A stretch of 64,000 bases of DNA from Antedon bifida (taxonomy: Eukaryota; Echinodermata; Crinoidea; Comatulida; Antedonidae): the NCBI GenBank assembly GCA_963402885.1, contig OY727098.1:16416717-16480716 (forward strand). The letters run 5' to 3'. This document shows, piece by piece, positions 1-64,000 of this stretch (positions within the stretch are counted from its first letter, which is position 1; the number at the start of each line of letters is the position of its first letter). The notes beneath the pieces were generated by a model. That model was not told the DNA's origin, did not search any database, and saw only the letters and a program-made list of their open reading frames with translations. The translations under genes and the position numbers were made by a program.

Positions 1-58
1 ATTATATATTGAACAATTTAATTAATTGAATTATTACACAATCTGTCTGTATGTATAG

Positions 59-3000
59 TATGTATGGGCATCTAATATCGACGTACGAGAGTGGGTCAAC
101 GAGACGTTTTCATGAAGGTCGTGTGGACAACATAAGAGCTGCTTCACAAGAGGCGCTGGAATTTGCTAGAGCCATAAAAGGCGACTGTTTAGCTACGGTA
201 AAAGAAACTAATATTTATACAAACATTTATTTATATCAACCACATTGAAACACCGGTTCGTGTCGCATTTAACTCACTATTATGTAGATTATTAGCATCT
301 TGAATTCATTTATTATTTCGATTGTAAACAATCCCTTTAATTTATAAACAGTTTGTTGATTGAAAAGTTTGATTTACTGTTACAGTTAGAAGAGAAGATA
401 AAATTGATGCGCAAAGCCATCAAATCTCAGACGGATTTCTGCGTAAGAACAATTATGGGACAGGGTTTTGATTGTCATCTACTTGGTCTTCGTGAACTAT
501 CGAGGGAATTGGGAGAACCAGTGCCAGAGATATTCCAAGACGTAGCTTATGAAATAAGCAACGACTTTACGTTGTCAACAAGTCAGGTACGGTAATAATA
601 ATACACTGTCAACATGAATAATATGATCGTATAATTAATTATTTCTGTAACGTTTTCAATTTACTATTTTCAAAACCAAACAACGATTTGTATAATTCCG
701 TGTTGATGGAACCTAATTTTGTGTGACGATATAGAGGGCGCACTATATTACTCACTAAACATCATTTAAACTAGTCCGACGGTACTGTTAGAAAAAAATA
801 ACAAAATATAACAACTTTAACATTCCCAAACGATTGGTTTAGATTTAAATTCAGGCAGCTGTCTGTGTCGACACAAACACATTTTGGGTGACGATATAGA
901 GGGCGCACTATATTACTCCCTAAACATATTTTGAACTATATATATTTTGAACAAAACACCTTTAGCATTCCCAAACGATTGGTTTAGACTTAAAGGACAA
1001 CTTGACTGAGGACCATGTTTTAACAACGTATTAGGGATGTACATATGATTTCAGAACAATCGCGAGATTAAGGATATCGCAGCACGCGCTCGCCGGCGTA
1101 CAGCCGTTGCTGTAAATTGCTGTGACGTCACAGGTGCATCGCAAAATCTACCTAATGAGTTTTCACTGTTGTTAACATACAAGAGATAGGTACCGTCACT
1201 TCAATTGCTAATTTTACCTGTATTAGACTTAAATTTGCTAAAATGTTTAGTCTGGTATTTTGAAGAAACACTTCAATATCCAGATAGGCAAAAGAAACAA
1301 GAAATATTTAAAAAGTGTGTTTACTAGAAATGTTCGCGCTTTGTGAGACTTGTCTATTGTCTATTGAGACTCACGAAGTAGTTAGAAGTATGACGTATGT
1401 GATGACGCGATGGAATCACTCAACCATATCGCACTCAAATGTTCCTCTGTATCTACATAAATTTACGTAAGGGCAAAATTCGGTAAATCGCGCGTTACTT
1501 CTAGAATGTTTACTCGATGGTATATAGAGTTGGTTCGTACTTTCGGTGCTGATTTTAACCACCTGATGTAACCCTGTTTAATAATTAAATTGAGTTAGAT
1601 AATTAGTTATTGACAATTAAAATGAATTTAGGTTCAACGATTTGCCCCAAATAGGGGTGTTTTTCGATCGTGGTATACACTGTCTAATGGATGTCCTTGA
1701 AAAATACCCGCACACAATAATACGAGGATGCTTCGAATTTACCTATCTCCTTCTTCGATAATTGTTTTTAATAGCTAAAAACCGGTTAAACAGCTCGAGT
1801 ACAGCATCATAATGTTGAATTTTCTTAAAAAATACGATTTTGATAAATGTAATATACGTTTATACAAATGTGTTGATTTGCGATGAATGGTAGCCTACAT
1901 TCCAATCTTTCACTCTCAGTATAATTATTTGGTTTAACACAAGTAGGTAAATTTATGGGTCCTTGGGGATAAACTTAAAACATTTAGATAGGCCTATAGT
2001 ATTGCAATACTTTGAAAATAGTGTAAATACGTATTAACCATTTTTGGTCGCCATTTGAATCGCAAATTTCTTACTGTGAGTAAAATATATAAACACATAT
2101 ACAAATAAACTTTATTACTGACAGTTGTTTCTCAACGTTTGTATTAATTAATTAATTACTAAAAATATAAACGTCGTAGTGGTATATCGTTACATGTACT
2201 TTACTATTTCAATCGTCTATGACAGTGACAGTTTTAACAAAGTAATAAATCGCAAATGTTTTACTGTATTTAGTGGTATATTATGTATAGGCCTATAAAA
2301 CATGAAAACGTATTTCGTTACTGAGTGGATAAAGAATATATTTAAAAATTGTTCTCCTTTGTACCCATCCTCTTCTCCATCCCTCAACCGTAATGGCATA
2401 TACAAAACACAAATTGTGTTTGTTTAAATGAATCCAAATCAAAAATTTGGACTTATTTTGTGACAAGTTTCTCTTTCGGAAGTAATTTCCAGGGTGCTAA
2501 TTGTAGTTGACTACATAAATCATCGTTCCTATTTTGTCGTGTAAATGAAAATGTATTATATTCCTGCTGTACGTACATTAAAAAAATACATTTTTTTATG
2601 CTGAAATTACTATGTATTCGAGAACCATCTGTGGGCACGACCTAGATGGTAAGCAAGCGAAGGGGGCGTACCATCTAGTGTTAACACATTTTGCGATGCA
2701 CCTGTGACGGCACAGCAATTTACGGCTGTACGACGTCGAGTGCGTGCGGAAATATCCTTAATCTCGCGATGGTTCTGAAATCATGTACATCCCTACTACA
2801 TTGTTAAAATATGGCCCTCGGTCAAGTTGTCCTTTAAACTCGGGCTGTTCGTGTCGACGGAACCAAATTTTGTGTGACGATATAGAGGGCACACTACATT
2901 ACAAAAGCCATATTTGGCCATTATACTAATTTGACTGATGTTCTGTTAGAAAAGATAATAAAAACGGTTTCACCTATAACATTCTTACACGAGATTTAAA

Positions 3001-3493
3001 CATAGGCAGTCCGTCGTGTCGATGGAACTAAATTATGTGTTACGATATAGAGGTCGCACTACATTACTCACAAAACTTTATTAAAGTAGTTTAAATAATA
3101 TATGTATAAATTTAACCTGTTTTTATTGTGTAGGTTCTAACTAAGCTAGACACATTTATGTGTTACGGTCCGGTGGTTCAAAATGGTTACGGTGCCTCAT
3201 ATAATCCTCATGAAGATTATATACTGTTCGCCATATCATCTTTCAAAGATTGTTCAGAAACCGATTCGACTATCTTTCGAGAGACTCTATATAACTCACT
3301 GATGGACATACATAACCTGTGTTTAAAGATGAGCCGGAAGTTACGTCGGCAGAGTGCTGAAGTTCATAATGATATCTGCACAGAGAACGGTGACGTAAAA
3401 AATGGTGACGAAGATTACGTATCGGAAAATTCAGTTCAAAATGGCGATGTAATAATAAATGGTAGTAGTAGTAACAATTCTAATGGACTGTAA
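59..3493 (+). CDS. CHAT: Choline O-acetyltransferase, last three coding exons (5' part outside window)
   Basis: Makes acetylcholine from acetyl-CoA and choline in the cytosol of cholinergic cells. Three exons were read: 59-197, 386-586 and 3134-3493, all joined in phase 0 with AG/GT borders. The first encodes the TYES..RRF..GRVDNIR block typical of choline/carnitine acyltransferases. The second ends with the conserved STS motif (LSTSQ), and the third opens with MCYGPVVQNGYG..YNP and ISSF..C.ET, closer to ChAT than to carnitine acetyltransferase. The catalytic His lies upstream, outside the window. The C-terminal tail after about LCLKMSRKLRR is Asn/Gly/Ser-rich and not conserved. The last intron (587-3133) contains tandem repeats and an inserted element. 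A possible AATAAA lies at 4108-4113, rather far from the stop. Family assignment is firm; carnitine acetyltransferase is the less likely alternative. Confidence 0.9.
700..3090. repeat. Diverged tandem repeat (unit about 145-165 bp) in ChAT intron, split by an insertion
   Basis: Four diverged units share the core TGTGACGATATAGAGGGCGC, at about 719-740, 890-911, 2873-2894 and 3038-3060, each followed by ACTA(T/C)ATTAC and preceded by a GTGTCGA-type word. Two units lie left and two right of the 994-2833 element. The internal site GATTTAAA occurs uninterrupted at 843-849 and 2994-3000. No coding potential seen. Confidence 0.75.
994..2833. mobile_element. Non-autonomous DNA transposon with long TIRs and TTAA target duplication
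   Basis: Inverted repeats of about 150 bp face each other at 994-1148 and 2684-2833. They start AGGACAACTTGAC and share a C+G-richer core including ATCGCGAGATTAAGGATAT and GTCACAGGTGCATCGCAAAA. TTAA flanks both ends (990-993 and 2834-2837), the target duplication known for piggyBac-superfamily transposons. The 1.5 kb interior has no long reading frame or recognisable transposase, so the element is presumably mobilised in trans. It sits inside one unit of the surrounding tandem repeat. Confidence 0.75.
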
Positions 3494-4824
3494 AAAAACA
3501 AGGTACTTAAGACTAGATTGTGATAATCTAATCATGTTGAACCGTTTATAATAATTATTTTTGAATCAAAATGTCCCGAGTCGACAGAGATTAGTAATGT
3601 GTCTGCTCTTGCCATTATTCTGTCCAAGCCCCATGTGTATTATTGATTCATAATGGTATTCCTGTTCGAAATTAATTCTAACAATTTAACTTCCATTTTA
3701 GAACCAAATCTAATCTAATAAGTCAGCTTATAAATGGAATACAATTTCGGTTCTGGCTTAAAACATTGTTGTTGCTTGCTATATTGTATTATAGTGGTAT
3801 TGTCTCAGATTATAAGGCACCATTTATAATTAGTGGGACAGGTATATTTCCTACGGTCATGCTCACCCGATGGGCAGAGCATGTATGACTAGAATTATCA
3901 AAACTGGTACACATGCGATAACTATGATCCTCTATGACTTATTTGTTTTATTTTTACGTTTTAAAGTAACAGTACAAATCTATTTTAACATAAACCTTTG
4001 AGTAACGTGTAAAATATTTATTTAGAGACCATGACCTATAATATAGCATACTTTATTTAAGTAAAATAATATAGATAAGTAAATATACGTATAAAGAACA
4101 TCGATGCAATAAAACAGAGTTTACCTATTTTTAAATTAATGGTGCGTGTAAGTATAATTAATTAATATAATATAACAAATACTATATTGCTAAGAAAAAA
4201 ACAACATATAGAAATATATAATCTATTGTTTGTGAATAAGTACAGTAGATGTTAGGGTAGTTAGACGTGATTAGCAGAAATGTAATACACTGAATATAAT
4301 ACAATTTTCCATTTTCCTAGAAGATATCATAATATTTGAGTCAATGTTATCAATTTAGGTTTGTCTATTATACAATTTAGAGTCATAAAACCCAAGATTA
4401 ATATGAAGTTAGTTTTATTTTGTGCTAATTATTTATTTAATAGCACCATGAGAACAAAATGTATACAGCCATTCAATTACAGACAGGCATGATTAGTAAT
4501 GTAATTTAGATCAAGGCAATTTTGTGTCTTGTATTTAGCATTGTAAAAGTAAGAAGCTGACACCAAGAGGACTCAAACTCAATCATCATCCATTTCAACT
4601 CTAAATTGAATAAATGATATTCGGTATTGTATCTACAATTTGTCCAGTAAAAATAATTCCATGCTACAGAATTTACATGTGATATCACGGAATTTGATTA
4701 TTCAACTCAGTAATTTCTGGTCCATAGAAAGTATGATACTGGAAAATAATTGTAGATACGTAGAGATACTTGTATGGTGAAACCATTGAACAATTTAGTT
4801 ATATGTATATAATGGAAATAGACT

Positions 4825-4961
4825 AAAGCCCTGTCTAAACTATCACATTTTATGTGACGTGATGTGCCCATATATGGACACGATGACGTCATATCACTAC
4901 CATATTTGGACATATCACTACCACATTTGTCACATGAAGTTTGATAGTGTAGAAAGAGCTT
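4825..4961. mobile_element. MITE, AAGCTCTGTC family, copy 1
   Basis: Imperfect palindrome with ends AAAGCCCTGTCTAAACTATC and GATAGTGTAGAAAGAGCTT. The centre carries TGATGTGCCCATATATGGAC, a full TGACGTCA and ATATCACTACCATATTTGG. No coding capacity. Confidence 0.8.
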
Positions 4962-5360
4962 AAAACGATACAATTGAATTAAAAACCTTGCGAAATGTTA
5001 CTGAAATTAGACGTAACTGCATTCCAACATTCTTTCAAAATGATGAAGTGATACATTTGTGTGAAGAGAAACTATTTATTTTGTTAAAAGGAAATTATTA
5101 TTATAACTTAATTAGCTTTATATTTCTGTTGTTAATGTCAGGGGGTTAGTAGTGTTAAATCATGAAAGCAATTATTTAAAATGCGCATTTTTCGGGATGT
5201 AACATTTGTGTTTTGTCATTTACACAGCAAAAGTGTATTCATTTGCGCTTTATATTATAGTTCACAATTTGATTAACGTTTAAGCACAATAGGGTTACTT
5301 CTGGAACCATATGGTTTATCAAAACTGAATTTAGAACAGTATAAAGGTGTACCGACATTT

Positions 5361-5478
5361 AAAGCTCTGTCTACAATCTACAATCAAACATTGGACAAAA
5401 ATGTACCAAAATACGGTAGTGATATGACATGGTGTCCATAATGGGCACATCACAGTTCATATAGAATAGACAGAGCTT
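5361..5478. mobile_element. MITE, AAGCTCTGTC family, copy 2
   Basis: Diverged copy opening AAAGCTCTGTCTACAATC and closing ATAGACAGAGCTT. It keeps the GTAGTGATATGACAT and GGGCACATCAC core words. Confidence 0.65.
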
Positions 5479-5760
5479 AAAGTATCCTATTTTTTTCTCG
5501 ATTATATAATTCTGCAGAAATTGGTCAGAATATAATATTTTATTTGTGCAATATTATTTAGTCTTAATAAAAATGATTATTATAACTCCGGATAATTTTC
5601 ATAATTTGACCTAAAACCAATACTTTTTAACATTTTATTAAAAAATGTAGAGTTGAGTGCAATTAATGGATTACGCGTTACTAATATTTGTCCTACTAAT
5701 GTTAATAAAAATGAATAGAACATACTTTTATTGCTTATTGTTTTTTTTTAAAACTAAACA

Positions 5761-5890
5761 ACTACACTATCAAACTTTATGTGACAACAAAATGTGATGT
5801 GCCTATATATGGACACGATGATGTTATATCACTATCATATTTGGGCACATCATACATTCTTGTCAAACTAGTATGTTACATAAGCTGTCT
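5761..5890. mobile_element. MITE, AAGCTCTGTC family, copy 3
   Basis: Opens ACTACACTATCAAACTTTATG, keeps TGATGTGCCTATATATGGAC and ATATTTGGGCACATCA, and closes near CATAAGCTGTCTATA. The outer ends are degraded. Confidence 0.65.
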
Positions 5891-7565
5891 ATATTAGTTC
5901 CGCGTGGCCGAGTGTGATCGTAGGGTCGCTTCGCAATACTAAATATGCCTACGTCGATAATTAGGTGATAAAACCCCATTTATTAGACATTTCAATTGAT
6001 GTGAAAAAAGAAGTTTAATAAAAACACAATCTTATGATCTAATAAGAGAGTCAAACAATATGCAATACGCATAGCACAGGCAACGGAAAAGAAAGTATAA
6101 ATAGGACATTCTTACATCATTAGACCTCTAATATAGGTAAAACAATAGGGAAATAATCTGTGTCTCTTCAGATTCATAATACAGTGACTCATTACATAAG
6201 TAATACTATCTTGACAGGATTACTTGAGGAAGTGATCCCATCACTCAAAGAACTTTTTTTTAAATCTATTATCTAAACACACATGCTCGCTATTAAAAAC
6301 TACACAGAGTATAATAGGCCTATAGCACCCAAGGAGGGACATATCATGGGTAATGGATAGGGTGGTGCCGGGGTGGTTAGATGAGCAGGCATTTTTAAGT
6401 CTTAATTTGATTTTTTGGTAGGTTCATTGAAACATGAAGGGCATCTAACAATTCCACTGCAACACTTTGATTTTGCTATTTCCCCCCTAACTGACTGGTT
6501 TTAAACTATAGTTTATTATATTGACATCTAGAGCCTCCATTTTTTAGTTTCAATGTGGCCGCCTTTAAAAATCTGAATAGATTCAAAGAGCCCACGTAAC
6601 GAATTTCAATCCGATTCTCATACGGTAACGTATATGGCGATATAAATAAATCGGCTGATATAATGCAGCTATAACACTGGTATTTATTGAAAACCCGGAA
6701 ACCCGCAAGCCCTATGTAGTAATGTAGTAGGTGGGTCAGGTTATTATTTAACCAAGGAGGAATTACGTGCTAATGCAGTGTTCATTGTGTTTAAAATCTC
6801 AATTTGAAGGTTAAAATATAATATTGTTGACAGTATATATTGCATTTAACCATTTGTATTGTATTTGTCAACAAAAACAAATTCCGTGCATACTGATGGA
6901 CTAGATATATCATTACAAATATATTCTGGTGATAATAATAAGGCAAACTAAAATTTAAAAATGCTCATGAGAAATTGTTTTGATGAAGGGCATCACTACT
7001 TAATAATTTTCAAAAAATAAATACTATAAACATTGTGTTAACCATCATCAAGCCAAAGTTTTGGTACTTGGTTCATTCATTAGATTGAATGATTTGTTTT
7101 TCAATTTTTTTACAACATGTGGCTCCAAAATCTGACGAGGAAGGGAACGTGAAACTAATTGTTTATTTGGCTTACCATAACATTAGATTTTGGCTATAAA
7201 AATGAAATCATTGAAAACAAAAGATCAACTCATTGTATTAATTTGAAAATAAAATTAAGGAGTCATGATGTTGCCTTCCTGTGGTAGAGAGCAAATCGTA
7301 AGTGGAGTCCTGAGATCTTACTTCCTTTATAATACAGCAAATGAACCATTGTTTTAATGTTGTCATAGGATGATTTAACGTCGAATATAATTAAAATAAT
7401 ATTAACGGAAGCTATTTAGACTCAAGGCTAATTTAGTTGTTTAAAACACGCTTGGCATCCATTCAAATAATTAGCAAGCGGAACGAAGGTTTATCCTTCC
7501 TTAACATGTCATATACTTGCATTTTAAGGCATTGGCTGCAGCGCTCATGTAGACTTGTGGTGTGT

Positions 7566-7751
7566 AAAGCTCTCTACACTATTAAGGTAGTTTGAACAAA
7601 AAGTGTGATGTGCCCAAATATAGTGGAGATATGCCCATATATGGATATGATAATGTTATATCACTACCATATTTGGGCATATCACCACCATATTTGGGCA
7701 CATGTCATCACAATTTGTTGTCAAACTAGTTTGATAGTGTAGACAGAGCTT
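7566..7751. mobile_element. MITE, AAGCTCTGTC family, copy 4
   Basis: One of the longest copies. Ends are TA-AAGCTCTCTACACTAT and GATAGTGTAGACAGAGCTT-TA, consistent with a TA target duplication. The core has repeated ATATTTGGGCA(C/T)AT and TAGTTTGA words. Confidence 0.8.
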
Positions 7752-9115
7752 TAGAGGAATGAAATATGTATTTCAACAATTTTCCTTTTTTTTTGCACCA
7801 AGGGTGTGAATATATTTAATTTATAATAATCGAGCAAAGAGACGAAGAAATTACTAATAAATAATCAAGAAAATATACAGCTATTAAGTTTATTTAATTA
7901 TAATAATAATAATTTATTACTGCTATCTTTTTAAATATTAATAACGTATTATGACGTAACGTTATAATACTGCTAACGTCTTAAAGTCATTAGCTTAACT
8001 TTATTATTGAAATTGCTAGTAAGATATTATTTCTTTTTTATGATTTAGTATTGTTATTTAATTGATATGTTATTAATGTCATTTTTATGTATGCCTTATA
8101 TTAATTAGGTAGGCTAAGAATATCAACTAGCCTTGGGCCTACGCTCATGTTTGTAAAAAAAACTAACGAAAAAAAAAACATAATACTTTAATACTATTAC
8201 AGAATAAGAGCCATGTGTTTTCATGACGTAACGACCGCTCTAAAGAGAGGAACTTTTCACTGAGTAATACTTACTATTAGTGACTCACAAAACAGGGTTG
8301 ATACTCCTATCGTATAAAGGCGAAATATTATGTACTTGGAATAGAATACTTCCTCTATATGCTTTGCGTAACAAATTATTTGAATCATAAAAAAAAAATA
8401 TATAGAAAAAACTGAAACATGAATATACCGTTTAGTGTAAACCAAGACAAACTATTTAAAAAACATTAACCTCAACCTATGATCGAACACAATTTTAAAT
8501 TTCAAAATGACTGACATATCAATCAGTACACGTTAATGATTGGTATTATTGATCATTGATTTTTTTGTTTCTATAATTACGGAGATTTCTTATTAAATAT
8601 TGTGCTATGTAAAATGTGTAATGGAAAATAAACATGCATTAGTGAACCGTGAGCGTTGTACTCGCATACTCGATTTATTTATCAAATGTTGGTTATTAAT
8701 AATACATGTAGACTAGTACAGAACTATCGTGGTTCAGAAATTCAAGTACCAAGGTGCAATTTATTTATTAATATTTCAGAATCAAAATACAATGTGTTGG
8801 ATTTTGGAATAAAAACGAATAAATTAACAGCATCATCGGTAGTTCATATTCAAGTCATATTCTTCTATTTCATGATCAGTCAAGTTTTCCAATTTTCAAA
8901 GTTGTTTTTGTTAAAGCTATAATAGTTTTTATCATGTACTACCAATTAGATATTTGTTTCTGGTTCGGTTTCGTATTTTATACATACTGTATTTGGAATT
9001 CTATAGGAGTTTTTTTGCCAACACAATGCTATTACTCACTTCACGTGCTTTAAGAGTAGTTAACCGCAACTCAATTGGCGTGCAACCCCGGCGAAGAAAA
9101 TATTCTTCACTTCCC

Positions 9116-9123
9116 TATAAAAA
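9116..9123 (+). promoter_or_regulatory. TATA box and initiator of the MMP gene
   Basis: TATAAAAA at 9116-9123 is followed about 33 bases later by an initiator-like TTCAGTG (9148-9154). That places transcription start near 9151, roughly 120 bases upstream of the start codon at 9272. Confidence 0.6.
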
Positions 9124-9271
9124 CCCGGTCACTTGTTGAGCGCTTAGTTCAGTGTCGTCTGCCTATAAGTGTCTTGGGAGGAATAGAACTCAACTTAAAA
9201 TACTGTCTGATCTAGGACACGACAGACAAGATACCGGTGTTCACTTCCAGTAGAACTGACAAGTTGCTAAC

Positions 9272-12200
9272 ATGTTGTCTGTTGTAGTTCTTTTGTCGAT
9301 TTTAAGTGTTCGTTATGGAGATACTTCCCCAGTCACAAATGCAAATGCTGCAATGGTGAGTCAATATTCCGATCGCTTAGTTTTAGAATGCTTTCTAAGT
9401 TTGTTTATGTCATTTTAAAAGTTTTTTAAGTTATGCTATTTAGGTTTTCTGAAGTTGAAAATTAAATAAATACAATTTAATTTTAAAACATATGTTTAAA
9501 ATAAAACAAGAGCACATTTCATTCCATACACAATTAAGAACAAGATAAATAGGATAGAAATATATATATTTTTAAACATAACGTTCATTTTGCTTTGTAA
9601 TTACAGTACAGGAATGTTTCCCATTTACATCAACATTTAAAAAAAATGTTATATCGGCCCACAGTTATATTTTATTAGTTTAAGAGCACATTAAGATGAT
9701 TTTTTTTAATGTGGTTAAAACAATTATGACCATTAATTTATTTACGTGTATACAACTTTTCTAAACATGTTAAAACAGTAAAATTGAGACGCATGTGCGT
9801 CAGCGACGTTAACATTATAAATTCGATTAGTCCGGCTATAATTTCATGAACTTTTTCACTGGTTAAACTCAATTGTACTAAATTTTAATTTCAAGATAAA
9901 CAAATTATGAAGGACTCATGTGATGCTTATACAGAGATGATTATCACCACTCATTTCCAAAACTTTCAATTCGATTTATTCGACTAATTTCCTTCTTTCC
10001 GACACGTAAAATAGAAGGCATGTTACTCCAAGGATCGAGCACGCGTGTGAACGGCTGCTATAGGACGAGCGTAAACTAGTTTGTAGCTCAATAAGTCATC
10101 GAGAACTATCGATAAGTTAATAGTGTAAAATTAAATATCAAATTAAATAAAACTGTAGAAATAGGACAATTTTTTTTTTTATTTGATAAAAGTAGTGTAT
10201 CTGTAGAATGATTAGGTCCTCTATATTGTACCCGCCTACGCACCGCTAGTGATCTGTCTCAATTTCTGTGCTGTCATTCATGAATATATAACCTTTTATA
10301 TTACTCATTTAGTCTAGTCTTATTCGGCTTATTATTCGTAAACGAAAGACATTTGGCACAGAATGTTTGTGCATTGGGCTTAATAAATTATGTTTAAAGT
10401 TTATCAATATTCGAAATAAGCGTGCTACTGTATAAGTGAAAGAGTGCGTGCGTATGAGGACATGGCTATTTAAGCATATTTAGATCATTGGTCTACTCCC
10501 AAGTTAGCTGGTTTATTTTTCTATTATAATTTTCTTCTCTTTGTGTCATTTTAAATACATCTTATACATAAATGTTTATATTATTTCCTTACTTCAAAGG
10601 AATATCTGACAGTTTTTAATCACATGGATCCTGTAGATGCCAAATCAGGTCAACTTAGGTCACAGGATGAACTTATTGAAGGTCTTAAAAAATTCCAACG
10701 CTTTGCTAATATTTCGGTAACAGGTAAGAATTTGTCAATCATAAACTTTACTACGTGTATTTATTGTGCTAATTACGGATATCCTGGTTGTGTTGAGTTG
10801 GTTGTAGGCATAAATAAGGAACATTCGAATTGCGACGACCTGGGGCCTAAGGTATGCGTTACTTCATTTGGCCCATGTCATCGTCGTCGTCGAAATCGAG
10901 TTTTCGTTTTTTCACCCGACGGGGCATACAACCTAAACGTGTTCAAATGCGAGTCTGTGATATAAAAAATTGTATTATATAGGTAAATTTGACGAAACTA
11001 CTATGGAAATGATGAGTCTACCTCGATGTGGTAACCCAGACTTTGTGGGCACTGGTCAAGACGCAAGACGCAGAAGACGATACGCACCTCAAGGAAGCAG
11101 ATGGCCTAAGAACGACCTTACTTACTTTATAGAAAACTTCTCACCTGATCTTTCACAAGCTAATCAAGTGAAAGTTATTCAAGCAGCATTTGATGTAAGA
11201 TCCATTCTGTAATTCATTTTTAATAAACCTCCAATGCACGATGACGAAACATAAACAATCAAACAAATAAAAAGAAAATAGATAAATAAATAAATATAAA
11301 ATGTATGAATAGCAAATAGATAAATGAATGAATAAACGGACCGACGGATACATTAATAAATGAACAAACGAAAGTATGAACATTTACGATTCAATCATGT
11401 ACAAATAAAAGAGAAAACGACACTACCATTAGGCCTATTAAAATTAGTGTAAAATTTCACTTAGCCTATGCACCAGAACCTCTTCAAAATTATCATACTT
11501 ATGTGAATGCCATTTTAAAGTGTAATGCAACAATTGTCGTTTTGCATTAGATTTGGGCTAAACAAACCGCATTGAGTTTCAAAAGACAGAATAGCAAGAG
11601 GGGAGCTGACATCGTTATACAATTTGCGAAAGGTAGCCACGGTGACGGCAATCCATTCGATGGCATCGGTGGTACGTTAGCCCATGCCTACTTCCCACAG
11701 TTCGGTGGGGATGCTCATTTTGACGACGCAGAGCGTTTTACTCTAAATAGTTACTCAGGTAAGTTAAACGTGTGCATGTATTATTATAAACACGTTATAT
11801 AGCACTTATTATAACACACCTGAGCGGATTCTTGTCATTTGATTGAAGGATTGTGGATCACATGATATTCAATAACTACTCAATTGAACTCTGTGACGAG
11901 TATCGAGATTGATTTATGCAATATGCGCTGTGAGCGTACTGCTTTTGTTATAATACAGTTCATTCTTGTTAACACGTCTCATGAGTCTATGTACACCAAT
12001 CCATGTTTCAATAGTAGGTTAAAGTTGTTAATATTAATAACTGTTTTAGCCCTAAACGTCACAATTGGATCAAACTATAATGCGAAAGATTAAGCATAGT
12101 TAAAGGCCTTTGTTAGGTATACGGGACCCTTCCAACCTCACCCCTTACTCTACATCCCAAAGAAATAAGGGATTCGCCACGGTATTCTGTTAAACCTAGA

Positions 12201-14678
12201 TTGATCAAAACTGTCACGTTTTATTGGGCCGAATTACTCCTCCTGAGAGGTTGCGTAGTAGTTGGAACTAAGTCAAAAACGTCAAACACCACCCACACCT
12301 CAACTAATCCCTGATCCCATGATTGTTCGAGCGAAAGTGTGTTACTAATAATTAGAACGGTATTAAACCCTCGAACAATGTGTGCAAAATACCGCGTAAC
12401 ACGTCCGGTTATGGTCGATGCAGGATCTAACAACATTTCACAACTTTGCAAATGATTTTTAAATTACGACAAAATAGATTGTAATGCGCTTAAATAATGA
12501 ATAAAACAAATCAATAATAATTCAATACAGATCAAAACAGAACACAATAACAACTGTCCTTCCCACGCACGATATCTTGACTATTACGTTTATCGGAAAA
12601 TGTGTTAGGCCTATACTGCTAAAAACTCCACCAGTTAGAACTAACAAATTTTAGAAACTATATTCCATGTAATAGTCATAACTAATAATGTTCTGTAAAG
12701 TCATTATTTCATAAAAAAATTCTTTTGTGTAATCCTTCCCTGTCCTACGTTGTTTACTGCGTGAAGTGAAGATGATTAGAAATAAAGATTGAATTGAAAT
12801 TTAAATATAGAGGTCTACCTTTACTTACTTACCACTGGTTAATGTGTTAAACTGTGGGAATGCACAACTTTATTTCTGTTTTTTTTGTTCTAATTTTACG
12901 TTTATCTTTGATATTTTGTAATTTGCAATCTTTCAAGAAGATAATTCAAATATATGATCAGTGTCTGAAAAGAATAATTTAAACGAATGACACAATATGC
13001 AAAATAAATGAATCATACTAATAGAAAGTAATTTACTTCCCGTTAAAGACGAATAGTAAAGAGTCTGAAATATTCACTGGTGAAATATTGACAAACTATA
13101 GTATTTAGACATACCATGGCATTTCCCCTCCCTCCCTGACCAAAAACAATCAATGGCATAAACTTTTGTGATGCTAGCTATGAAAACAGGATTTCAAAAA
13201 AGTATCCCAAATCAATTATTTTGACTTTGTTTTCACACAATTTTTGCTAATTTTGACTAATAATTGTCGTAACTTATATCTAGGAACAAATCTTTTTCAA
13301 GTAGCAGCCCATGAATTTGGTCATAGTTTAGGTCTTGCTCATTCTGACGTCAGCGCCTCACTAATGGCGCCTTTTTATAGAGGATATATACCAAGCTACA
13401 AATTACATAGAGATGATATTGAAGGAATTCAACACCTTTATGGTAGAAAAACAGCAGTACAAGGACCTGCAACGGACCCACCAACGTACAACCCGACACG
13501 TAAACCATCAGAATGTGGGGGAAAACTAGATGTGATGACAAGGACTGCAGATGGGAACACATATGGATTTTATGGTAATGGTCTGAGGCTAAATTATTAT
13601 ATTACATTAATTAATTTTCGGTACAATAATAAACAGCAGTAAACATATAGGAAATTAACAGATAAATATATATTTTTGCATTATTTTTACTATGAATGTA
13701 ACTCAGTAGTATGATATTGTGTTTATATATTACTCAACAGGTAATACATACTGGCTTATTACTGATACTGGTGCTGCCAATGGTTATCCAAAGCCAATCC
13801 AAGAAGGCTGGCCAGGGCTACCCAACAAACTGGATGCAGGATTCTTCTGGGAAAGAAGTGGTAAAACGTACTTTTTCAAGGTAAGTATTGCAATACCCAA
13901 GATTGATACAAACAAACTATGGCACTGATTGATAGATCTACGATATAATATTTCTTTAAAAAAGGGTACCTTAAACAAATAAGGTGGTGGAGAAGGCTAA
14001 CGTCCTGTTTGCTTATCGTCATGACAGAGTAATTTATCCATCGTAAGTAAATGTCATAGCATTTATTCCAATATGTCTTTATGACAGCATTTGTTTTGAT
14101 ATTTCTTAAAGGGAAACAAGTACTGGAGATACACAAACCGAGTTCCTGATGTTGACTACCCAAAACCTATTTCAAACTGGCGTGGAGCACCAGCCAACAT
14201 GGACGCAGTTTTTGTATGGAGTGGAAATGGTCGTATATATTTTGTAAAAGATGGACAATATTATCGATACAACCCAACTACTTATCAGGTTGATCCAGGC
14301 TACCCAGCACCGTTATCAAATTGGAAAGGACTTCCACCTCGCATTGAAACGGCTATGCAGTGGAAGAATGGAAAGACATATTTTTTTTCGGGAAGCAGCT
14401 ATTGGCGTTTTAACGACAAAGCATTTGACGTAGAAGCGGACTACCCCAGACTCACGGCAATTTGGTGGATAGGCTGCTCAAATACAGCTGCTTTACAAGG
14501 GGCTGGAATCACACCAACTGTACCCGCCGCAGATGGCACAACTACATCTAGCATTCTTGATACAGACACTAAAACAATTGTATTAAACCAGAACAATAAT
14601 GCAGTGTCGAACTATTCACATCCTTTTTCAATTGTATTAATGTTTGTTACAGGTCTATTGACTCTGTTTCGTCTATGA
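9272..14678 (+). CDS. Matrix metalloproteinase with hemopexin domain, probable GPI-anchored membrane type
   Basis: Zinc endopeptidase acting on extracellular matrix. Exons: 9272-9355, 10600-10723, 10983-11194, 11551-11758, 13284-13574, 13741-13880 and 14112-14678; all phases agree and give 541 residues. Order: signal peptide (1-16), propeptide with cysteine switch PRCGNPD (83-89), furin-type RRRRR (98-102), catalytic domain with [11 protein letters not shown] (219-229) and the Met-turn Met237, Pro/Thr-rich hinge, then a hemopexin domain closed by Cys287 and Cys475. The last 22 residues are hydrophobic with no cytosolic tail, which in this family points to GPI anchoring as in MMP17/MMP25. Soluble furin-activated MMPs lack such an end. 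The exact orthologue cannot be named from sequence alone. AATAAA signals lie at 14841-14846 and 14946-14951. Confidence 0.92.
9356..10599 (+). other. MMP intron 1
   Basis: Starts GTGAGT and ends TTCAAAG before the propeptide exon. A+T-rich, with no exon, repeat or RNA gene recognised. Confidence 0.6.
11759..13283 (+). other. MMP intron 4
   Basis: Separates the two halves of the catalytic domain (after ..NSYSG, before [13 protein letters not shown]). Bounded by GTAAGT and ATCTAG. The shorter neighbouring intron 11195-11550 is likewise featureless. Reading frames inside, such as 11884-12093 and 12221-12451, look like chance. Confidence 0.6.
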
Positions 14679-15890
14679 TAAAACTAACTTACAAAAGATA
14701 TCTTGTTCGATGCGGACCACTGAATTTACCCATATTAACGGGAATCGACTCCAGTATCTATGCCGTATTAAAGTGACGTTCGTTTGCAATGAAGATAAGG
14801 TTGAAGAGACGCGTAGGAAAACGCCCAGGAAAAGAACATAAATAAATACCCCGCGTTTAAAATTGGTAGTGCTGCTTTTTTTAATGGCCTAATATTATAG
14901 CCTAGCTTTCAACATTGATTCAAGATGGAAGCAACGAACTAATTGAATAAAAGTTTATATTAAAGCCATATGTATGTTATACTGTAAAACAAATAATGAA
15001 TGTTTTATATTCGTTGAATGGAGAGAATATTTCATGAGTAAGACAGATTGATTGATTATTCTATTTTAAATAAATAATGCAATATTTACACTATTTAACT
15101 CATAACGTTCATTAATTGTATAGTGACTTCTGGACAGTGGCTCGTTTCTCCGTTATTTCTTGTATTGTTTCCGTCAATCAATAATAAAATAATAATCCAT
15201 TCATTTCGATATTTTTTTATTTCGTCTTTTGCGCTGCTACCCACTGACATAAGACATAGATTTATATTCACCTGTATATGAACAATAACTGAACTGAATC
15301 TAATATTTATGGTATATGACATTATTTAATCTTCAGTTATGTTCTTTCTTCAAATCCAAAGTGGATTGAAATCGTCATTCATTAATTTTCTTGTAATGTA
15401 TTTCTATTTAAATTAAACATGCTAAACAGTGATAAACAATAATATCACTAATCTGGGCCCGCTTTTTTGTAACACAACAATTTACGGTAGGGCCTATATC
15501 AAACATACTTCATTCTTCTTCAACTTCCGTTTTAAATTAACAATCTTTCATTTTTATTGACTAAACATTCCTTATAGACCTATAGTTTTCTTTTAAATAC
15601 AGCTGTCATACGCAAAAATATATATATTCTATAACATGATTATAGAATTACAAAGGTTGGGCTATATGCTTTTATTCGTGCGAATCAAACATTCCTGATC
15701 TGCATAAACAAATACTTCTGATAAATTCGCATGGTGGAAACAGGTGTTACGATGAAACGAAAGATTATCCTGGCTGATCCAAAATCAATTGCGTGATCAA
15801 ATATAATTATCGATTGGAATTTACCATGATTTGTTCCCACAAGATTAAATAGTCAAATCAATAATGATAATTTCGCATCCCCCTGCTATG
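14679..15890. other. Intergenic, MMP to lectin gene
   Basis: The first part is the MMP 3' untranslated region with two AATAAA signals (14841 and 14946). The remainder is A+T-rich with no recognised exon; a 75-codon frame on the - strand at 15095-15322 has no family features. Confidence 0.55.
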
Positions 15891-15893
15891 AGC

Positions 15894-15931
15894 ATTTAAA
15901 TTAGTTTGGACCTTTACAGTACAATCATTAG
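15894..15931 (+). promoter_or_regulatory. TATA-like element and initiator of the lectin gene
   Basis: ATTTAAAT at 15894-15901 is followed about 30 bases later by TCATTAG (15925-15931), an initiator-like word. This predicts a 5' leader of about 30 bases before the start codon at 15956. Confidence 0.45.
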
Positions 15932-15955
15932 TGTCTGCACCGCCAAACAATCAAG

Positions 15956-17806
15956 ATGCGCCCAATACTGGCGATCATCAGCTTTGTCGCACTTGCGACA
16001 GCGTGTGAAGATGGTTGGCAGTCATACAATGGCTACTGCTACTTGTTTAATCAAATAGGTGGTAACCGGAACTATGCTGATTCTGAAGTATTTTGTTTGA
16101 ACCACGGAGCACACCTGGTGTCTATTCATAGCGAAGCTGAGAACGCTTTCGTTACCAGAACAGCACGTGAATTAGATATGGGTAATACGTGGATAGGGCT
16201 TGATGATAATGGTCATGAAAACGAATTTACATTTTTGGATGGAACACCTTTCTATAGAGGTGGATACACTAGAGGTGAACCTAACAATCACGGGGCTGGA
16301 CAGGACTGTTCTTATTTTCCATTTGGACCGTCAGCATATGGATGGGACGACTTAGATTGTAACCGGAACAGCGGATATTTATGTGAAAAAAATAGTGAAT
16401 GCGAAGAAGAATGGATTACGTGGGGAGAAAATGGCCATTGTTACAAGTTTTTTTCAGAAGAAATGAATTACGCCCAAGCCAAGGCAAGATGTACTGAAGA
16501 AGGTGGTTACTTGGTATCAATTACAACCGACGATGAGAATACTTTCGTCATTAGGAATGTTGCTATAGAAACAAGTGGAAGGGAAAGGCCACCAAGAACA
16601 TGGGTTGGTCTAGACGACACAGATACGGAAGGGCTATGGCATTATGTTGATGAAGAGGATGCTGAATCTTTTATTGGTCATTTTTCAAGAGGAGAACCGA
16701 ACAACGCTGGCTCCGGACAGAATTGTGCGTGGTTTCCGTTTCGTGAAGAGGATGCATGGGATGATGTTTCGTGTGGGGCGCAACGAAAAGCTGTCTGCAA
16801 GAAACCTGACTTTCAACAAATGGCGACAAGCTGCAGCGGTGATTGGCTTTCATTTGGTGACAGCTGCTACAAGTTCGACAATACACAACGGAACTATGCT
16901 GCATCTGAAGAATATTGCATTACTGAAGGAGGGCATATGGTGTCTATTCATAACGACGCGGAGAATGGTTTCGTTATCGATAAAGCAAATGAACTGAATT
17001 TGCGTAATACGTGGATAGGCCTTGATGATAATGGTCATGAAAACGTCTTTACATTTTTGGATGGAACAGATTTCTTTAGAGGTGGATACACTAGAGGTGA
17101 ACCTAACGATTGGGGGGCTGGACAGGACTGTTCCTACTTTCCATTTAGAGAGAGGTATGGATGGGACGACATGCGATGTAGCAATAGTGCACAGTATATA
17201 TGTGAAAAGTTAGCTCCATGTGCAGATGGCTGGACCGAGAATGAAGGACATTGCTACAAGCGCTATAGTGATTCCGTTGATTATCCTACAGCTAAGGCGG
17301 CATGTATTGGACATGGTGCTTATTTAGTAGCAATTACAACCCAGGGAGAGAATGAGTATGTTTATGTTAATATTCAAGATGATCCGTCGTCGGACCCACC
17401 ATCAACATGGATTGGTCTAGACGACATGCAAAATGAAGGGAGATTTACTTTTGTTGAACCTGGTAATGATTATTTTAATGGACAGTTTTCAAGAGGAGAA
17501 CCAAACAACGCTGGCTCCGGACAGAATTGTGCGTGGTTTCCGTTTCGTGATCGATATTCGTGGGATGATATTTCGTGTGAGGCGCAAAGAAGCGTTGTCT
17601 GTAAGAAACCTGATCCAGCACGCAGGTTTGCTGATGACATGGCTCGTCATTTGAAAGATACCTTGTTGCATATGCGGGACGCATGTTTTGCGTCCGAAGA
17701 ACTGACGGTCGAAGACGTCACAGCAAATATGTGTGAAAAGGTAGAAGAGGTGATTAATGAATTAATAGATGATTGTGGAGGCGCCAATGCCAATGCCAAT
17801 GAGTAA
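15956..17806 (+). CDS. Secreted four-domain C-type lectin, intronless
   Basis: 616 residues in one exon. A signal peptide (about 1-16, cut before CEDGW) is followed by four C-type lectin domains at about 17-144, 149-282, 293-417 and 422-550. Each has WIGLDD or WVGLDD and an EPN motif (108, 247, 382, 515), which in this family goes with mannose-type sugar binding. The usual WND calcium motif is WDD in all four (130, 268, 403, 536). Domains 1 and 3 resemble each other, as do 2 and 4, so an A-B pair was duplicated. The tail (551-616) is charged and probably helical, with three cysteines (576, 593, 607) and a final ANANANE. There is no membrane segment. A role in recognising microbial or self glycans is likely for the family but unproven. 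AATAAA at 18151-18156. Confidence 0.9.
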   Translation: MRPILAIISFVALATACEDGWQSYNGYCYLFNQIGGNRNYADSEVFCLNHGAHLVSIHSEAENAFVTRTARELDMGNTWIGLDDNGHENEFTFLDGTPFYRGGYTRGEPNNHGAGQDCSYFPFGPSAYGWDDLDCNRNSGYLCEKNSECEEEWITWGENGHCYKFFSEEMNYAQAKARCTEEGGYLVSITTDDENTFVIRNVAIETSGRERPPRTWVGLDDTDTEGLWHYVDEEDAESFIGHFSRGEPNNAGSGQNCAWFPFREEDAWDDVSCGAQRKAVCKKPDFQQMATSCSGDWLSFGDSCYKFDNTQRNYAASEEYCITEGGHMVSIHNDAENGFVIDKANELNLRNTWIGLDDNGHENVFTFLDGTDFFRGGYTRGEPNDWGAGQDCSYFPFRERYGWDDMRCSNSAQYICEKLAPCADGWTENEGHCYKRYSDSVDYPTAKAACIGHGAYLVAITTQGENEYVYVNIQDDPSSDPPSTWIGLDDMQNEGRFTFVEPGNDYFNGQFSRGEPNNAGSGQNCAWFPFRDRYSWDDISCEAQRSVVCKKPDPARRFADDMARHLKDTLLHMRDACFASEELTVEDVTANMCEKVEEVINELIDDCGGANANANE

Positions 17807-17830
17807 TTGAAATGTTTAACATTTGTTTAT

Positions 17831-18024
17831 GCTTCGTTCACACTTAGCCACGATTCAGATTCGGTAACCGGTAGAAAATCGTAAAAAAAATGGTGTAACT
17901 GTTCAGATTAACGTATTCCGGATTCGATTCCGGAATAAACATACGTGTGTTATCGAAAACCTAAACGTAGCTCGGAGTTTTCTCCGGCCACCGGATCGAG
18001 TTCGGGCTCAATGTGAACGTAGCT
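17831..18024. mobile_element. MITE of the GCTACGTTCACA family in the lectin 3' region
   Basis: Inverted ends GCTTCGTTCACACTTAGCC (17831 onward) and its counterpart ending at 18024, which reads GCTACGTTCACATTGAGCC in reverse. Internal paired words TCCGG / CCGGA add to the foldback. It lies between the lectin stop (17806) and the first AATAAA (18151), so it is probably transcribed in the 3' untranslated region. Confidence 0.65.
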
Positions 18025-19168
18025 TTAATCTTAAAATGGCAATTGAACCAATGTTAAGTACAGGATAATAATGTCGCAACCTTTACAACTCAAAATTATT
18101 ATTTAAAATTGTTTAAAAAAATGATCGTTTATTTGGAAGTATCATTTACTAATAAACATTAGGCACTGGTTTGTACCACACCAGTGTCTGATATGCATTA
18201 AGTAAATTGAAGTTGATGATAACATTACCTGATTTAACATTATTCAAGAAGCCTAATTATCATGTAAATATTCTATACTTTGCCTTCTCGGTTTAGTTTA
18301 CTTTCAATTAAAATGGTGAAATGGCATAACTATTGTTTATTGTTTAATTACTGACTCATCTCAATCTAAGTTATTAATCTATAAACTAAGTTTATGTTTT
18401 GGGATAGAAGATAAATTTGGAGAAACGGATACAAACCAAAACACTAGATTTGAACTCGGTCACTATGGACGAGTTAGGTTATCCGCCGCGCAAACGCCAC
18501 GTGCACGTCATACAGAAAAACTATTATGCCATTGTGACCTGAAGAAAATAAAATGTTAGTGTGCCCTCTATTTTGTGTCTAAGTATATACAGCTAATATA
18601 CAATAGGTACATATACTGTATACATACTAGGGCCTACATACAGTAAATAATAGGTGGAAATAACGGGACCCGCATCTTATTCCAATTTTTAACATAATGA
18701 CGTCATCATAATGAAACACGTATATAGCAAATTTGGAAGGGAATTATCTAAGCAACAACATATTAACGTGTTGACGAAATTTGGATACGTAGAATATGGA
18801 TGCGCGCTCTTTTAAATGTCATGAAATATGACGCAAAATATGAAAATACGACTTTTATAATTCAACTGGCCATTATGATGACGTCACAACATCCGATGCG
18901 CAAAATTCAAATCTACATCTAAATCTACGTATCTACAATTCAAAAGCTTCCAGAAAATTTTGTAATCAAGAGTATCACTTTTCATTCTGAGGAGCTATAA
19001 CATATTGAAATTTACTGTAATGATGAAAATAAGTGATCCAGGCTATTCACGCTTTCGAACATGACGTCAACAAATTGTAAAATGGTAAATCATGCGAAAG
19101 ATAATTGATTGACCTAGACAATATCAAAATATGGGGGGAAAATGGAATACGGATAAGTGGAGCGCTCT

Positions 19169-20573
19169 GTTAGAACCGCTAATGTAGAAAACGCCAGCTA
19201 ATGTCGAAACAACCGTTAATGTAGAACAATCCACCGCTTATGTAGTAAAACCTCCAGCTTATGTAGAAACACCAACAGCTTATGTAGTAAATAAAAATCA
19301 ACACCAGCTAATGTAGAAACAGTCAACAGCTTATGTAGGTGCCTCCCAGCTTATGTAGTTACTATCGCCAGCTAATGTAGAAAATGTTATATATTTTACA
19401 AAAATGTCTATAATTCATGTGCAAGCATCGATCTTTACTTAGCTAACAGTCTTTCCACCTCTCGTAAGCGACCACCTCTCTTAACGACCACACCTCTCGT
19501 AAATGACCTCCTCTTTTAAGGGACCACGACCTCTTTCTCTCTATTAAAGGACCGCTTCTCATATTCGACTATTTCCCGTCACAACGACCTCTGGTAAGTG
19601 ACCACCTCTATTGAACGTCCACCGTTTCTATTATTAAGGGACCACTGCTTATAATAGACCACCTCTCGTAAGTGATCACCTCCTCTCATAAGGAACCGCT
19701 TTTCATAATTGACCACCTCTCGTAAGCGACCACCTCTCTTAACGACCACACCTCTCATAAGTGACCACCTCTTTTAAGGGACCACAACCTCTTTCTCTCT
19801 ATTAAAGAACCGCTTCTCATAATCGACTATCTCCCGTCACAACGACCTCTGGTAAGTGACCACCTCTATTGAACGACCACCGTCTCTTTTAAGGGACCAT
19901 TTATCATAATCGACCACCTCTCTTAACGACCACACCTCTCATAAGTGACCACCTCTTTTAAGGGACCACAACCTCTTTCTCTCTATTAAAGAACCGCTTC
20001 TCATAATCGACTATCTCCTGTCACAACGACCTCTGGTAAGTGACCACCTCTATTGAACGACCACCGTCTCTTTTAAGGGACCATTTATCATAATCGACCA
20101 CCTCTCGGAAGTGGTCAATGATAAGAAGCGGTCTCTTAACAGAGACAGTGGTCGTCGCAATAGAGGTGGTCACTTTCGAGAGGTCATTGTGATGGAAGAT
20201 GGTCGATTATGAGGAGCAGTCCCTCGTTGCTTACGATGTGTGGTCGTTTTAGAAAGTTGGTTGCTTACGAGAGGTGGAAAGACTGATAGCTAAGTAAAGA
20301 TCGATGCATTTGCACATAAATGAGACATTTTTGTAAAATATATAACATTTTCTACATTAGCTGGCGATAGTAACTACATAAGCTGGGAGGCAATTTTCGT
20401 TACTACATAAGCTGTTGACTGTTTCTACATTAGCTGGTGCTGATTTTTATTTACTACCTAAGCTGTTGGTGTTTCTACATAAGCTGGAGGTTTTACTACA
20501 TAAGCGGTGGGTTGTTCTACATTAACGGTTGTTTCGACATTACCTGGCGTTTTCTACATTAACGGTTGTAAAA
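19169..20573. mobile_element. Foldback-type DNA element with about 300 bp TIRs made of short repeats
   Basis: The left arm (about 19169-19480) and right arm (about 20240-20573) are inverted copies. Each contains roughly ten spaced copies of a word like AGCT(A/T)ATGTAGAAA. Both ends are flanked by CGCTCT (19163-19168 and 20574-20579). The middle is a minisatellite of GACCACCTCT-type modules. There is no transposase frame, so the element is non-autonomous. The superfamily cannot be assigned from the sequence. Confidence 0.75.
19455..20250. repeat. GACCACCTCT minisatellite inside the long-TIR element
   Basis: Short modules of the form GACCACCTCT-N-TAA follow one another. They are organised into a longer repeat of about 180 bp that recurs near-identically at about 19700, 19910 and 20090. 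From about 20105 onward the modules appear in the opposite orientation (AGAGGTGGTC), so the block itself folds back. Confidence 0.7.
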
Positions 20574-20765
20574 CGCTCTATTAAATGTGATCAGCTATGA
20601 CGAAAGAGACAAAAATCATATATTTTATATTGGGAGTGGCCATACGATGACGTGGAAATGTCCGGTTAGCCATATTGATGCATGATCAGATATCTACAAC
20701 TCATCTACTTCCAGAATATGTAATAAAAATAAAACTTCACCATTTAGTTCACAAACTATGACTGT

Positions 20766-21449
20766 TTAAAAAAGGCATAATTTTGACGAATTTTTGAACT
20801 TTTTTATAAAAAACGCGCGCAATTCGAAGCGCTCGTATGAAGTGATTTTAAGTAAAGAAAAAAAAAAAAGATCGTGACAATAACAAGTGCGGATAAACAA
20901 TAACGCAAATGCTATTTTCTCAAACATAGTTAAATTGCGGTCTCTATCGGAGTACTTTCTCCATGATAATCCGGTGAACATATACGGTACATTATGAAAC
21001 CTATAGAAGTTACATCGAATCAATGCTATAGATATTGCCTTGATCGGCTATACATTTGACGGAGGGAGGGAGACGTATGTGGATCTGTTACCTGGTTAAG
21101 TTTGTTTCGTGGGTACATGGCAATCTTTGGAGGGTACTACTGATTAATAACTAAGCCTGATCAGATTCTCGATACTGTATTTGGTGCGGTAATACAGCAT
21201 CACATGTATCGTCTACCATCTCCTAATGCTTACCTTACATGAAACAGATATCACATATATTCCGAGTATATTACTGTATTACCAAATTATTTTGCAAGGG
21301 GAAAAAGCGATTGACTAAAATCAAGTTTTCATATTATATTGCCTTGCTTATTGTACTGCACAGAAATTTACATTGAAAATAGCAATAGTAACTATTCAAA
21401 CTTTATAATTCATTTAAAAGCAGAAGAAATTAAATTGTTTTACGGTGAC
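20766..21449. other. Intergenic, downstream of SAMD8-like gene
   Basis: No exon recognised. The SAMD8-like transcript on the - strand probably ends here: TTTATT at 21450-21455 reads AATAAA on the - strand, about 230 bases past the stop. Confidence 0.5.
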
Positions 21450-21680
21450 TTTATTTTAATGGTTTGGGCTTACAGAATTCCCTTGATACACTTAACGTTT
21501 TACCATGTGATGTTGGACACATTTTCTTGGAGATGGAGATCACAATGTGACGCTGCAGTTCTTTCTTTCATTTGATCTGGTAGGTCACCAATATTAAAAC
21601 TGGTGGCTTGCAACACAGTTCATTGGTTTTCTACCCCTCAATTGAAATGATGATGTTCGATTGCCATATCTTATTCTCAT

Positions 21681-24600
21681 TCAAAAATAGCATTTGATTG
21701 ACCTAGGCCATTTAAAAGGCCACTCGTACTCATTAGGTACAATACCATTAACATTAGACTTAAAATAATAAAACATAGGAAACCAAACTTGTGCTCTTCT
21801 ATCTGCATGGTGCAATGTTTTGTTATTCGCAAGTGTATGATAATAAAGAAATAAACGAGACGAAATATAAAAAGCTATGACAACATCAATTGAATAATGT
21901 TCATGGCCTGCTAAGATAAAGAAAATGCCAAACAGATTGAGAACCCATGTCAGTGTGTGAAGAAGAGTAAACCTTCGCGGGGTGTCTGCAAAAGAGAATT
22001 AAATAAAATCACATTAGAAAGTAAGCCATGACCTGGAATGGCTGTTAAACATACGGGGGAAGTACACATATGTTGGCCACATGTTGGCCACATGTTGCTA
22101 AAGGTTCTGAGTTTTTAAGCTGAGTGAAGCAGTTAAGGTATGACAACTGGTGAGTACCACACATAATAATGATAAGTTGAATAATGATGATAAGTTGAAT
22201 AATGATAATAAATTAAATAATGTTCAATCCTATGGACAACTTTGGTCGCTTTGCGTTAAATGTTGATGTTAAAATATTATTAAATAAATAATAATGACAA
22301 CAATTATAAATAAATTATATATAAATAAAATACACAAGGTGTAAGCTCTGATGAAGTATTGCAAGATCAAAAACAATGCAATATTTTGAAATAGCTGTAC
22401 GAGTAATAATCAGATGTTTTGCCCTACTCTGACGTAATTTGTACTTTATACCAAGTACATTTGAGAATACTTGCGAAAAAATTTGCAAGTAGTTCTCGAG
22501 TGGGACTCGAACCCACGACCTCCAGATCACTAGCCTGGCGTTCATACCTCTAGACCACCGAGCTTGCGCTGATGGCTAGTGGTTAGATTCGAGCCCAAGT
22601 CAGAGTAGGGCAAAACATCTGATTATTCAACTCCCTAACGCAAAACTACAATTACAATCCTGTTGGTGCAGTACCCGCTGCTTACTTGGGCTCGAATCTA
22701 ACCACTAATGTACTTAGTATAAAGTATAAAGTACAAATTACGTCAGAGTAGGGCAAAACATCTGATTATTCAACTCCCTGACGCAAAACTACAATTACAA
22801 TCCTGTATGAGTAATAAATACAAATAATACTGGCGATACTATCAATGCCACTAATAAAAGTTCCTGATACCCTATGACATAATTTTTATGTTATGAGCAT
22901 GCGCAAGTCGACCGATACATAAACTTTTTTGGACTGAGTACGAATGGACGTTTTAAAATTATAAAACTGTAAAAAGATGGCGGAGAATGATCTCACGATG
23001 ATTTTTAAGAATTTAGAACTGCATTTTTTGTCGATGAGTAACAGTTGTAACTCAAATCTCAAAGTCTAACGTCTTTAGATTGGTTTACCTAAATACTAGT
23101 TATGTTTTCATTCTCCACATCAATAATATTGTTTGCCTAAAATAACCAATTAGATAAACAAAAGTATACCTACATTCAGTAATAAACATGTTTGACATGG
23201 TAAGACAAACAGTGTGTCCACTGAACATATAATCACCGCATGTGTGTACTCCAGTAAGAGACATACCCAGTCCAAATGAAATTTCAAATGCCCTATTTAA
23301 TTTGGTCCATATGTCACCATATACCTTAAGAAACAAAAAAGATTGTAAGTTATCAGTTATGATTTTCAAAATATGCTATCCCTGGGTGCAATGAAGGACA
23401 TTATAAACAGGAATGTGTGTATACTAAATATTGCAATAAAAACGTGATCTACAGTATTATAAATTCATTGTTTATAGTACAGTAAGCTCACCATAAACAC
23501 ACACATAAGACTAGGCTTGCTTAGCACTATACACTTTTACTAAAAACCATCTCTTCCAGTTTTTGAAATCTTAGTTCTACCTCTGGGACTACAAAAAAGA
23601 CAAAAAAAATACTATTTACTTTTCCAGCACACTGTAAGTGGATTCCAGGCACTGAGAGAGATGTTACAAACATTGTGACGCACCGTAAAAGAAACACAGT
23701 ACCAAGTAGTGCAAAGCAACGGCGCAAGACAATAAACCTAAAAAAAGAATGTTTTAAAGGTCAGTTACAATCAATAACAAACAAACATTATTTCTCAAAG
23801 GTTAGGCCAAATAACAAGAAGTTCCCTCCCACTGCATAAAAATGACTTTTAACCAAGGCCATTTAAATATTTTTTTCAAATCCTTCGATTTTTCATAGCA
23901 AACAACATGATTGTGCCGTGGTCATCAACCTAAATAGCTAAAGCTCTTCATAAAAAAAAAAGAATTTAAAATCCTGGACATGAAACTAACAATTCTTTTG
24001 GACTTCAATCTATTTATGATCAAACTCTATCAGTAAGGTTTGCATACATGTAGAATTAAGTATCACTCTTACAATCTTATTTTCATCTGAAAGCTCCGTC
24101 TACACTATCAAACTAGTTTGACAAAAAAGTGTGATGTTCCCAAATATGGTAGTGATATGTGACAAAAAATGGACATGATGGTGTCATATCACTATCATAT
24201 TTGGGAACATCATTACCATATTTGGGCACATCACACAAACTAGTTTGATAGATAGTGTAGACAGCACAGAGCTTTATTTACCTATGTTTATGTATAAATA
24301 TTGTAATCGAGAAAATTGATGCAAGGATTAATCCGCACATCTCACATGCTTGAAAAGCCCATGGTATCATAGGCACACTGTCCAGAAAAATGTCGGGTAG
24401 TGGAGGGTACTTTGTCATATCTGGAACACGGTCATGTACAACTACCATTACAAAAGCTGTCAGAAGGGCTACAACAAAAGCATAAACAAAACTGATAACT
24501 GTCTTGTGTATTTCACGTTCAAACTTTGGTTTATTAATATCTGTGGAATCCTGATATTGTACGGTTTTATTTGATCGTTTATTTCTGCGGCGTAAATGAA

Positions 24601-24892
24601 TAAAATCCCCTGAACTTGGTTTTCCATTTGTTTTGAAGGTGTCAATGCTGTCATATTCACTGGCTTGGTTGGTTTGAAGTGTAGAAATAAGAAGGTAAAG
24701 CCTTTTAATGTCTCCTAATATTTGTAATTGTAGTGGTGGAGTTTTTAAGTCATCCTCATTGAGTAATAAAAGAGCTTTCCCATCGATTTTATGCTTGTCA
24801 CAGAGAATCTTGCTATATTGTTGAAATCCATTGTGAATCAGCCATTGCTCTACATCAGAGCAAGTCCAAGTACTAGCAGATGTAGAATACAT
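21681..24892 (-). CDS. SAMD8: Sphingomyelin synthase-related protein (SAMD8/SMSr type)
   Basis: ER multispanning enzyme; vertebrate SMSr makes ceramide phosphoethanolamine and controls ER ceramide. Coding exons on the - strand: 24892-24282, 23737-23620, 23324-23174 and 21985-21681, giving 394 residues with matching phases. An N-terminal SAM domain (about 8-73) is followed by membrane segments from about 131 onward. The catalytic triad of the family is visible: His280 in [10 protein letters not shown], and His323 with Asp327 in HEHYSIDV. The His-His spacing of 43 matches sphingomyelin synthases. The end, VPNEYEWPF, matches SMSr. The SAM domain separates it from SMS1/2-type enzymes, though SMS1 also has one; the C-terminus favours SMSr. 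A CAG acceptor 16 bases upstream of the ATG indicates a noncoding 5' exon further up. A MITE abuts the first coding exon's donor. Confidence 0.93.
22340..22830. repeat. Composite SINE-like repeat cluster in SAMD8 intron
   Basis: GTCAGAGTAGGGCAAAACAT occurs at about 22600 and 22743 on the + strand and inverted at about 22415. GGTTAGATTCGAGCCCAAGT (about 22580) is inverted at about 22683. The words surround a tRNA-like segment. This looks like overlapping or nested SINE copies. Confidence 0.6.
22493..22564 (-). ncRNA. tRNA-like sequence, probably SINE head (Thr AGT-like)
   Basis: On the - strand there is an A box (TGGTCTAGAGGT), an anticodon-type stem CCAGG/TCTGG with loop CTAGTGA, and a perfect T arm, GTGGG-TTCGAGT-CCCAC. 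The acceptor stem pairs at only about five of seven positions and the D stem is weak. It sits inside a repeat cluster, so it is more likely the Pol III promoter part of a SINE or a decayed tRNA than a working tRNA. Confidence 0.55.
24091..24274. mobile_element. MITE, AAGCTCTGTC family, copy 5, next to SAMD8 splice donor
   Basis: Ends AAGCTCCGTCTACACTATC and GATAGTGTAGACAGCACAGAGCTT, with the full internal ATATTTGGGCACATCAC core. Its right end at 24274 is seven bases from the SAMD8 exon edge at 24282. On the - strand the intron begins GTAAATA and then enters the element. Confidence 0.85.
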
Positions 24893-24908
24893 ATTGAAAA
24901 GAATACCT

Positions 24909-25320
24909 CTGAAAAGAAACCATCATTATTGATGAAATTAAATCAAAGCCAATTCATTATATGGTAATGTAATATGTAATGTAATACCTTTTGTTAATTT
25001 GTTATTTGCTTGTTCATTGTTACGCCCATAATAGACTCCTTTGTTTTCTAGTGTACCCTTTTTCTATATGTATTCGTCTTTTACCAATATTCTATCAGTA
25101 CCTGATGATGACCTATGGTCGAAATTACTTGTACAATAAATATTTTATTTTGAGGCAGAAACAAGAAATTTGTCTGTTTTATTTTTATACATGATCCTGC
25201 CTATGCAGCACCTATTTCTTTCCTAATTATATGGTAACGTGTGAACATAAAATTAAATTTGTCAAAAGAACACACTTTATAGTACACAATACAGAATAAG
25301 TTTACTATATTACAAATTAA
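24909..25320. other. Intergenic/5' intron side of the divergent pair
   Basis: Lies immediately upstream of the SAMD8-like coding start on the - strand. A CAG acceptor (24909-24911 on the - strand) implies this stretch is the 3' part of a 5' intron. No coding exon recognised. Confidence 0.5.
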
Positions 25321-25750
25321 TTAGGCTAGCTAGGTCATCTAATCACTAGCTAGGTTAGCCAAACTAGCTTGGCCGACTAGGATAGCTGTCTGTCTGGCTA
25401 GCCCAGGGCTTTTGATTAATTAAACTAGAGGCTAGGTCCCTACTACACAGGCTACTACTACTAATCATACTAATAATAGTTTTAGTACAGACTACTAAAA
25501 AAGTAAACTAGCCTAGCCTAGGCGGCTTAAAAGGCTTATAATAATGATGAGGTTAGCCTACTACTAGAAGCAAAGATTGTATTGCTAGAGCCTACTAGAT
25601 AGAGGGCCTAGCTAGACCTCTGGGCCTAGTCCTAACTCCTAGTCTAGAGCTAGCCTAGGCCACCCTCTACTCTAGCCTACTAGCTAGCTAGATATAGCCT
25701 ATAAACCATGTTTTACGGCGCGACTTGTCTAGGCCTATATTATAGGCCTA
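25321..25750. other. CTAG/TAGGCC-dense block between divergent genes
   Basis: About 28 CTAG tetramers were counted by eye in 430 bases, against one or two expected for this base composition. Many are joined as CTAGCTAG or CCTAGG. It lies between the SAMD8-like and PLA2-like genes, where a shared promoter region would be expected. No coding frame. Confidence 0.6.
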
Positions 25751-25779
25751 GACAAGTCGCGCCGTAAAACATGGTTTAT
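25701..25779. repeat. Perfect 79 bp palindrome
   Basis: Arms 25701-25739 and 25741-25779 are exact reverse complements around a single T at 25740. The arms contain CCATGTTTTACGGCGCGACT and end at the centre with AGGCCTATA. It could extrude as a cruciform, or form a long RNA hairpin if transcribed. Confidence 0.9.
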
Positions 25780-26488
25780 TGCTCAAGGTATGTGAGGTGG
25801 AAATAATGGTTTTTGGGAATGTTCTTACATTTAAAACAAAAAGGCTGGTCTGATAAGCGTAGGCCTCTACTATCTAATTCTAAGTCGGAGGTGGTAGGCC
25901 TAGAAATGTGTAGAACGCCCATCATGCAACCATCCTATCTTCCAGAACACATGACACGCTCCGAGGGCGTTTTGGGGCCAGAGGTTATAATAAAGAGTTA
26001 CCATTTTCCTCTGGACCTACATTGATATGATAATTTCAGATCTTCCATTATTTAATTGTTAAAGCATTATTAAAAACGTATTAATAATATAAATTTTAAC
26101 TAATTAAATATTAACTAATTAAACAATTGTAAGCAATAAACAAAATCAAATATTATTATTGTTATATTGTGCATAATTCCCATTACCAAAATGGAGCTTT
26201 CTTCCTCATAAATATTCATTTCGTAATGTCAAAAAGATCATTCAAGCGTAGAAATGACAACAATGGAAGGCATGTTCTTTGTAAAACTCAGCCAAGAGGC
26301 TAATAATGCGTAATAAAAGCCACGTAGCACTGGTAAAGATATTTTGCTAATTAACAGGAAATATTCTATTTTTTAACAGAAAATTTCTTGTAACCCGTTA
26401 TGTAAATAAATCTTATTGATTGCGGAGACGACGTGGGTTCTAAATTTGATAAAGAAAATTCAGAAAGGGTAGCGAGAAGGGTAGCAAG

Positions 26489-29400
26489 ATGTATTGGACT
26501 CATTGGGAAAATCTAGGCCTACTCACCATGGTAATGACGTTTACGAACTACTGTGCTGCTAGTGAATTCCAGTTGCCACCCGAACTAAACGACGGTGTAC
26601 AGCTAAGCCCCGAGAAATCAGCACGAGTTATTGAGAGTATAAAAAAGCTGGGCAAATTGTATGACAAGGCTGACACTGGAAACAAAAACCAAAATATTGA
26701 CTGTGGATTTTATTGTCCAACAGGTAGGCATCCATTATCAAATAATTAAACACGTGATTCATTTACCTGGCATTAAATAGTTATATGTTAGGCCTATTTA
26801 CATCTTATAGTAACCCATAATATTAATTAAAAACAATGAAACATAAACTTGAATAATGGCACAACTATTTCATATTACACAAAATAAAAGTTAAAATTGT
26901 GCATAAAAAATGTATATGAACCATTAATTGAGTTCAATAAATACCGTATATATGATGAATGAATTCCATTAATATTAGGTAAGCAAATATGCAAGCAGTT
27001 ATAAATTCATTTAGTGTGGATTTTATTGTAAAATTAAAACTTAAAATGGAACAAATAAATAGATTTTTTCCAAATTATATTCAGATCTTATAGCCGTTGA
27101 AAAACCAAAGCATAAAGTCTATCCAGATGGCTGTGGAAGCCCAGAAAACAAGGTACTGTATGTATTTCTGTAGTTACAGATACAGGTGTCATTTGGAATA
27201 TTTTGAAGAATAAAAACATTGCTGCTTTAAGACAAGATCTATTACAGTTGGATTGACCTAACTTAGTGCCTAGATGCAGATGCTATCCCCCTACCCTTTT
27301 TTTCTTTTTTTTGTTATCATTTTAACTTCATGTTTAATAAAGCCATTCAGACTTAAGCCTTGTGCAAAAAATTCATTTGTATTTCGCTAAACCATTGGTA
27401 ATTTGAAGAGAGTGAGAGAGTTTATACAAGTTGCAATCTGTACATGGGGCATTCCACAGTATTTTTTTGTTACGGACGGGACATTTTTGAGAATATAACT
27501 AGACATATCTTAGAAATAAAAAAGAATACAAGATTCAAAGTAGAATAAATGTATACATATATGGCCAATGTTTATTATGAAAGTCAAAAAAAGAAAAAAG
27601 ACTGTACAAAAAAAAATTTATTATGAAAATTGTATGCGTCGCGGACAGGACGGCAAATGGACATGACGTATTGTAATATTTCTCCTCATTTAAAAGAGAT
27701 TTTAAAATTTGTTTTGTATTATTATGTTGCCAGATAGTTGTTTTAGATAATTGAATGTTAATTATAAAAATTAAACTGCAAATTTATTAATAAATATGAT
27801 TTATATGTCGTTACGGACGGGACATTTCTAACGTCGCGGACAGGACAACTTTGTCCACGTTAAAAAATTGTATAATTTTGCTATTAAAAAAATTTAAAAA
27901 TAAGTTTTTTACATCAATGAAATCTTTTATTTACAAATCAAAATATAATTCAACCTTTGAAACTCTGTTTAAAAGTTTATGTCATGTGAAAATATTAAAA
28001 TTCATAAATATGAAATATTATTTATAAAATTAATTATTCGAAGAGTTATAACGAGAAGAAATATTGTAAAATGTTATCAAAATATTTATTTACACTAATA
28101 TAAAAGTTATGCTTGGCATATTAAACAAGACTTCAAGATATTAACACATTTAAGGCGAATCTTTAAAAATTGGCGTTGGCGTTTGACGTCTGAATTTGTT
28201 AGTGGATCCAAGTTGCATCTGAAATTTTCTTCTATCCTTGCTTGGATTTAATAACTGTAGGCCTACTTCTATTAAAATTCAATCTTAATTATTTAGTATC
28301 TGATTTATAAAAGGTTCTTGGTTGCAAATTCACCAAAGAATAAAATCTACAAAGCGATGACCGCACCCAATACTCCCATTCATACTGGTCATGTTGTTTT
28401 GGATTTAGGTATTGTTCTTTTGTGGATTGTTATTTTAAATACAGACCACAATGTTTTGTGATTAATAAACAACAGTTAACACCTTTGTACAGTACTTCTC
28501 AGCCTACAGTACAAAAACACTTTTTAATTCTTACAATATTGTCATCACATCCATAAAAAAAATGTCCCATCCGTAACATTCAATACATTTTGATAGTAAT
28601 GTTTTTTTAATAAAAAAATACAAGTTTTAAAAAACTTGTTTAAATCTATTGCAATTTAATATCCTTAGGAGTTGAAAATTAAGATTTAAAATTAGGAATT
28701 AAATAACAATTTTAAAACCATTACTTCAATAAACACAAGTGAGGAAAAACCCCCAATCGAAATGTCTCAGAAGTAACAATTATGAATTTTGAAATGCAAG
28801 TATGAAATTAATAAACAATTTTAATAAAATACTTTATTATGAATAATTGGAGCTTACTTTGAAAAAAAAGTAACTGCAGTATATTTATATATGGGCAAAA
28901 ATGTTAACAAGATGCATGGTTTTATTATGAAATAAAAAGGATTTAAATGATATGTCCCATCCTTAACAAAAATGTCTGTCCCGTGCCTACGAAAAATGTC
29001 ATCAATATATTTTTGAATATGATATTTTCACCAAAAGTTTCAAAATATTTGTTTATAATGTATTGCATATAGTTTTAAAAGGAGAAAACAAAATATTAAA
29101 TTGTGTTATCAATACTTTTAACTGAAATGTAAAAAACACCATAAAACTGCTATTAAAATGTCGCGGATGGGACAATTATGAATTTTGAAATGTATATATG
29201 AAATTTAATAAACAAAATATGTGTTATAAAATGCTTGAATATGTACAATAGGGACATAGAGTAACTATATCTGGCAAAAAAATGTTCAAAAGATGCATGG
29301 TTTGTGAAATAATTAGGATTTAAATGATACGTCCCGTCCGTAACAAAAATGTCCCGTCCGTAACAATATATTTTTGAAATATGATATTTTCATCAAAATC

Positions 29401-31454
29401 TAAAATTTTCCAAAAATTTGTTCATAATATAATGAGATATAGTCCTCAGGAGGAGAAAATGAAATATCAAGATTTTTGCATCATTACTTTTAAAATAAAA
29501 GTAAAAAAACCGCCTAAAACGTCGCGGACGGGACATTTATGAATTTGAAATGGATGTATGAAATTAATAAACAACAAAATTTTAATTAAATACTTGATTA
29601 TGTATTATTGAGACATAAAGTAACTATATCTGTTGAAAAAACAGTAATAAGATGCATAGTTTATGAAATAAATAGGATTAAAAATGTCCCGTCCGTAACG
29701 CCAAATATGACTTTTTCATATTTAATATTCAATAACTTAAAAAGTCAATATCAGAAAAATAAAAAAAATGTTATTTAATAAACTTCAACATGTCTACTTT
29801 GAGAAATGGCCAAGAGTTACATCAAAATCAGTAAATGAAATTTTTAAACCCACGGACCAAATACTGTGGAATGCCCCACATTCAATTTTGTGTATAATTG
29901 TTTTTCTTCAGCTTGATTTTCCAGTTGTACCTGAAATTATAAAATGCTGTGATACACATGACATCTGTTATGGAACCTATGGAAAAGTTAAACATATATG
30001 CGATAAACATTTACACACGTGCATGGAAACAGAATGTAGAACTGCTATGAAATCTCTTGGGTTTAAAGAATCACAAGAACAAGGTAATATAGTATATAAC
30101 AAACAATTCGTTTACCAAAAAATGTGTCCTTCCACAACGTCGTATTATATAGGCCTAAAAAAGAAATCAAATATGTACAGTTAAAGAAAAAAAAACATTT
30201 TAGTATTTAAGAAATATGTACAGGTCAGCATAATTAATAAAGATATTCAGATTATTGAAATTTTGCCTTTGCATTTTGTAAGGGTATCATAGTACTAGTA
30301 AAGGGTTTATGGATAGTTCAATTAAAGCCCCCTTCCCTACGTTTTTTAGATCTAATTTAAGATCACAAACTATATTTAATGTAAAAATAATACTATATGG
30401 TCCTATTGCGATAACTTTTTTCGTCTTTAAACGGTTAAAAATGTGAAAAATAAGTCGATTCTAATAATTATAGCGGCCCGCTATAAATCCCAAAATGCAT
30501 TGCGCGCGGATTGATATTTTTGTTTTTCACCTGTAATTCGCCCACTTTTCGATCGATCGTGAGGCCAAAACAAATGGAAGACTCCTAACTTTTCAGCGAA
30601 AATACCGGGTTTTCCCCAATTTGTATCAACAGAGTGTAGCAAAAATAGAAAGACAATTAATGCAGCAACTATACAACGTCAGGCTAGGTATATATAGCTA
30701 GCGTACGATGTTCGTACGTTACCGATGTTTACCAGCTAGGCCTACAAAACTAAGCCTAGCTAGGCTAGGCCTAAGACCGTCCACAAGAGGTCGATCGCCG
30801 CGAGCTACTTAGGTAGTGCATTGTTTCTCACTTTTTATCATAATTTACCATAAAACGTACATTTAAGACAAGGAATGACATGGTTTAATGTTTTTAAAGT
30901 GATATATATGTATTATTTTCCAAAAAACGTCCAAAATTGCAGGGAAGGGGTCTTTAAGTACTTAATTCTACAGCCCTCCTTTCCTTGACCCCCTCTATTT
31001 CGATGTCCATGATCCATCACTGATCATTTTGTGTCGGCAGCTGTGAGTCAGAAAGGGAGGGGAGGGGAGTCAATCCTGCGTTATTGTTTAACCACATTCA
31101 TTTAAAAAAAATCAAACTGGTTTTATTTTTTCAGGATGCAAAATGATGAGTAAACTGTTATACTCCTCTATGATGAGCTCTAGTTGTGATGACTATAAAA
31201 AGGCACAGCAACAGGCTATACTATGTGAGACTGACGACGATGATGATAACGATGATGATAACGATGATGATAACGATGATGATAAAAAGGCAATAAGCAA
31301 AGAAATAGATGAGAAATCAGTAGAATATAATAATGATAGAAAATACGAAGCCGATGATGATTTTGTAAGTGTAGAAATAGAGGATTCCGATGTTCTTGAT
31401 GATGAAGATGTAATCAGTATTGAAGATGATTTAAAAATAAAAGATGAACTATAA
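26489..31454 (+). CDS. Group XII-like secretory phospholipase A2 with acidic tail and C-terminal KDEL
   Basis: Would hydrolyse the sn-2 acyl bond of phospholipids. Exons: 26489-26723, 27085-27152, 29912-30083 and 31135-31454, giving 264 residues with phases agreeing. The hydrophobic N-terminus (LGLLTMVMTFTNYCAAS) is a likely signal peptide; Met14 or Met16 could also start. The calcium loop is PDGCGSP (92-98), as in PLA2G12A, and the active-site block is CCDTHDICYG with His117 and Asp118. His is retained, unlike PLA2G12B. The core ends near Cys189. After it come (D)nN repeats and an acidic tail of about 75 residues ending KIKDEL, an ER-retrieval signal. Vertebrate family members are about 190 residues and, as far as I know, lack this tail. 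Likely an ER-lumen, calcium-binding form. A candidate AATAAA lies at 31821-31826. Confidence 0.87.
27446..29877. mobile_element. 2.4 kb non-autonomous DNA element in PLA2 intron 2
   Basis: Inverted termini GGGGCATTCCACAGTAT (27446-27462) and the exact reverse complement (29861-29877) are flanked by the direct repeat ACAT (27442-27445 and 29878-29881). The inside carries many copies, in both orientations, of TTACGGACGGGACATTT (for example near 27471, 27811, 28560, 28950, 29330, 29520 and 29690). The right half holds a tandem unit of about 365 bp. No transposase frame. The right end lies 34 bases before PLA2 exon 3. Confidence 0.8.
28763..29710. repeat. Tandem unit of about 365 bp inside the ACAT-flanked element
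   Basis: Three successive copies (starting near 28763, 29158 and 29520; the last partial) share ordered landmarks: GTCGCGGACGGGACA..TATGAATTTTGAAATG, then AAGATGCATGGTTT..GAAAT, then ATGTCCCGTCCGTAACAAAA. Diverged but collinear. Noncoding. Confidence 0.7.
30326..30953. mobile_element. TTAA-flanked MITE in PLA2 intron 3
   Basis: Ends AGCCCCCTTCCCTACGTTTTTT and, inverted, AGACCCCTTCCCTGCAATTT...GACGTTTTTT, with TTAA at 30322-30325 and 30954-30957. The interior includes an A+T/C+G patchwork with GCTAGGCCTA words. No frame. Confidence 0.6.
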
Positions 31455-31599
31455 ACAAAGATGTATTGGTGCTACTATAGCTTGATATTCGTTTGCGGGA
31501 GCCTGCACAACGTGTATCCCGCTACAAAGTGAAAACAAACAACGACCACCTTGAATTTTAATTAAAAAAAATTTTTATTTTGATAGAGATCAGAGTGGA

Positions 31600-31705
31600 G
31601 TTGTGGCTTGGTGGTTATGATGCTTGGCTACCAATCTAATGGTCCTGGGTTTAAATAATGTCAGAATTGTTTTCTAAAATGACAACTTACAACTCCACTC
31701 CCAAA
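31600..31705. repeat. tRNA-derived SINE-like fragment
   Basis: GTGGCTTGGTGGTTATGATG resembles a tRNA A-box region, and CCTGGGTTTAAAT a degraded B box. A GAGTGGAGTTGT word is repeated inverted about 80 bases later. It lies in the PLA2 3' region. Confidence 0.4.
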
Positions 31706-32210
31706 TAATTGTATTATACTTTGTTTATGTAAAGCATCTGTGTATGTTGTCTTGTTAACAGGATTGCCACCTCTTTAAGAAGGATAGTGAATTAATTCAC
31801 TCATCCTTGGCAATTTGCCAAATAAACAAACTAATATCTTAACAAAGGAATAATTGGTATGACCAATATTGTAATGTCCGTATGAGTAATGCCTGACTAA
31901 TAATAAAACGGCAATAAAGCAATCTGGATACATTCTTAACATCATAATTGCATCTAACATTATTACCATCGTTATTACACTTTAAATATTTAACCTTGAT
32001 ATTTATATTTTGTACTTTTTATAGCTGATAGTACGGTACCATATAGAAACGCGTGTTTATCTTCCCCGTTGATTACGTACAGTTTATTTTTTCAGGAAGA
32101 GAAATAAATGTATAATACATGTTTTACAAAATGTATTTGTTTTCATTATATAGTTGATTCATTTGCATCTATTTCTACGTCGTCCGGTTCAGTTTTTTTT
32201 GTTCGGTAAG

Positions 32211-32289
32211 GCTACGTTCACACCCGGAGGTTAATGCTTATACGGTACTAATCTGTAACTATACACATGACCATTGGTCTGAACGTAGT
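32211..32289. mobile_element. MITE of the GCTACGTTCACA family, short copy
   Basis: GCTACGTTCACACC at the left and CTGAACGTAG at the right are inverted. Same termini as the copy in the lectin 3' region. Confidence 0.5.
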
Positions 32290-33898
32290 TTAAAACTGGA
32301 AAAGACTAATTTTTAATAATTTATTATATTAATTTTGTCGTTTCGTAAAATACAATAGCATACCGGTACACTTGTCTTAACACGTAGTACTGATATATTG
32401 CCCTCTATGACCAAGAATAAAATAGAAATCAATTCTACAGATTCTATGAAATATAGATGCGGTAAACAGACTACTCAATTTAATAGCAAGGTTTGTAGGC
32501 CTATATTATGCAAGTTGTAATATTCCCAGTGGAAAAAAGAGGACAGAATTGCGTGCATTACGGTTAGACCTACTGTAGGTGTTAATACAATCGTACTGTA
32601 TTCGTTGTAAGAGGCTTTTGACCGTGGCAAAGCTTTGTTCGATGAGAGATCTACGGTTTAAACATCCGTGTTTTTCAAGTAGATTTCTACCAGTAGATCA
32701 ATGACTTAGTTCTTATCTTACTCTTTTCAACACACGAGTTTAGCTACTGTTGTTCCAAATGTGTACGGGCTATGACCCACAACTAAAGAAGGAGTATACC
32801 TACCATTAGATAAGTAAGTTACACATTTTATTATGTTCTTTTACGAATCATTTCAAGATTCAAGAAATGTTATTGGTCCACTTTAAAATGGAAATTTGAT
32901 TTGCTTGGCATGATTAAGACAACAAAGCAAAATACATCTAATTGCAAATGGCAATGCTAACATTCTATTTAAATGTTAAAATACTGTTAAAAAAAACTAT
33001 TAAAAGCGCCATAGGCTCTGTTATACCTTAATGCAGTGTTATTTAAAATATATATATATATAAAACATTCGATTGTGCTGTGACATATAAACCTAGGGTG
33101 ATTTAAACGGCAAGCGTTTCATTTAGCTTTTCACAACAAAACGATCTATTGAGAAAACGAAGTTTAAAACAGTACGTAGACCTATATATTTCCTATGGAA
33201 GAATCAGTACATTTTCACAGAGTTATTATATTACAACTGAACATTCAATCGATGCTCTAAATAAATCCTCTTTTTATAAGTATTTGTTATAATTTTATTT
33301 TTATCTTGACTGTGTTATTTGGAGTACATGTAATGTACTGTATTGTTTTGATATGAGCATGGATAAAGTATTATAAGTCTATAGTTGGTTAGGTGAAAAA
33401 TGACTGTCGGACTATAATTCGTTATCTTGTTATTCTACATCAGTACATACGGTACCGTACAATTCAATCCGATTCGATTATCAATGTATAACCTGTTGAC
33501 TTAATTATATGTTTTTATTTCTGTAAGTACATTAGATTCGATGTGAATTTCCCGAGGCACGTTCTGCCATTGTTTAACACACTTGCTCTGTTGGCTACAT
33601 TAAGACTTTTATTAGTTCATATTGTATATTGTGTCTGTAAAATATATGTAGGTCTATTACTCTGTTGGTCAATTTTAACCACACACTTTCCCAGTGTAAC
33701 ACAACATAATTTATATTTAGTACTAGCAAGATGTAATAACAGTCCAAAGAATTAAAAAAAAAATAACAATAACATTTTTACATAAAAAAGTTTTCAACCA
33801 TGTATTAATCTTAAATCTCAAATAACAGAGACCAGTTTGCGATCAATGTTTTTGAAGTTGCGTTATAGGCCTACAATTACTACATTTCAGGACTAATA

Positions 33899-33914
33899 GG
33901 GGGGGGGGGGGGGG
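33899..33914 (+). repeat. G16 homopolymer
   Basis: Sixteen consecutive G residues, rare in A+T-rich DNA; G-quadruplex capable. The exact length may be a sequencing estimate. Confidence 0.8.
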
Positions 33915-35267
33915 ACTGGTCACCCAACCCACTTCTCTGGGTACGCACAAGATATCTATAGTGTGTAAATACAGCATGCTTAGATAACTGAATAAATTAA
34001 TTTTACAAATAATCATATAACATAATTAATTGCTTTATAAATTGATATATAAATGCACATTCGTACTTGAATTATAAAAAACTGCACTCTCATTTATTAT
34101 GAGATATGGTTCTGATGGAATAGAGATTGATTTTCTTTGTGTGAATAATTCATGATTTTTTGGGTCAATAAAATATACAATTCTTATTTTATGGATTAAT
34201 TTTTTTCATCAAAATAATAATATTGAATTTTAAAAGCTCTTAAAAATATAATGATAAGCAAATAATTCACCAAGTATAACCAGAGAAGAGTAAAATTACG
34301 TAACAGTTTAGGCCCTAACAAGCATTACAAGTTGCTAAATGATTGTTGATTTGAATAATTGATAGATTAAATAACGAAAGGATGGACGAAATTGATGGAT
34401 GTCTGGATAAATTAGATAAACTATTAGATGGAAAGAGCATGAACAGTTAGATGACGGAAAGGCGAATAAATGATACATGTTACTGCTGCTTGGTGATGGG
34501 TAGTGTTTTTGCTTGTATTTACTGGTCCCTGTGAGTGGGTGGATAGGTGGGATGACACTGATTGATAGGCTCATAACCTGTATCTAAAATCGATGTAGCA
34601 ATTTTCGTTGCGATTACCGCGTCATAAATTCATAAACTTCCAACTTATTATCATGAAACATAATATTTGTTGTGCTACACGTGTCGAAAAGTCAGATCAA
34701 CCCTAATTACCAAATGTGTAATGATAATGGATATAAAACGTGCACACAATCGTCTTCATACATTAGTGGTATGGTTAATTACTATAGATTATAGGCAAAT
34801 CACTATCACTAATAGTTGTGACAACACCAGTTTATAGTTAATAACGTATCAGACAGTTGGCTTCGAAAATGTATACGGTTCGGTATTATAGTAGGCTAGT
34901 GATAGTACGATATTATCTTCTTCAGATGACGTTGTATTCTACAAACAACTTAAAAGAAATACCTTCCTTTGTTTTGTCAGAGAGTTTATAATATTATTTC
35001 TTTATTCAATTAATAGGCTATACCGCTTCCATCTTAAAAAACAAGGTCATATCATGGCTGCAATCGCGTGCTCAAGTTAGTGTTTACCGACCGACCAACC
35101 GACCGACATAGTGAGCTGTAGAGTCGCGTTGCACGCGACTAAAAAAACCGGCGCTTGGTGGGTTTGGCCGCGAAGTAAAACATAGAAGCGCCCGTGTACA
35201 ATACAGGTTTGGATTCAATCGCGCAATTCAACACTACGCAAAGAAATGTATACAAAAAATACACATC

Positions 35268-35490
35268 ATGCGAAATGAAACATTCAAATAGAAAGTACAC
35301 TTTTACTTTAGATGTGTTGTGAAATCTTTTGCCATGGTCCAAACCTACTCAAATCTTTGAAATTGAAGAAAATATACACTATTTGATGCGAAATCAACAA
35401 TTCAAATAGAAAGTAATAGAGAGTTATACAGTAATCCACCATTAGGCGGGTTTCTCCATGGTCCAAACCATTATTTTTTTCTAATGGGTT
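35268..35490. repeat. Direct repeat pair, unit about 115 bp
   Basis: Both units contain ATGCGAAAT..AACA..ATTCAAATAGAAAGTA and, about 60 bases on, CCATGGTCCAAACC. They are diverged between these landmarks. Confidence 0.6.
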
Positions 35491-37510
35491 TGGAAGATAC
35501 TTCCCCAAATCTGAGTTCGAATCTCCGTGACTGAATATCTTCTCATCAAATTATTAATACATTTTGTAAGTATGTACGGTATTATGGTACTGTATTACCA
35601 GGGATCTCACTCGTTCCCGGTATTACCATTTACAGAATGAATGTATCGAATCATCACACTCATAATGATTCTTCTCCATACTTTTTTTAAAAATCGTTAA
35701 TTCGTGATTGCCAAATTATAGTATTAGCTGCATTGACAATCAATGACATCTTAACATTGTACATAAAAGAGGTTTTATTTAAAAAATGTTAAGAAAACGA
35801 TGATGCCGCAAGGTTATTGCCATTATACTTATTGGATGGTGTTATAGCATTTTGTATGCGGAAAATGAGGTTTTAGTTTTTAATGTCTATTTAAAAATAC
35901 CCTGGCTAAACAGAAAATAAATTAACAGAGAATATTCACATATTTTATAAGAAGAATACATTAAAACATTAAATCATAAAAGCCAACTTCAGAGCTTAAG
36001 GAACTTTAGACTTTGTTCTTATGACGTCATGTTAATTTATGGTGCGCATGCGTTTAGTTTGTTTTGGCAAATTTTGTCAAGTTGTTGCTCATTGTCGGAC
36101 CCAATTTCGTCGCTTCTAGTATTAAAAAAAACAAAATCGACTTTAGTAGACGACGAGGACTACTAGGACTAGTTCTTTACAAATCAACAACTCCCAACTG
36201 AAGGGTAAAACCTGCAGGCATAAGTTTAATAATTATGGTATTCTAAGGTTTCAATAACAATAGCATTCTGATAATTACATGTTTGTTGCACTAATTGCGT
36301 TAGTGACGTGATTGTTGCTATTGAATTCATATTTGAAGATAATTTTGGAAATAATTCGTAATAATATTATACCCTTGAGTTTCAATTAATGTTGTATGTT
36401 TCCAAGACACCTAAAGTAGAAATAACTTATCCGGTCCTCAACTGTCTCTACATAGATTAGCATGTATAAAGTACATTAAGTATCGTTTACGCTCATTTTA
36501 TATTCTCATTCATAATCCACTAAGTGTCATTGATTCTTTAACACACCTCTGTATCTATTCGAAACATTCAATTGGATGCGATTGAACTATAATTATATTT
36601 CATGGACAATATTCTCAAATATAAAAATAGTTTAGACTTGTGGAATCATTGTGTAAGTGTGTTTCTTCTGGCTAATCAAAAAAAATACCCCGGTTGCTTC
36701 GATTACATCATTTTGATACAAACGCCTCTCGGGATGTAAATCTTCTTTTTGGCATGTAGAGGGCTATCCCTGGCGTTTTTTCTGTATTTTGCTAGCTTTG
36801 TATGGTATAGAAATAAATCAAATCATCAACCGTCGGAAAAGGAATTTAATTGAAAACATATTATCACAGTAAACAAAAAATCTATGCTCTGTACGAAATT
36901 ATTCAACAAGTATAGGACCTTGTTAGATTTAAATGAAGTACTATACAGTACAAAAGACAGACCACTTGAAAACAAATGGCTTTCAGAATCACAATTATCT
37001 TGCCGATTTAGTGGTTCCTGAATAACGCCCGAAACATATGTCATGTTATCTTGCAGTTTCGAATCATACTTTATACATAGCTTAATTAAATAGTTGGTAA
37101 CCTTTTACTTGTTTTATCTTGCGGGAGTACACTCGATCATACGACAACAACTCAAGCTTAGGCTTAAGGAATTTCTAATTTCTGAATTTGATAATTAAAT
37201 ACAAATTACTATTTTTGTCGATCAATATTATCTCATTTGTTATTTTACAATCTTAATATTTTCGAAAAACAAATTCAATATACACACTTTTATTTAATTA
37301 TTAAGAAGCGTGAAATTAGAAGTCAGCCGTTGGCTTCCTCGGGGTAGACTTCTCCATTATTAATAACGACTTTATCAGAAAAGCAATTGAGAGAATGAAT
37401 CAATAAAATGAGAATGTTGATCATTATCATTTACAGTATCAGAATTGTATTTAAATGATATGTGGTTTTGATGGATTTAAATGTTCTATATTCTATTGTT
37501 TTGTTGTTGT

Positions 37511-38700
37511 CTTGTTCTCAAGTGGAAGAGAACTTGGTACATGATGATTAGGTATTCTTGTCTTCCAGTGGAAGAGAACTTGGTACTTGATGATTAGGTA
37601 TTCTTGTCTTCCAGTGGAAGAGAACTTGGTACTTGATGATTAGGTATTCTTGTTTTCCAGTGGAAGAGAACTTGGTACTTGATGATTAGGTATTCTTGTC
37701 TTCCAGTGGAAGAAAACTTGGTACTTGATGATTAGGTATTCTTGTCTTCCAGTGGAAGAGAACTTGGTACTTGATGATTAGGTATTCTTGTCTTCCAGTG
37801 GAAGAGAACTTGGTACTTGATGATTAGGTATTCTTGTCTTCCAGTGAAAGAGAACTTGGTACTTGATGATTAGGTATTCTTGTCTTCCAGTGGAAGAGAA
37901 CTTGGTACCTGATGATTAGGTATTCTTGTCTTCCAGTGGAAGAGAACTTGGTACTTGATGATTAAGTATTCTTGTCTTCCAGTGGAAGAGAACTTGGTAC
38001 TTGATGATTAGGTATTCTTGTCTTCCAGTGGAAGAGAACTTGGTACTTGATGATTAGGTATTCTTGTCTTCCAGTGGAAGAGAACTTGGTACTTGATGAT
38101 TAGGTATTCTTGTCTTCCAGTGAAAGAGAACTTGGTACTTGATGATTAGGTATTCTTGTCTTCCAGTGGAAGAGAACTTGGTACCTGATGATTAGGTATT
38201 CTTGTCTTCCAGTGGAAGAGAACTTAGTACTTGATGATTAAGTATTCTTGTCTTCCAGTGGAAGAGAACTTGGTACTTGATGATTAGGTATTCTTGTCTT
38301 CCAGTGGAAGAGAACTTGGTACTTGATGATTAGGTATTCTTGTCTTCCAGTGGAAGAGAACTTGGTACTTGATGATTAAGTATTCTTGTCTTCCAGTGGA
38401 AGAGAACTTGGTACTTGATGATTAGGTATTCTTGTCTTCCAGTGGAAGAGAACTTGGTACTTGATGATTAAGTATTCTTGTCTTCCAGTGGAAGAGAACT
38501 TGGTACTTGATGATTAGGTATTCTTGTCTTCCAGTGGAAGAGAACTTGGTACTTGATGATTAAGTATTCTTGTCTTCCAGTGGAAGAGAACTTGGTACTT
38601 GATGATTAGGTATTCTTGTCTTCCAGTGGAAGAGAACTTGGTACCTGATGATTAGGTATTCTTGTCTTCCAGTGGAAGAGAACTTGGTACTTGATAATTG
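37511..38700. repeat. 46 bp minisatellite, about 26 units, with higher-order structure
   Basis: The unit reads TTCCAGTGGAAGAGAACTTG then GTACTTGATGATTAGGTATT then CTTGTC. Units are nearly identical. Point variants (TGAAAG at 37845 and 38121, ACCTG at 37907 and 38183, ATTAAG at 37961 and 38237) recur exactly 276 bases apart, which is six units. Toward the right end GGTATT/AGTATT variants alternate. The unit length is not a multiple of three and stops occur, so it is not coding. Confidence 0.97.
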
Positions 38701-39716
38701 GGTCTGTATGAAAATGAGCAACTCAATTACATGTAAACAATTTTTTTTTACAGCTGTACGTCGATCTGTATTATTAGGAAGATATTCATATTATTAAACG
38801 CATTTACTTGTATGTATGTGTATAACATTGCTTGTTTACGACTTCATTGCATTTAGAAGTTAAAGCAGTCCACCACGACACCTTTAGTTAATGACATCAG
38901 GGAATTATGATCAAACACACGTCATCTACAACACTTCTTATCTTAATTCATTATTGCAAATTAGACCGCCCTGGTTGAAACATATTCAGAAAATGCTTTA
39001 ACTGATGAAGATTAATATAAAGGCATTTTCCACAATCCTGTTTTACCTTGATACACCGTGCTGCATGCAGACTAGGCCTATTTTGATAACATCAGTAATG
39101 ACAAAATAAGACATGATTATCATTATCATAGGCCGGCCTACTTATTTTTGAACAAGTATGGCCGTTACCTCGCCCACAAGACAAGATATACTGTAGGTGT
39201 GGACACCGAGAGAAAAGAAACACATTTAACCAATCCCAATGTTAAATATCTATACCATTAAATTTGAAAAGTTGATGCATAAAAGGAGTACTGTAGCCTA
39301 ATTGAAAGTTTGTAGTTCGATTGGGCCAAAATGAAATAGACCTTGAGGTAAGTTTACGGCTCGTCATTTAAAAAGTTTTAGCTCTAAATGCGAGTAAAGT
39401 CCTTAATACAGCCCTACTAATACGAAACACTTTATTTTGTATATTGCATCATGAATTATTCTTAAACAATAAATAAATGACTACTGATGTTAAATGCTTA
39501 TAGCGTTTTATTTATGACGAGTTTTTAGACATTAAAAGGTCATCATAAATGTTATCGTATGCAGTATATTATGCCATTATACATTTTTTTTCATTTTCAA
39601 TGTTAATGCATTCGCCGGTTTCAGCCTCTGTTATTATTAGCGAGAAAGAGACACATTTTGAATTTTATACAGAAATCTGCGTATATACTCCGTATTATCG
39701 GGACTGCATTGTCGAT
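38701..39716. other. Gene-free interval right of the minisatellite
   Basis: No exon or element recognised. It runs up to the tail of the SINE at 39717. Confidence 0.5.
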
Positions 39717-40055
39717 TGCTCGGTCTGACAAAAATAGATGGCTGTATTAAAGGTATCTATACTCATGGTCCTCAAGCTAAACTAGAAACTGAAGAAATTC
39801 GGATTAAGTCCTCCACAGACCCACGGCAGCCAGCAGTGAAGCTAACCGGCGGTCGATCCCTACTCTTTAGGAATAGTGTACCAAGTTCTTTAACGTGCAT
39901 TATGTACACGGGATCAACGGCTTTACATCCCATCCAAAGGACAAGGCGATGAGAGTTAAGCCTCTTGCCTAATGATACAGCTAGTATGGTACAGATAGGC
40001 TCGAACCCATGCCTATCGCATGCTGTGCAATATTATCATTACACCATTCTCCGTC
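39717..40055 (-). mobile_element. tRNA-derived SINE with conserved central domain
   Basis: On the - strand it begins GACGGAGAATGGTGTAATGA (A-box region) and has a good B box, GGTTCGAGCC. Its central part has TTTGGATGGGATGTAAAGCC, CCCGTGTACATAATGCACG, TTAAAGAAC and AAGAGTAGGG in that order. These central words recur in SINEs of many marine invertebrates (recognised from memory, not searched). The body is about 340 bases with several landmarks intact. Confidence 0.75.
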
Positions 40056-41870
40056 TAACGTCCATTTGTTGTTTGATGCTCTTGTAAAAAGTATTGTTAT
40101 AATACTTTATACAGTAGGCCTACTCTATTAGCTTACAATTATTTTTTGTAATATTAAATATTCATCTGTATAAATTCCATTAATAATGGCCAAACTATAA
40201 TTTTTTTCTATTAATATTAAGCTGTAATTATGAATATCACATTTAATTTGCTACATCAAGCACAAAATGACTGTCATAAGCGATTTCATTGATCTCCACG
40301 CTAATGCACTGTCAAAGCGTCCATGCAAATCAGATTGATAAAGTATAAACAAATATTTTCCTCATACAGTACTTAAAAATGAGCATTGGTATTTGTTACC
40401 GTGACGTTCCATAATCGGAATATTCCATTTATCACGAATCACTATTTTGTTGATTACGGATATATTATCTACGTCACAATAACCTTGTTGTGGACCAATT
40501 ATAAACAATCTCGTTTTATGTTTAGTTAAATATTACGATACCACCTTGGATAGGAACTATCTCCCGGATTTATTCTATAGGACCGGACGGTAGGTGTGTT
40601 CAGTATTCTAAATGTTTTTAAGTTATTTTTTCTCCTTAACTTGCACTAATATACTGTATGCAATACCATGGACCATAATTGCTTGGATGTACTATGGTAC
40701 TTAGAGTAGTACATAAACCTATGGTATTCCTTGTCGATAAACAGCAGCAAGCAACACATCTAATATACGAAATGGACGTTGGAATGATGATAGTGAAAAT
40801 ATTAATCAAACTGTTGATATGTTCATTTTTTGCCGTCTACAAGGACATACTTTAATCCGTCTATATTAAAACTTATGGATTAAAGCCTTTATCTTTCTAA
40901 TTGATTGCTGTGGTGTAATTCTATAAAGAAATGTGTTTTTGTTATGGTCGTACGTAGATCTAACGCATAAAACTATTTGTACAACCGAAAAAGAACAATA
41001 GTTATAATGGCAATGTATTGATTTGTCGGTGTCAATTTAATTCGAATATTTCTGCATGTAATGAATATAGGCCTAGTACTACATATATATAATATATAGG
41101 CTATATTTTACTAAGACTGTTGTTCGAAAATCCAATTTAAGTGGGCGCGGTGAGGTCAAGTTGATAAGCATCTACTCTTGTGAACCCACTTTGCGTCGTT
41201 GAAAATACTCATAACCTACATTATGTTAAATTTACTAAGTTTAATTTTAATCAACTGTGCTATTATAGAACGATCTCATAGGACCTATTGATGAAAATAA
41301 CGCTTGAAAATTAAGTTCGATTAATATCAGTAAATAACTATCAATCAACCTGCTTCTCTGAATACAGTCAATATCAAATTTCAAATTGATATCGTAATTG
41401 AGCAATTAAAGTTTGTGTATATTTTGCTGTAAACTATCTCTCGTTGTATGACCAGAATTATTGAATTATTATTCATTTATTTAAGTCAACCTAGCTTCCC
41501 TTATGATTTACCAACAGACCAAAGGTCGAATCATGATCGATAACAATTCGATTGGCGGTCAATCAAACTTGCGATCACAAAATAGGAATTAAGAATATAT
41601 TAGTAGGCCTACTTGTCAATGCAATTCATGTCATAATTATTATCAAGCACTGGGTGTAAGTCAAGTGTTAAATGGAGGAGCTATATATAGGCAGACATTA
41701 ACATGTAATCGTTCCAATAATTATAGATATAAACAAATAATAAAACAATTAAACTATAACCTCGTTCCCGGAAGTCCAAATTCCTTTATGGAATAGAAAC
41801 TGAATACATAGGATAAACAGATATTTTGTATAATATACAAACAGATACAAATATTGCAAAAAGCTGAATC
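40056..41870. other. Gene-free interval
   Basis: A+T-rich. No exon, RNA gene or clear element identified. Confidence 0.5.
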
Positions 41871-41871
41871 A

Positions 41872-42682
41872 CCCACTAATGTAACATTAACCACGTAACA
41901 AACTTTTTAAACACCTAACGAACAAAAATTAACCACCAACGTAACAGACGGTAAAACATGTTAAGGAATCTTATGCTTTTAAAACTGTTTGTTTATATTT
42001 TTTGTTTCGAAAATTGAAGATTAAGGACTTCAGTTCATTCATGTTTGTCTGTTTATTCGCCAACTCTCTATTTTAACTGGTGGTTAATTTAACTCAATAA
42101 AACCGTTAAACTTAACTAAATATTTCCAGGGAAAAGTGAATCGTTTTTCAATGTTTTAAATCGGGTCGTATCAGCTTCAAATGTAAATTTCAATCTTCTA
42201 CTTCTACGTCTATTTTCATATTTTGAATCATCTATTAAGTCTACAACCGTAAGAAATTATAACACATTATTTTCCGTATACAAAGTTGGAGATAATAACC
42301 TTTTTCATGAAAGTCATTCCATTTCCATGCTAATATCTGTCTGTTCAACAATACTCTAAATTCCAAAGGTTTCAATTACATGGTTTCGTCATTGCTGGCA
42401 TAAACGTTTATAGGCTTTGTTTTCTAAGAAAAAAACAGGCTGACGGCAACAATGACGAAATTCAACTTTATTCTCAAGTTCAGCGTTCATGTGAAAGATT
42501 TAATACCATTTGACAAACTATCGTGAACATTTTCTAATGTTGTTAGTGATACTTTATTTCTTCATTGTTGTGAGGGCCTAAGTTCCACAATCAACATATT
42601 GATTAATACGAAACTGGTTAAATGTTTTCACGTTAGTGGTTAATGTTTGTTACATATTAGTTGTGGATTGTTACGTTAGTGG
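41872..42682. mobile_element. Inverted-repeat element with CCACTAACGTAACA subterminal repeats
   Basis: The left end has several spaced copies of CCA(C/A)(T/C)AA(T/C)GTAACA-like words (41872-41946). The right end has them inverted (42627-42682: CACGTTAGTGG, GTTACGTTAGTGG). The interior of about 650 bp is noncoding. Boundaries are approximate and no target duplication was fixed. Confidence 0.5.
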
Positions 42683-43851
42683 CATAAAAGAAATCACGGA
42701 AGGCAAACTAACTTGACATCGCCCACACAAACATGATATTCAACTGATTTTGAACACGCGCGTTTAATAACTGGCAAAATAATAATTGATCATTATTATA
42801 CACATACCGATGAAGTGCACGTATCTTTTTGAAATGAAAGAATTTACCCGCATGCATTTTGCCTTCCATTTCTATATCATCTTTTCCGTACGATTGGGGC
42901 CATAATTAATTACTTAGAATCAGAAATAGTAAAGACACGGTCATTCCAACACCAGAGCTCCTATTTATGTCACACAGTGTTATATCAACAGCAAACACGT
43001 TTTATTTTTACTATGTTTGATATGGACATGCGACGGATTGATTATGAGTCATGACTCTTCTATTTTACGAGGCGGCCCCAGCATTTCAACGAATAAAAAT
43101 ATTGTCCCCATTCAGAATACAGTATACAAAACCTCATTATTTTTTAATGTCGCGTTGTACAATTCTTAAAATGTTTACAAAAAGCTGCACAAATAAAGTA
43201 GAACCATTTTAGCATGAAAAATAAGTGGGGTTATTGTCAATGATTTTGCCAAGCTTTGTCTATTAAAATAGACAATACAAACTTTATACCCGGAGCTAAA
43301 TACCCTTTCAATTCAGTTTCCATTTATAAATGCTGATATACTTCTTTGAAAACATATTGTACCAAATATCAAAATATCAAATATCAAATATTACTATTCC
43401 ATGAATGAATAGGCCTGTGATACTACAATGTGTTATTGTACGGTGTATTTGGCAACAATTCATTTATAATATACAAATGAAAAGGTATTGAAAATATCAA
43501 CAACAAATACAACAACAACCATTCGAGGAAAAAACAATAAAGTATACAATAACTAATATCATCACGTCATTTTACTGTTTATTCCCGAGAAAACCACCAT
43601 ATTTTAGTATCTCGAATTCTTCAAATATAATTATTAAACAGGTTTTGTATTTATGATAACATGTCCCTATCACAGTCATACTAAATTGAGCGATACTTGG
43701 ACCAAAACCGATTAGAAAAGGAAATATGTTTGGCTTAAATCGGTCCCTTGGTTTAAGATGGCAAAAATCAACGATAACGATGTGTGTCGGGGGACATACT
43801 ATAACATTTAAGTTCATGTATACGTCATTAACATTATGCATATTGTATTTT
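42683..43851. other. Gene-free interval
   Basis: No exon recognised. Overlapping frames near 43572-43941 on both strands show no family features and run into the MITE that follows. Confidence 0.5.
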
Positions 43852-43990
43852 AAGCTCTGTCTAACTAGTTTGAAAATGATGTGCCCAAATAGGATAGTGT
43901 TATGCCCAAATATGAGTGATATGACATCATCATGTCCATAATGGGCCCATCAATAGTTGTCACATACAGTTTGATAGTGTAGATAGAGCT
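43852..43990. mobile_element. MITE, AAGCTCTGTC family, copy 6
   Basis: AAGCTCTGTCTAACTAGTTTG at the left and GTTTGATAGTGTAGATAGAGCT at the right, with the internal ATGTGCCCAAATA and ATATGACATCATCATGTCC core. Confidence 0.8.
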
Positions 43991-44738
43991 ATCGTGTCTG
44001 CAGTTATTTCAAAAGAATGTAACGTCGACAAAAGAAAATCAACTCTCATTCATATCTATCAGAAAAGACAAATAGCATATCGCATACAATGACATTATTA
44101 AATAAGACCCAACTCACAATATGATAATTCTTCTCATCAGAAAAATGCATGAAAAATGTGGCGGAGACATTAACGCTTTTCAATATTTTATCAAATTGTC
44201 CAGACTTAGCTAGTGTCTACGGTGCTAATAATATAAACAGATACCGAATAGTAAACACGTTTAGGCCTCTTGTTGCTTAGTCTTAGGTCTTAGGTAATAA
44301 ATCGCACTATATAACTCGGGATCTAATATCTAAAGTAACTGAACACAGCTTTTTAATTAGCCGATTATCGATATTGTATCTATATTGTACAGTAGGCAAA
44401 TTCAGAATAATGACTTTTACATCGTAGGCCATAAGTCTCTAACCTTATTACCATAATCCCATAATTACAAAATTTGCCTATGATAGGCCTACTGGACACA
44501 GTATTTATGTGCGATACGCTTACAGAGAATCGGATGACTGAGGTTGCCTGGAACTTAAGTAAATATCTATTTCAGAATCTCTGATGCGTCCTTGCGTTCA
44601 TTTTGATGTTTTCAAGCAGGTTGAATTAAGTATTATGTAAATAAATCATAAAATATATCATTAATCATCAATTTCATTCAATACTGTCAGGGCAATGTTC
44701 ATAATGTATATTATTGTCATTGTGAACTTCAATAGTTA

Positions 44739-45287
44739 AAGATGTATTGTCCCTTTGTCAAATTCCAAAAAAATAAAAAATAAAAGATTTCGAAAAAAAG
44801 TGGGTCATTTTGAAGTATCATAATAGTTATTAACTTTCACCAAAAATTAGTCGAAAAAAAAATCATTTTACTGAAATACAGACGTTTTTTGGTTCAAAAA
44901 ATAACTTTGACTTCCAGTCAAAGTTTTCGATCAAAACATATCTCATAATGCAACGCGCTTATTTGGTTACTCTGTATGCATAATCATAAAACTTCCTCGC
45001 GATCTGTGTGAAAACACATTCTCAAACGTGACGAGTTGTAAACAATCCTAATTAGCATCATGTATAATGTATAATCATGGTTTGAAATCTTTGTTTACTT
45101 TCGCTCGCGACGATTTTTCAGACTAAATGTAATCAAATTAATTTAGCTGTTAATTACGTAAAATTGTTGTTTTTGGCTCGAATTTTCGACTTAAAGTGAA
45201 TAACTTTAATATTACTTTGATATGGCCAATTTAAATTTAGAATATTCTGACCTTCATTTTTTTGTGTTTCAAGGGACAATACATCTT
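44739..45287. mobile_element. MITE with TA target duplication, TIR AAGATGTATTGTCCCTT
   Basis: Inverted termini AAGATGTATTGTCCCTT at 44739 and its reverse complement ending at 45287, each flanked by TA (44737-44738 and 45288-45289). The TA duplication is typical of Tc1/mariner-type elements. The 549 bp interior has no frame. Confidence 0.7.
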
Positions 45288-45289
45288 TA

Positions 45290-47165
45290 AGTAATATTTT
45301 GTTATTATTCATTTAATTAAAACATGGCCAGTATGTGATAAAAAGTTACTTTGAAATGTGTAATCGCGATACGAAACGATAACAATTTATTGTCACACGG
45401 CAAGCACAGCATGAGTGAGTTAGGAAAAAGAATATTAAATAATATTAAATTATATCAGGCAATTGTATAGTTGCTTTGGTAGCGTTTACAATAATGCAAT
45501 GGCTAAAAGGACATTTTTTTTACAGTAAATAAATCTCACAATGCAAACACATTTAATAATGTAATATGCAGTATTGTAGTATTTATTGAAGGGAAGCACT
45601 GTTTCAATGATTTATAATTGAACTCCAAAAATCGCATCTCAAAAAGCGAGCAACAATTTTGAGGGACTATTGAATATGGCTGCACATAGATCATCTACCG
45701 TCTGTCAATCAAATACGCCAGATTTAAATTTCGCTTATTCTAGGCCTTGTATTCTGATTTATGTGGTTTTCATCACATTTTCAATTATTGGTTTGCATAA
45801 CTTATAATTATGGCAGCCATTTTGAAAAGGTCGTTACCCCTGCCTGTTTGCGTCACTTCACTTTCTGTGTATATAACACCTGTATGATCCATTTGAGTTC
45901 AGATTCGCAGAGTAAAAAACAAGCTTTAAAGTCAATACCATTGTGTCACATGTATAGTTTATATATGCAAATGTGTATTAACATTATCTAAGTGAAATCA
46001 TAATCGATCTTATAAAATTAATGAATTAAGGATGATAACTAACATAATTACAGGACAATATATGACATTATAGAAAACGAGACGTAGCCTAACCCTAGTA
46101 ACGGTCTTACTGACACCCATCAGTGTTAATCTTCTTACAGTACGGTACCTATAATTACAATGATTAAGATAACGGTAGGCCTACGTGTGTATTATCTCAT
46201 TATAAACATGACAACTAAATATTTCTTTCCGGATGTGGGGTGGAGAAGAAATGGACTCTGTACACCCTTGATCACGAGTATCGAGAATGATGACATTAAA
46301 CACTGTGCAGTATATCGCGTCTTCTGACAGAAACATTTATCCCTTTGGATACTGTATCGTTTCTCCTGATACTGTCCGTAGATCTTGATTCGAACCCCAC
46401 TTTCATAGCGCTCGAGAGATTAGGGTTATGTTAAGTTAATATATAGGAGTTAAGGGCTATGGTATGGGTCTGTTGCTAAAGACACGGTACTGCAGGATGT
46501 TTATTGACACGTTACATTACGAGAATCGGCTAATGTAAGCATATAAGTGCAGAAATCATATAGACTAGAATCAGTTTTATCAAATAGAAGAATGCCAAAA
46601 CCATGTGCTATTTTGAATAAGAAATATTTGTAGGTCTATATTTTCTACAATTAAATTGCATTCTCATTACAATAAATGCTATTTTTATACTTGTATCATC
46701 CTTCAGTGTGAAATATACGGTTAAAAAGATTCATAAACTGAAATCGCATCTTTTTTTCTAAAATGCAATTTTCTTATTATCCCTTGAGAGCAACTACTTC
46801 ACTAAGATGAGTGTGAGTGCGCATAATCTACATACAACAAAATCTATTTCTGAAAATTAACTTAAAAGGTTATCGTCTATTATTTATATAACACACGTTA
46901 ACTATACAGTAAAATTATATTAACCTATATACGTGCTCTCATCCAGTATGCACTTGCAGACAATTAAAAGTGTACAAATTCATTTGAAAAGATTATATTA
47001 CCAATTATTTTTGCAAGTATTGATAATAATATTAAACTTAGTCGGTAGACATCTTAAGACTTTCTGAGGGTCCCTAATGATCAGAAATTGCTGGATGGAT
47101 CACCCTCATTAAATATGGTCAAAAAAAGACCTTGGGTGGTGAAATAAGGTAATAAATACAATAAT
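45290..47165. other. Gene-free interval
   Basis: No exon recognised. A 76-codon frame at 45761-45991 (+) has no recognisable features. Confidence 0.5.
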
Positions 47166-47275
47166 ATATAAAGTAATAGTGAGTTGACCAATCACAAGCG
47201 ATAGTTTGAATAATCCATTGCGTCATGATTGGTCAAATTGCGTTGCGTCCGAGTGGGAGCCAAGCTTCTTGATAA
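47166..47275. mobile_element. Short foldback element, TTGACCAATCA family
   Basis: GAGTTGACCAATCACAAGCGA (47171-47191) faces GATTGGTCAAATTGCGTTGCG (47228-47248), followed by GAGTGGGA. The same words occur at 55117-55240 and, partly, at 56683-56760. Confidence 0.55.
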
Positions 47276-47924
47276 TATTTCATTCAAAAGAATAACAAAT
47301 TCATGAAAATGAGTTAAAAATGCTAGTATAATAAGTTTCAGCCGAATCTCGTACGTTTATTATCAATCTGAAACCTTGGCAAAATGTACAGTTTTTCTAA
47401 AATATAATATTCAAACTTTGAGACAAAATAGGCCTAATAATAATTCATTTATTTCCTCCAAAAACATACAGTTACAATAAATAAACAAGATAACAGGACT
47501 AGGGCAGACAAGTTTTTACCTATTACCTTCAATTAAAACAAAACTAATACCTATTTGTACAATCACATCAGTAACATCTAAAAAGCAAACGATATTCTTG
47601 TGGGGTGATTTACAGAACAATGAACTTAGTAATAACGCAAGCATACTTCGTATCTAGTACTTAGTAGAAGATAAACGAATAGGTTCATAGTTGCAGAATC
47701 GTGTTTGAACGATCGACTATAATACAGCCGTAGTCCAATAAAACGACTTTACAACCATGATAATAAAAAATGAGACTAAGCGTACTACATTTGTCGTGTC
47801 TGCGACTACAAATTTGGTCGTTGTTCGACGATTTGCAATCTTGTTTGCAAACGTGTATCAAAAAAAAACTTTGATATTTCATTGTAGTACTTAAGCACAA
47901 GTAGGTATAAGTCATATTATTATT

Positions 47925-48204
47925 CTACTGCGTCGAGCTTGCTCGGATTCTTTTGACTACTTCTTTCCAGTCGTCTCTGTTCATCATTGCTCCTGGTAGC
48001 TCTTCAATTTTATGGCCGGAGTCTGCAACTAATTGGTCAATGAATGATTTTGGGGGCCTGCCTGGTCTTCTTGCCCCATGTGATGGCATCCAGAGCATAA
48101 ATTGCTCTAATTTTCGAAATAGATTATTGAAAATGTCACTCGATTCTCGTACAGTAGGCCTATTATGTCTAGAGACAACAAACGGCATGCTTTCTTGTAT
48201 TTAG
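47925..48204 (-). pseudogene. Non-LTR retrotransposon, C-terminal end of reverse transcriptase ORF (5' truncated)
   Basis: The frame encodes MPSHGARRPGRPPKSF, IDQLVADSG, then ELPGAMMNRDDWKEVVKRIR and a stop. The G-RRPGRP-K..IDQL..D and A..DRD.W...V pattern is characteristic of the last part of animal LINE polyproteins, downstream of the reverse transcriptase domain. The rest of the ORF is missing, so this is a dead-on-arrival 5'-truncated copy. A short A/T-rich tail follows on the - strand. Confidence 0.75.
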
Positions 48205-49703
48205 ACTACAAACTTGTTCGTACTACACCATCATACTTTTTAAAATACTTTACGTCAACGATAATCACCCGTGAGTGTTTTGGCTTATTGAATAATACTG
48301 CAAAAATTTAACATTACTAGTATCATGCATTAACAAAATATATAATACGACTTGCTTATATGATAATTGTTTTCCTCAAAGACGAATCATGATCAACAAA
48401 ATGTCAACAATTAAAAAAATAAACTTATAATATCCTTTTAGACCGATGCTGTTGCAACGTTGTTTATATTATTATGTTTAACATTTCTATAATAGTGGAT
48501 ATAAATTCTTTAGCCTGTTCAAATATTACAAGCAGGTGTTTTGATCGTCATTTTATCTGTCATCTAAACAACCAATTGTTGTACTTCAGGAATATAAATG
48601 TTTTGTATTGACTGCCCCAATCGATAGTCGGAAATTGAAAATGGAAACCATCTAAGAAACGATCTGCTCTTCTATATACTTCTTCGCTGGCGAAGCTAGA
48701 ATATTTGTTGTCGATCCGTATTGGACAGAGCATTTTATTGTATATAACACTCGATTGGAATTGATTGAAGAAAAATTGACGGAGGTATTTCACAAAAAGG
48801 AAATGTACGTTTGAGGATTAATAGTGTACTATAGTATATTAATCCTATAAGTATTGGAACATCGCGTCAAATCGAAGTGTTTGTTACAGACGCGAAGTAA
48901 ATTAAATTAAATAGACTTAGCTCAACGTAACACTGTGTGCAAAACGTTGTAATTACGCCCACAGCAGTGAATAAACGGAAATATAATCCAGAAAATGGAA
49001 ATTAAAATTGATAAAAATATACAAGATTTTGATCGGCGAAATATACAAACTGTACTAAATTATATTTTAATATGTAACCATTCGTATTCAATATAAAAGT
49101 TTAAAAATATTTTGCCATGCTTGATAGAAATAATTTCATTATCTGTCGCAACCATTGGTTTTCATTGTTTGATATCTTTATTACGAATATGTTAATCACC
49201 TATCTATTCTATTCTTTTCATTGTTGATCATTATCAACACATTATTTATGACATCTCTATAATTTGTTCAGCCTATCAAATAACAAATTCGGTATTATAG
49301 CATCATATAAATATCACATGTGGCGCCTGTAACATGTATGCTTTAAGTCATCAGGAGTCACATGTGACACATAGTATTACAGTCTAAGAACTACTAGAGA
49401 TGACATTCTTCTGCAATTCCTGTCTGCCAAATGATGTAAATGCACAGAATCCTCTATAAACGGCAAAATTGCTGTCAGGTAACATGGAAAATTATAATCA
49501 AACGGAGCCTGTAGAAAAATATTTGGCAGCAGATTTGTATTTCCAGGAAAGACTCTTCTCTGGTATTTCTTATTAGAAAGTTGCCTATGATAGATAATGT
49601 CAGGTGCAGATACAGTACAAAGAATCGGATGGGTTATGTTCATAATTCTTTCAAAAATATTTTTGTTTTCTTTCATTATAATCATTAATACCATAAACAT
49701 TCT
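48205..49703. other. Gene-free interval
   Basis: No exon recognised. Frames at 48560-48793 and 49377-49700 on the - strand lack conserved motifs and flanking splice sites. Confidence 0.5.
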
Positions 49704-49866
49704 AACGCTCTGTCGACACTATCAAACTTTATGTGACAAAAAAAGTGTGATGTTCCCAAATATGGTAGTGATATGCCCAAATATGGTAGTGATATGACAT
49801 CATCATGTCCATATATGGGCACATCACATTTTTTTGTCACATAGTTTGATAGTGTAGACATAACGT
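49704..49866. mobile_element. MITE, AAGCTCTGTC family, copy 7
   Basis: AACGCTCTGTCGACACTATC and GATAGTGTAGACATAACGTT are the ends. Internally, ATATGGTAGTGATATG occurs twice in tandem, and the inverted ATATATGGGCACATCAC follows. Confidence 0.85.
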
Positions 49867-50206
49867 TAGTAACAGCATCATTGTATCGTCAAGATCACTT
49901 TATCATCATAATTTAATTAATGTAACAACAGCAAGACAGAAAGCAAAATGTTATACATTGATTTGTTCAAAGATGAAATACGAACAAAACCGATATCCAA
50001 TTTTATTTAGTACGATTCAAAACCAAGAAAGCGTGTTATTTAGTAATTAATTTTATGCTTCGTATGGTTGACACATTCTTCAAGATGAGTAAAATTCTAG
50101 GCAACCCCGCGAGGTTTAATACGTTATACTTAAGATCACAATACGTAAACAGCCTAATGTTATACTATCAGTAAGCTAGCATTTTTTTTTTCAATTCAAT
50201 CATCCT

Positions 50207-50580
50207 CGTCCGTGGAATGGGTTACCTTTACACATTCGTTCAAGCAAGTCTACTGATGTTTTCAAGAGTGCGCTTAAGACACATCTGCTGTCGGCTGCTT
50301 TTGGCAATTTGTAAGATTTAATTTGTTTAGCTAGATACCCACATCACTGAGAACACCTGTGAGTTATGTACTTGCTGGTCTATGCACCTTAAATTGCTGG
50401 TAAACGGAAGCAGTGATGTGGGTTCGATTTGGTCTTGTTTTTTATTCGTTTTTTTGTCAAATTTATCAATAGTATTTAGGTTTAAGGTTAATATGTTTCA
50501 TGGTTTTCACAAGCGCCTTGAGCACTTTAGTGGATATGTGCGCTGTATAAATCATATTATTATTATTATTATTATCATCT
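50207..50580 (+). pseudogene. Non-LTR retrotransposon 3' end with ATT microsatellite tail
   Basis: A 35-codon remnant (50207-50314) encodes RPWNGLPLHIRSS then TDVFKSALKTHLL and a stop, matching the C-terminal WN.LP..IR....FK..LK..L of CR1/jockey-like LINEs. Beyond it, CGCCTTGAGCACTTTAGTGG, GTGCGCTGTATAAA and (ATT)n form the familiar 3' end. Strongly 5' truncated. Confidence 0.8.
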
Positions 50581-50606
50581 TTATTGCAACATGTGAAAAC
50601 ATTTAA

Positions 50607-51986
50607 AGTTCATCCTTAATTTCAACATAAAAATAACAATTCAGAATATTAAAAAACCCCGATATATTTGCAGATCTGTAAGGTGTATTCGAAAGAGAAT
50701 AACATTATTATTATATTTTAAATGAACGTATATATATATATTGAAATAGTGTATCATGTAAGGTTTTAAAACAAACATAAATGGGACTGTGTATTATTAG
50801 GCCTAGATATATGATTATTACTCCATAATGGTATCGAACACCTAACCAAAAGTACAATAGGCTTATTCTGGAAAAATGTTGCATCAGAGGTACTGTAGAT
50901 GCACACACATCGAGGGAGAAACTTATATTTAAGATATGATGAATATCTACAAATGAAAACTGGCATAAACGAGAGAAGCTTATCAGTTTAACTCTGTACT
51001 AAACTAATTAGGCCTAATGTTTATGTATTTTTGTTTATTACAGCGAAGTATTTATCCAGCATCTTTCAAAGAATAGAAATGAGAGGAACTGTAAGTCTCG
51101 ATTTGTGTTAATTGATAAAGAGGGCAACATCAATCAGGTTTGTAGTTGATAAATATATTTTTACTATTTTTTCTTAGAAAAGATATAATGTTCTGTTCTT
51201 GGCAACATAGTTTGCTGTGACCCTTTCGTGGTGAGATCCAACATTATTTAACAAAAAATGTTTTTCTTTTTCAGATTTTCTAATGTGAGATGCTAACTGT
51301 TTAGGGAGTAGTAGTAGAATTAATGAACAGAGGTAAGACGGTGTCTAGTTTTAACTTTACTTTAGCCTTAAAAGCGATATCACCATAACCGACAATTTAA
51401 GTTACATTCATAATAATATGTAATAAGGAATATTAGAATCATGTATCATAGAAAACCTATTCAACTTTTATTATGGCATTTAAAAGAAAGTATTTTTTCA
51501 ATAAGAGAGAGATCTTCTTGAAATAAAATTCTGTCATTATTATCAATGCACAATACCTATTATGTTCATAAATAATGCTTTCTATTTATATAAATCCTAA
51601 GAACATTTATGAAATAATAATGATAATGCGGCAAACAGCGTCTGTATTGATTGAGCTGAGAAAATAACCATAAAAAGCTTAGAATAAAAACGATATAAAA
51701 AGTAAACTGTCATAGACCAACAACTATATTTCACATTATAAAAATGATTTTAAAAGAGAGAATAATGATTAGTATGACACAATTCTACAAAGTGAAGTGC
51801 GCTTAATGTCGGATTAACTTCACAGGCTGACGTACGTACATGAGAAATGATCGAGGACGCGTCTTGTGATATAGTACAGTGAAGGTTGAGCACAATATAC
51901 ATTATTTATAATGTTATTTTTTTGTAATTAAAATCAATTCATATTTAATGTGCCTCCCAGCTTCTAACTGTAACTGCTTCGAATGT
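50607..51986. other. Gene-poor interval
   Basis: Mostly featureless. A possible isolated exon, 51044-51137 (+), is discussed under findings and is too weak to call as a gene. Confidence 0.45.
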
Positions 51987-52104
51987 AAAGCACTGTGTAC
52001 ACTATCAAACTAGTTTGACAAAGAAAGTGTGATGTGCCTAAATATGGTAGTGATATGACGTCACATTTTTTGTCACATGAAGTTTTATAATGTAGACAGA
52101 GCTT
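51987..52104. mobile_element. MITE, AAGCTCTGTC family, copy 8
   Basis: AAAGCACTGTGTACACTATC at the left and TAATGTAGACAGAGCTTA at the right. A single ATATGGTAGTGATATGACGTCA core means the inner part is deleted relative to longer copies. Confidence 0.75.
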
Positions 52105-52284
52105 AGACCCCCTTAAAGAAAAGAATATCTCGATCAAAACTTACACACAAAAGCCTATTCATTTTCTGATAAAAGGCGTAAGCGTCCTCTCTATTTTCTA
52201 TTTATTAATCAAAGAATAATTATAACTTGGAATAATATTATAATATTGTGTATATTATGAATACTGTTGATTTAACATTCACAT

Positions 52285-52379
52285 TTGTTCCGTTTCACGG
52301 AACGGAAGACGGTGCCGTGTTGTCATCATAAATAATGGAAAATCGGCGGCACCATCTTCCATTCCCTGAAACGAAACAA
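52285..52379. repeat. Foldback with imperfect 30 bp arms
   Basis: TTCCGTTTCACGGAACGGAA..GACGGTGCCG faces CGGCACCATCTTCC..ATTCCCTGAAACG around a loop of about 30 bases. Probably a small MITE. Confidence 0.55.
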
Positions 52380-53835
52380 TTGGAATGTAGCGTAAACAGG
52401 AAAGAGTAATTGATTAACACATTAATACAAATCTAAATGTTAATCGGACCATCGATTTCTAATAATGAAAAGGGTGTTTCCTCAGATTTGAACTACTAAC
52501 ATGATATTAACACAGTCAACAAATAATCGTATACTACTGTAAATTTAAACTAGGAGGTGTTTTTACATGTAAATTTACGGCGTATATTCACTATGTGGAA
52601 CATATTATGTTTGATGTTTATCACTTTCGATGGTAAACGTCGTCTTCTATTTGCGTCAGTAACATGAATTGATTAACTAATTAATTTCTCTACGATTTAA
52701 AGTCACGAGAGCGTACATTAAAAAAAAACTCTCTACTCGATATTTTTAACATTGTACAAGGATTTTTATAACAATAGTAAAACTGTGACATTTCCAAAAG
52801 TAGGACTTGTTTACACCCGTACGTACGTTTTTGTTGCATGCGATGTTTTTGTAGTTTGTTGTGATTCATTTTAATTTTAGTTTGACAGAAACTGATATAA
52901 GAAATAAGAATAACTTGTAAATATTGACGTATTCAATTTATAGCAATCTCTATAGATTTACGTCTCAAAAGATGCACTTATTTATTAAACATATCGGTAA
53001 AACTCAATAATTTAGATGAACATTTAAATCTTGTACGGTGTCATATCAAACAACAAGAACAAGACAGTTTCATGTCAAGCGAAGGTTAACAGTGCCATCC
53101 ATATCACACGTGTGACACAACGCTTTTGAAAATGAGAGGAAATGTAGCATTAATTTTCTACAAAGAGGCATTACAAAAGGTTGTAGTCATCAGACAAGAA
53201 ACTATAGAGGTTGTTTACTATCGCTAGACATGATACTGTATACGAGATTCGGGCCAATTAAAAGGCAAACTACTTACACCAAAAAATGGTGACAGAGTAG
53301 GTATTCATTTTAAAAAATGTGGATATGTCAACTCGACAAACATTATATCATAACAACAATAAGCAACGTGCGTCTCTTGACACACACCAGCGTTTGCCAG
53401 CCAATCTGTTCGGTTGATTGGTTGCCTTAAATTCCCAATTTGTTATTCAAAACCTGTTCTTCTATGTCATGGTAACATATTTAATTTATTCATCTATTAT
53501 TTAATTGATTTAATAAGTAGTTCACATAGAGGAACATATGTCACGATTTAAAAAAAAAACATTATGTTTTTTTTAAAATCGTGACATATGGTTTCTAGTT
53601 AAGGAAAGAGAGGCGTATCATAAAAACAGTTTGTCTCCTCTCCTATTTATGGCACAACCAATGCTTCAACTGCATTCATTCTAATTAAGGATATTTCATT
53701 TAAGTTATGCTGTTTGGCGTGTCATATTAATACTTGAGCTGGTCAACAATCAAATGAATACTATACCAACGTAAAAAAATACAATAAGAGACTTGTGTCC
53801 ATGTACTATACTGTAGGTATCTATCAAAGTATCAT
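52380..53835. other. Gene-free interval
   Basis: No exon recognised. It contains a hairpin at 53536-53590 whose arms read CATATGTCACGATTT and its complement, separated by A and T runs. Confidence 0.5.
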
Positions 53836-53970
53836 AGGAATATTTGGTAATACAACATCACATGTGTTTTCCCATGTATCTTATAGTAGTAACCTAACCT
53901 TTAACCGAACCTTGCATGATACAGGTACTACATGCGATATAAATGAGATGCTGTATTACCAAATATTCCT
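53836..53970. mobile_element. Small TIR element, ends AGGAATATTTGGTAATACA
   Basis: AGGAATATTTGGTAATACAA at 53836 is mirrored by TGTATTACCAAATATTCCT ending at 53970. Internal words GTAACCTAACCTT and CATGATACAGG also appear at 63597-63625, followed there by GAGATGTTGTATTCCT. Confidence 0.6.
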
Positions 53971-54164
53971 TTGATATTTCGGCAATAGCTAGTGTGTGTG
54001 TGGAGATACAGCACTGGAAATTGAATTCAACCTAAAACAGTACGGTACCGAATTATGCATAATGTTTGAAAGAAGAATTAAGGACACATATATATATATA
54101 TATATTACCACGCCGAGAATGTTAAAGAGTCGCTATCCAATCGAGCTTGAACAATACCATGAAA

Positions 54165-54236
54165 GCCCCAGTGGTCTAATGGTTAGGACATCTGCATATC
54201 AAGCAGGCGGTCCGAGTTCGAGTCTCGGTTGGGGCG
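54165..54236 (+). tRNA. tRNA-like gene, anticodon ATC (Asp by code)
   Basis: All four stems fold: acceptor GCCCCAG/TTGGGGC, D stem GTC..GAC, anticodon stem TCTGC/GCAGG with loop ATATCAA, and T arm CCGAG-TTCGAGT-CTCGG. The discriminator base is G. A TTTTT terminator starts at 54239. T33 is present, so the anticodon is ATC (codon GAT), whereas eukaryotic Asp tRNAs normally carry GTC. A and B boxes are good. It may be an atypical tRNA or a recent tRNA-derived SINE head; no SINE body is seen next to it. Confidence 0.7.
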
Positions 54237-54344
54237 ACTTTTTCTCATTCTCACAGATTTCCTCATCTTTATCGTTTCAAATTAATTAATTAAAAATTTC
54301 AGTATATCACCGGGCGGTTTAGAATTAATGTTCTTTGCCTGATG

Positions 54345-54375
<31 letters not shown>

Positions 54376-54379
<4 letters not shown>

Positions 54380-54495
54380 TTGAACTGTTATCATAAGCAA
54401 TATCATTAGCACTATAATTAATTCTAGCATTGTTTGTTATAAATTACATTCTTTTGAATTAATTCTGTAATTGTTTGTAGGATGCTTAAATTAAA

Positions 54496-54538
<43 letters not shown>

Positions 54539-54670
54539 ATATATATTAATTTTAATTTAAGCATCCTACAAACAATTACAGAATTAATTCAAAAGAATGT
54601 AATTTATAACAAACAATGCTAGAATTAATTATAGTGCTAATGATATTGCTTATGATAACAGTTCAAATTA
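54376..54670. repeat. Perfect 295 bp palindrome with (TA)n centre
   Basis: Arms starting TAATTTGAACTGTTATCATA at 54376 and ending at 54670 are exact reverse complements over about 140 bases each. They are joined by a TA-repeat loop centred at 54523. A further (TA)n run abuts the left side. No coding frame. Confidence 0.92.
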
Positions 54671-54909
54671 TACCAAGATATTCACAGTACGAATGATATA
54701 ATATCCATGGGTGGTTTAATGATATCATTTTAATTAACGTTACCAATTTATATAACCATGTATTCCATACCCGTTTCACAGCATTGGATTTTACCAGTTA
54801 AGATACGTTTCACATCAAACCTTGGCATGGTTCAGTGCCAAGAGTATACAATTCTGAACGTAGCTTAAATACAGTTGTTTATTTTTTTGTTGCTAGACAC
54901 CCAAAGAAA

Positions 54910-57900
54910 ATGGGCCAATGTTGCTGTTGCTTATACATTCCTAGGAATCACGAGTTAAGCGAAACAGATTCATTTGCCACATTGACGTCGTCATCCACAT
55001 CAGAGAACAAGAGCCTATGGCCAGACGCAAAGAAGAATGACAGGGTGTGGTTCTGGGTTTCAAAACCCACAGAGGAAACAAAGACCCCGCCAAGTGAGTG
55101 CATTGATTGATATTAGTGTTCCCACTTAGACGAAGCGCAAGTAATTTGACCAATCACGACCCGTGGATCATTCGAACTGTCGCTTGTGATTGATCAACTC
55201 ATTGCGCCTACGTTGTCGTTGCGCCCAAAAGTGGGCACCAAATGTTAAGCCTGTTTTATATTCGCCCAAATTAAATAAAGGCCAAGTTACATTTACACAA
55301 CCCGCGGAGCGGACGGGCGGTTGCCGGGATACAGATACTGTACGTGGAAAAAGCTGCGCGGTTTTAGTTGTGCGCATGTTTTCCTCATCTCACAAAGGAA
55401 AGGATCACGTCTTTAGACAAAAATGTCATTACTAAAACCTAAAACTATGTGTCCCATTGATACATACAGTGCATTGGTATTATTAATTATGTTAACCATA
55501 TTGAACTAAACGACTCGGATGCTTTGATGTATATCTCCCACGCGACCCATTTGAAGGATATTTTGTTCCGTATGGCCGCTGTGTCGATTCAGGAATAAAC
55601 TCAATAGCATTAAGTTATATTGATATAAGATAATGTTAACAAAGCATAGTGGATTAAAATTATCTTACCAGTTGTTAAAACAACATACGGGAAAATGAAA
55701 TATAAATTTAATGCAATGATTTTTCGAATTTAAAAAAAAAAGTGAAAAAGGCTAAATGAAGTGTATGATATATAGAATGGCAATTTTTAATTTTGTGTAT
55801 TTAATTGCTATTCCCATTGAAATCCATGTGATGTTCTCATACGGTATCATTCTATAACGACAATAAACTGCCAACAGTATCCATCTAATGTTCTCGATGT
55901 AGCCCATGTGTATGGAACGTGTGGTTGCCGTCACACATAAGAACAAGCTGTTTATTTCGTTTCACAGGAAATTATATTAACGATATAGACTTGCCCCAAG
56001 CCTGTATTCATTGTCTTTTTTTTATTTATTTGTTTTTATTTCGATTTTTGTCTGAAGCTCAAGTAGTATGAAACACCATGTGCCAAAATATTTATCTTTT
56101 TACTAATACTAAGACAAAACTCCGTCTGGAACCCAGACTATTAACGATAAAGAGTGTTACAGTGACCGAGTAGAGTCTTTCTTACTGCGCATAATGCGTA
56201 TATATTTTACGTCACGGAAGCACGCGTCTTTGTGAGTGCTGCATTAAACTGTTTTGTACTATTAATCACATAGCATCTGACAGTGGAGATTCCTCAACAT
56301 CGCACGATGAAGCAGTGCCAGCTATTACGTTAACAGTTTCTCCGAGCGTCTCACCGATTCCAGAAAGGCGACGGAGTTTCACACCTCAGTTTCCATTAGG
56401 TACGTTACGTCCTGAGCTGTACGCCAGTGATGACGTCAAAGCAGACGGAAAGCGTTCAAGGTCATATTCCGGAGGAAGTAATGATGAATTTACGGAAACG
56501 TACGGATCTGTTACGTTCGCTATTAGATACAGCAAAGCATCGCATAGGTAAGTACAATAACACCTGAAATATGTTATGTTATTAAAATTATTTGTCTAGG
56601 TTGGTTTTAATTTTCAAACGAGTTAAACAGACATGCTATACGCACTGGACCGTAGCATTGCATTTCGTGCTGTCAAGCTTAGTTCCCACTAGGACGCGTC
56701 GCTTTTGATTGGGCAATTAGCTTGGGTTGTGGCTTACGTCCTTGCGTTGCAATCATATCTGTATAATAGTGTATAAGGTGGCCGTAATAATATAGCTTCA
56801 CATTGTCGCCTTAAGAGTTTTTTTTAATGAAATTTGGTAAGATTACATAGAAGGTACTAGTTTAGGCTCATGGTAATTATGCGTGTGACGACAATCAACG
56901 ATAATACGTGGGTCGTCGAAAATTGAAAGCTGCCATAATTATGATGAGATTGACGATTATTATAACAGTTAGCTTTGATGCTGATATTGATTGTTCTTCA
57001 TTTAATGGCAAACAATCATGTGTAAGAACGTCACACTTTAAATGATAAGCAAACGCGTTATGTAGGTATATATCAAATAATGTCATTGTATAGTGTGTCT
57101 ACATTTTTGTTTTGTAATCTAAAAGGATGGTTGTACATCTTCAGCAAGTTTCCGATCTACCACCAAAAGGACAGGGGGACATCGCGTATGACACTATTGT
57201 ATCAGCATGTATTTTACCTGATGAAAAGTTTACTTGCGAGTCGAGCGTCGTGCACCGAACGCTAAACCCAGATTATGACGAAGAACTCGACTTTCCATTA
57301 GATATGAAGAAATCATTAGAACGACAAGCACTGCGAATGTCTGTATGTGATGCTGTTCGACGTCATAAGTATAACGTCGTTGGACACGTGATCGTTCCGT
57401 TTCCACAGTGTGATTTTAGTGGAACCCCTAAAACGTTCAAGAAAGCAATCAAGAAAAGATCAAAGGTATGAGTCCGGGGTGTGTACGTATACGCACAATG
57501 TTTATTTAGACCACGATGAGGTGGTTATGAACATTTAGACTGACTATTGTAATATCAAAATAGTACAGTCATAAGAACTCACTCAATAACCCATAAAAAA
57601 GTACGTAGCGTAGCGTACGTTTTGATATCTAACCCCAATGCTATCCAACTAAATACTAAATAGTATTTAGTTAGATGTGTTTACGTTAGTGCAAAAGTTC
57701 ATAGAATTTTAAAAAGCGAAATGATTAAATGATCACGATTTTTTTGACAAGCACCTAAGCCTTTGTAATCTAAGCTCTTAAATATCGAACAACTTGTTAA
57801 AATATATCCCATGAGAATAATGATTCAATCGCCTATTTAATGCATAATCCATTAAAACTACTGTATTTAAGTGTACTTCGTGTAGGCCTAGCTTCAATCG

Positions 57901-59969
57901 TGATACCGCGATTGAACATGGATTTATTAGTAAAACACGCGCTGTTTAAAAATAAACGTTCGTATTATGCTTAAATACCTATTTTGAAATGAAATACGAG
58001 GAAACTCGTTTAAAGAGCGCACACTTCCTATGAATAAAAATAGAAAACAGTAAATCAACACATTTCTATGAACTAGTCAAATAGCTTTGCATCTGAATAG
58101 TTGAGTAACATAATATGGTGCTGGTAGATACAACTACTCTTGACTCAGTCTTACATTTATTTCTCTCACACAGAATATTTATTATGACAATTGTGTGTCG
58201 TGCTTGTTAAAACGACCTCGTCTAAGCAAGTGCATACACAATCGTCTTTAGGCTGAATCTGGTGTATGCATTGCCATTCTAGAATAACATTCGTCTTTGA
58301 TTCTAGAATGGCTGGCATGGCGTCTATAGTATCATTTTGAGATAGGCGGATATAATACAAACGCTTTTGTGGAGATATGTACACTACCTGTCTCAATTGT
58401 GCTGCGAAACAAACAAACAATAAAAACAATTGATATAAGATTATTACAGAACTATACGATATTGTTCCGTATTTTTCTTTTAGCACGACAACATGAGAGG
58501 ATTTTCGATCGCAATTTTCAATTTCGCTGACACACACGCGCACAAACTATACTATCGTACATGTATACATTGTGTGCATTGGCATTGTCTTTTCAAAGTT
58601 TACGTTTGAGAATATGTTAATTTGATTAATTTAACAACAATTAATGTTATTGACAGATAACACACCACTTGGGACGACTGATGTTAACGTTGGCGTACTT
58701 ACCTTCAACTGATCGCTTGTCTGTTGTTATAATTAAAGCTAATGGATTACAGGGCATGGAAAAGGAGACCAAAGAGCTACAGTCAATGGGTAAGTTAGAC
58801 ATTTTATTATAATACTAATAATAATAGTTCATTCTTATATAGCGCATATGAGCCAGTTCTCAATGCGCTGAACATTATTACCCCAGTAATTTTTTTGGAT
58901 CAAACACGTATGGAAACATACTCCCATAATGCAGCTAGTAATCAGCGCAAAGTTGTGTCTTGATCTAACCGGGTACCCATTTATACACCTGGGTGTATAT
59001 AACTATATAAATAGTTATATGCCGTCCTGTTATCTCAATATATATCAAGTAACGATATCAAGTTAAATTCATTCTTACTTTACGAAAACGATGGCCTGTT
59101 ACAATGTATAACATTCACCGATCCGCAATGGGAACGAAATGAGTCCCAACTTACGTATCTAATACCGTTATGCATTACGTCATTCTATAATGTAATCACG
59201 CATAACGAAGAAAGTGTCATCACAACATATTACCGGTATGATATTTAACGTTAAGGCCTATAAATGAAAAGAAGGTCAGTTAGTTAATAAAATATTGTTT
59301 GGTTAACGGGTCCAAACGATATAAACAATACACTGAATATTTCATTCTTTCACTTTTTACTGACGTAAAGCTTAATCAAAAATAAAATGACACAGTTTGT
59401 ACAAAAACACTGCTAAATTTAACGGCCCTTTATAGGAGAGTTATACCTCCTTCGTGTAAATCATTTTTTTTTTTTATACTATGTCGAATATAGGCCTGAT
59501 GCCAGTGTTAAATCGAGTAAATAAATAATGTTTAAATGACGTCACGATCAAACTGTACCACTAATGAACTCTAATATTTATACGTCCACGTATGTGTGCT
59601 TCGTTTTTATAGCTTCTATACACAAAAGAATTGCCACTTAATGAGAGCATATTTTTTATTTCAGAAACGTATGTAAAGGTATCTTTAATGGTGGGTGAGG
59701 ACAAGGTAAAATCACGTCATACTAACGTGTCGACTGGCTCGAGCCCTATATTCACAGAATCATTGACGTTTGTCGTACCAAATGAATATATTAGTGACGC
59801 TTGTCTTGTAATACAAGTTTTGCAGAAAGGACATTTTAAGAGGGATGATACAATTGGACGACTAATTCTAGGCCCGTACATGTACACAGATGGTCGCAAT
59901 CTAAGTCACTGGGGTAAAATGGTCACTCATCGCGAAGCCACCAAAAAATGGCATGATTTATATTTATGA
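54910..59969 (+). CDS. Synaptotagmin-like protein with two C2 domains, predicted calcium-independent
   Basis: Vesicle/membrane trafficking adaptor. Exons: 54910-55093, 56274-56547, 57126-57465, 58657-58789 and 59665-59969, giving 411 residues with phases agreeing. The N-terminus MGQCCCC offers acylation sites in place of a transmembrane segment. A Ser-rich linker leads to C2A (about 139-262) and C2B (about 271-400), ending in the family's HW..M..H......WH pattern. Most calcium-binding Asp positions are changed: in C2A, AYDTIV replaces SDPYV and loop 3 reads CDAVRRHKYN; in C2B, METYV replaces SDPYV and loop 3 reads LQKGHFKRDD. By eye it is nearest to Syt12, while the cysteine cluster recalls Syt17/B-K. 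The subfamily is therefore left open. AATAAA at 60067-60072. A GTG-initiated extension upstream of 54910 was not used. Confidence 0.85.
55117..55240. mobile_element. Short foldback element, TTGACCAATCA family, in Syt-like intron 1
   Basis: TTCCCACTTAGACGAAGCGC..TTTGACCAATCACG faces GTGATTGATCAACTCATTGC..GCCCAAAAGTGGG. Related sequence lies at 47166-47275, and a fragment (TTCCCACTAGGACGC) at 56683-56760. Confidence 0.6.
55270..56273 (+). other. Syt-like intron 1, right part
   Basis: Contains CGCGGAGCGGACGGGCGG (about 55302), which recurs near 61162 with a TTTATACAAAACGCGGAGCG context, a dispersed repeat. Otherwise A+T-rich; no exon recognised. Confidence 0.5.
56548..57125 (+). other. Syt-like intron 2
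   Basis: Bounded by GTAAGT and CTAAAAG. It contains a fragment of the TTGACCAATCA foldback family at 56683-56760 and nothing else recognised. Confidence 0.55.
57466..58656 (+). other. Syt-like intron 3
   Basis: Bounded by GTATGA and TGACAG, between the C2A and C2B exons. A 125-codon frame on the - strand (58166-58543) shows no domain and is treated as chance. Confidence 0.55.
58812..59005 (-). mobile_element. Retroelement 3' end (SINE/LINE) in Syt-like intron 4
   Basis: Read on the - strand it ends TGCGCTATATAAGAATGAAC then (TTA)n. On the + strand GCGCTGAACATTATTACCCC and GGGTACCCATTTATACACCT are words common in invertebrate retroelement tails. The truncated body has no frame. Confidence 0.6.
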
Positions 59970-61348
59970 ATCGTAATTTTTAAATCGTTGTAAAAGCTTT
60001 TGATACTGTGATGTGAGTACGTGCCTGTTTTTCTTGTTGCATAATGCAGTTAGTAGAACTATCATTAATAAATCTACCCAGTGTGTGGACGTATACAGAA
60101 ATTGTAAGAAGCTTTTATGATTGGGACACATCCATCGTGTTGGGCTATCAGACAACAATTGTTTACACTCTGGTACAAAACGATTGGAAAATCCACACAT
60201 TATCTTTGAAAAAAAAAGGATAAATGTAATATGATATTTCATTTCACGATTGGGAAAGATGAATATGGTCTTTTTTCTTACTCAATGGATTTTATAATTA
60301 CTTACTATTGCCTTGTGTTTTGGTTGACATATTGAAGATAATATTTCCAATTAAAATGTTAATTTTTAAGATTTACCGTACAATAAGACAAGAATTGCAT
60401 TTTAAATGAATACATGTATGCATTCTGGTAAATCACGGTGGTAATTCATGTTGTATGTTGTTGTTGTTGTTATACGACTGCACTGAAGATATGGACCATT
60501 AGTTAAATTTGGTGAATTGATTTGAATGATCCAAAGCAATTCGTGTTACTACCTATGTTTAAACAAAGACAATGGTCGTTTTAAAAATCATTTTTGCTCA
60601 ATAAAATCATCGACAGATTTAAGTTAGATTGCAATCGTTCTAATGTTAAGCTCAATTCATTATCAGAAATCCATGAAACGTTCACAATGTTACCCATCTC
60701 TCTCATAACCGAAAGAGATGGGTTAATGAGGAATTCAGATATAAATCGATATAGTTGACATTTATGGAGAGATAATGACCGTAGAAATACTATAGGTGAA
60801 CTACATCTTTAAAAAAATACAACATTAGTCAGGGCTAAGATAATATTTGTCAATGTTATTATTGTTATTCCGAGGTAATTTATGCGAAGTTTGTTAATCT
60901 CTTATTGAAAAATGTGTATAAAGACAGTATATTAATTATACAAACTGGAGACGTTGTGTTTGTTCATTTTGACCGTTGAATGACTTAATGAACGTCATGA
61001 ACTACACTTTCTTCATTTTTTCTTCTAGCATTCTACATTCAAGTTCTCTACATAATAAGTCTACAATTTAACTCGGAGTGGAGTGACAATTAAAAAGGTC
61101 ATGTAATATATTTGTATGATGAGCACATAGAATCTATGCTATTTCTATGACCATTTATACAAAACGCGGAGCGGACGGTTTCAGGATAGATAGATAGATT
61201 CTATTTGGGACAAGCTACGCGGTTCTCCCGCTTACCGTTACCTCTCGTCTGTGTAAATTGGCCTACACCATCGGTTCTATAAACGGAAAGGTGGGGATGG
61301 GGTACAAAATATTACTACTTCACGTTGTAGACTGTGACACTGAATAAC
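59970..61348. other. Gene-free interval after the Syt-like gene
   Basis: Starts with the Syt-like 3' untranslated region (AATAAA at 60067). A foldback CCCATCTCTCTC / GAGAGATGGG-like pair lies near 60690-60722, and a repeat with GCGGAGCGGACGG near 61160-61260. No exon recognised. Confidence 0.5.
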
Positions 61349-61791
61349 CGTAAATCTTCTAATTGTAACCCTGGGTTATTATTCGTTGATTGTTTTTTAG
61401 GGTTGGTTACTATTAGAAGGGGGGTTACTATTACTAATCTTAAATTAGGCACCTGAATATAGTAACCCACCCCAACATTTTCCGGTCAGCAACTCATAAC
61501 AAAATAATAAAACAGTAGGAATAAACACTTTTGTTTGAAATCTATTTAATAAACTCAAAAACACCCAATCCTCCCCCACTCCCGAGATCAACATCCATTA
61601 CCTCCTTATTTTCAAAATACGGCTGCATCATAAACGACCAGTCTTCATAATGTCATTTTGTCAATAGTTTATTTTGTGACTCTAATAGTAACCCCCATGG
61701 TGGTTATACTATTAGAGTAATGGTTATTATTATAGATTTACTTATAAGGTGGGTTACTATTAGAGTGTTGGTTACTATTAGAAGATTTACG
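61349..61791. mobile_element. MITE with GGTTACTATTAGA subterminal repeats
   Basis: Termini CGTAAATCTTCTAATTGTAA and the inverted TTACTATTAGAAGATTTACG. Several copies of GGTTACTATTAGA in direct and inverted orientation lie inside each end (for example 61402, 61425, 61751 and 61770). The 443 bp element is noncoding. Confidence 0.7.
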
Positions 61792-61929
61792 CTATCAGGT
61801 TTCTGTGGGAAGACACGATACTTAATGTTGTTTACTGTCGCTCATGATACCCTGCAGTGTCGAGTGCGATCAATGTACATCACAATGATAATGGAATATA
61901 GCAGTAGTAAACAGTTCAAGTAAACAGTA

Positions 61930-62573
61930 CAACCGATCCAGACATTTTAAACTTTGCTTTAGTGTACCACAAACTTGACTTCACTTTATTTGCCGCGGAG
62001 CCTTTAAACAAAAAAAGAAAAAACACACGCACATTTCTGATGATTTACATTCCAAGAACACATTATTTTGTCAATTAAAAATTCGTTTTTTGAATATTTT
62101 ATGTATACCATCCATAAATGCAATTAATGTGTTTTTATCAACGCACGTACGGGAGAATTATCCAATGAGTTTGTAAAAGTACTCAGGTTAATGCAAATTG
62201 ACAGCCTTTTTTAATTATACTTATAATTACTATATTAAATCGTCAAAGTGTAATACGCGTATTCGTTTAGTTGCTGATACTGGATCAATTTTCATAATTG
62301 CTCATTATGAACTCTCCGTATTTACACTATCGATATACCGGTACGTAATTAACTATTCGTACTGTCAAAATATTGGTTTGTAGGCCTACTATTATACACT
62401 TATTTATCCTATCAATATAACGACCAGTTAAATGGAGAAAATATTGTATAAGTTGAAAACATAAAGCATTCTATTTAACGAGGCAACGCCGAGGCAGCGT
62501 TTTAACGAATGACAAGTTATAAAAATTGAAGACAATAGCCATTAACTTTTGTAAAATGACTTGGTATAGGCCT
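61930..62573. other. Gene-free interval
   Basis: No exon or element recognised. The 61-codon frame at 62198-62383 is featureless. Confidence 0.5.
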
Positions 62574-62672
62574 AAAGCTCTGTCTACATCAAACTTTATG
62601 TGACACAAAATGTGATGTGGATATATATGGACATGATGACGTCATATCACTACCTTATTTAAGCATATCATA
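62574..62672. mobile_element. MITE, AAGCTCTGTC family, copy 9 (right end lost)
   Basis: AAAGCTCTGTCTACATCAAAC, TGATGTGGATATATATGGAC, then a complete TGACGTCA and ATATCACTACC. The sequence then departs from the consensus, so the right terminus is missing. Confidence 0.7.
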
Positions 62673-63041
62673 ATTGATAAAGAAAAGAGTGATATAAAGT
62701 GAAGAATATGAGGGTACGGTATTTAGGGGGAAAGATGCGGTATGTCATGAAGGCTTGCGGCTAATTGTTACTATTATTGTTATGATTCGTATTACAAAGT
62801 TGGTAATGAAAATATTACTAATAATAACCTTACTGCTCTGGGGCTTTGAGTCAATTGGATATCAAGGTTCCGATGAAAATAGATCACGTAGTGCGGCTAA
62901 TGACACTAAGCTTCTTCATTGAAAAAAGTATTTCCATGATATCCCACATAAAAAACAAGTGGACAACGGAAATTCTTTATTCTTACAATCAACAGGTACA
63001 AGGCACCAACTACAGACAGGTTGACAATTAAATAAATTACC

Positions 63042-63482
63042 TCCGCCAAGGAGGTATATGTAGTCGATCGCGTGTGTCTGTTTGTTTGTTAGTAGCAGGA
63101 TTACTCAAAAAGTAATTACAAGTTCTTTACCAAAATGAAAATACAGATAGATATGTGGTCAAGGACAATTCCATTAAATTTTGGGACCACGGTCCCAATT
63201 CTTTAAAACATAATTTGATTTAAATTACAGGTTTTTTTTATACGATTAAATTAAAATTCACCCGTTTGTTGTTGGTGTTGCTGTTCTGTATTGATACTAT
63301 TGTTAGTTGAAAGGCTGGTTACATAACCATTACACAAAATTCGCATACACATGCTTGTAGTGAAATTAGCCTAAATCACACACAGCATTAAGACACACAA
63401 ATATATATTCCCGCCCCGGAGAAATCTTATGTAGGAGAATATTACAGTAGGCGGAGGTATGCACTCTCGGAGTGGCTTTCTT
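63042..63482. mobile_element. Widespread non-autonomous element starting CCTCCGCCAAGGAGGT
   Basis: The left end CCTCCGCCAAGGAGGTATAT is followed by CTGTTTGTTTGTTAGTAGCA and GGATTACTCAAAAAGTAAT. The right end is GGCGGAGGTATGCACTCTCG then GAGTGGCTTTCT. I recognise this pair of ends from many aquatic animal genomes (memory, not a search). Noncoding; a shortened copy. Confidence 0.7.
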
Positions 63483-64000
63483 GTTATACATTAGATCTAT
63501 TGAACAAACATGCGCTTTTACTTGATGTGCCCCTTTCAAGCTAAAAACATGCAGAGGTAATAATAAATAGGACTACCAACTAACAGGATAGTAATAGTAA
63601 CCTAACCTTACATGATACAGGCACAACATGTGATATACATGAGATGTTGTATTCCTATGATACTTTGGAAATATATATAGTATTTGAAGAAACAGCACTG
63701 GGATCAGGTGCAACTAGCCTACTAGTTCGAGTCATGATGTTTTCCACATTTGTGGAAAAACGAACCCCTGTGAAAATGTCTCGATCATGTCAAATACTAT
63801 ACGATGCACGAAATGTACAATTTAATGTAATGTGTGTAACGGTTCATCATTTTCTCAGAAACAGCAATGAAACTGTTAAGTCTCACTGCTGATTCTGATT
63901 ACAATCTCTAACATAGCAGCACTAACGAACGACAGTATCAATAATAAACATTCCAGAGGCAAATTGTTTGGATGACGTTAATGTATTATCTTTGTCAATA
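63483..64000. other. Window end, repeat fragment, no gene recognised
   Basis: 63597-63700 shares AACCTAACCTTACATGATACAGG and AACAGCACTGG words with 53890-54020. The 82-codon frame at 63644-63892 overlaps this repeat and is not considered a gene. Confidence 0.45.

Follow-up and report, generated by a model that had tools for sequence, protein, structure and literature searches.

In the 64,000-nucleotide stretch of Antedon bifida DNA analyzed here (the window), we found a group XII phospholipase A2 (PLA2G12) gene whose product is quite probably an ER-resident enzyme of predicted catalytic activity, with an acidic insert ahead of the KDEL-like retrieval signal of its family. A KDEL-like ending is already known in group XII, and the acidic insert before KDEL appears to be what sets the protein apart from the Pfam profile of its family.

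The predicted gene, modeled from sequence only, comprises four exons whose borders follow the GT-AG rule and whose phases agree, and it encodes 264 residues (Table 1). Exon 4 reads GCKMMSKLL...AILC, continues with ETDDDDDNDDDNDDDNDDD..., and finally gives DDLKIKDEL before the TAA stop. Re-reading the frame reproduced the original prediction that this exon passes from a Cys-rich core into an Asp-rich part and ends in KIKDEL-TAA, and the predicted gene start (26489), the junction between exons 3 and 4 and the stop were all exact. In a search of the genome, exon 4 matched its own locus at full length and six further places weakly (E 0.05-0.6); with no second full-length match found in the genome, we rejected the idea that it is a repeated stray sequence.

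Table 1. Features of the PLA2G12 gene and its surroundings, with positions in the window
Feature	Position	Strand	Remarks
Divergent neighbor, SAM domain and PAP2_C, SAMD8/sphingomyelin-synthase-like	21684..24922	-	PF00536 E 2.6e-11; PF14360 E 1.9e-7 and 1.2e-15
Exon 1	26489..26723	+	Start ATG; donor CAG/GTAGGC; beginning of PLA2G12 region
Exon 1 N-terminus	~residues 1-24		Hydrophobic, signal-like; highest 9-residue Kyte-Doolittle mean 1.96
Exon 2	27085..27152	+	GCGSP segment; AG/GT borders; entered in phase 1, left in phase 0
GCGSP	27129..27143	+	Residues 94-98
Repeated element, probable non-autonomous DNA transposon	27445..29878	+	Intron 2; 20-nt perfect terminal inverted repeats
Exon 3	29912..30083	+	CCDTHDICY active-site segment, beginning at residue 113
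His-Asp codons	29957..29962	+	Residues 117-118
Exon 4	31135..31454	+	Acceptor ttattttttcag; in frame with exon 3
Exon 4, first part	31135..31226	+	Final PLA2G12 domain cysteines, through Cys189
Acidic tail	31227..31451	+	Residues 190-264; insert relative to Pfam profile, residues 192-258
Tandem 12-bp repeat ACGATGATGATA	31237..31285	+	4.1 copies, 100% matches; encodes Asn/Asp runs
KDEL codons and TAA stop	31440..31454	+	TAA at 31452-31454

The protein matches the Pfam family PLA2G12 (PF06951) with 79 bits against a cut-off of 34 (E 5.5e-22), residues 47-196 aligning to positions 33-183 of the 184 in the profile, and exon 3 alone is sufficient for a match (E 4.0e-10). The active-site His and Asp, originally predicted to be kept, are intact within CCDTHDICY. 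We take CCxxHDxCY and a GCGSP-type loop to be motifs of the family, GCGSP in exon 2 being presumably the calcium loop. The protein is an otherwise ordinary, probably active group XII phospholipase A2. A solved-structure search up to E 10 gave two matches, neither significant (E 0.17 and 0.27). Profile search of the 315.6-Mb genome found one PLA2G12 locus, the present gene; this search scores the best candidates only and registered only exon 3 among the PLA2G12 exons, and might therefore overlook a second copy that has diverged, yet the gene is probably single-copy in this animal. As part of our preferred explanation, it would be the counterpart of vertebrate PLA2G12A and PLA2G12B prior to their duplication. 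Searching contig collections with the 118-residue core gave six pattern matches in prokaryotes and one in viruses, none of them confirmed; since these collections hold prokaryotes and viruses, the result says nothing about animal relatives.

The KDEL ending itself appears normal for the PLA2G12 family. KDEL stands directly before TAA, as a [KHR]DEL motif at the extreme C-terminus, and scoring of altered and random endings indicates that the PF06951 profile also ends in a KDEL-like sequence. The protein cut at Glu190 scores 77.9 bits and reaches profile position 177, compared with 79.0 bits for the intact protein. With 67 residues removed, such that ETKIKDEL directly follows Cys189, the score rises to 81.8 bits and the alignment reaches 184/184. 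KDEL outscores all ten altered endings in this short form (KTEL 81.3, KTDL 81.0, HDEL 80.8, KAEL 80.6, KDAL 80.5, KDEA 80.5, ADEL 80.4, DELK 79.4, LEDK 79.1 and SGSG 78.8 bits), while ten random endings score 78.7-79.7 bits and none reaches position 184. The total preference for KDEL amounts to ~3 bits, and the connection with the family's ending depends on exact removal of the insert: replacing KDEL with AGSG in the full-length protein does not change the score (79.0), and when just two Asp are left before KIKDEL, the protein scores 80.7 bits and halts at profile position 181. The profile C-terminus lies ~8 positions after the last cysteine; here a KDEL-like ending is present and 67 residues precede it. 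Vertebrate PLA2G12B is described as having a C-terminal KDEL and as being ER-localized and retained, and with an allele disrupted in this signal, rescue in zebrafish was virtually lost (PMC10920679). We therefore rejected KDEL as new to group XII. The original claim that no group XII phospholipase A2 carries such a tail fails for KDEL, given PLA2G12B (PMC10920679) and the end of the Pfam profile, and stands for the acidic stretch as an apparent difference from that profile only.

What appears unusual, in comparison with the Pfam profile only, is the long Asp-rich stretch right before KDEL. Of the 75 tail residues, 37 are acidic (27 Asp and 10 Glu), for a net charge of -29. The window has 8,655 stop triplets on both strands and in all frames; [KHR][DE]EL stands before 3 of them, the present one included, and shuffling the tail's own residues yields a terminal KDEL at a rate of 0.0002. 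Frames open for at least 75 codons follow 2,076 of 125,998 starts (1.6%) in the window outside 31100-31500, where starts overlap one another and coding exons are included. Among the literature titles and abstract openings listed, none describes a group XII enzyme with an acidic tail.

We infer ER residence, as in the original prediction, from the hydrophobic N-terminus, the KDEL at the C-terminus, the presence in the genome of a locus for a KDEL receptor (PF00810) and the ER-retained relative PLA2G12B, which together support it well. The N-terminal signal would bring the protein into the ER, the PLA2G12 domain would fold into a disulphide-rich form with a calcium loop and His-Asp pair, and the KDEL receptor would bind the terminal KDEL for return from the Golgi to the ER. 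The ~67 extra acidic residues separate the last cysteine from the KDEL-like ending that is normal for the family; most likely they serve as a flexible negative spacer that keeps KDEL exposed, and weak calcium binding may follow from their charge. Counted against this explanation are the only moderate hydrophobicity of the N-terminal stretch and the description of PLA2G12A as a secreted phospholipase, which is also an ERAD substrate (PMC10803770).

How the insert arose and what it does can be read in several ways. In our best reading it is partly an expansion of the 12-bp repeat, whose perfectly matching copies look recent, and GAT makes up 25 of the 27 Asp codons in the tail, as GAT slippage would give. 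The chances are about even that the tail is a near-neutral expansion of this kind, without a role in calcium handling, which a disordered C-terminus would tolerate as long as KDEL remains at its end; this would be compatible with ER residence; the 56 other tail residues, from KKAISKE onward, are non-repetitive but nevertheless open and acidic. It is unlikely that the protein is a calcium-storing or calcium-sensing ER phospholipase in which the tail, as a calcium binder of low affinity but high capacity, feeds or gates the calcium loop. The acidity of the tail would suit such a role, secreted phospholipases A2 are described as calcium-requiring (PMC7603386), and the calcium-binding motif of PLA2G12B is described as essential for rescue (PMC10920679). 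However, only composition speaks for the original proposal of calreticulin-like calcium storage or sensing, and the tail is Asp/Asn-rich and partly tandem, whereas the last exon of the calreticulin-like gene in the same genome is acidic but Glu/Lys-rich and ends in HDEL. The GRP94-like gene of this genome too has an acidic exon, with a later exon ending in KKDEL, and therefore composition alone is not specific. More speculative, and improbable in our estimate, is a calcium-tuned ER phospholipase, in which the insert would be calcium-loaded at normal ER levels and hold the enzyme in a set state until a drop in ER calcium changes the tail and leads to activation or escape from retrieval. It is generally known that KDEL-type proteins are lost when ER calcium is depleted (PMC8196686).

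Two further readings would remove ER residence or the tail itself. Calcium-carbonate skeletons contain secreted Asp-rich proteins, and the family name says secretory; the protein could be mainly secreted, its acidic tail serving for example in mineral binding in the echinoderm skeleton and its KDEL being weak or masked. The exact terminal KDEL, the receptor locus and the ER-retained PLA2G12B make this rather improbable. Still less probable is an error in the gene model or alternative splicing, with another last exon or with exon 4 left before the acidic frame. Exon 4 contains two donor-like sites, one immediately ahead of the tail (31225) and one at 31365, each scoring 6/9, and the former could be used because its score is comparable to those of the three real donors (7, 6 and 7). 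Against this, exon 4 completes the domain (profile position 177 at residue 190) and then reaches the terminal KDEL, and it has its only full-length match at this locus.

Human PLA2G12A, whose gene has four exons, ends in the KDEL-like KTDL. The Antedon bifida protein shares the family and the His-Asp pair with this catalytically active vertebrate enzyme and differs from it in the acidic insert. With PLA2G12B it shares the family, a putative N-terminal signal, a presumed calcium motif and the terminal KDEL, ER residence of PLA2G12B being described as demonstrated experimentally (PMC10920679). Unlike PLA2G12B, which is described as catalytically inactive, vertebrate-specific and missing from invertebrates, it keeps the His-Asp pair, and the text consulted on PLA2G12B mentions no acidic stretch of this kind (PMC10920679). 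In this genome's relatives of calreticulin (PF00262) and GRP94 (PF00183), judged from single exons, HDEL or KDEL likewise comes after an acidic stretch located in or close to the C-terminal end, but these are separate protein families; PF00262 was absent among the three families matched by the protein at E up to 1. A single locus found in an invertebrate, with both the His-Asp pair and KDEL, suggests that ER residence predates the vertebrate duplication and that the name 'secretory' may suit the family poorly. As a natural experiment, the insert would show what an ER enzyme can carry ahead of its retrieval signal. If the calcium-tuned mechanism were true, it would couple ER calcium stores to phospholipid breakdown and would fit ER residence as the old PLA2G12 state, kept by PLA2G12B after loss of catalysis.

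An echinoderm source fits the mitochondrial contig (15,844 bases), whose COX1 frame is open under genetic code tables 5 and 9; at conserved sites table 9 gives Asn and Ile, and table 5 gives Lys and Met. The same code is used by flatworms, so this is not proof by itself. No Rfam RNA was found at gathering score in 24000-33500. A genome search for PAP2_C gave two matches, both within the divergent neighbor. The element in intron 2 lies outside the protein-coding sequence, and its terminal-repeat 20-mer has 102 forward and 99 reverse matches across the genome with up to one mismatch.

Translation of the four spliced exons of PLA2G12 gives a predicted product of 264 residues ending in KIKDEL before a TAA stop, and the coordinates and reading of the original prediction proved exact. 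The protein contains GCGSP from residue 94 and CCDTHDICY from residue 113, so that the His-Asp pair claimed to be intact is present. Twelve cysteines lie within residues 25-189, and the 75 residues after Cys189 include 27 Asp and 10 Glu; beyond the part encoded by a short tandem repeat (see table), the last 56 residues are acidic without repetition. It is improbable that the transcript ends or is spliced otherwise and so misses the acidic tail. We judged this slightly less remote than at the outset because donor-like sites sit inside exon 4, at 31225 and 31365 (6 of 9 each, against 7, 6 and 7 for the real donors), and splicing at 31225 would end the exon directly before the tail.

Pfam-A assigns the protein to PLA2G12 with an E-value of 5.5e-22, aligning profile positions 33-183 of 184 to residues 47-196; two further matches (E 0.053 and 0.67) fall under the cut-off, and sequence comparison with solved structures gave none that was significant. 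The His-Asp pair is common to this protein and PLA2G12A, the active type; the available part of PMC10920679 describes PLA2G12B as catalytically inactive. Searching the 315.6-Mb assembly (27 contigs) with the PF06951 profile found one place, exon 3 of PLA2G12 on contig C11, although a diverged second copy could escape since only the best candidates were scored.

Using the PF06951 profile as a witness for the family, we obtained 79.0 bits for the real protein and 77.9 bits when it was cut at Glu190, with the alignment stopping at profile position 177. Removal of the insert (residues 192-258), which places KIKDEL after Cys-Glu-Thr, raised the score to 81.8 bits and carried the alignment to the last profile position, 184; with two Asp retained before KIKDEL, the score was 80.7 bits with a stop at 181. 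Ten altered endings of the short form all scored lower (KTEL 81.3, KTDL 81.0, HDEL 80.8, KAEL 80.6, KDAL 80.5, KDEA 80.5, ADEL 80.4, DELK 79.4, LEDK 79.1 and SGSG 78.8), as did ten random tetrapeptides (78.7-79.7 bits), none of which reached position 184 and the best of which, MHEL, has EL in common with KDEL. Because KDEL beats all twenty, the family model appears to favour KDEL at its end, by a margin that is small in bits. Changing the last four residues of the full-length protein left the score at 79.0, as expected if the insert separates the ending from the core. According to the available part of PMC10920679, PLA2G12B is membrane-bound, kept in the ER and undetected in medium, and carries a C-terminal KDEL retention motif whose disruption virtually abolished rescue in zebrafish. 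The original prediction had treated KDEL as an exception among group XII enzymes; judged by the profile and PLA2G12B, it looks like the family rule instead, while the proposed ER residence is likely.

An accidental KDEL closing a four-exon gene of this family is unlikely, given that PLA2G12B has its own and that, of the window's 8,655 stop triplets (both strands), just 3 come after the pattern [KHR][DE]EL, the PLA2G12 stop among them. Frames open for at least 75 codons follow 2,076 of 125,998 starts outside 31100-31500 (overlapping starts, coding exons included), and shuffling the tail's own residues yields a terminal KDEL at a rate of 0.0002.

Features of the PLA2G12 region and of related loci (C11 and C16, contigs of the same assembly, G000; other positions within the window)
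Feature	Location	Strand	Description
SAM + PAP2_C gene	21684-24922	-	SAMD8 or sphingomyelin-synthase-like; ~1.5 kb upstream of PLA2G12, divergent
PLA2G12 exons	26489-26723, 27085-27152, 29912-30083, 31135-31454	+	AG/GT borders; start phases 0, 1, 0, 1
Element in PLA2G12 intron 2	27445-29878		~2.4 kb; 20-nt perfect terminal inverted repeats TGGGGCATTCCACAGTATTT, inner repeats GTTACGGACGGGACATTT
12-bp repeat	31237-31285		4.1 copies, 100% matches; encodes NDDD runs of acidic tail
MCU matches (L010, L011)	G000:C11:1018651-1019507		near 1.02 Mb
Calreticulin-like gene, PF00262	C11 near 27.51 Mb		putative last exon Glu/Lys-rich, ends HDEL
GRP94-like gene, HSP90 family	C16 near 18.03 Mb		exon with EEEEEDEDEAGDDDNDNDDD; later putative exon ends KKDEL

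The ~67-residue acidic stretch that separates the last cysteine from KDEL is not part of the PF06951 profile, and no mention of such a stretch in group XII enzymes was found in the available portions of the PLA2G12 literature. It is the Asp-rich insert that makes Antedon bifida PLA2G12 a variant, and its meaning hinges on orthologues. Calcium storage does not follow from such acidity close to a terminal xDEL alone, because other genes of this genome combine the two; the labels calreticulin-like and GRP94-like combine family match and ending. A second PF00262 locus, on contig C10, had no xDEL-ending open frame in the 6.4 kb covered, and the HSP90 gene on C14 ends in MEEVD. Most likely, the PLA2G12 protein would enter the ER, fold with disulphides, bind calcium at the loop of its domain and be brought back by the KDEL receptor, a locus for which was found in the genome; the insert would most likely be a disordered spacer, grown in part through repeat slippage. 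ER residence, catalysis and the role of the insert are all inferences, and the idea that the insert itself binds calcium is possible, if unsupported. The bolder reading of a calcium-tuned ER phospholipase, its insert loaded at normal ER levels, draws on the failure of KDEL-type retrieval upon ER calcium drop, as described in the available part of PMC8196686.

Both PAP2_C matches found in the genome lie at the gene beside PLA2G12, and both matches found to the mitochondrial calcium uniporter family (MCU) are on C11, ~15 Mb away. We take it that, in human, MCU and SAMD8 share a region of chromosome 10 with PLA2G12B, as MCUB and SGMS2 share one of chromosome 4 with PLA2G12A. If so, the window retains an old linkage, possibly of two phospholipid enzymes, and its PLA2G12 corresponds to the two copies of vertebrates together. 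The available part of PMC10920679 gives human coordinates for PLA2G12A and PLA2G12B.

The 20-mer of the intron 2 element occurs genome-wide 102 times forward and 99 times in reverse with at most one mismatch (reversed-pattern control, 0), and several of the matches listed are paired ~2.4 kb apart. Upstream of PLA2G12, at 25701-25779, two 39-nt arms separated by 1 nt form a perfect inverted repeat. Elsewhere in the window, a single open frame of 624 codons (15932-17803) has four C-type lectin matches, open frames resembling exons of a matrix metalloproteinase (13184-14675) carry a matrixin domain and three hemopexin stretches, and two open frames with C2 domains (57118-59966) are perhaps exons of one gene. 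In the mitochondrial contig C27 (15,844 bases), the COX1 frame is open under genetic code tables 5 and 9, the latter being the echinoderm and flatworm code; consistent with an echinoderm, table 9 gives Asn (AAA) and Ile (ATA) at COX1 positions that we take to be conserved, e.g. DRN.NTTFFDP.
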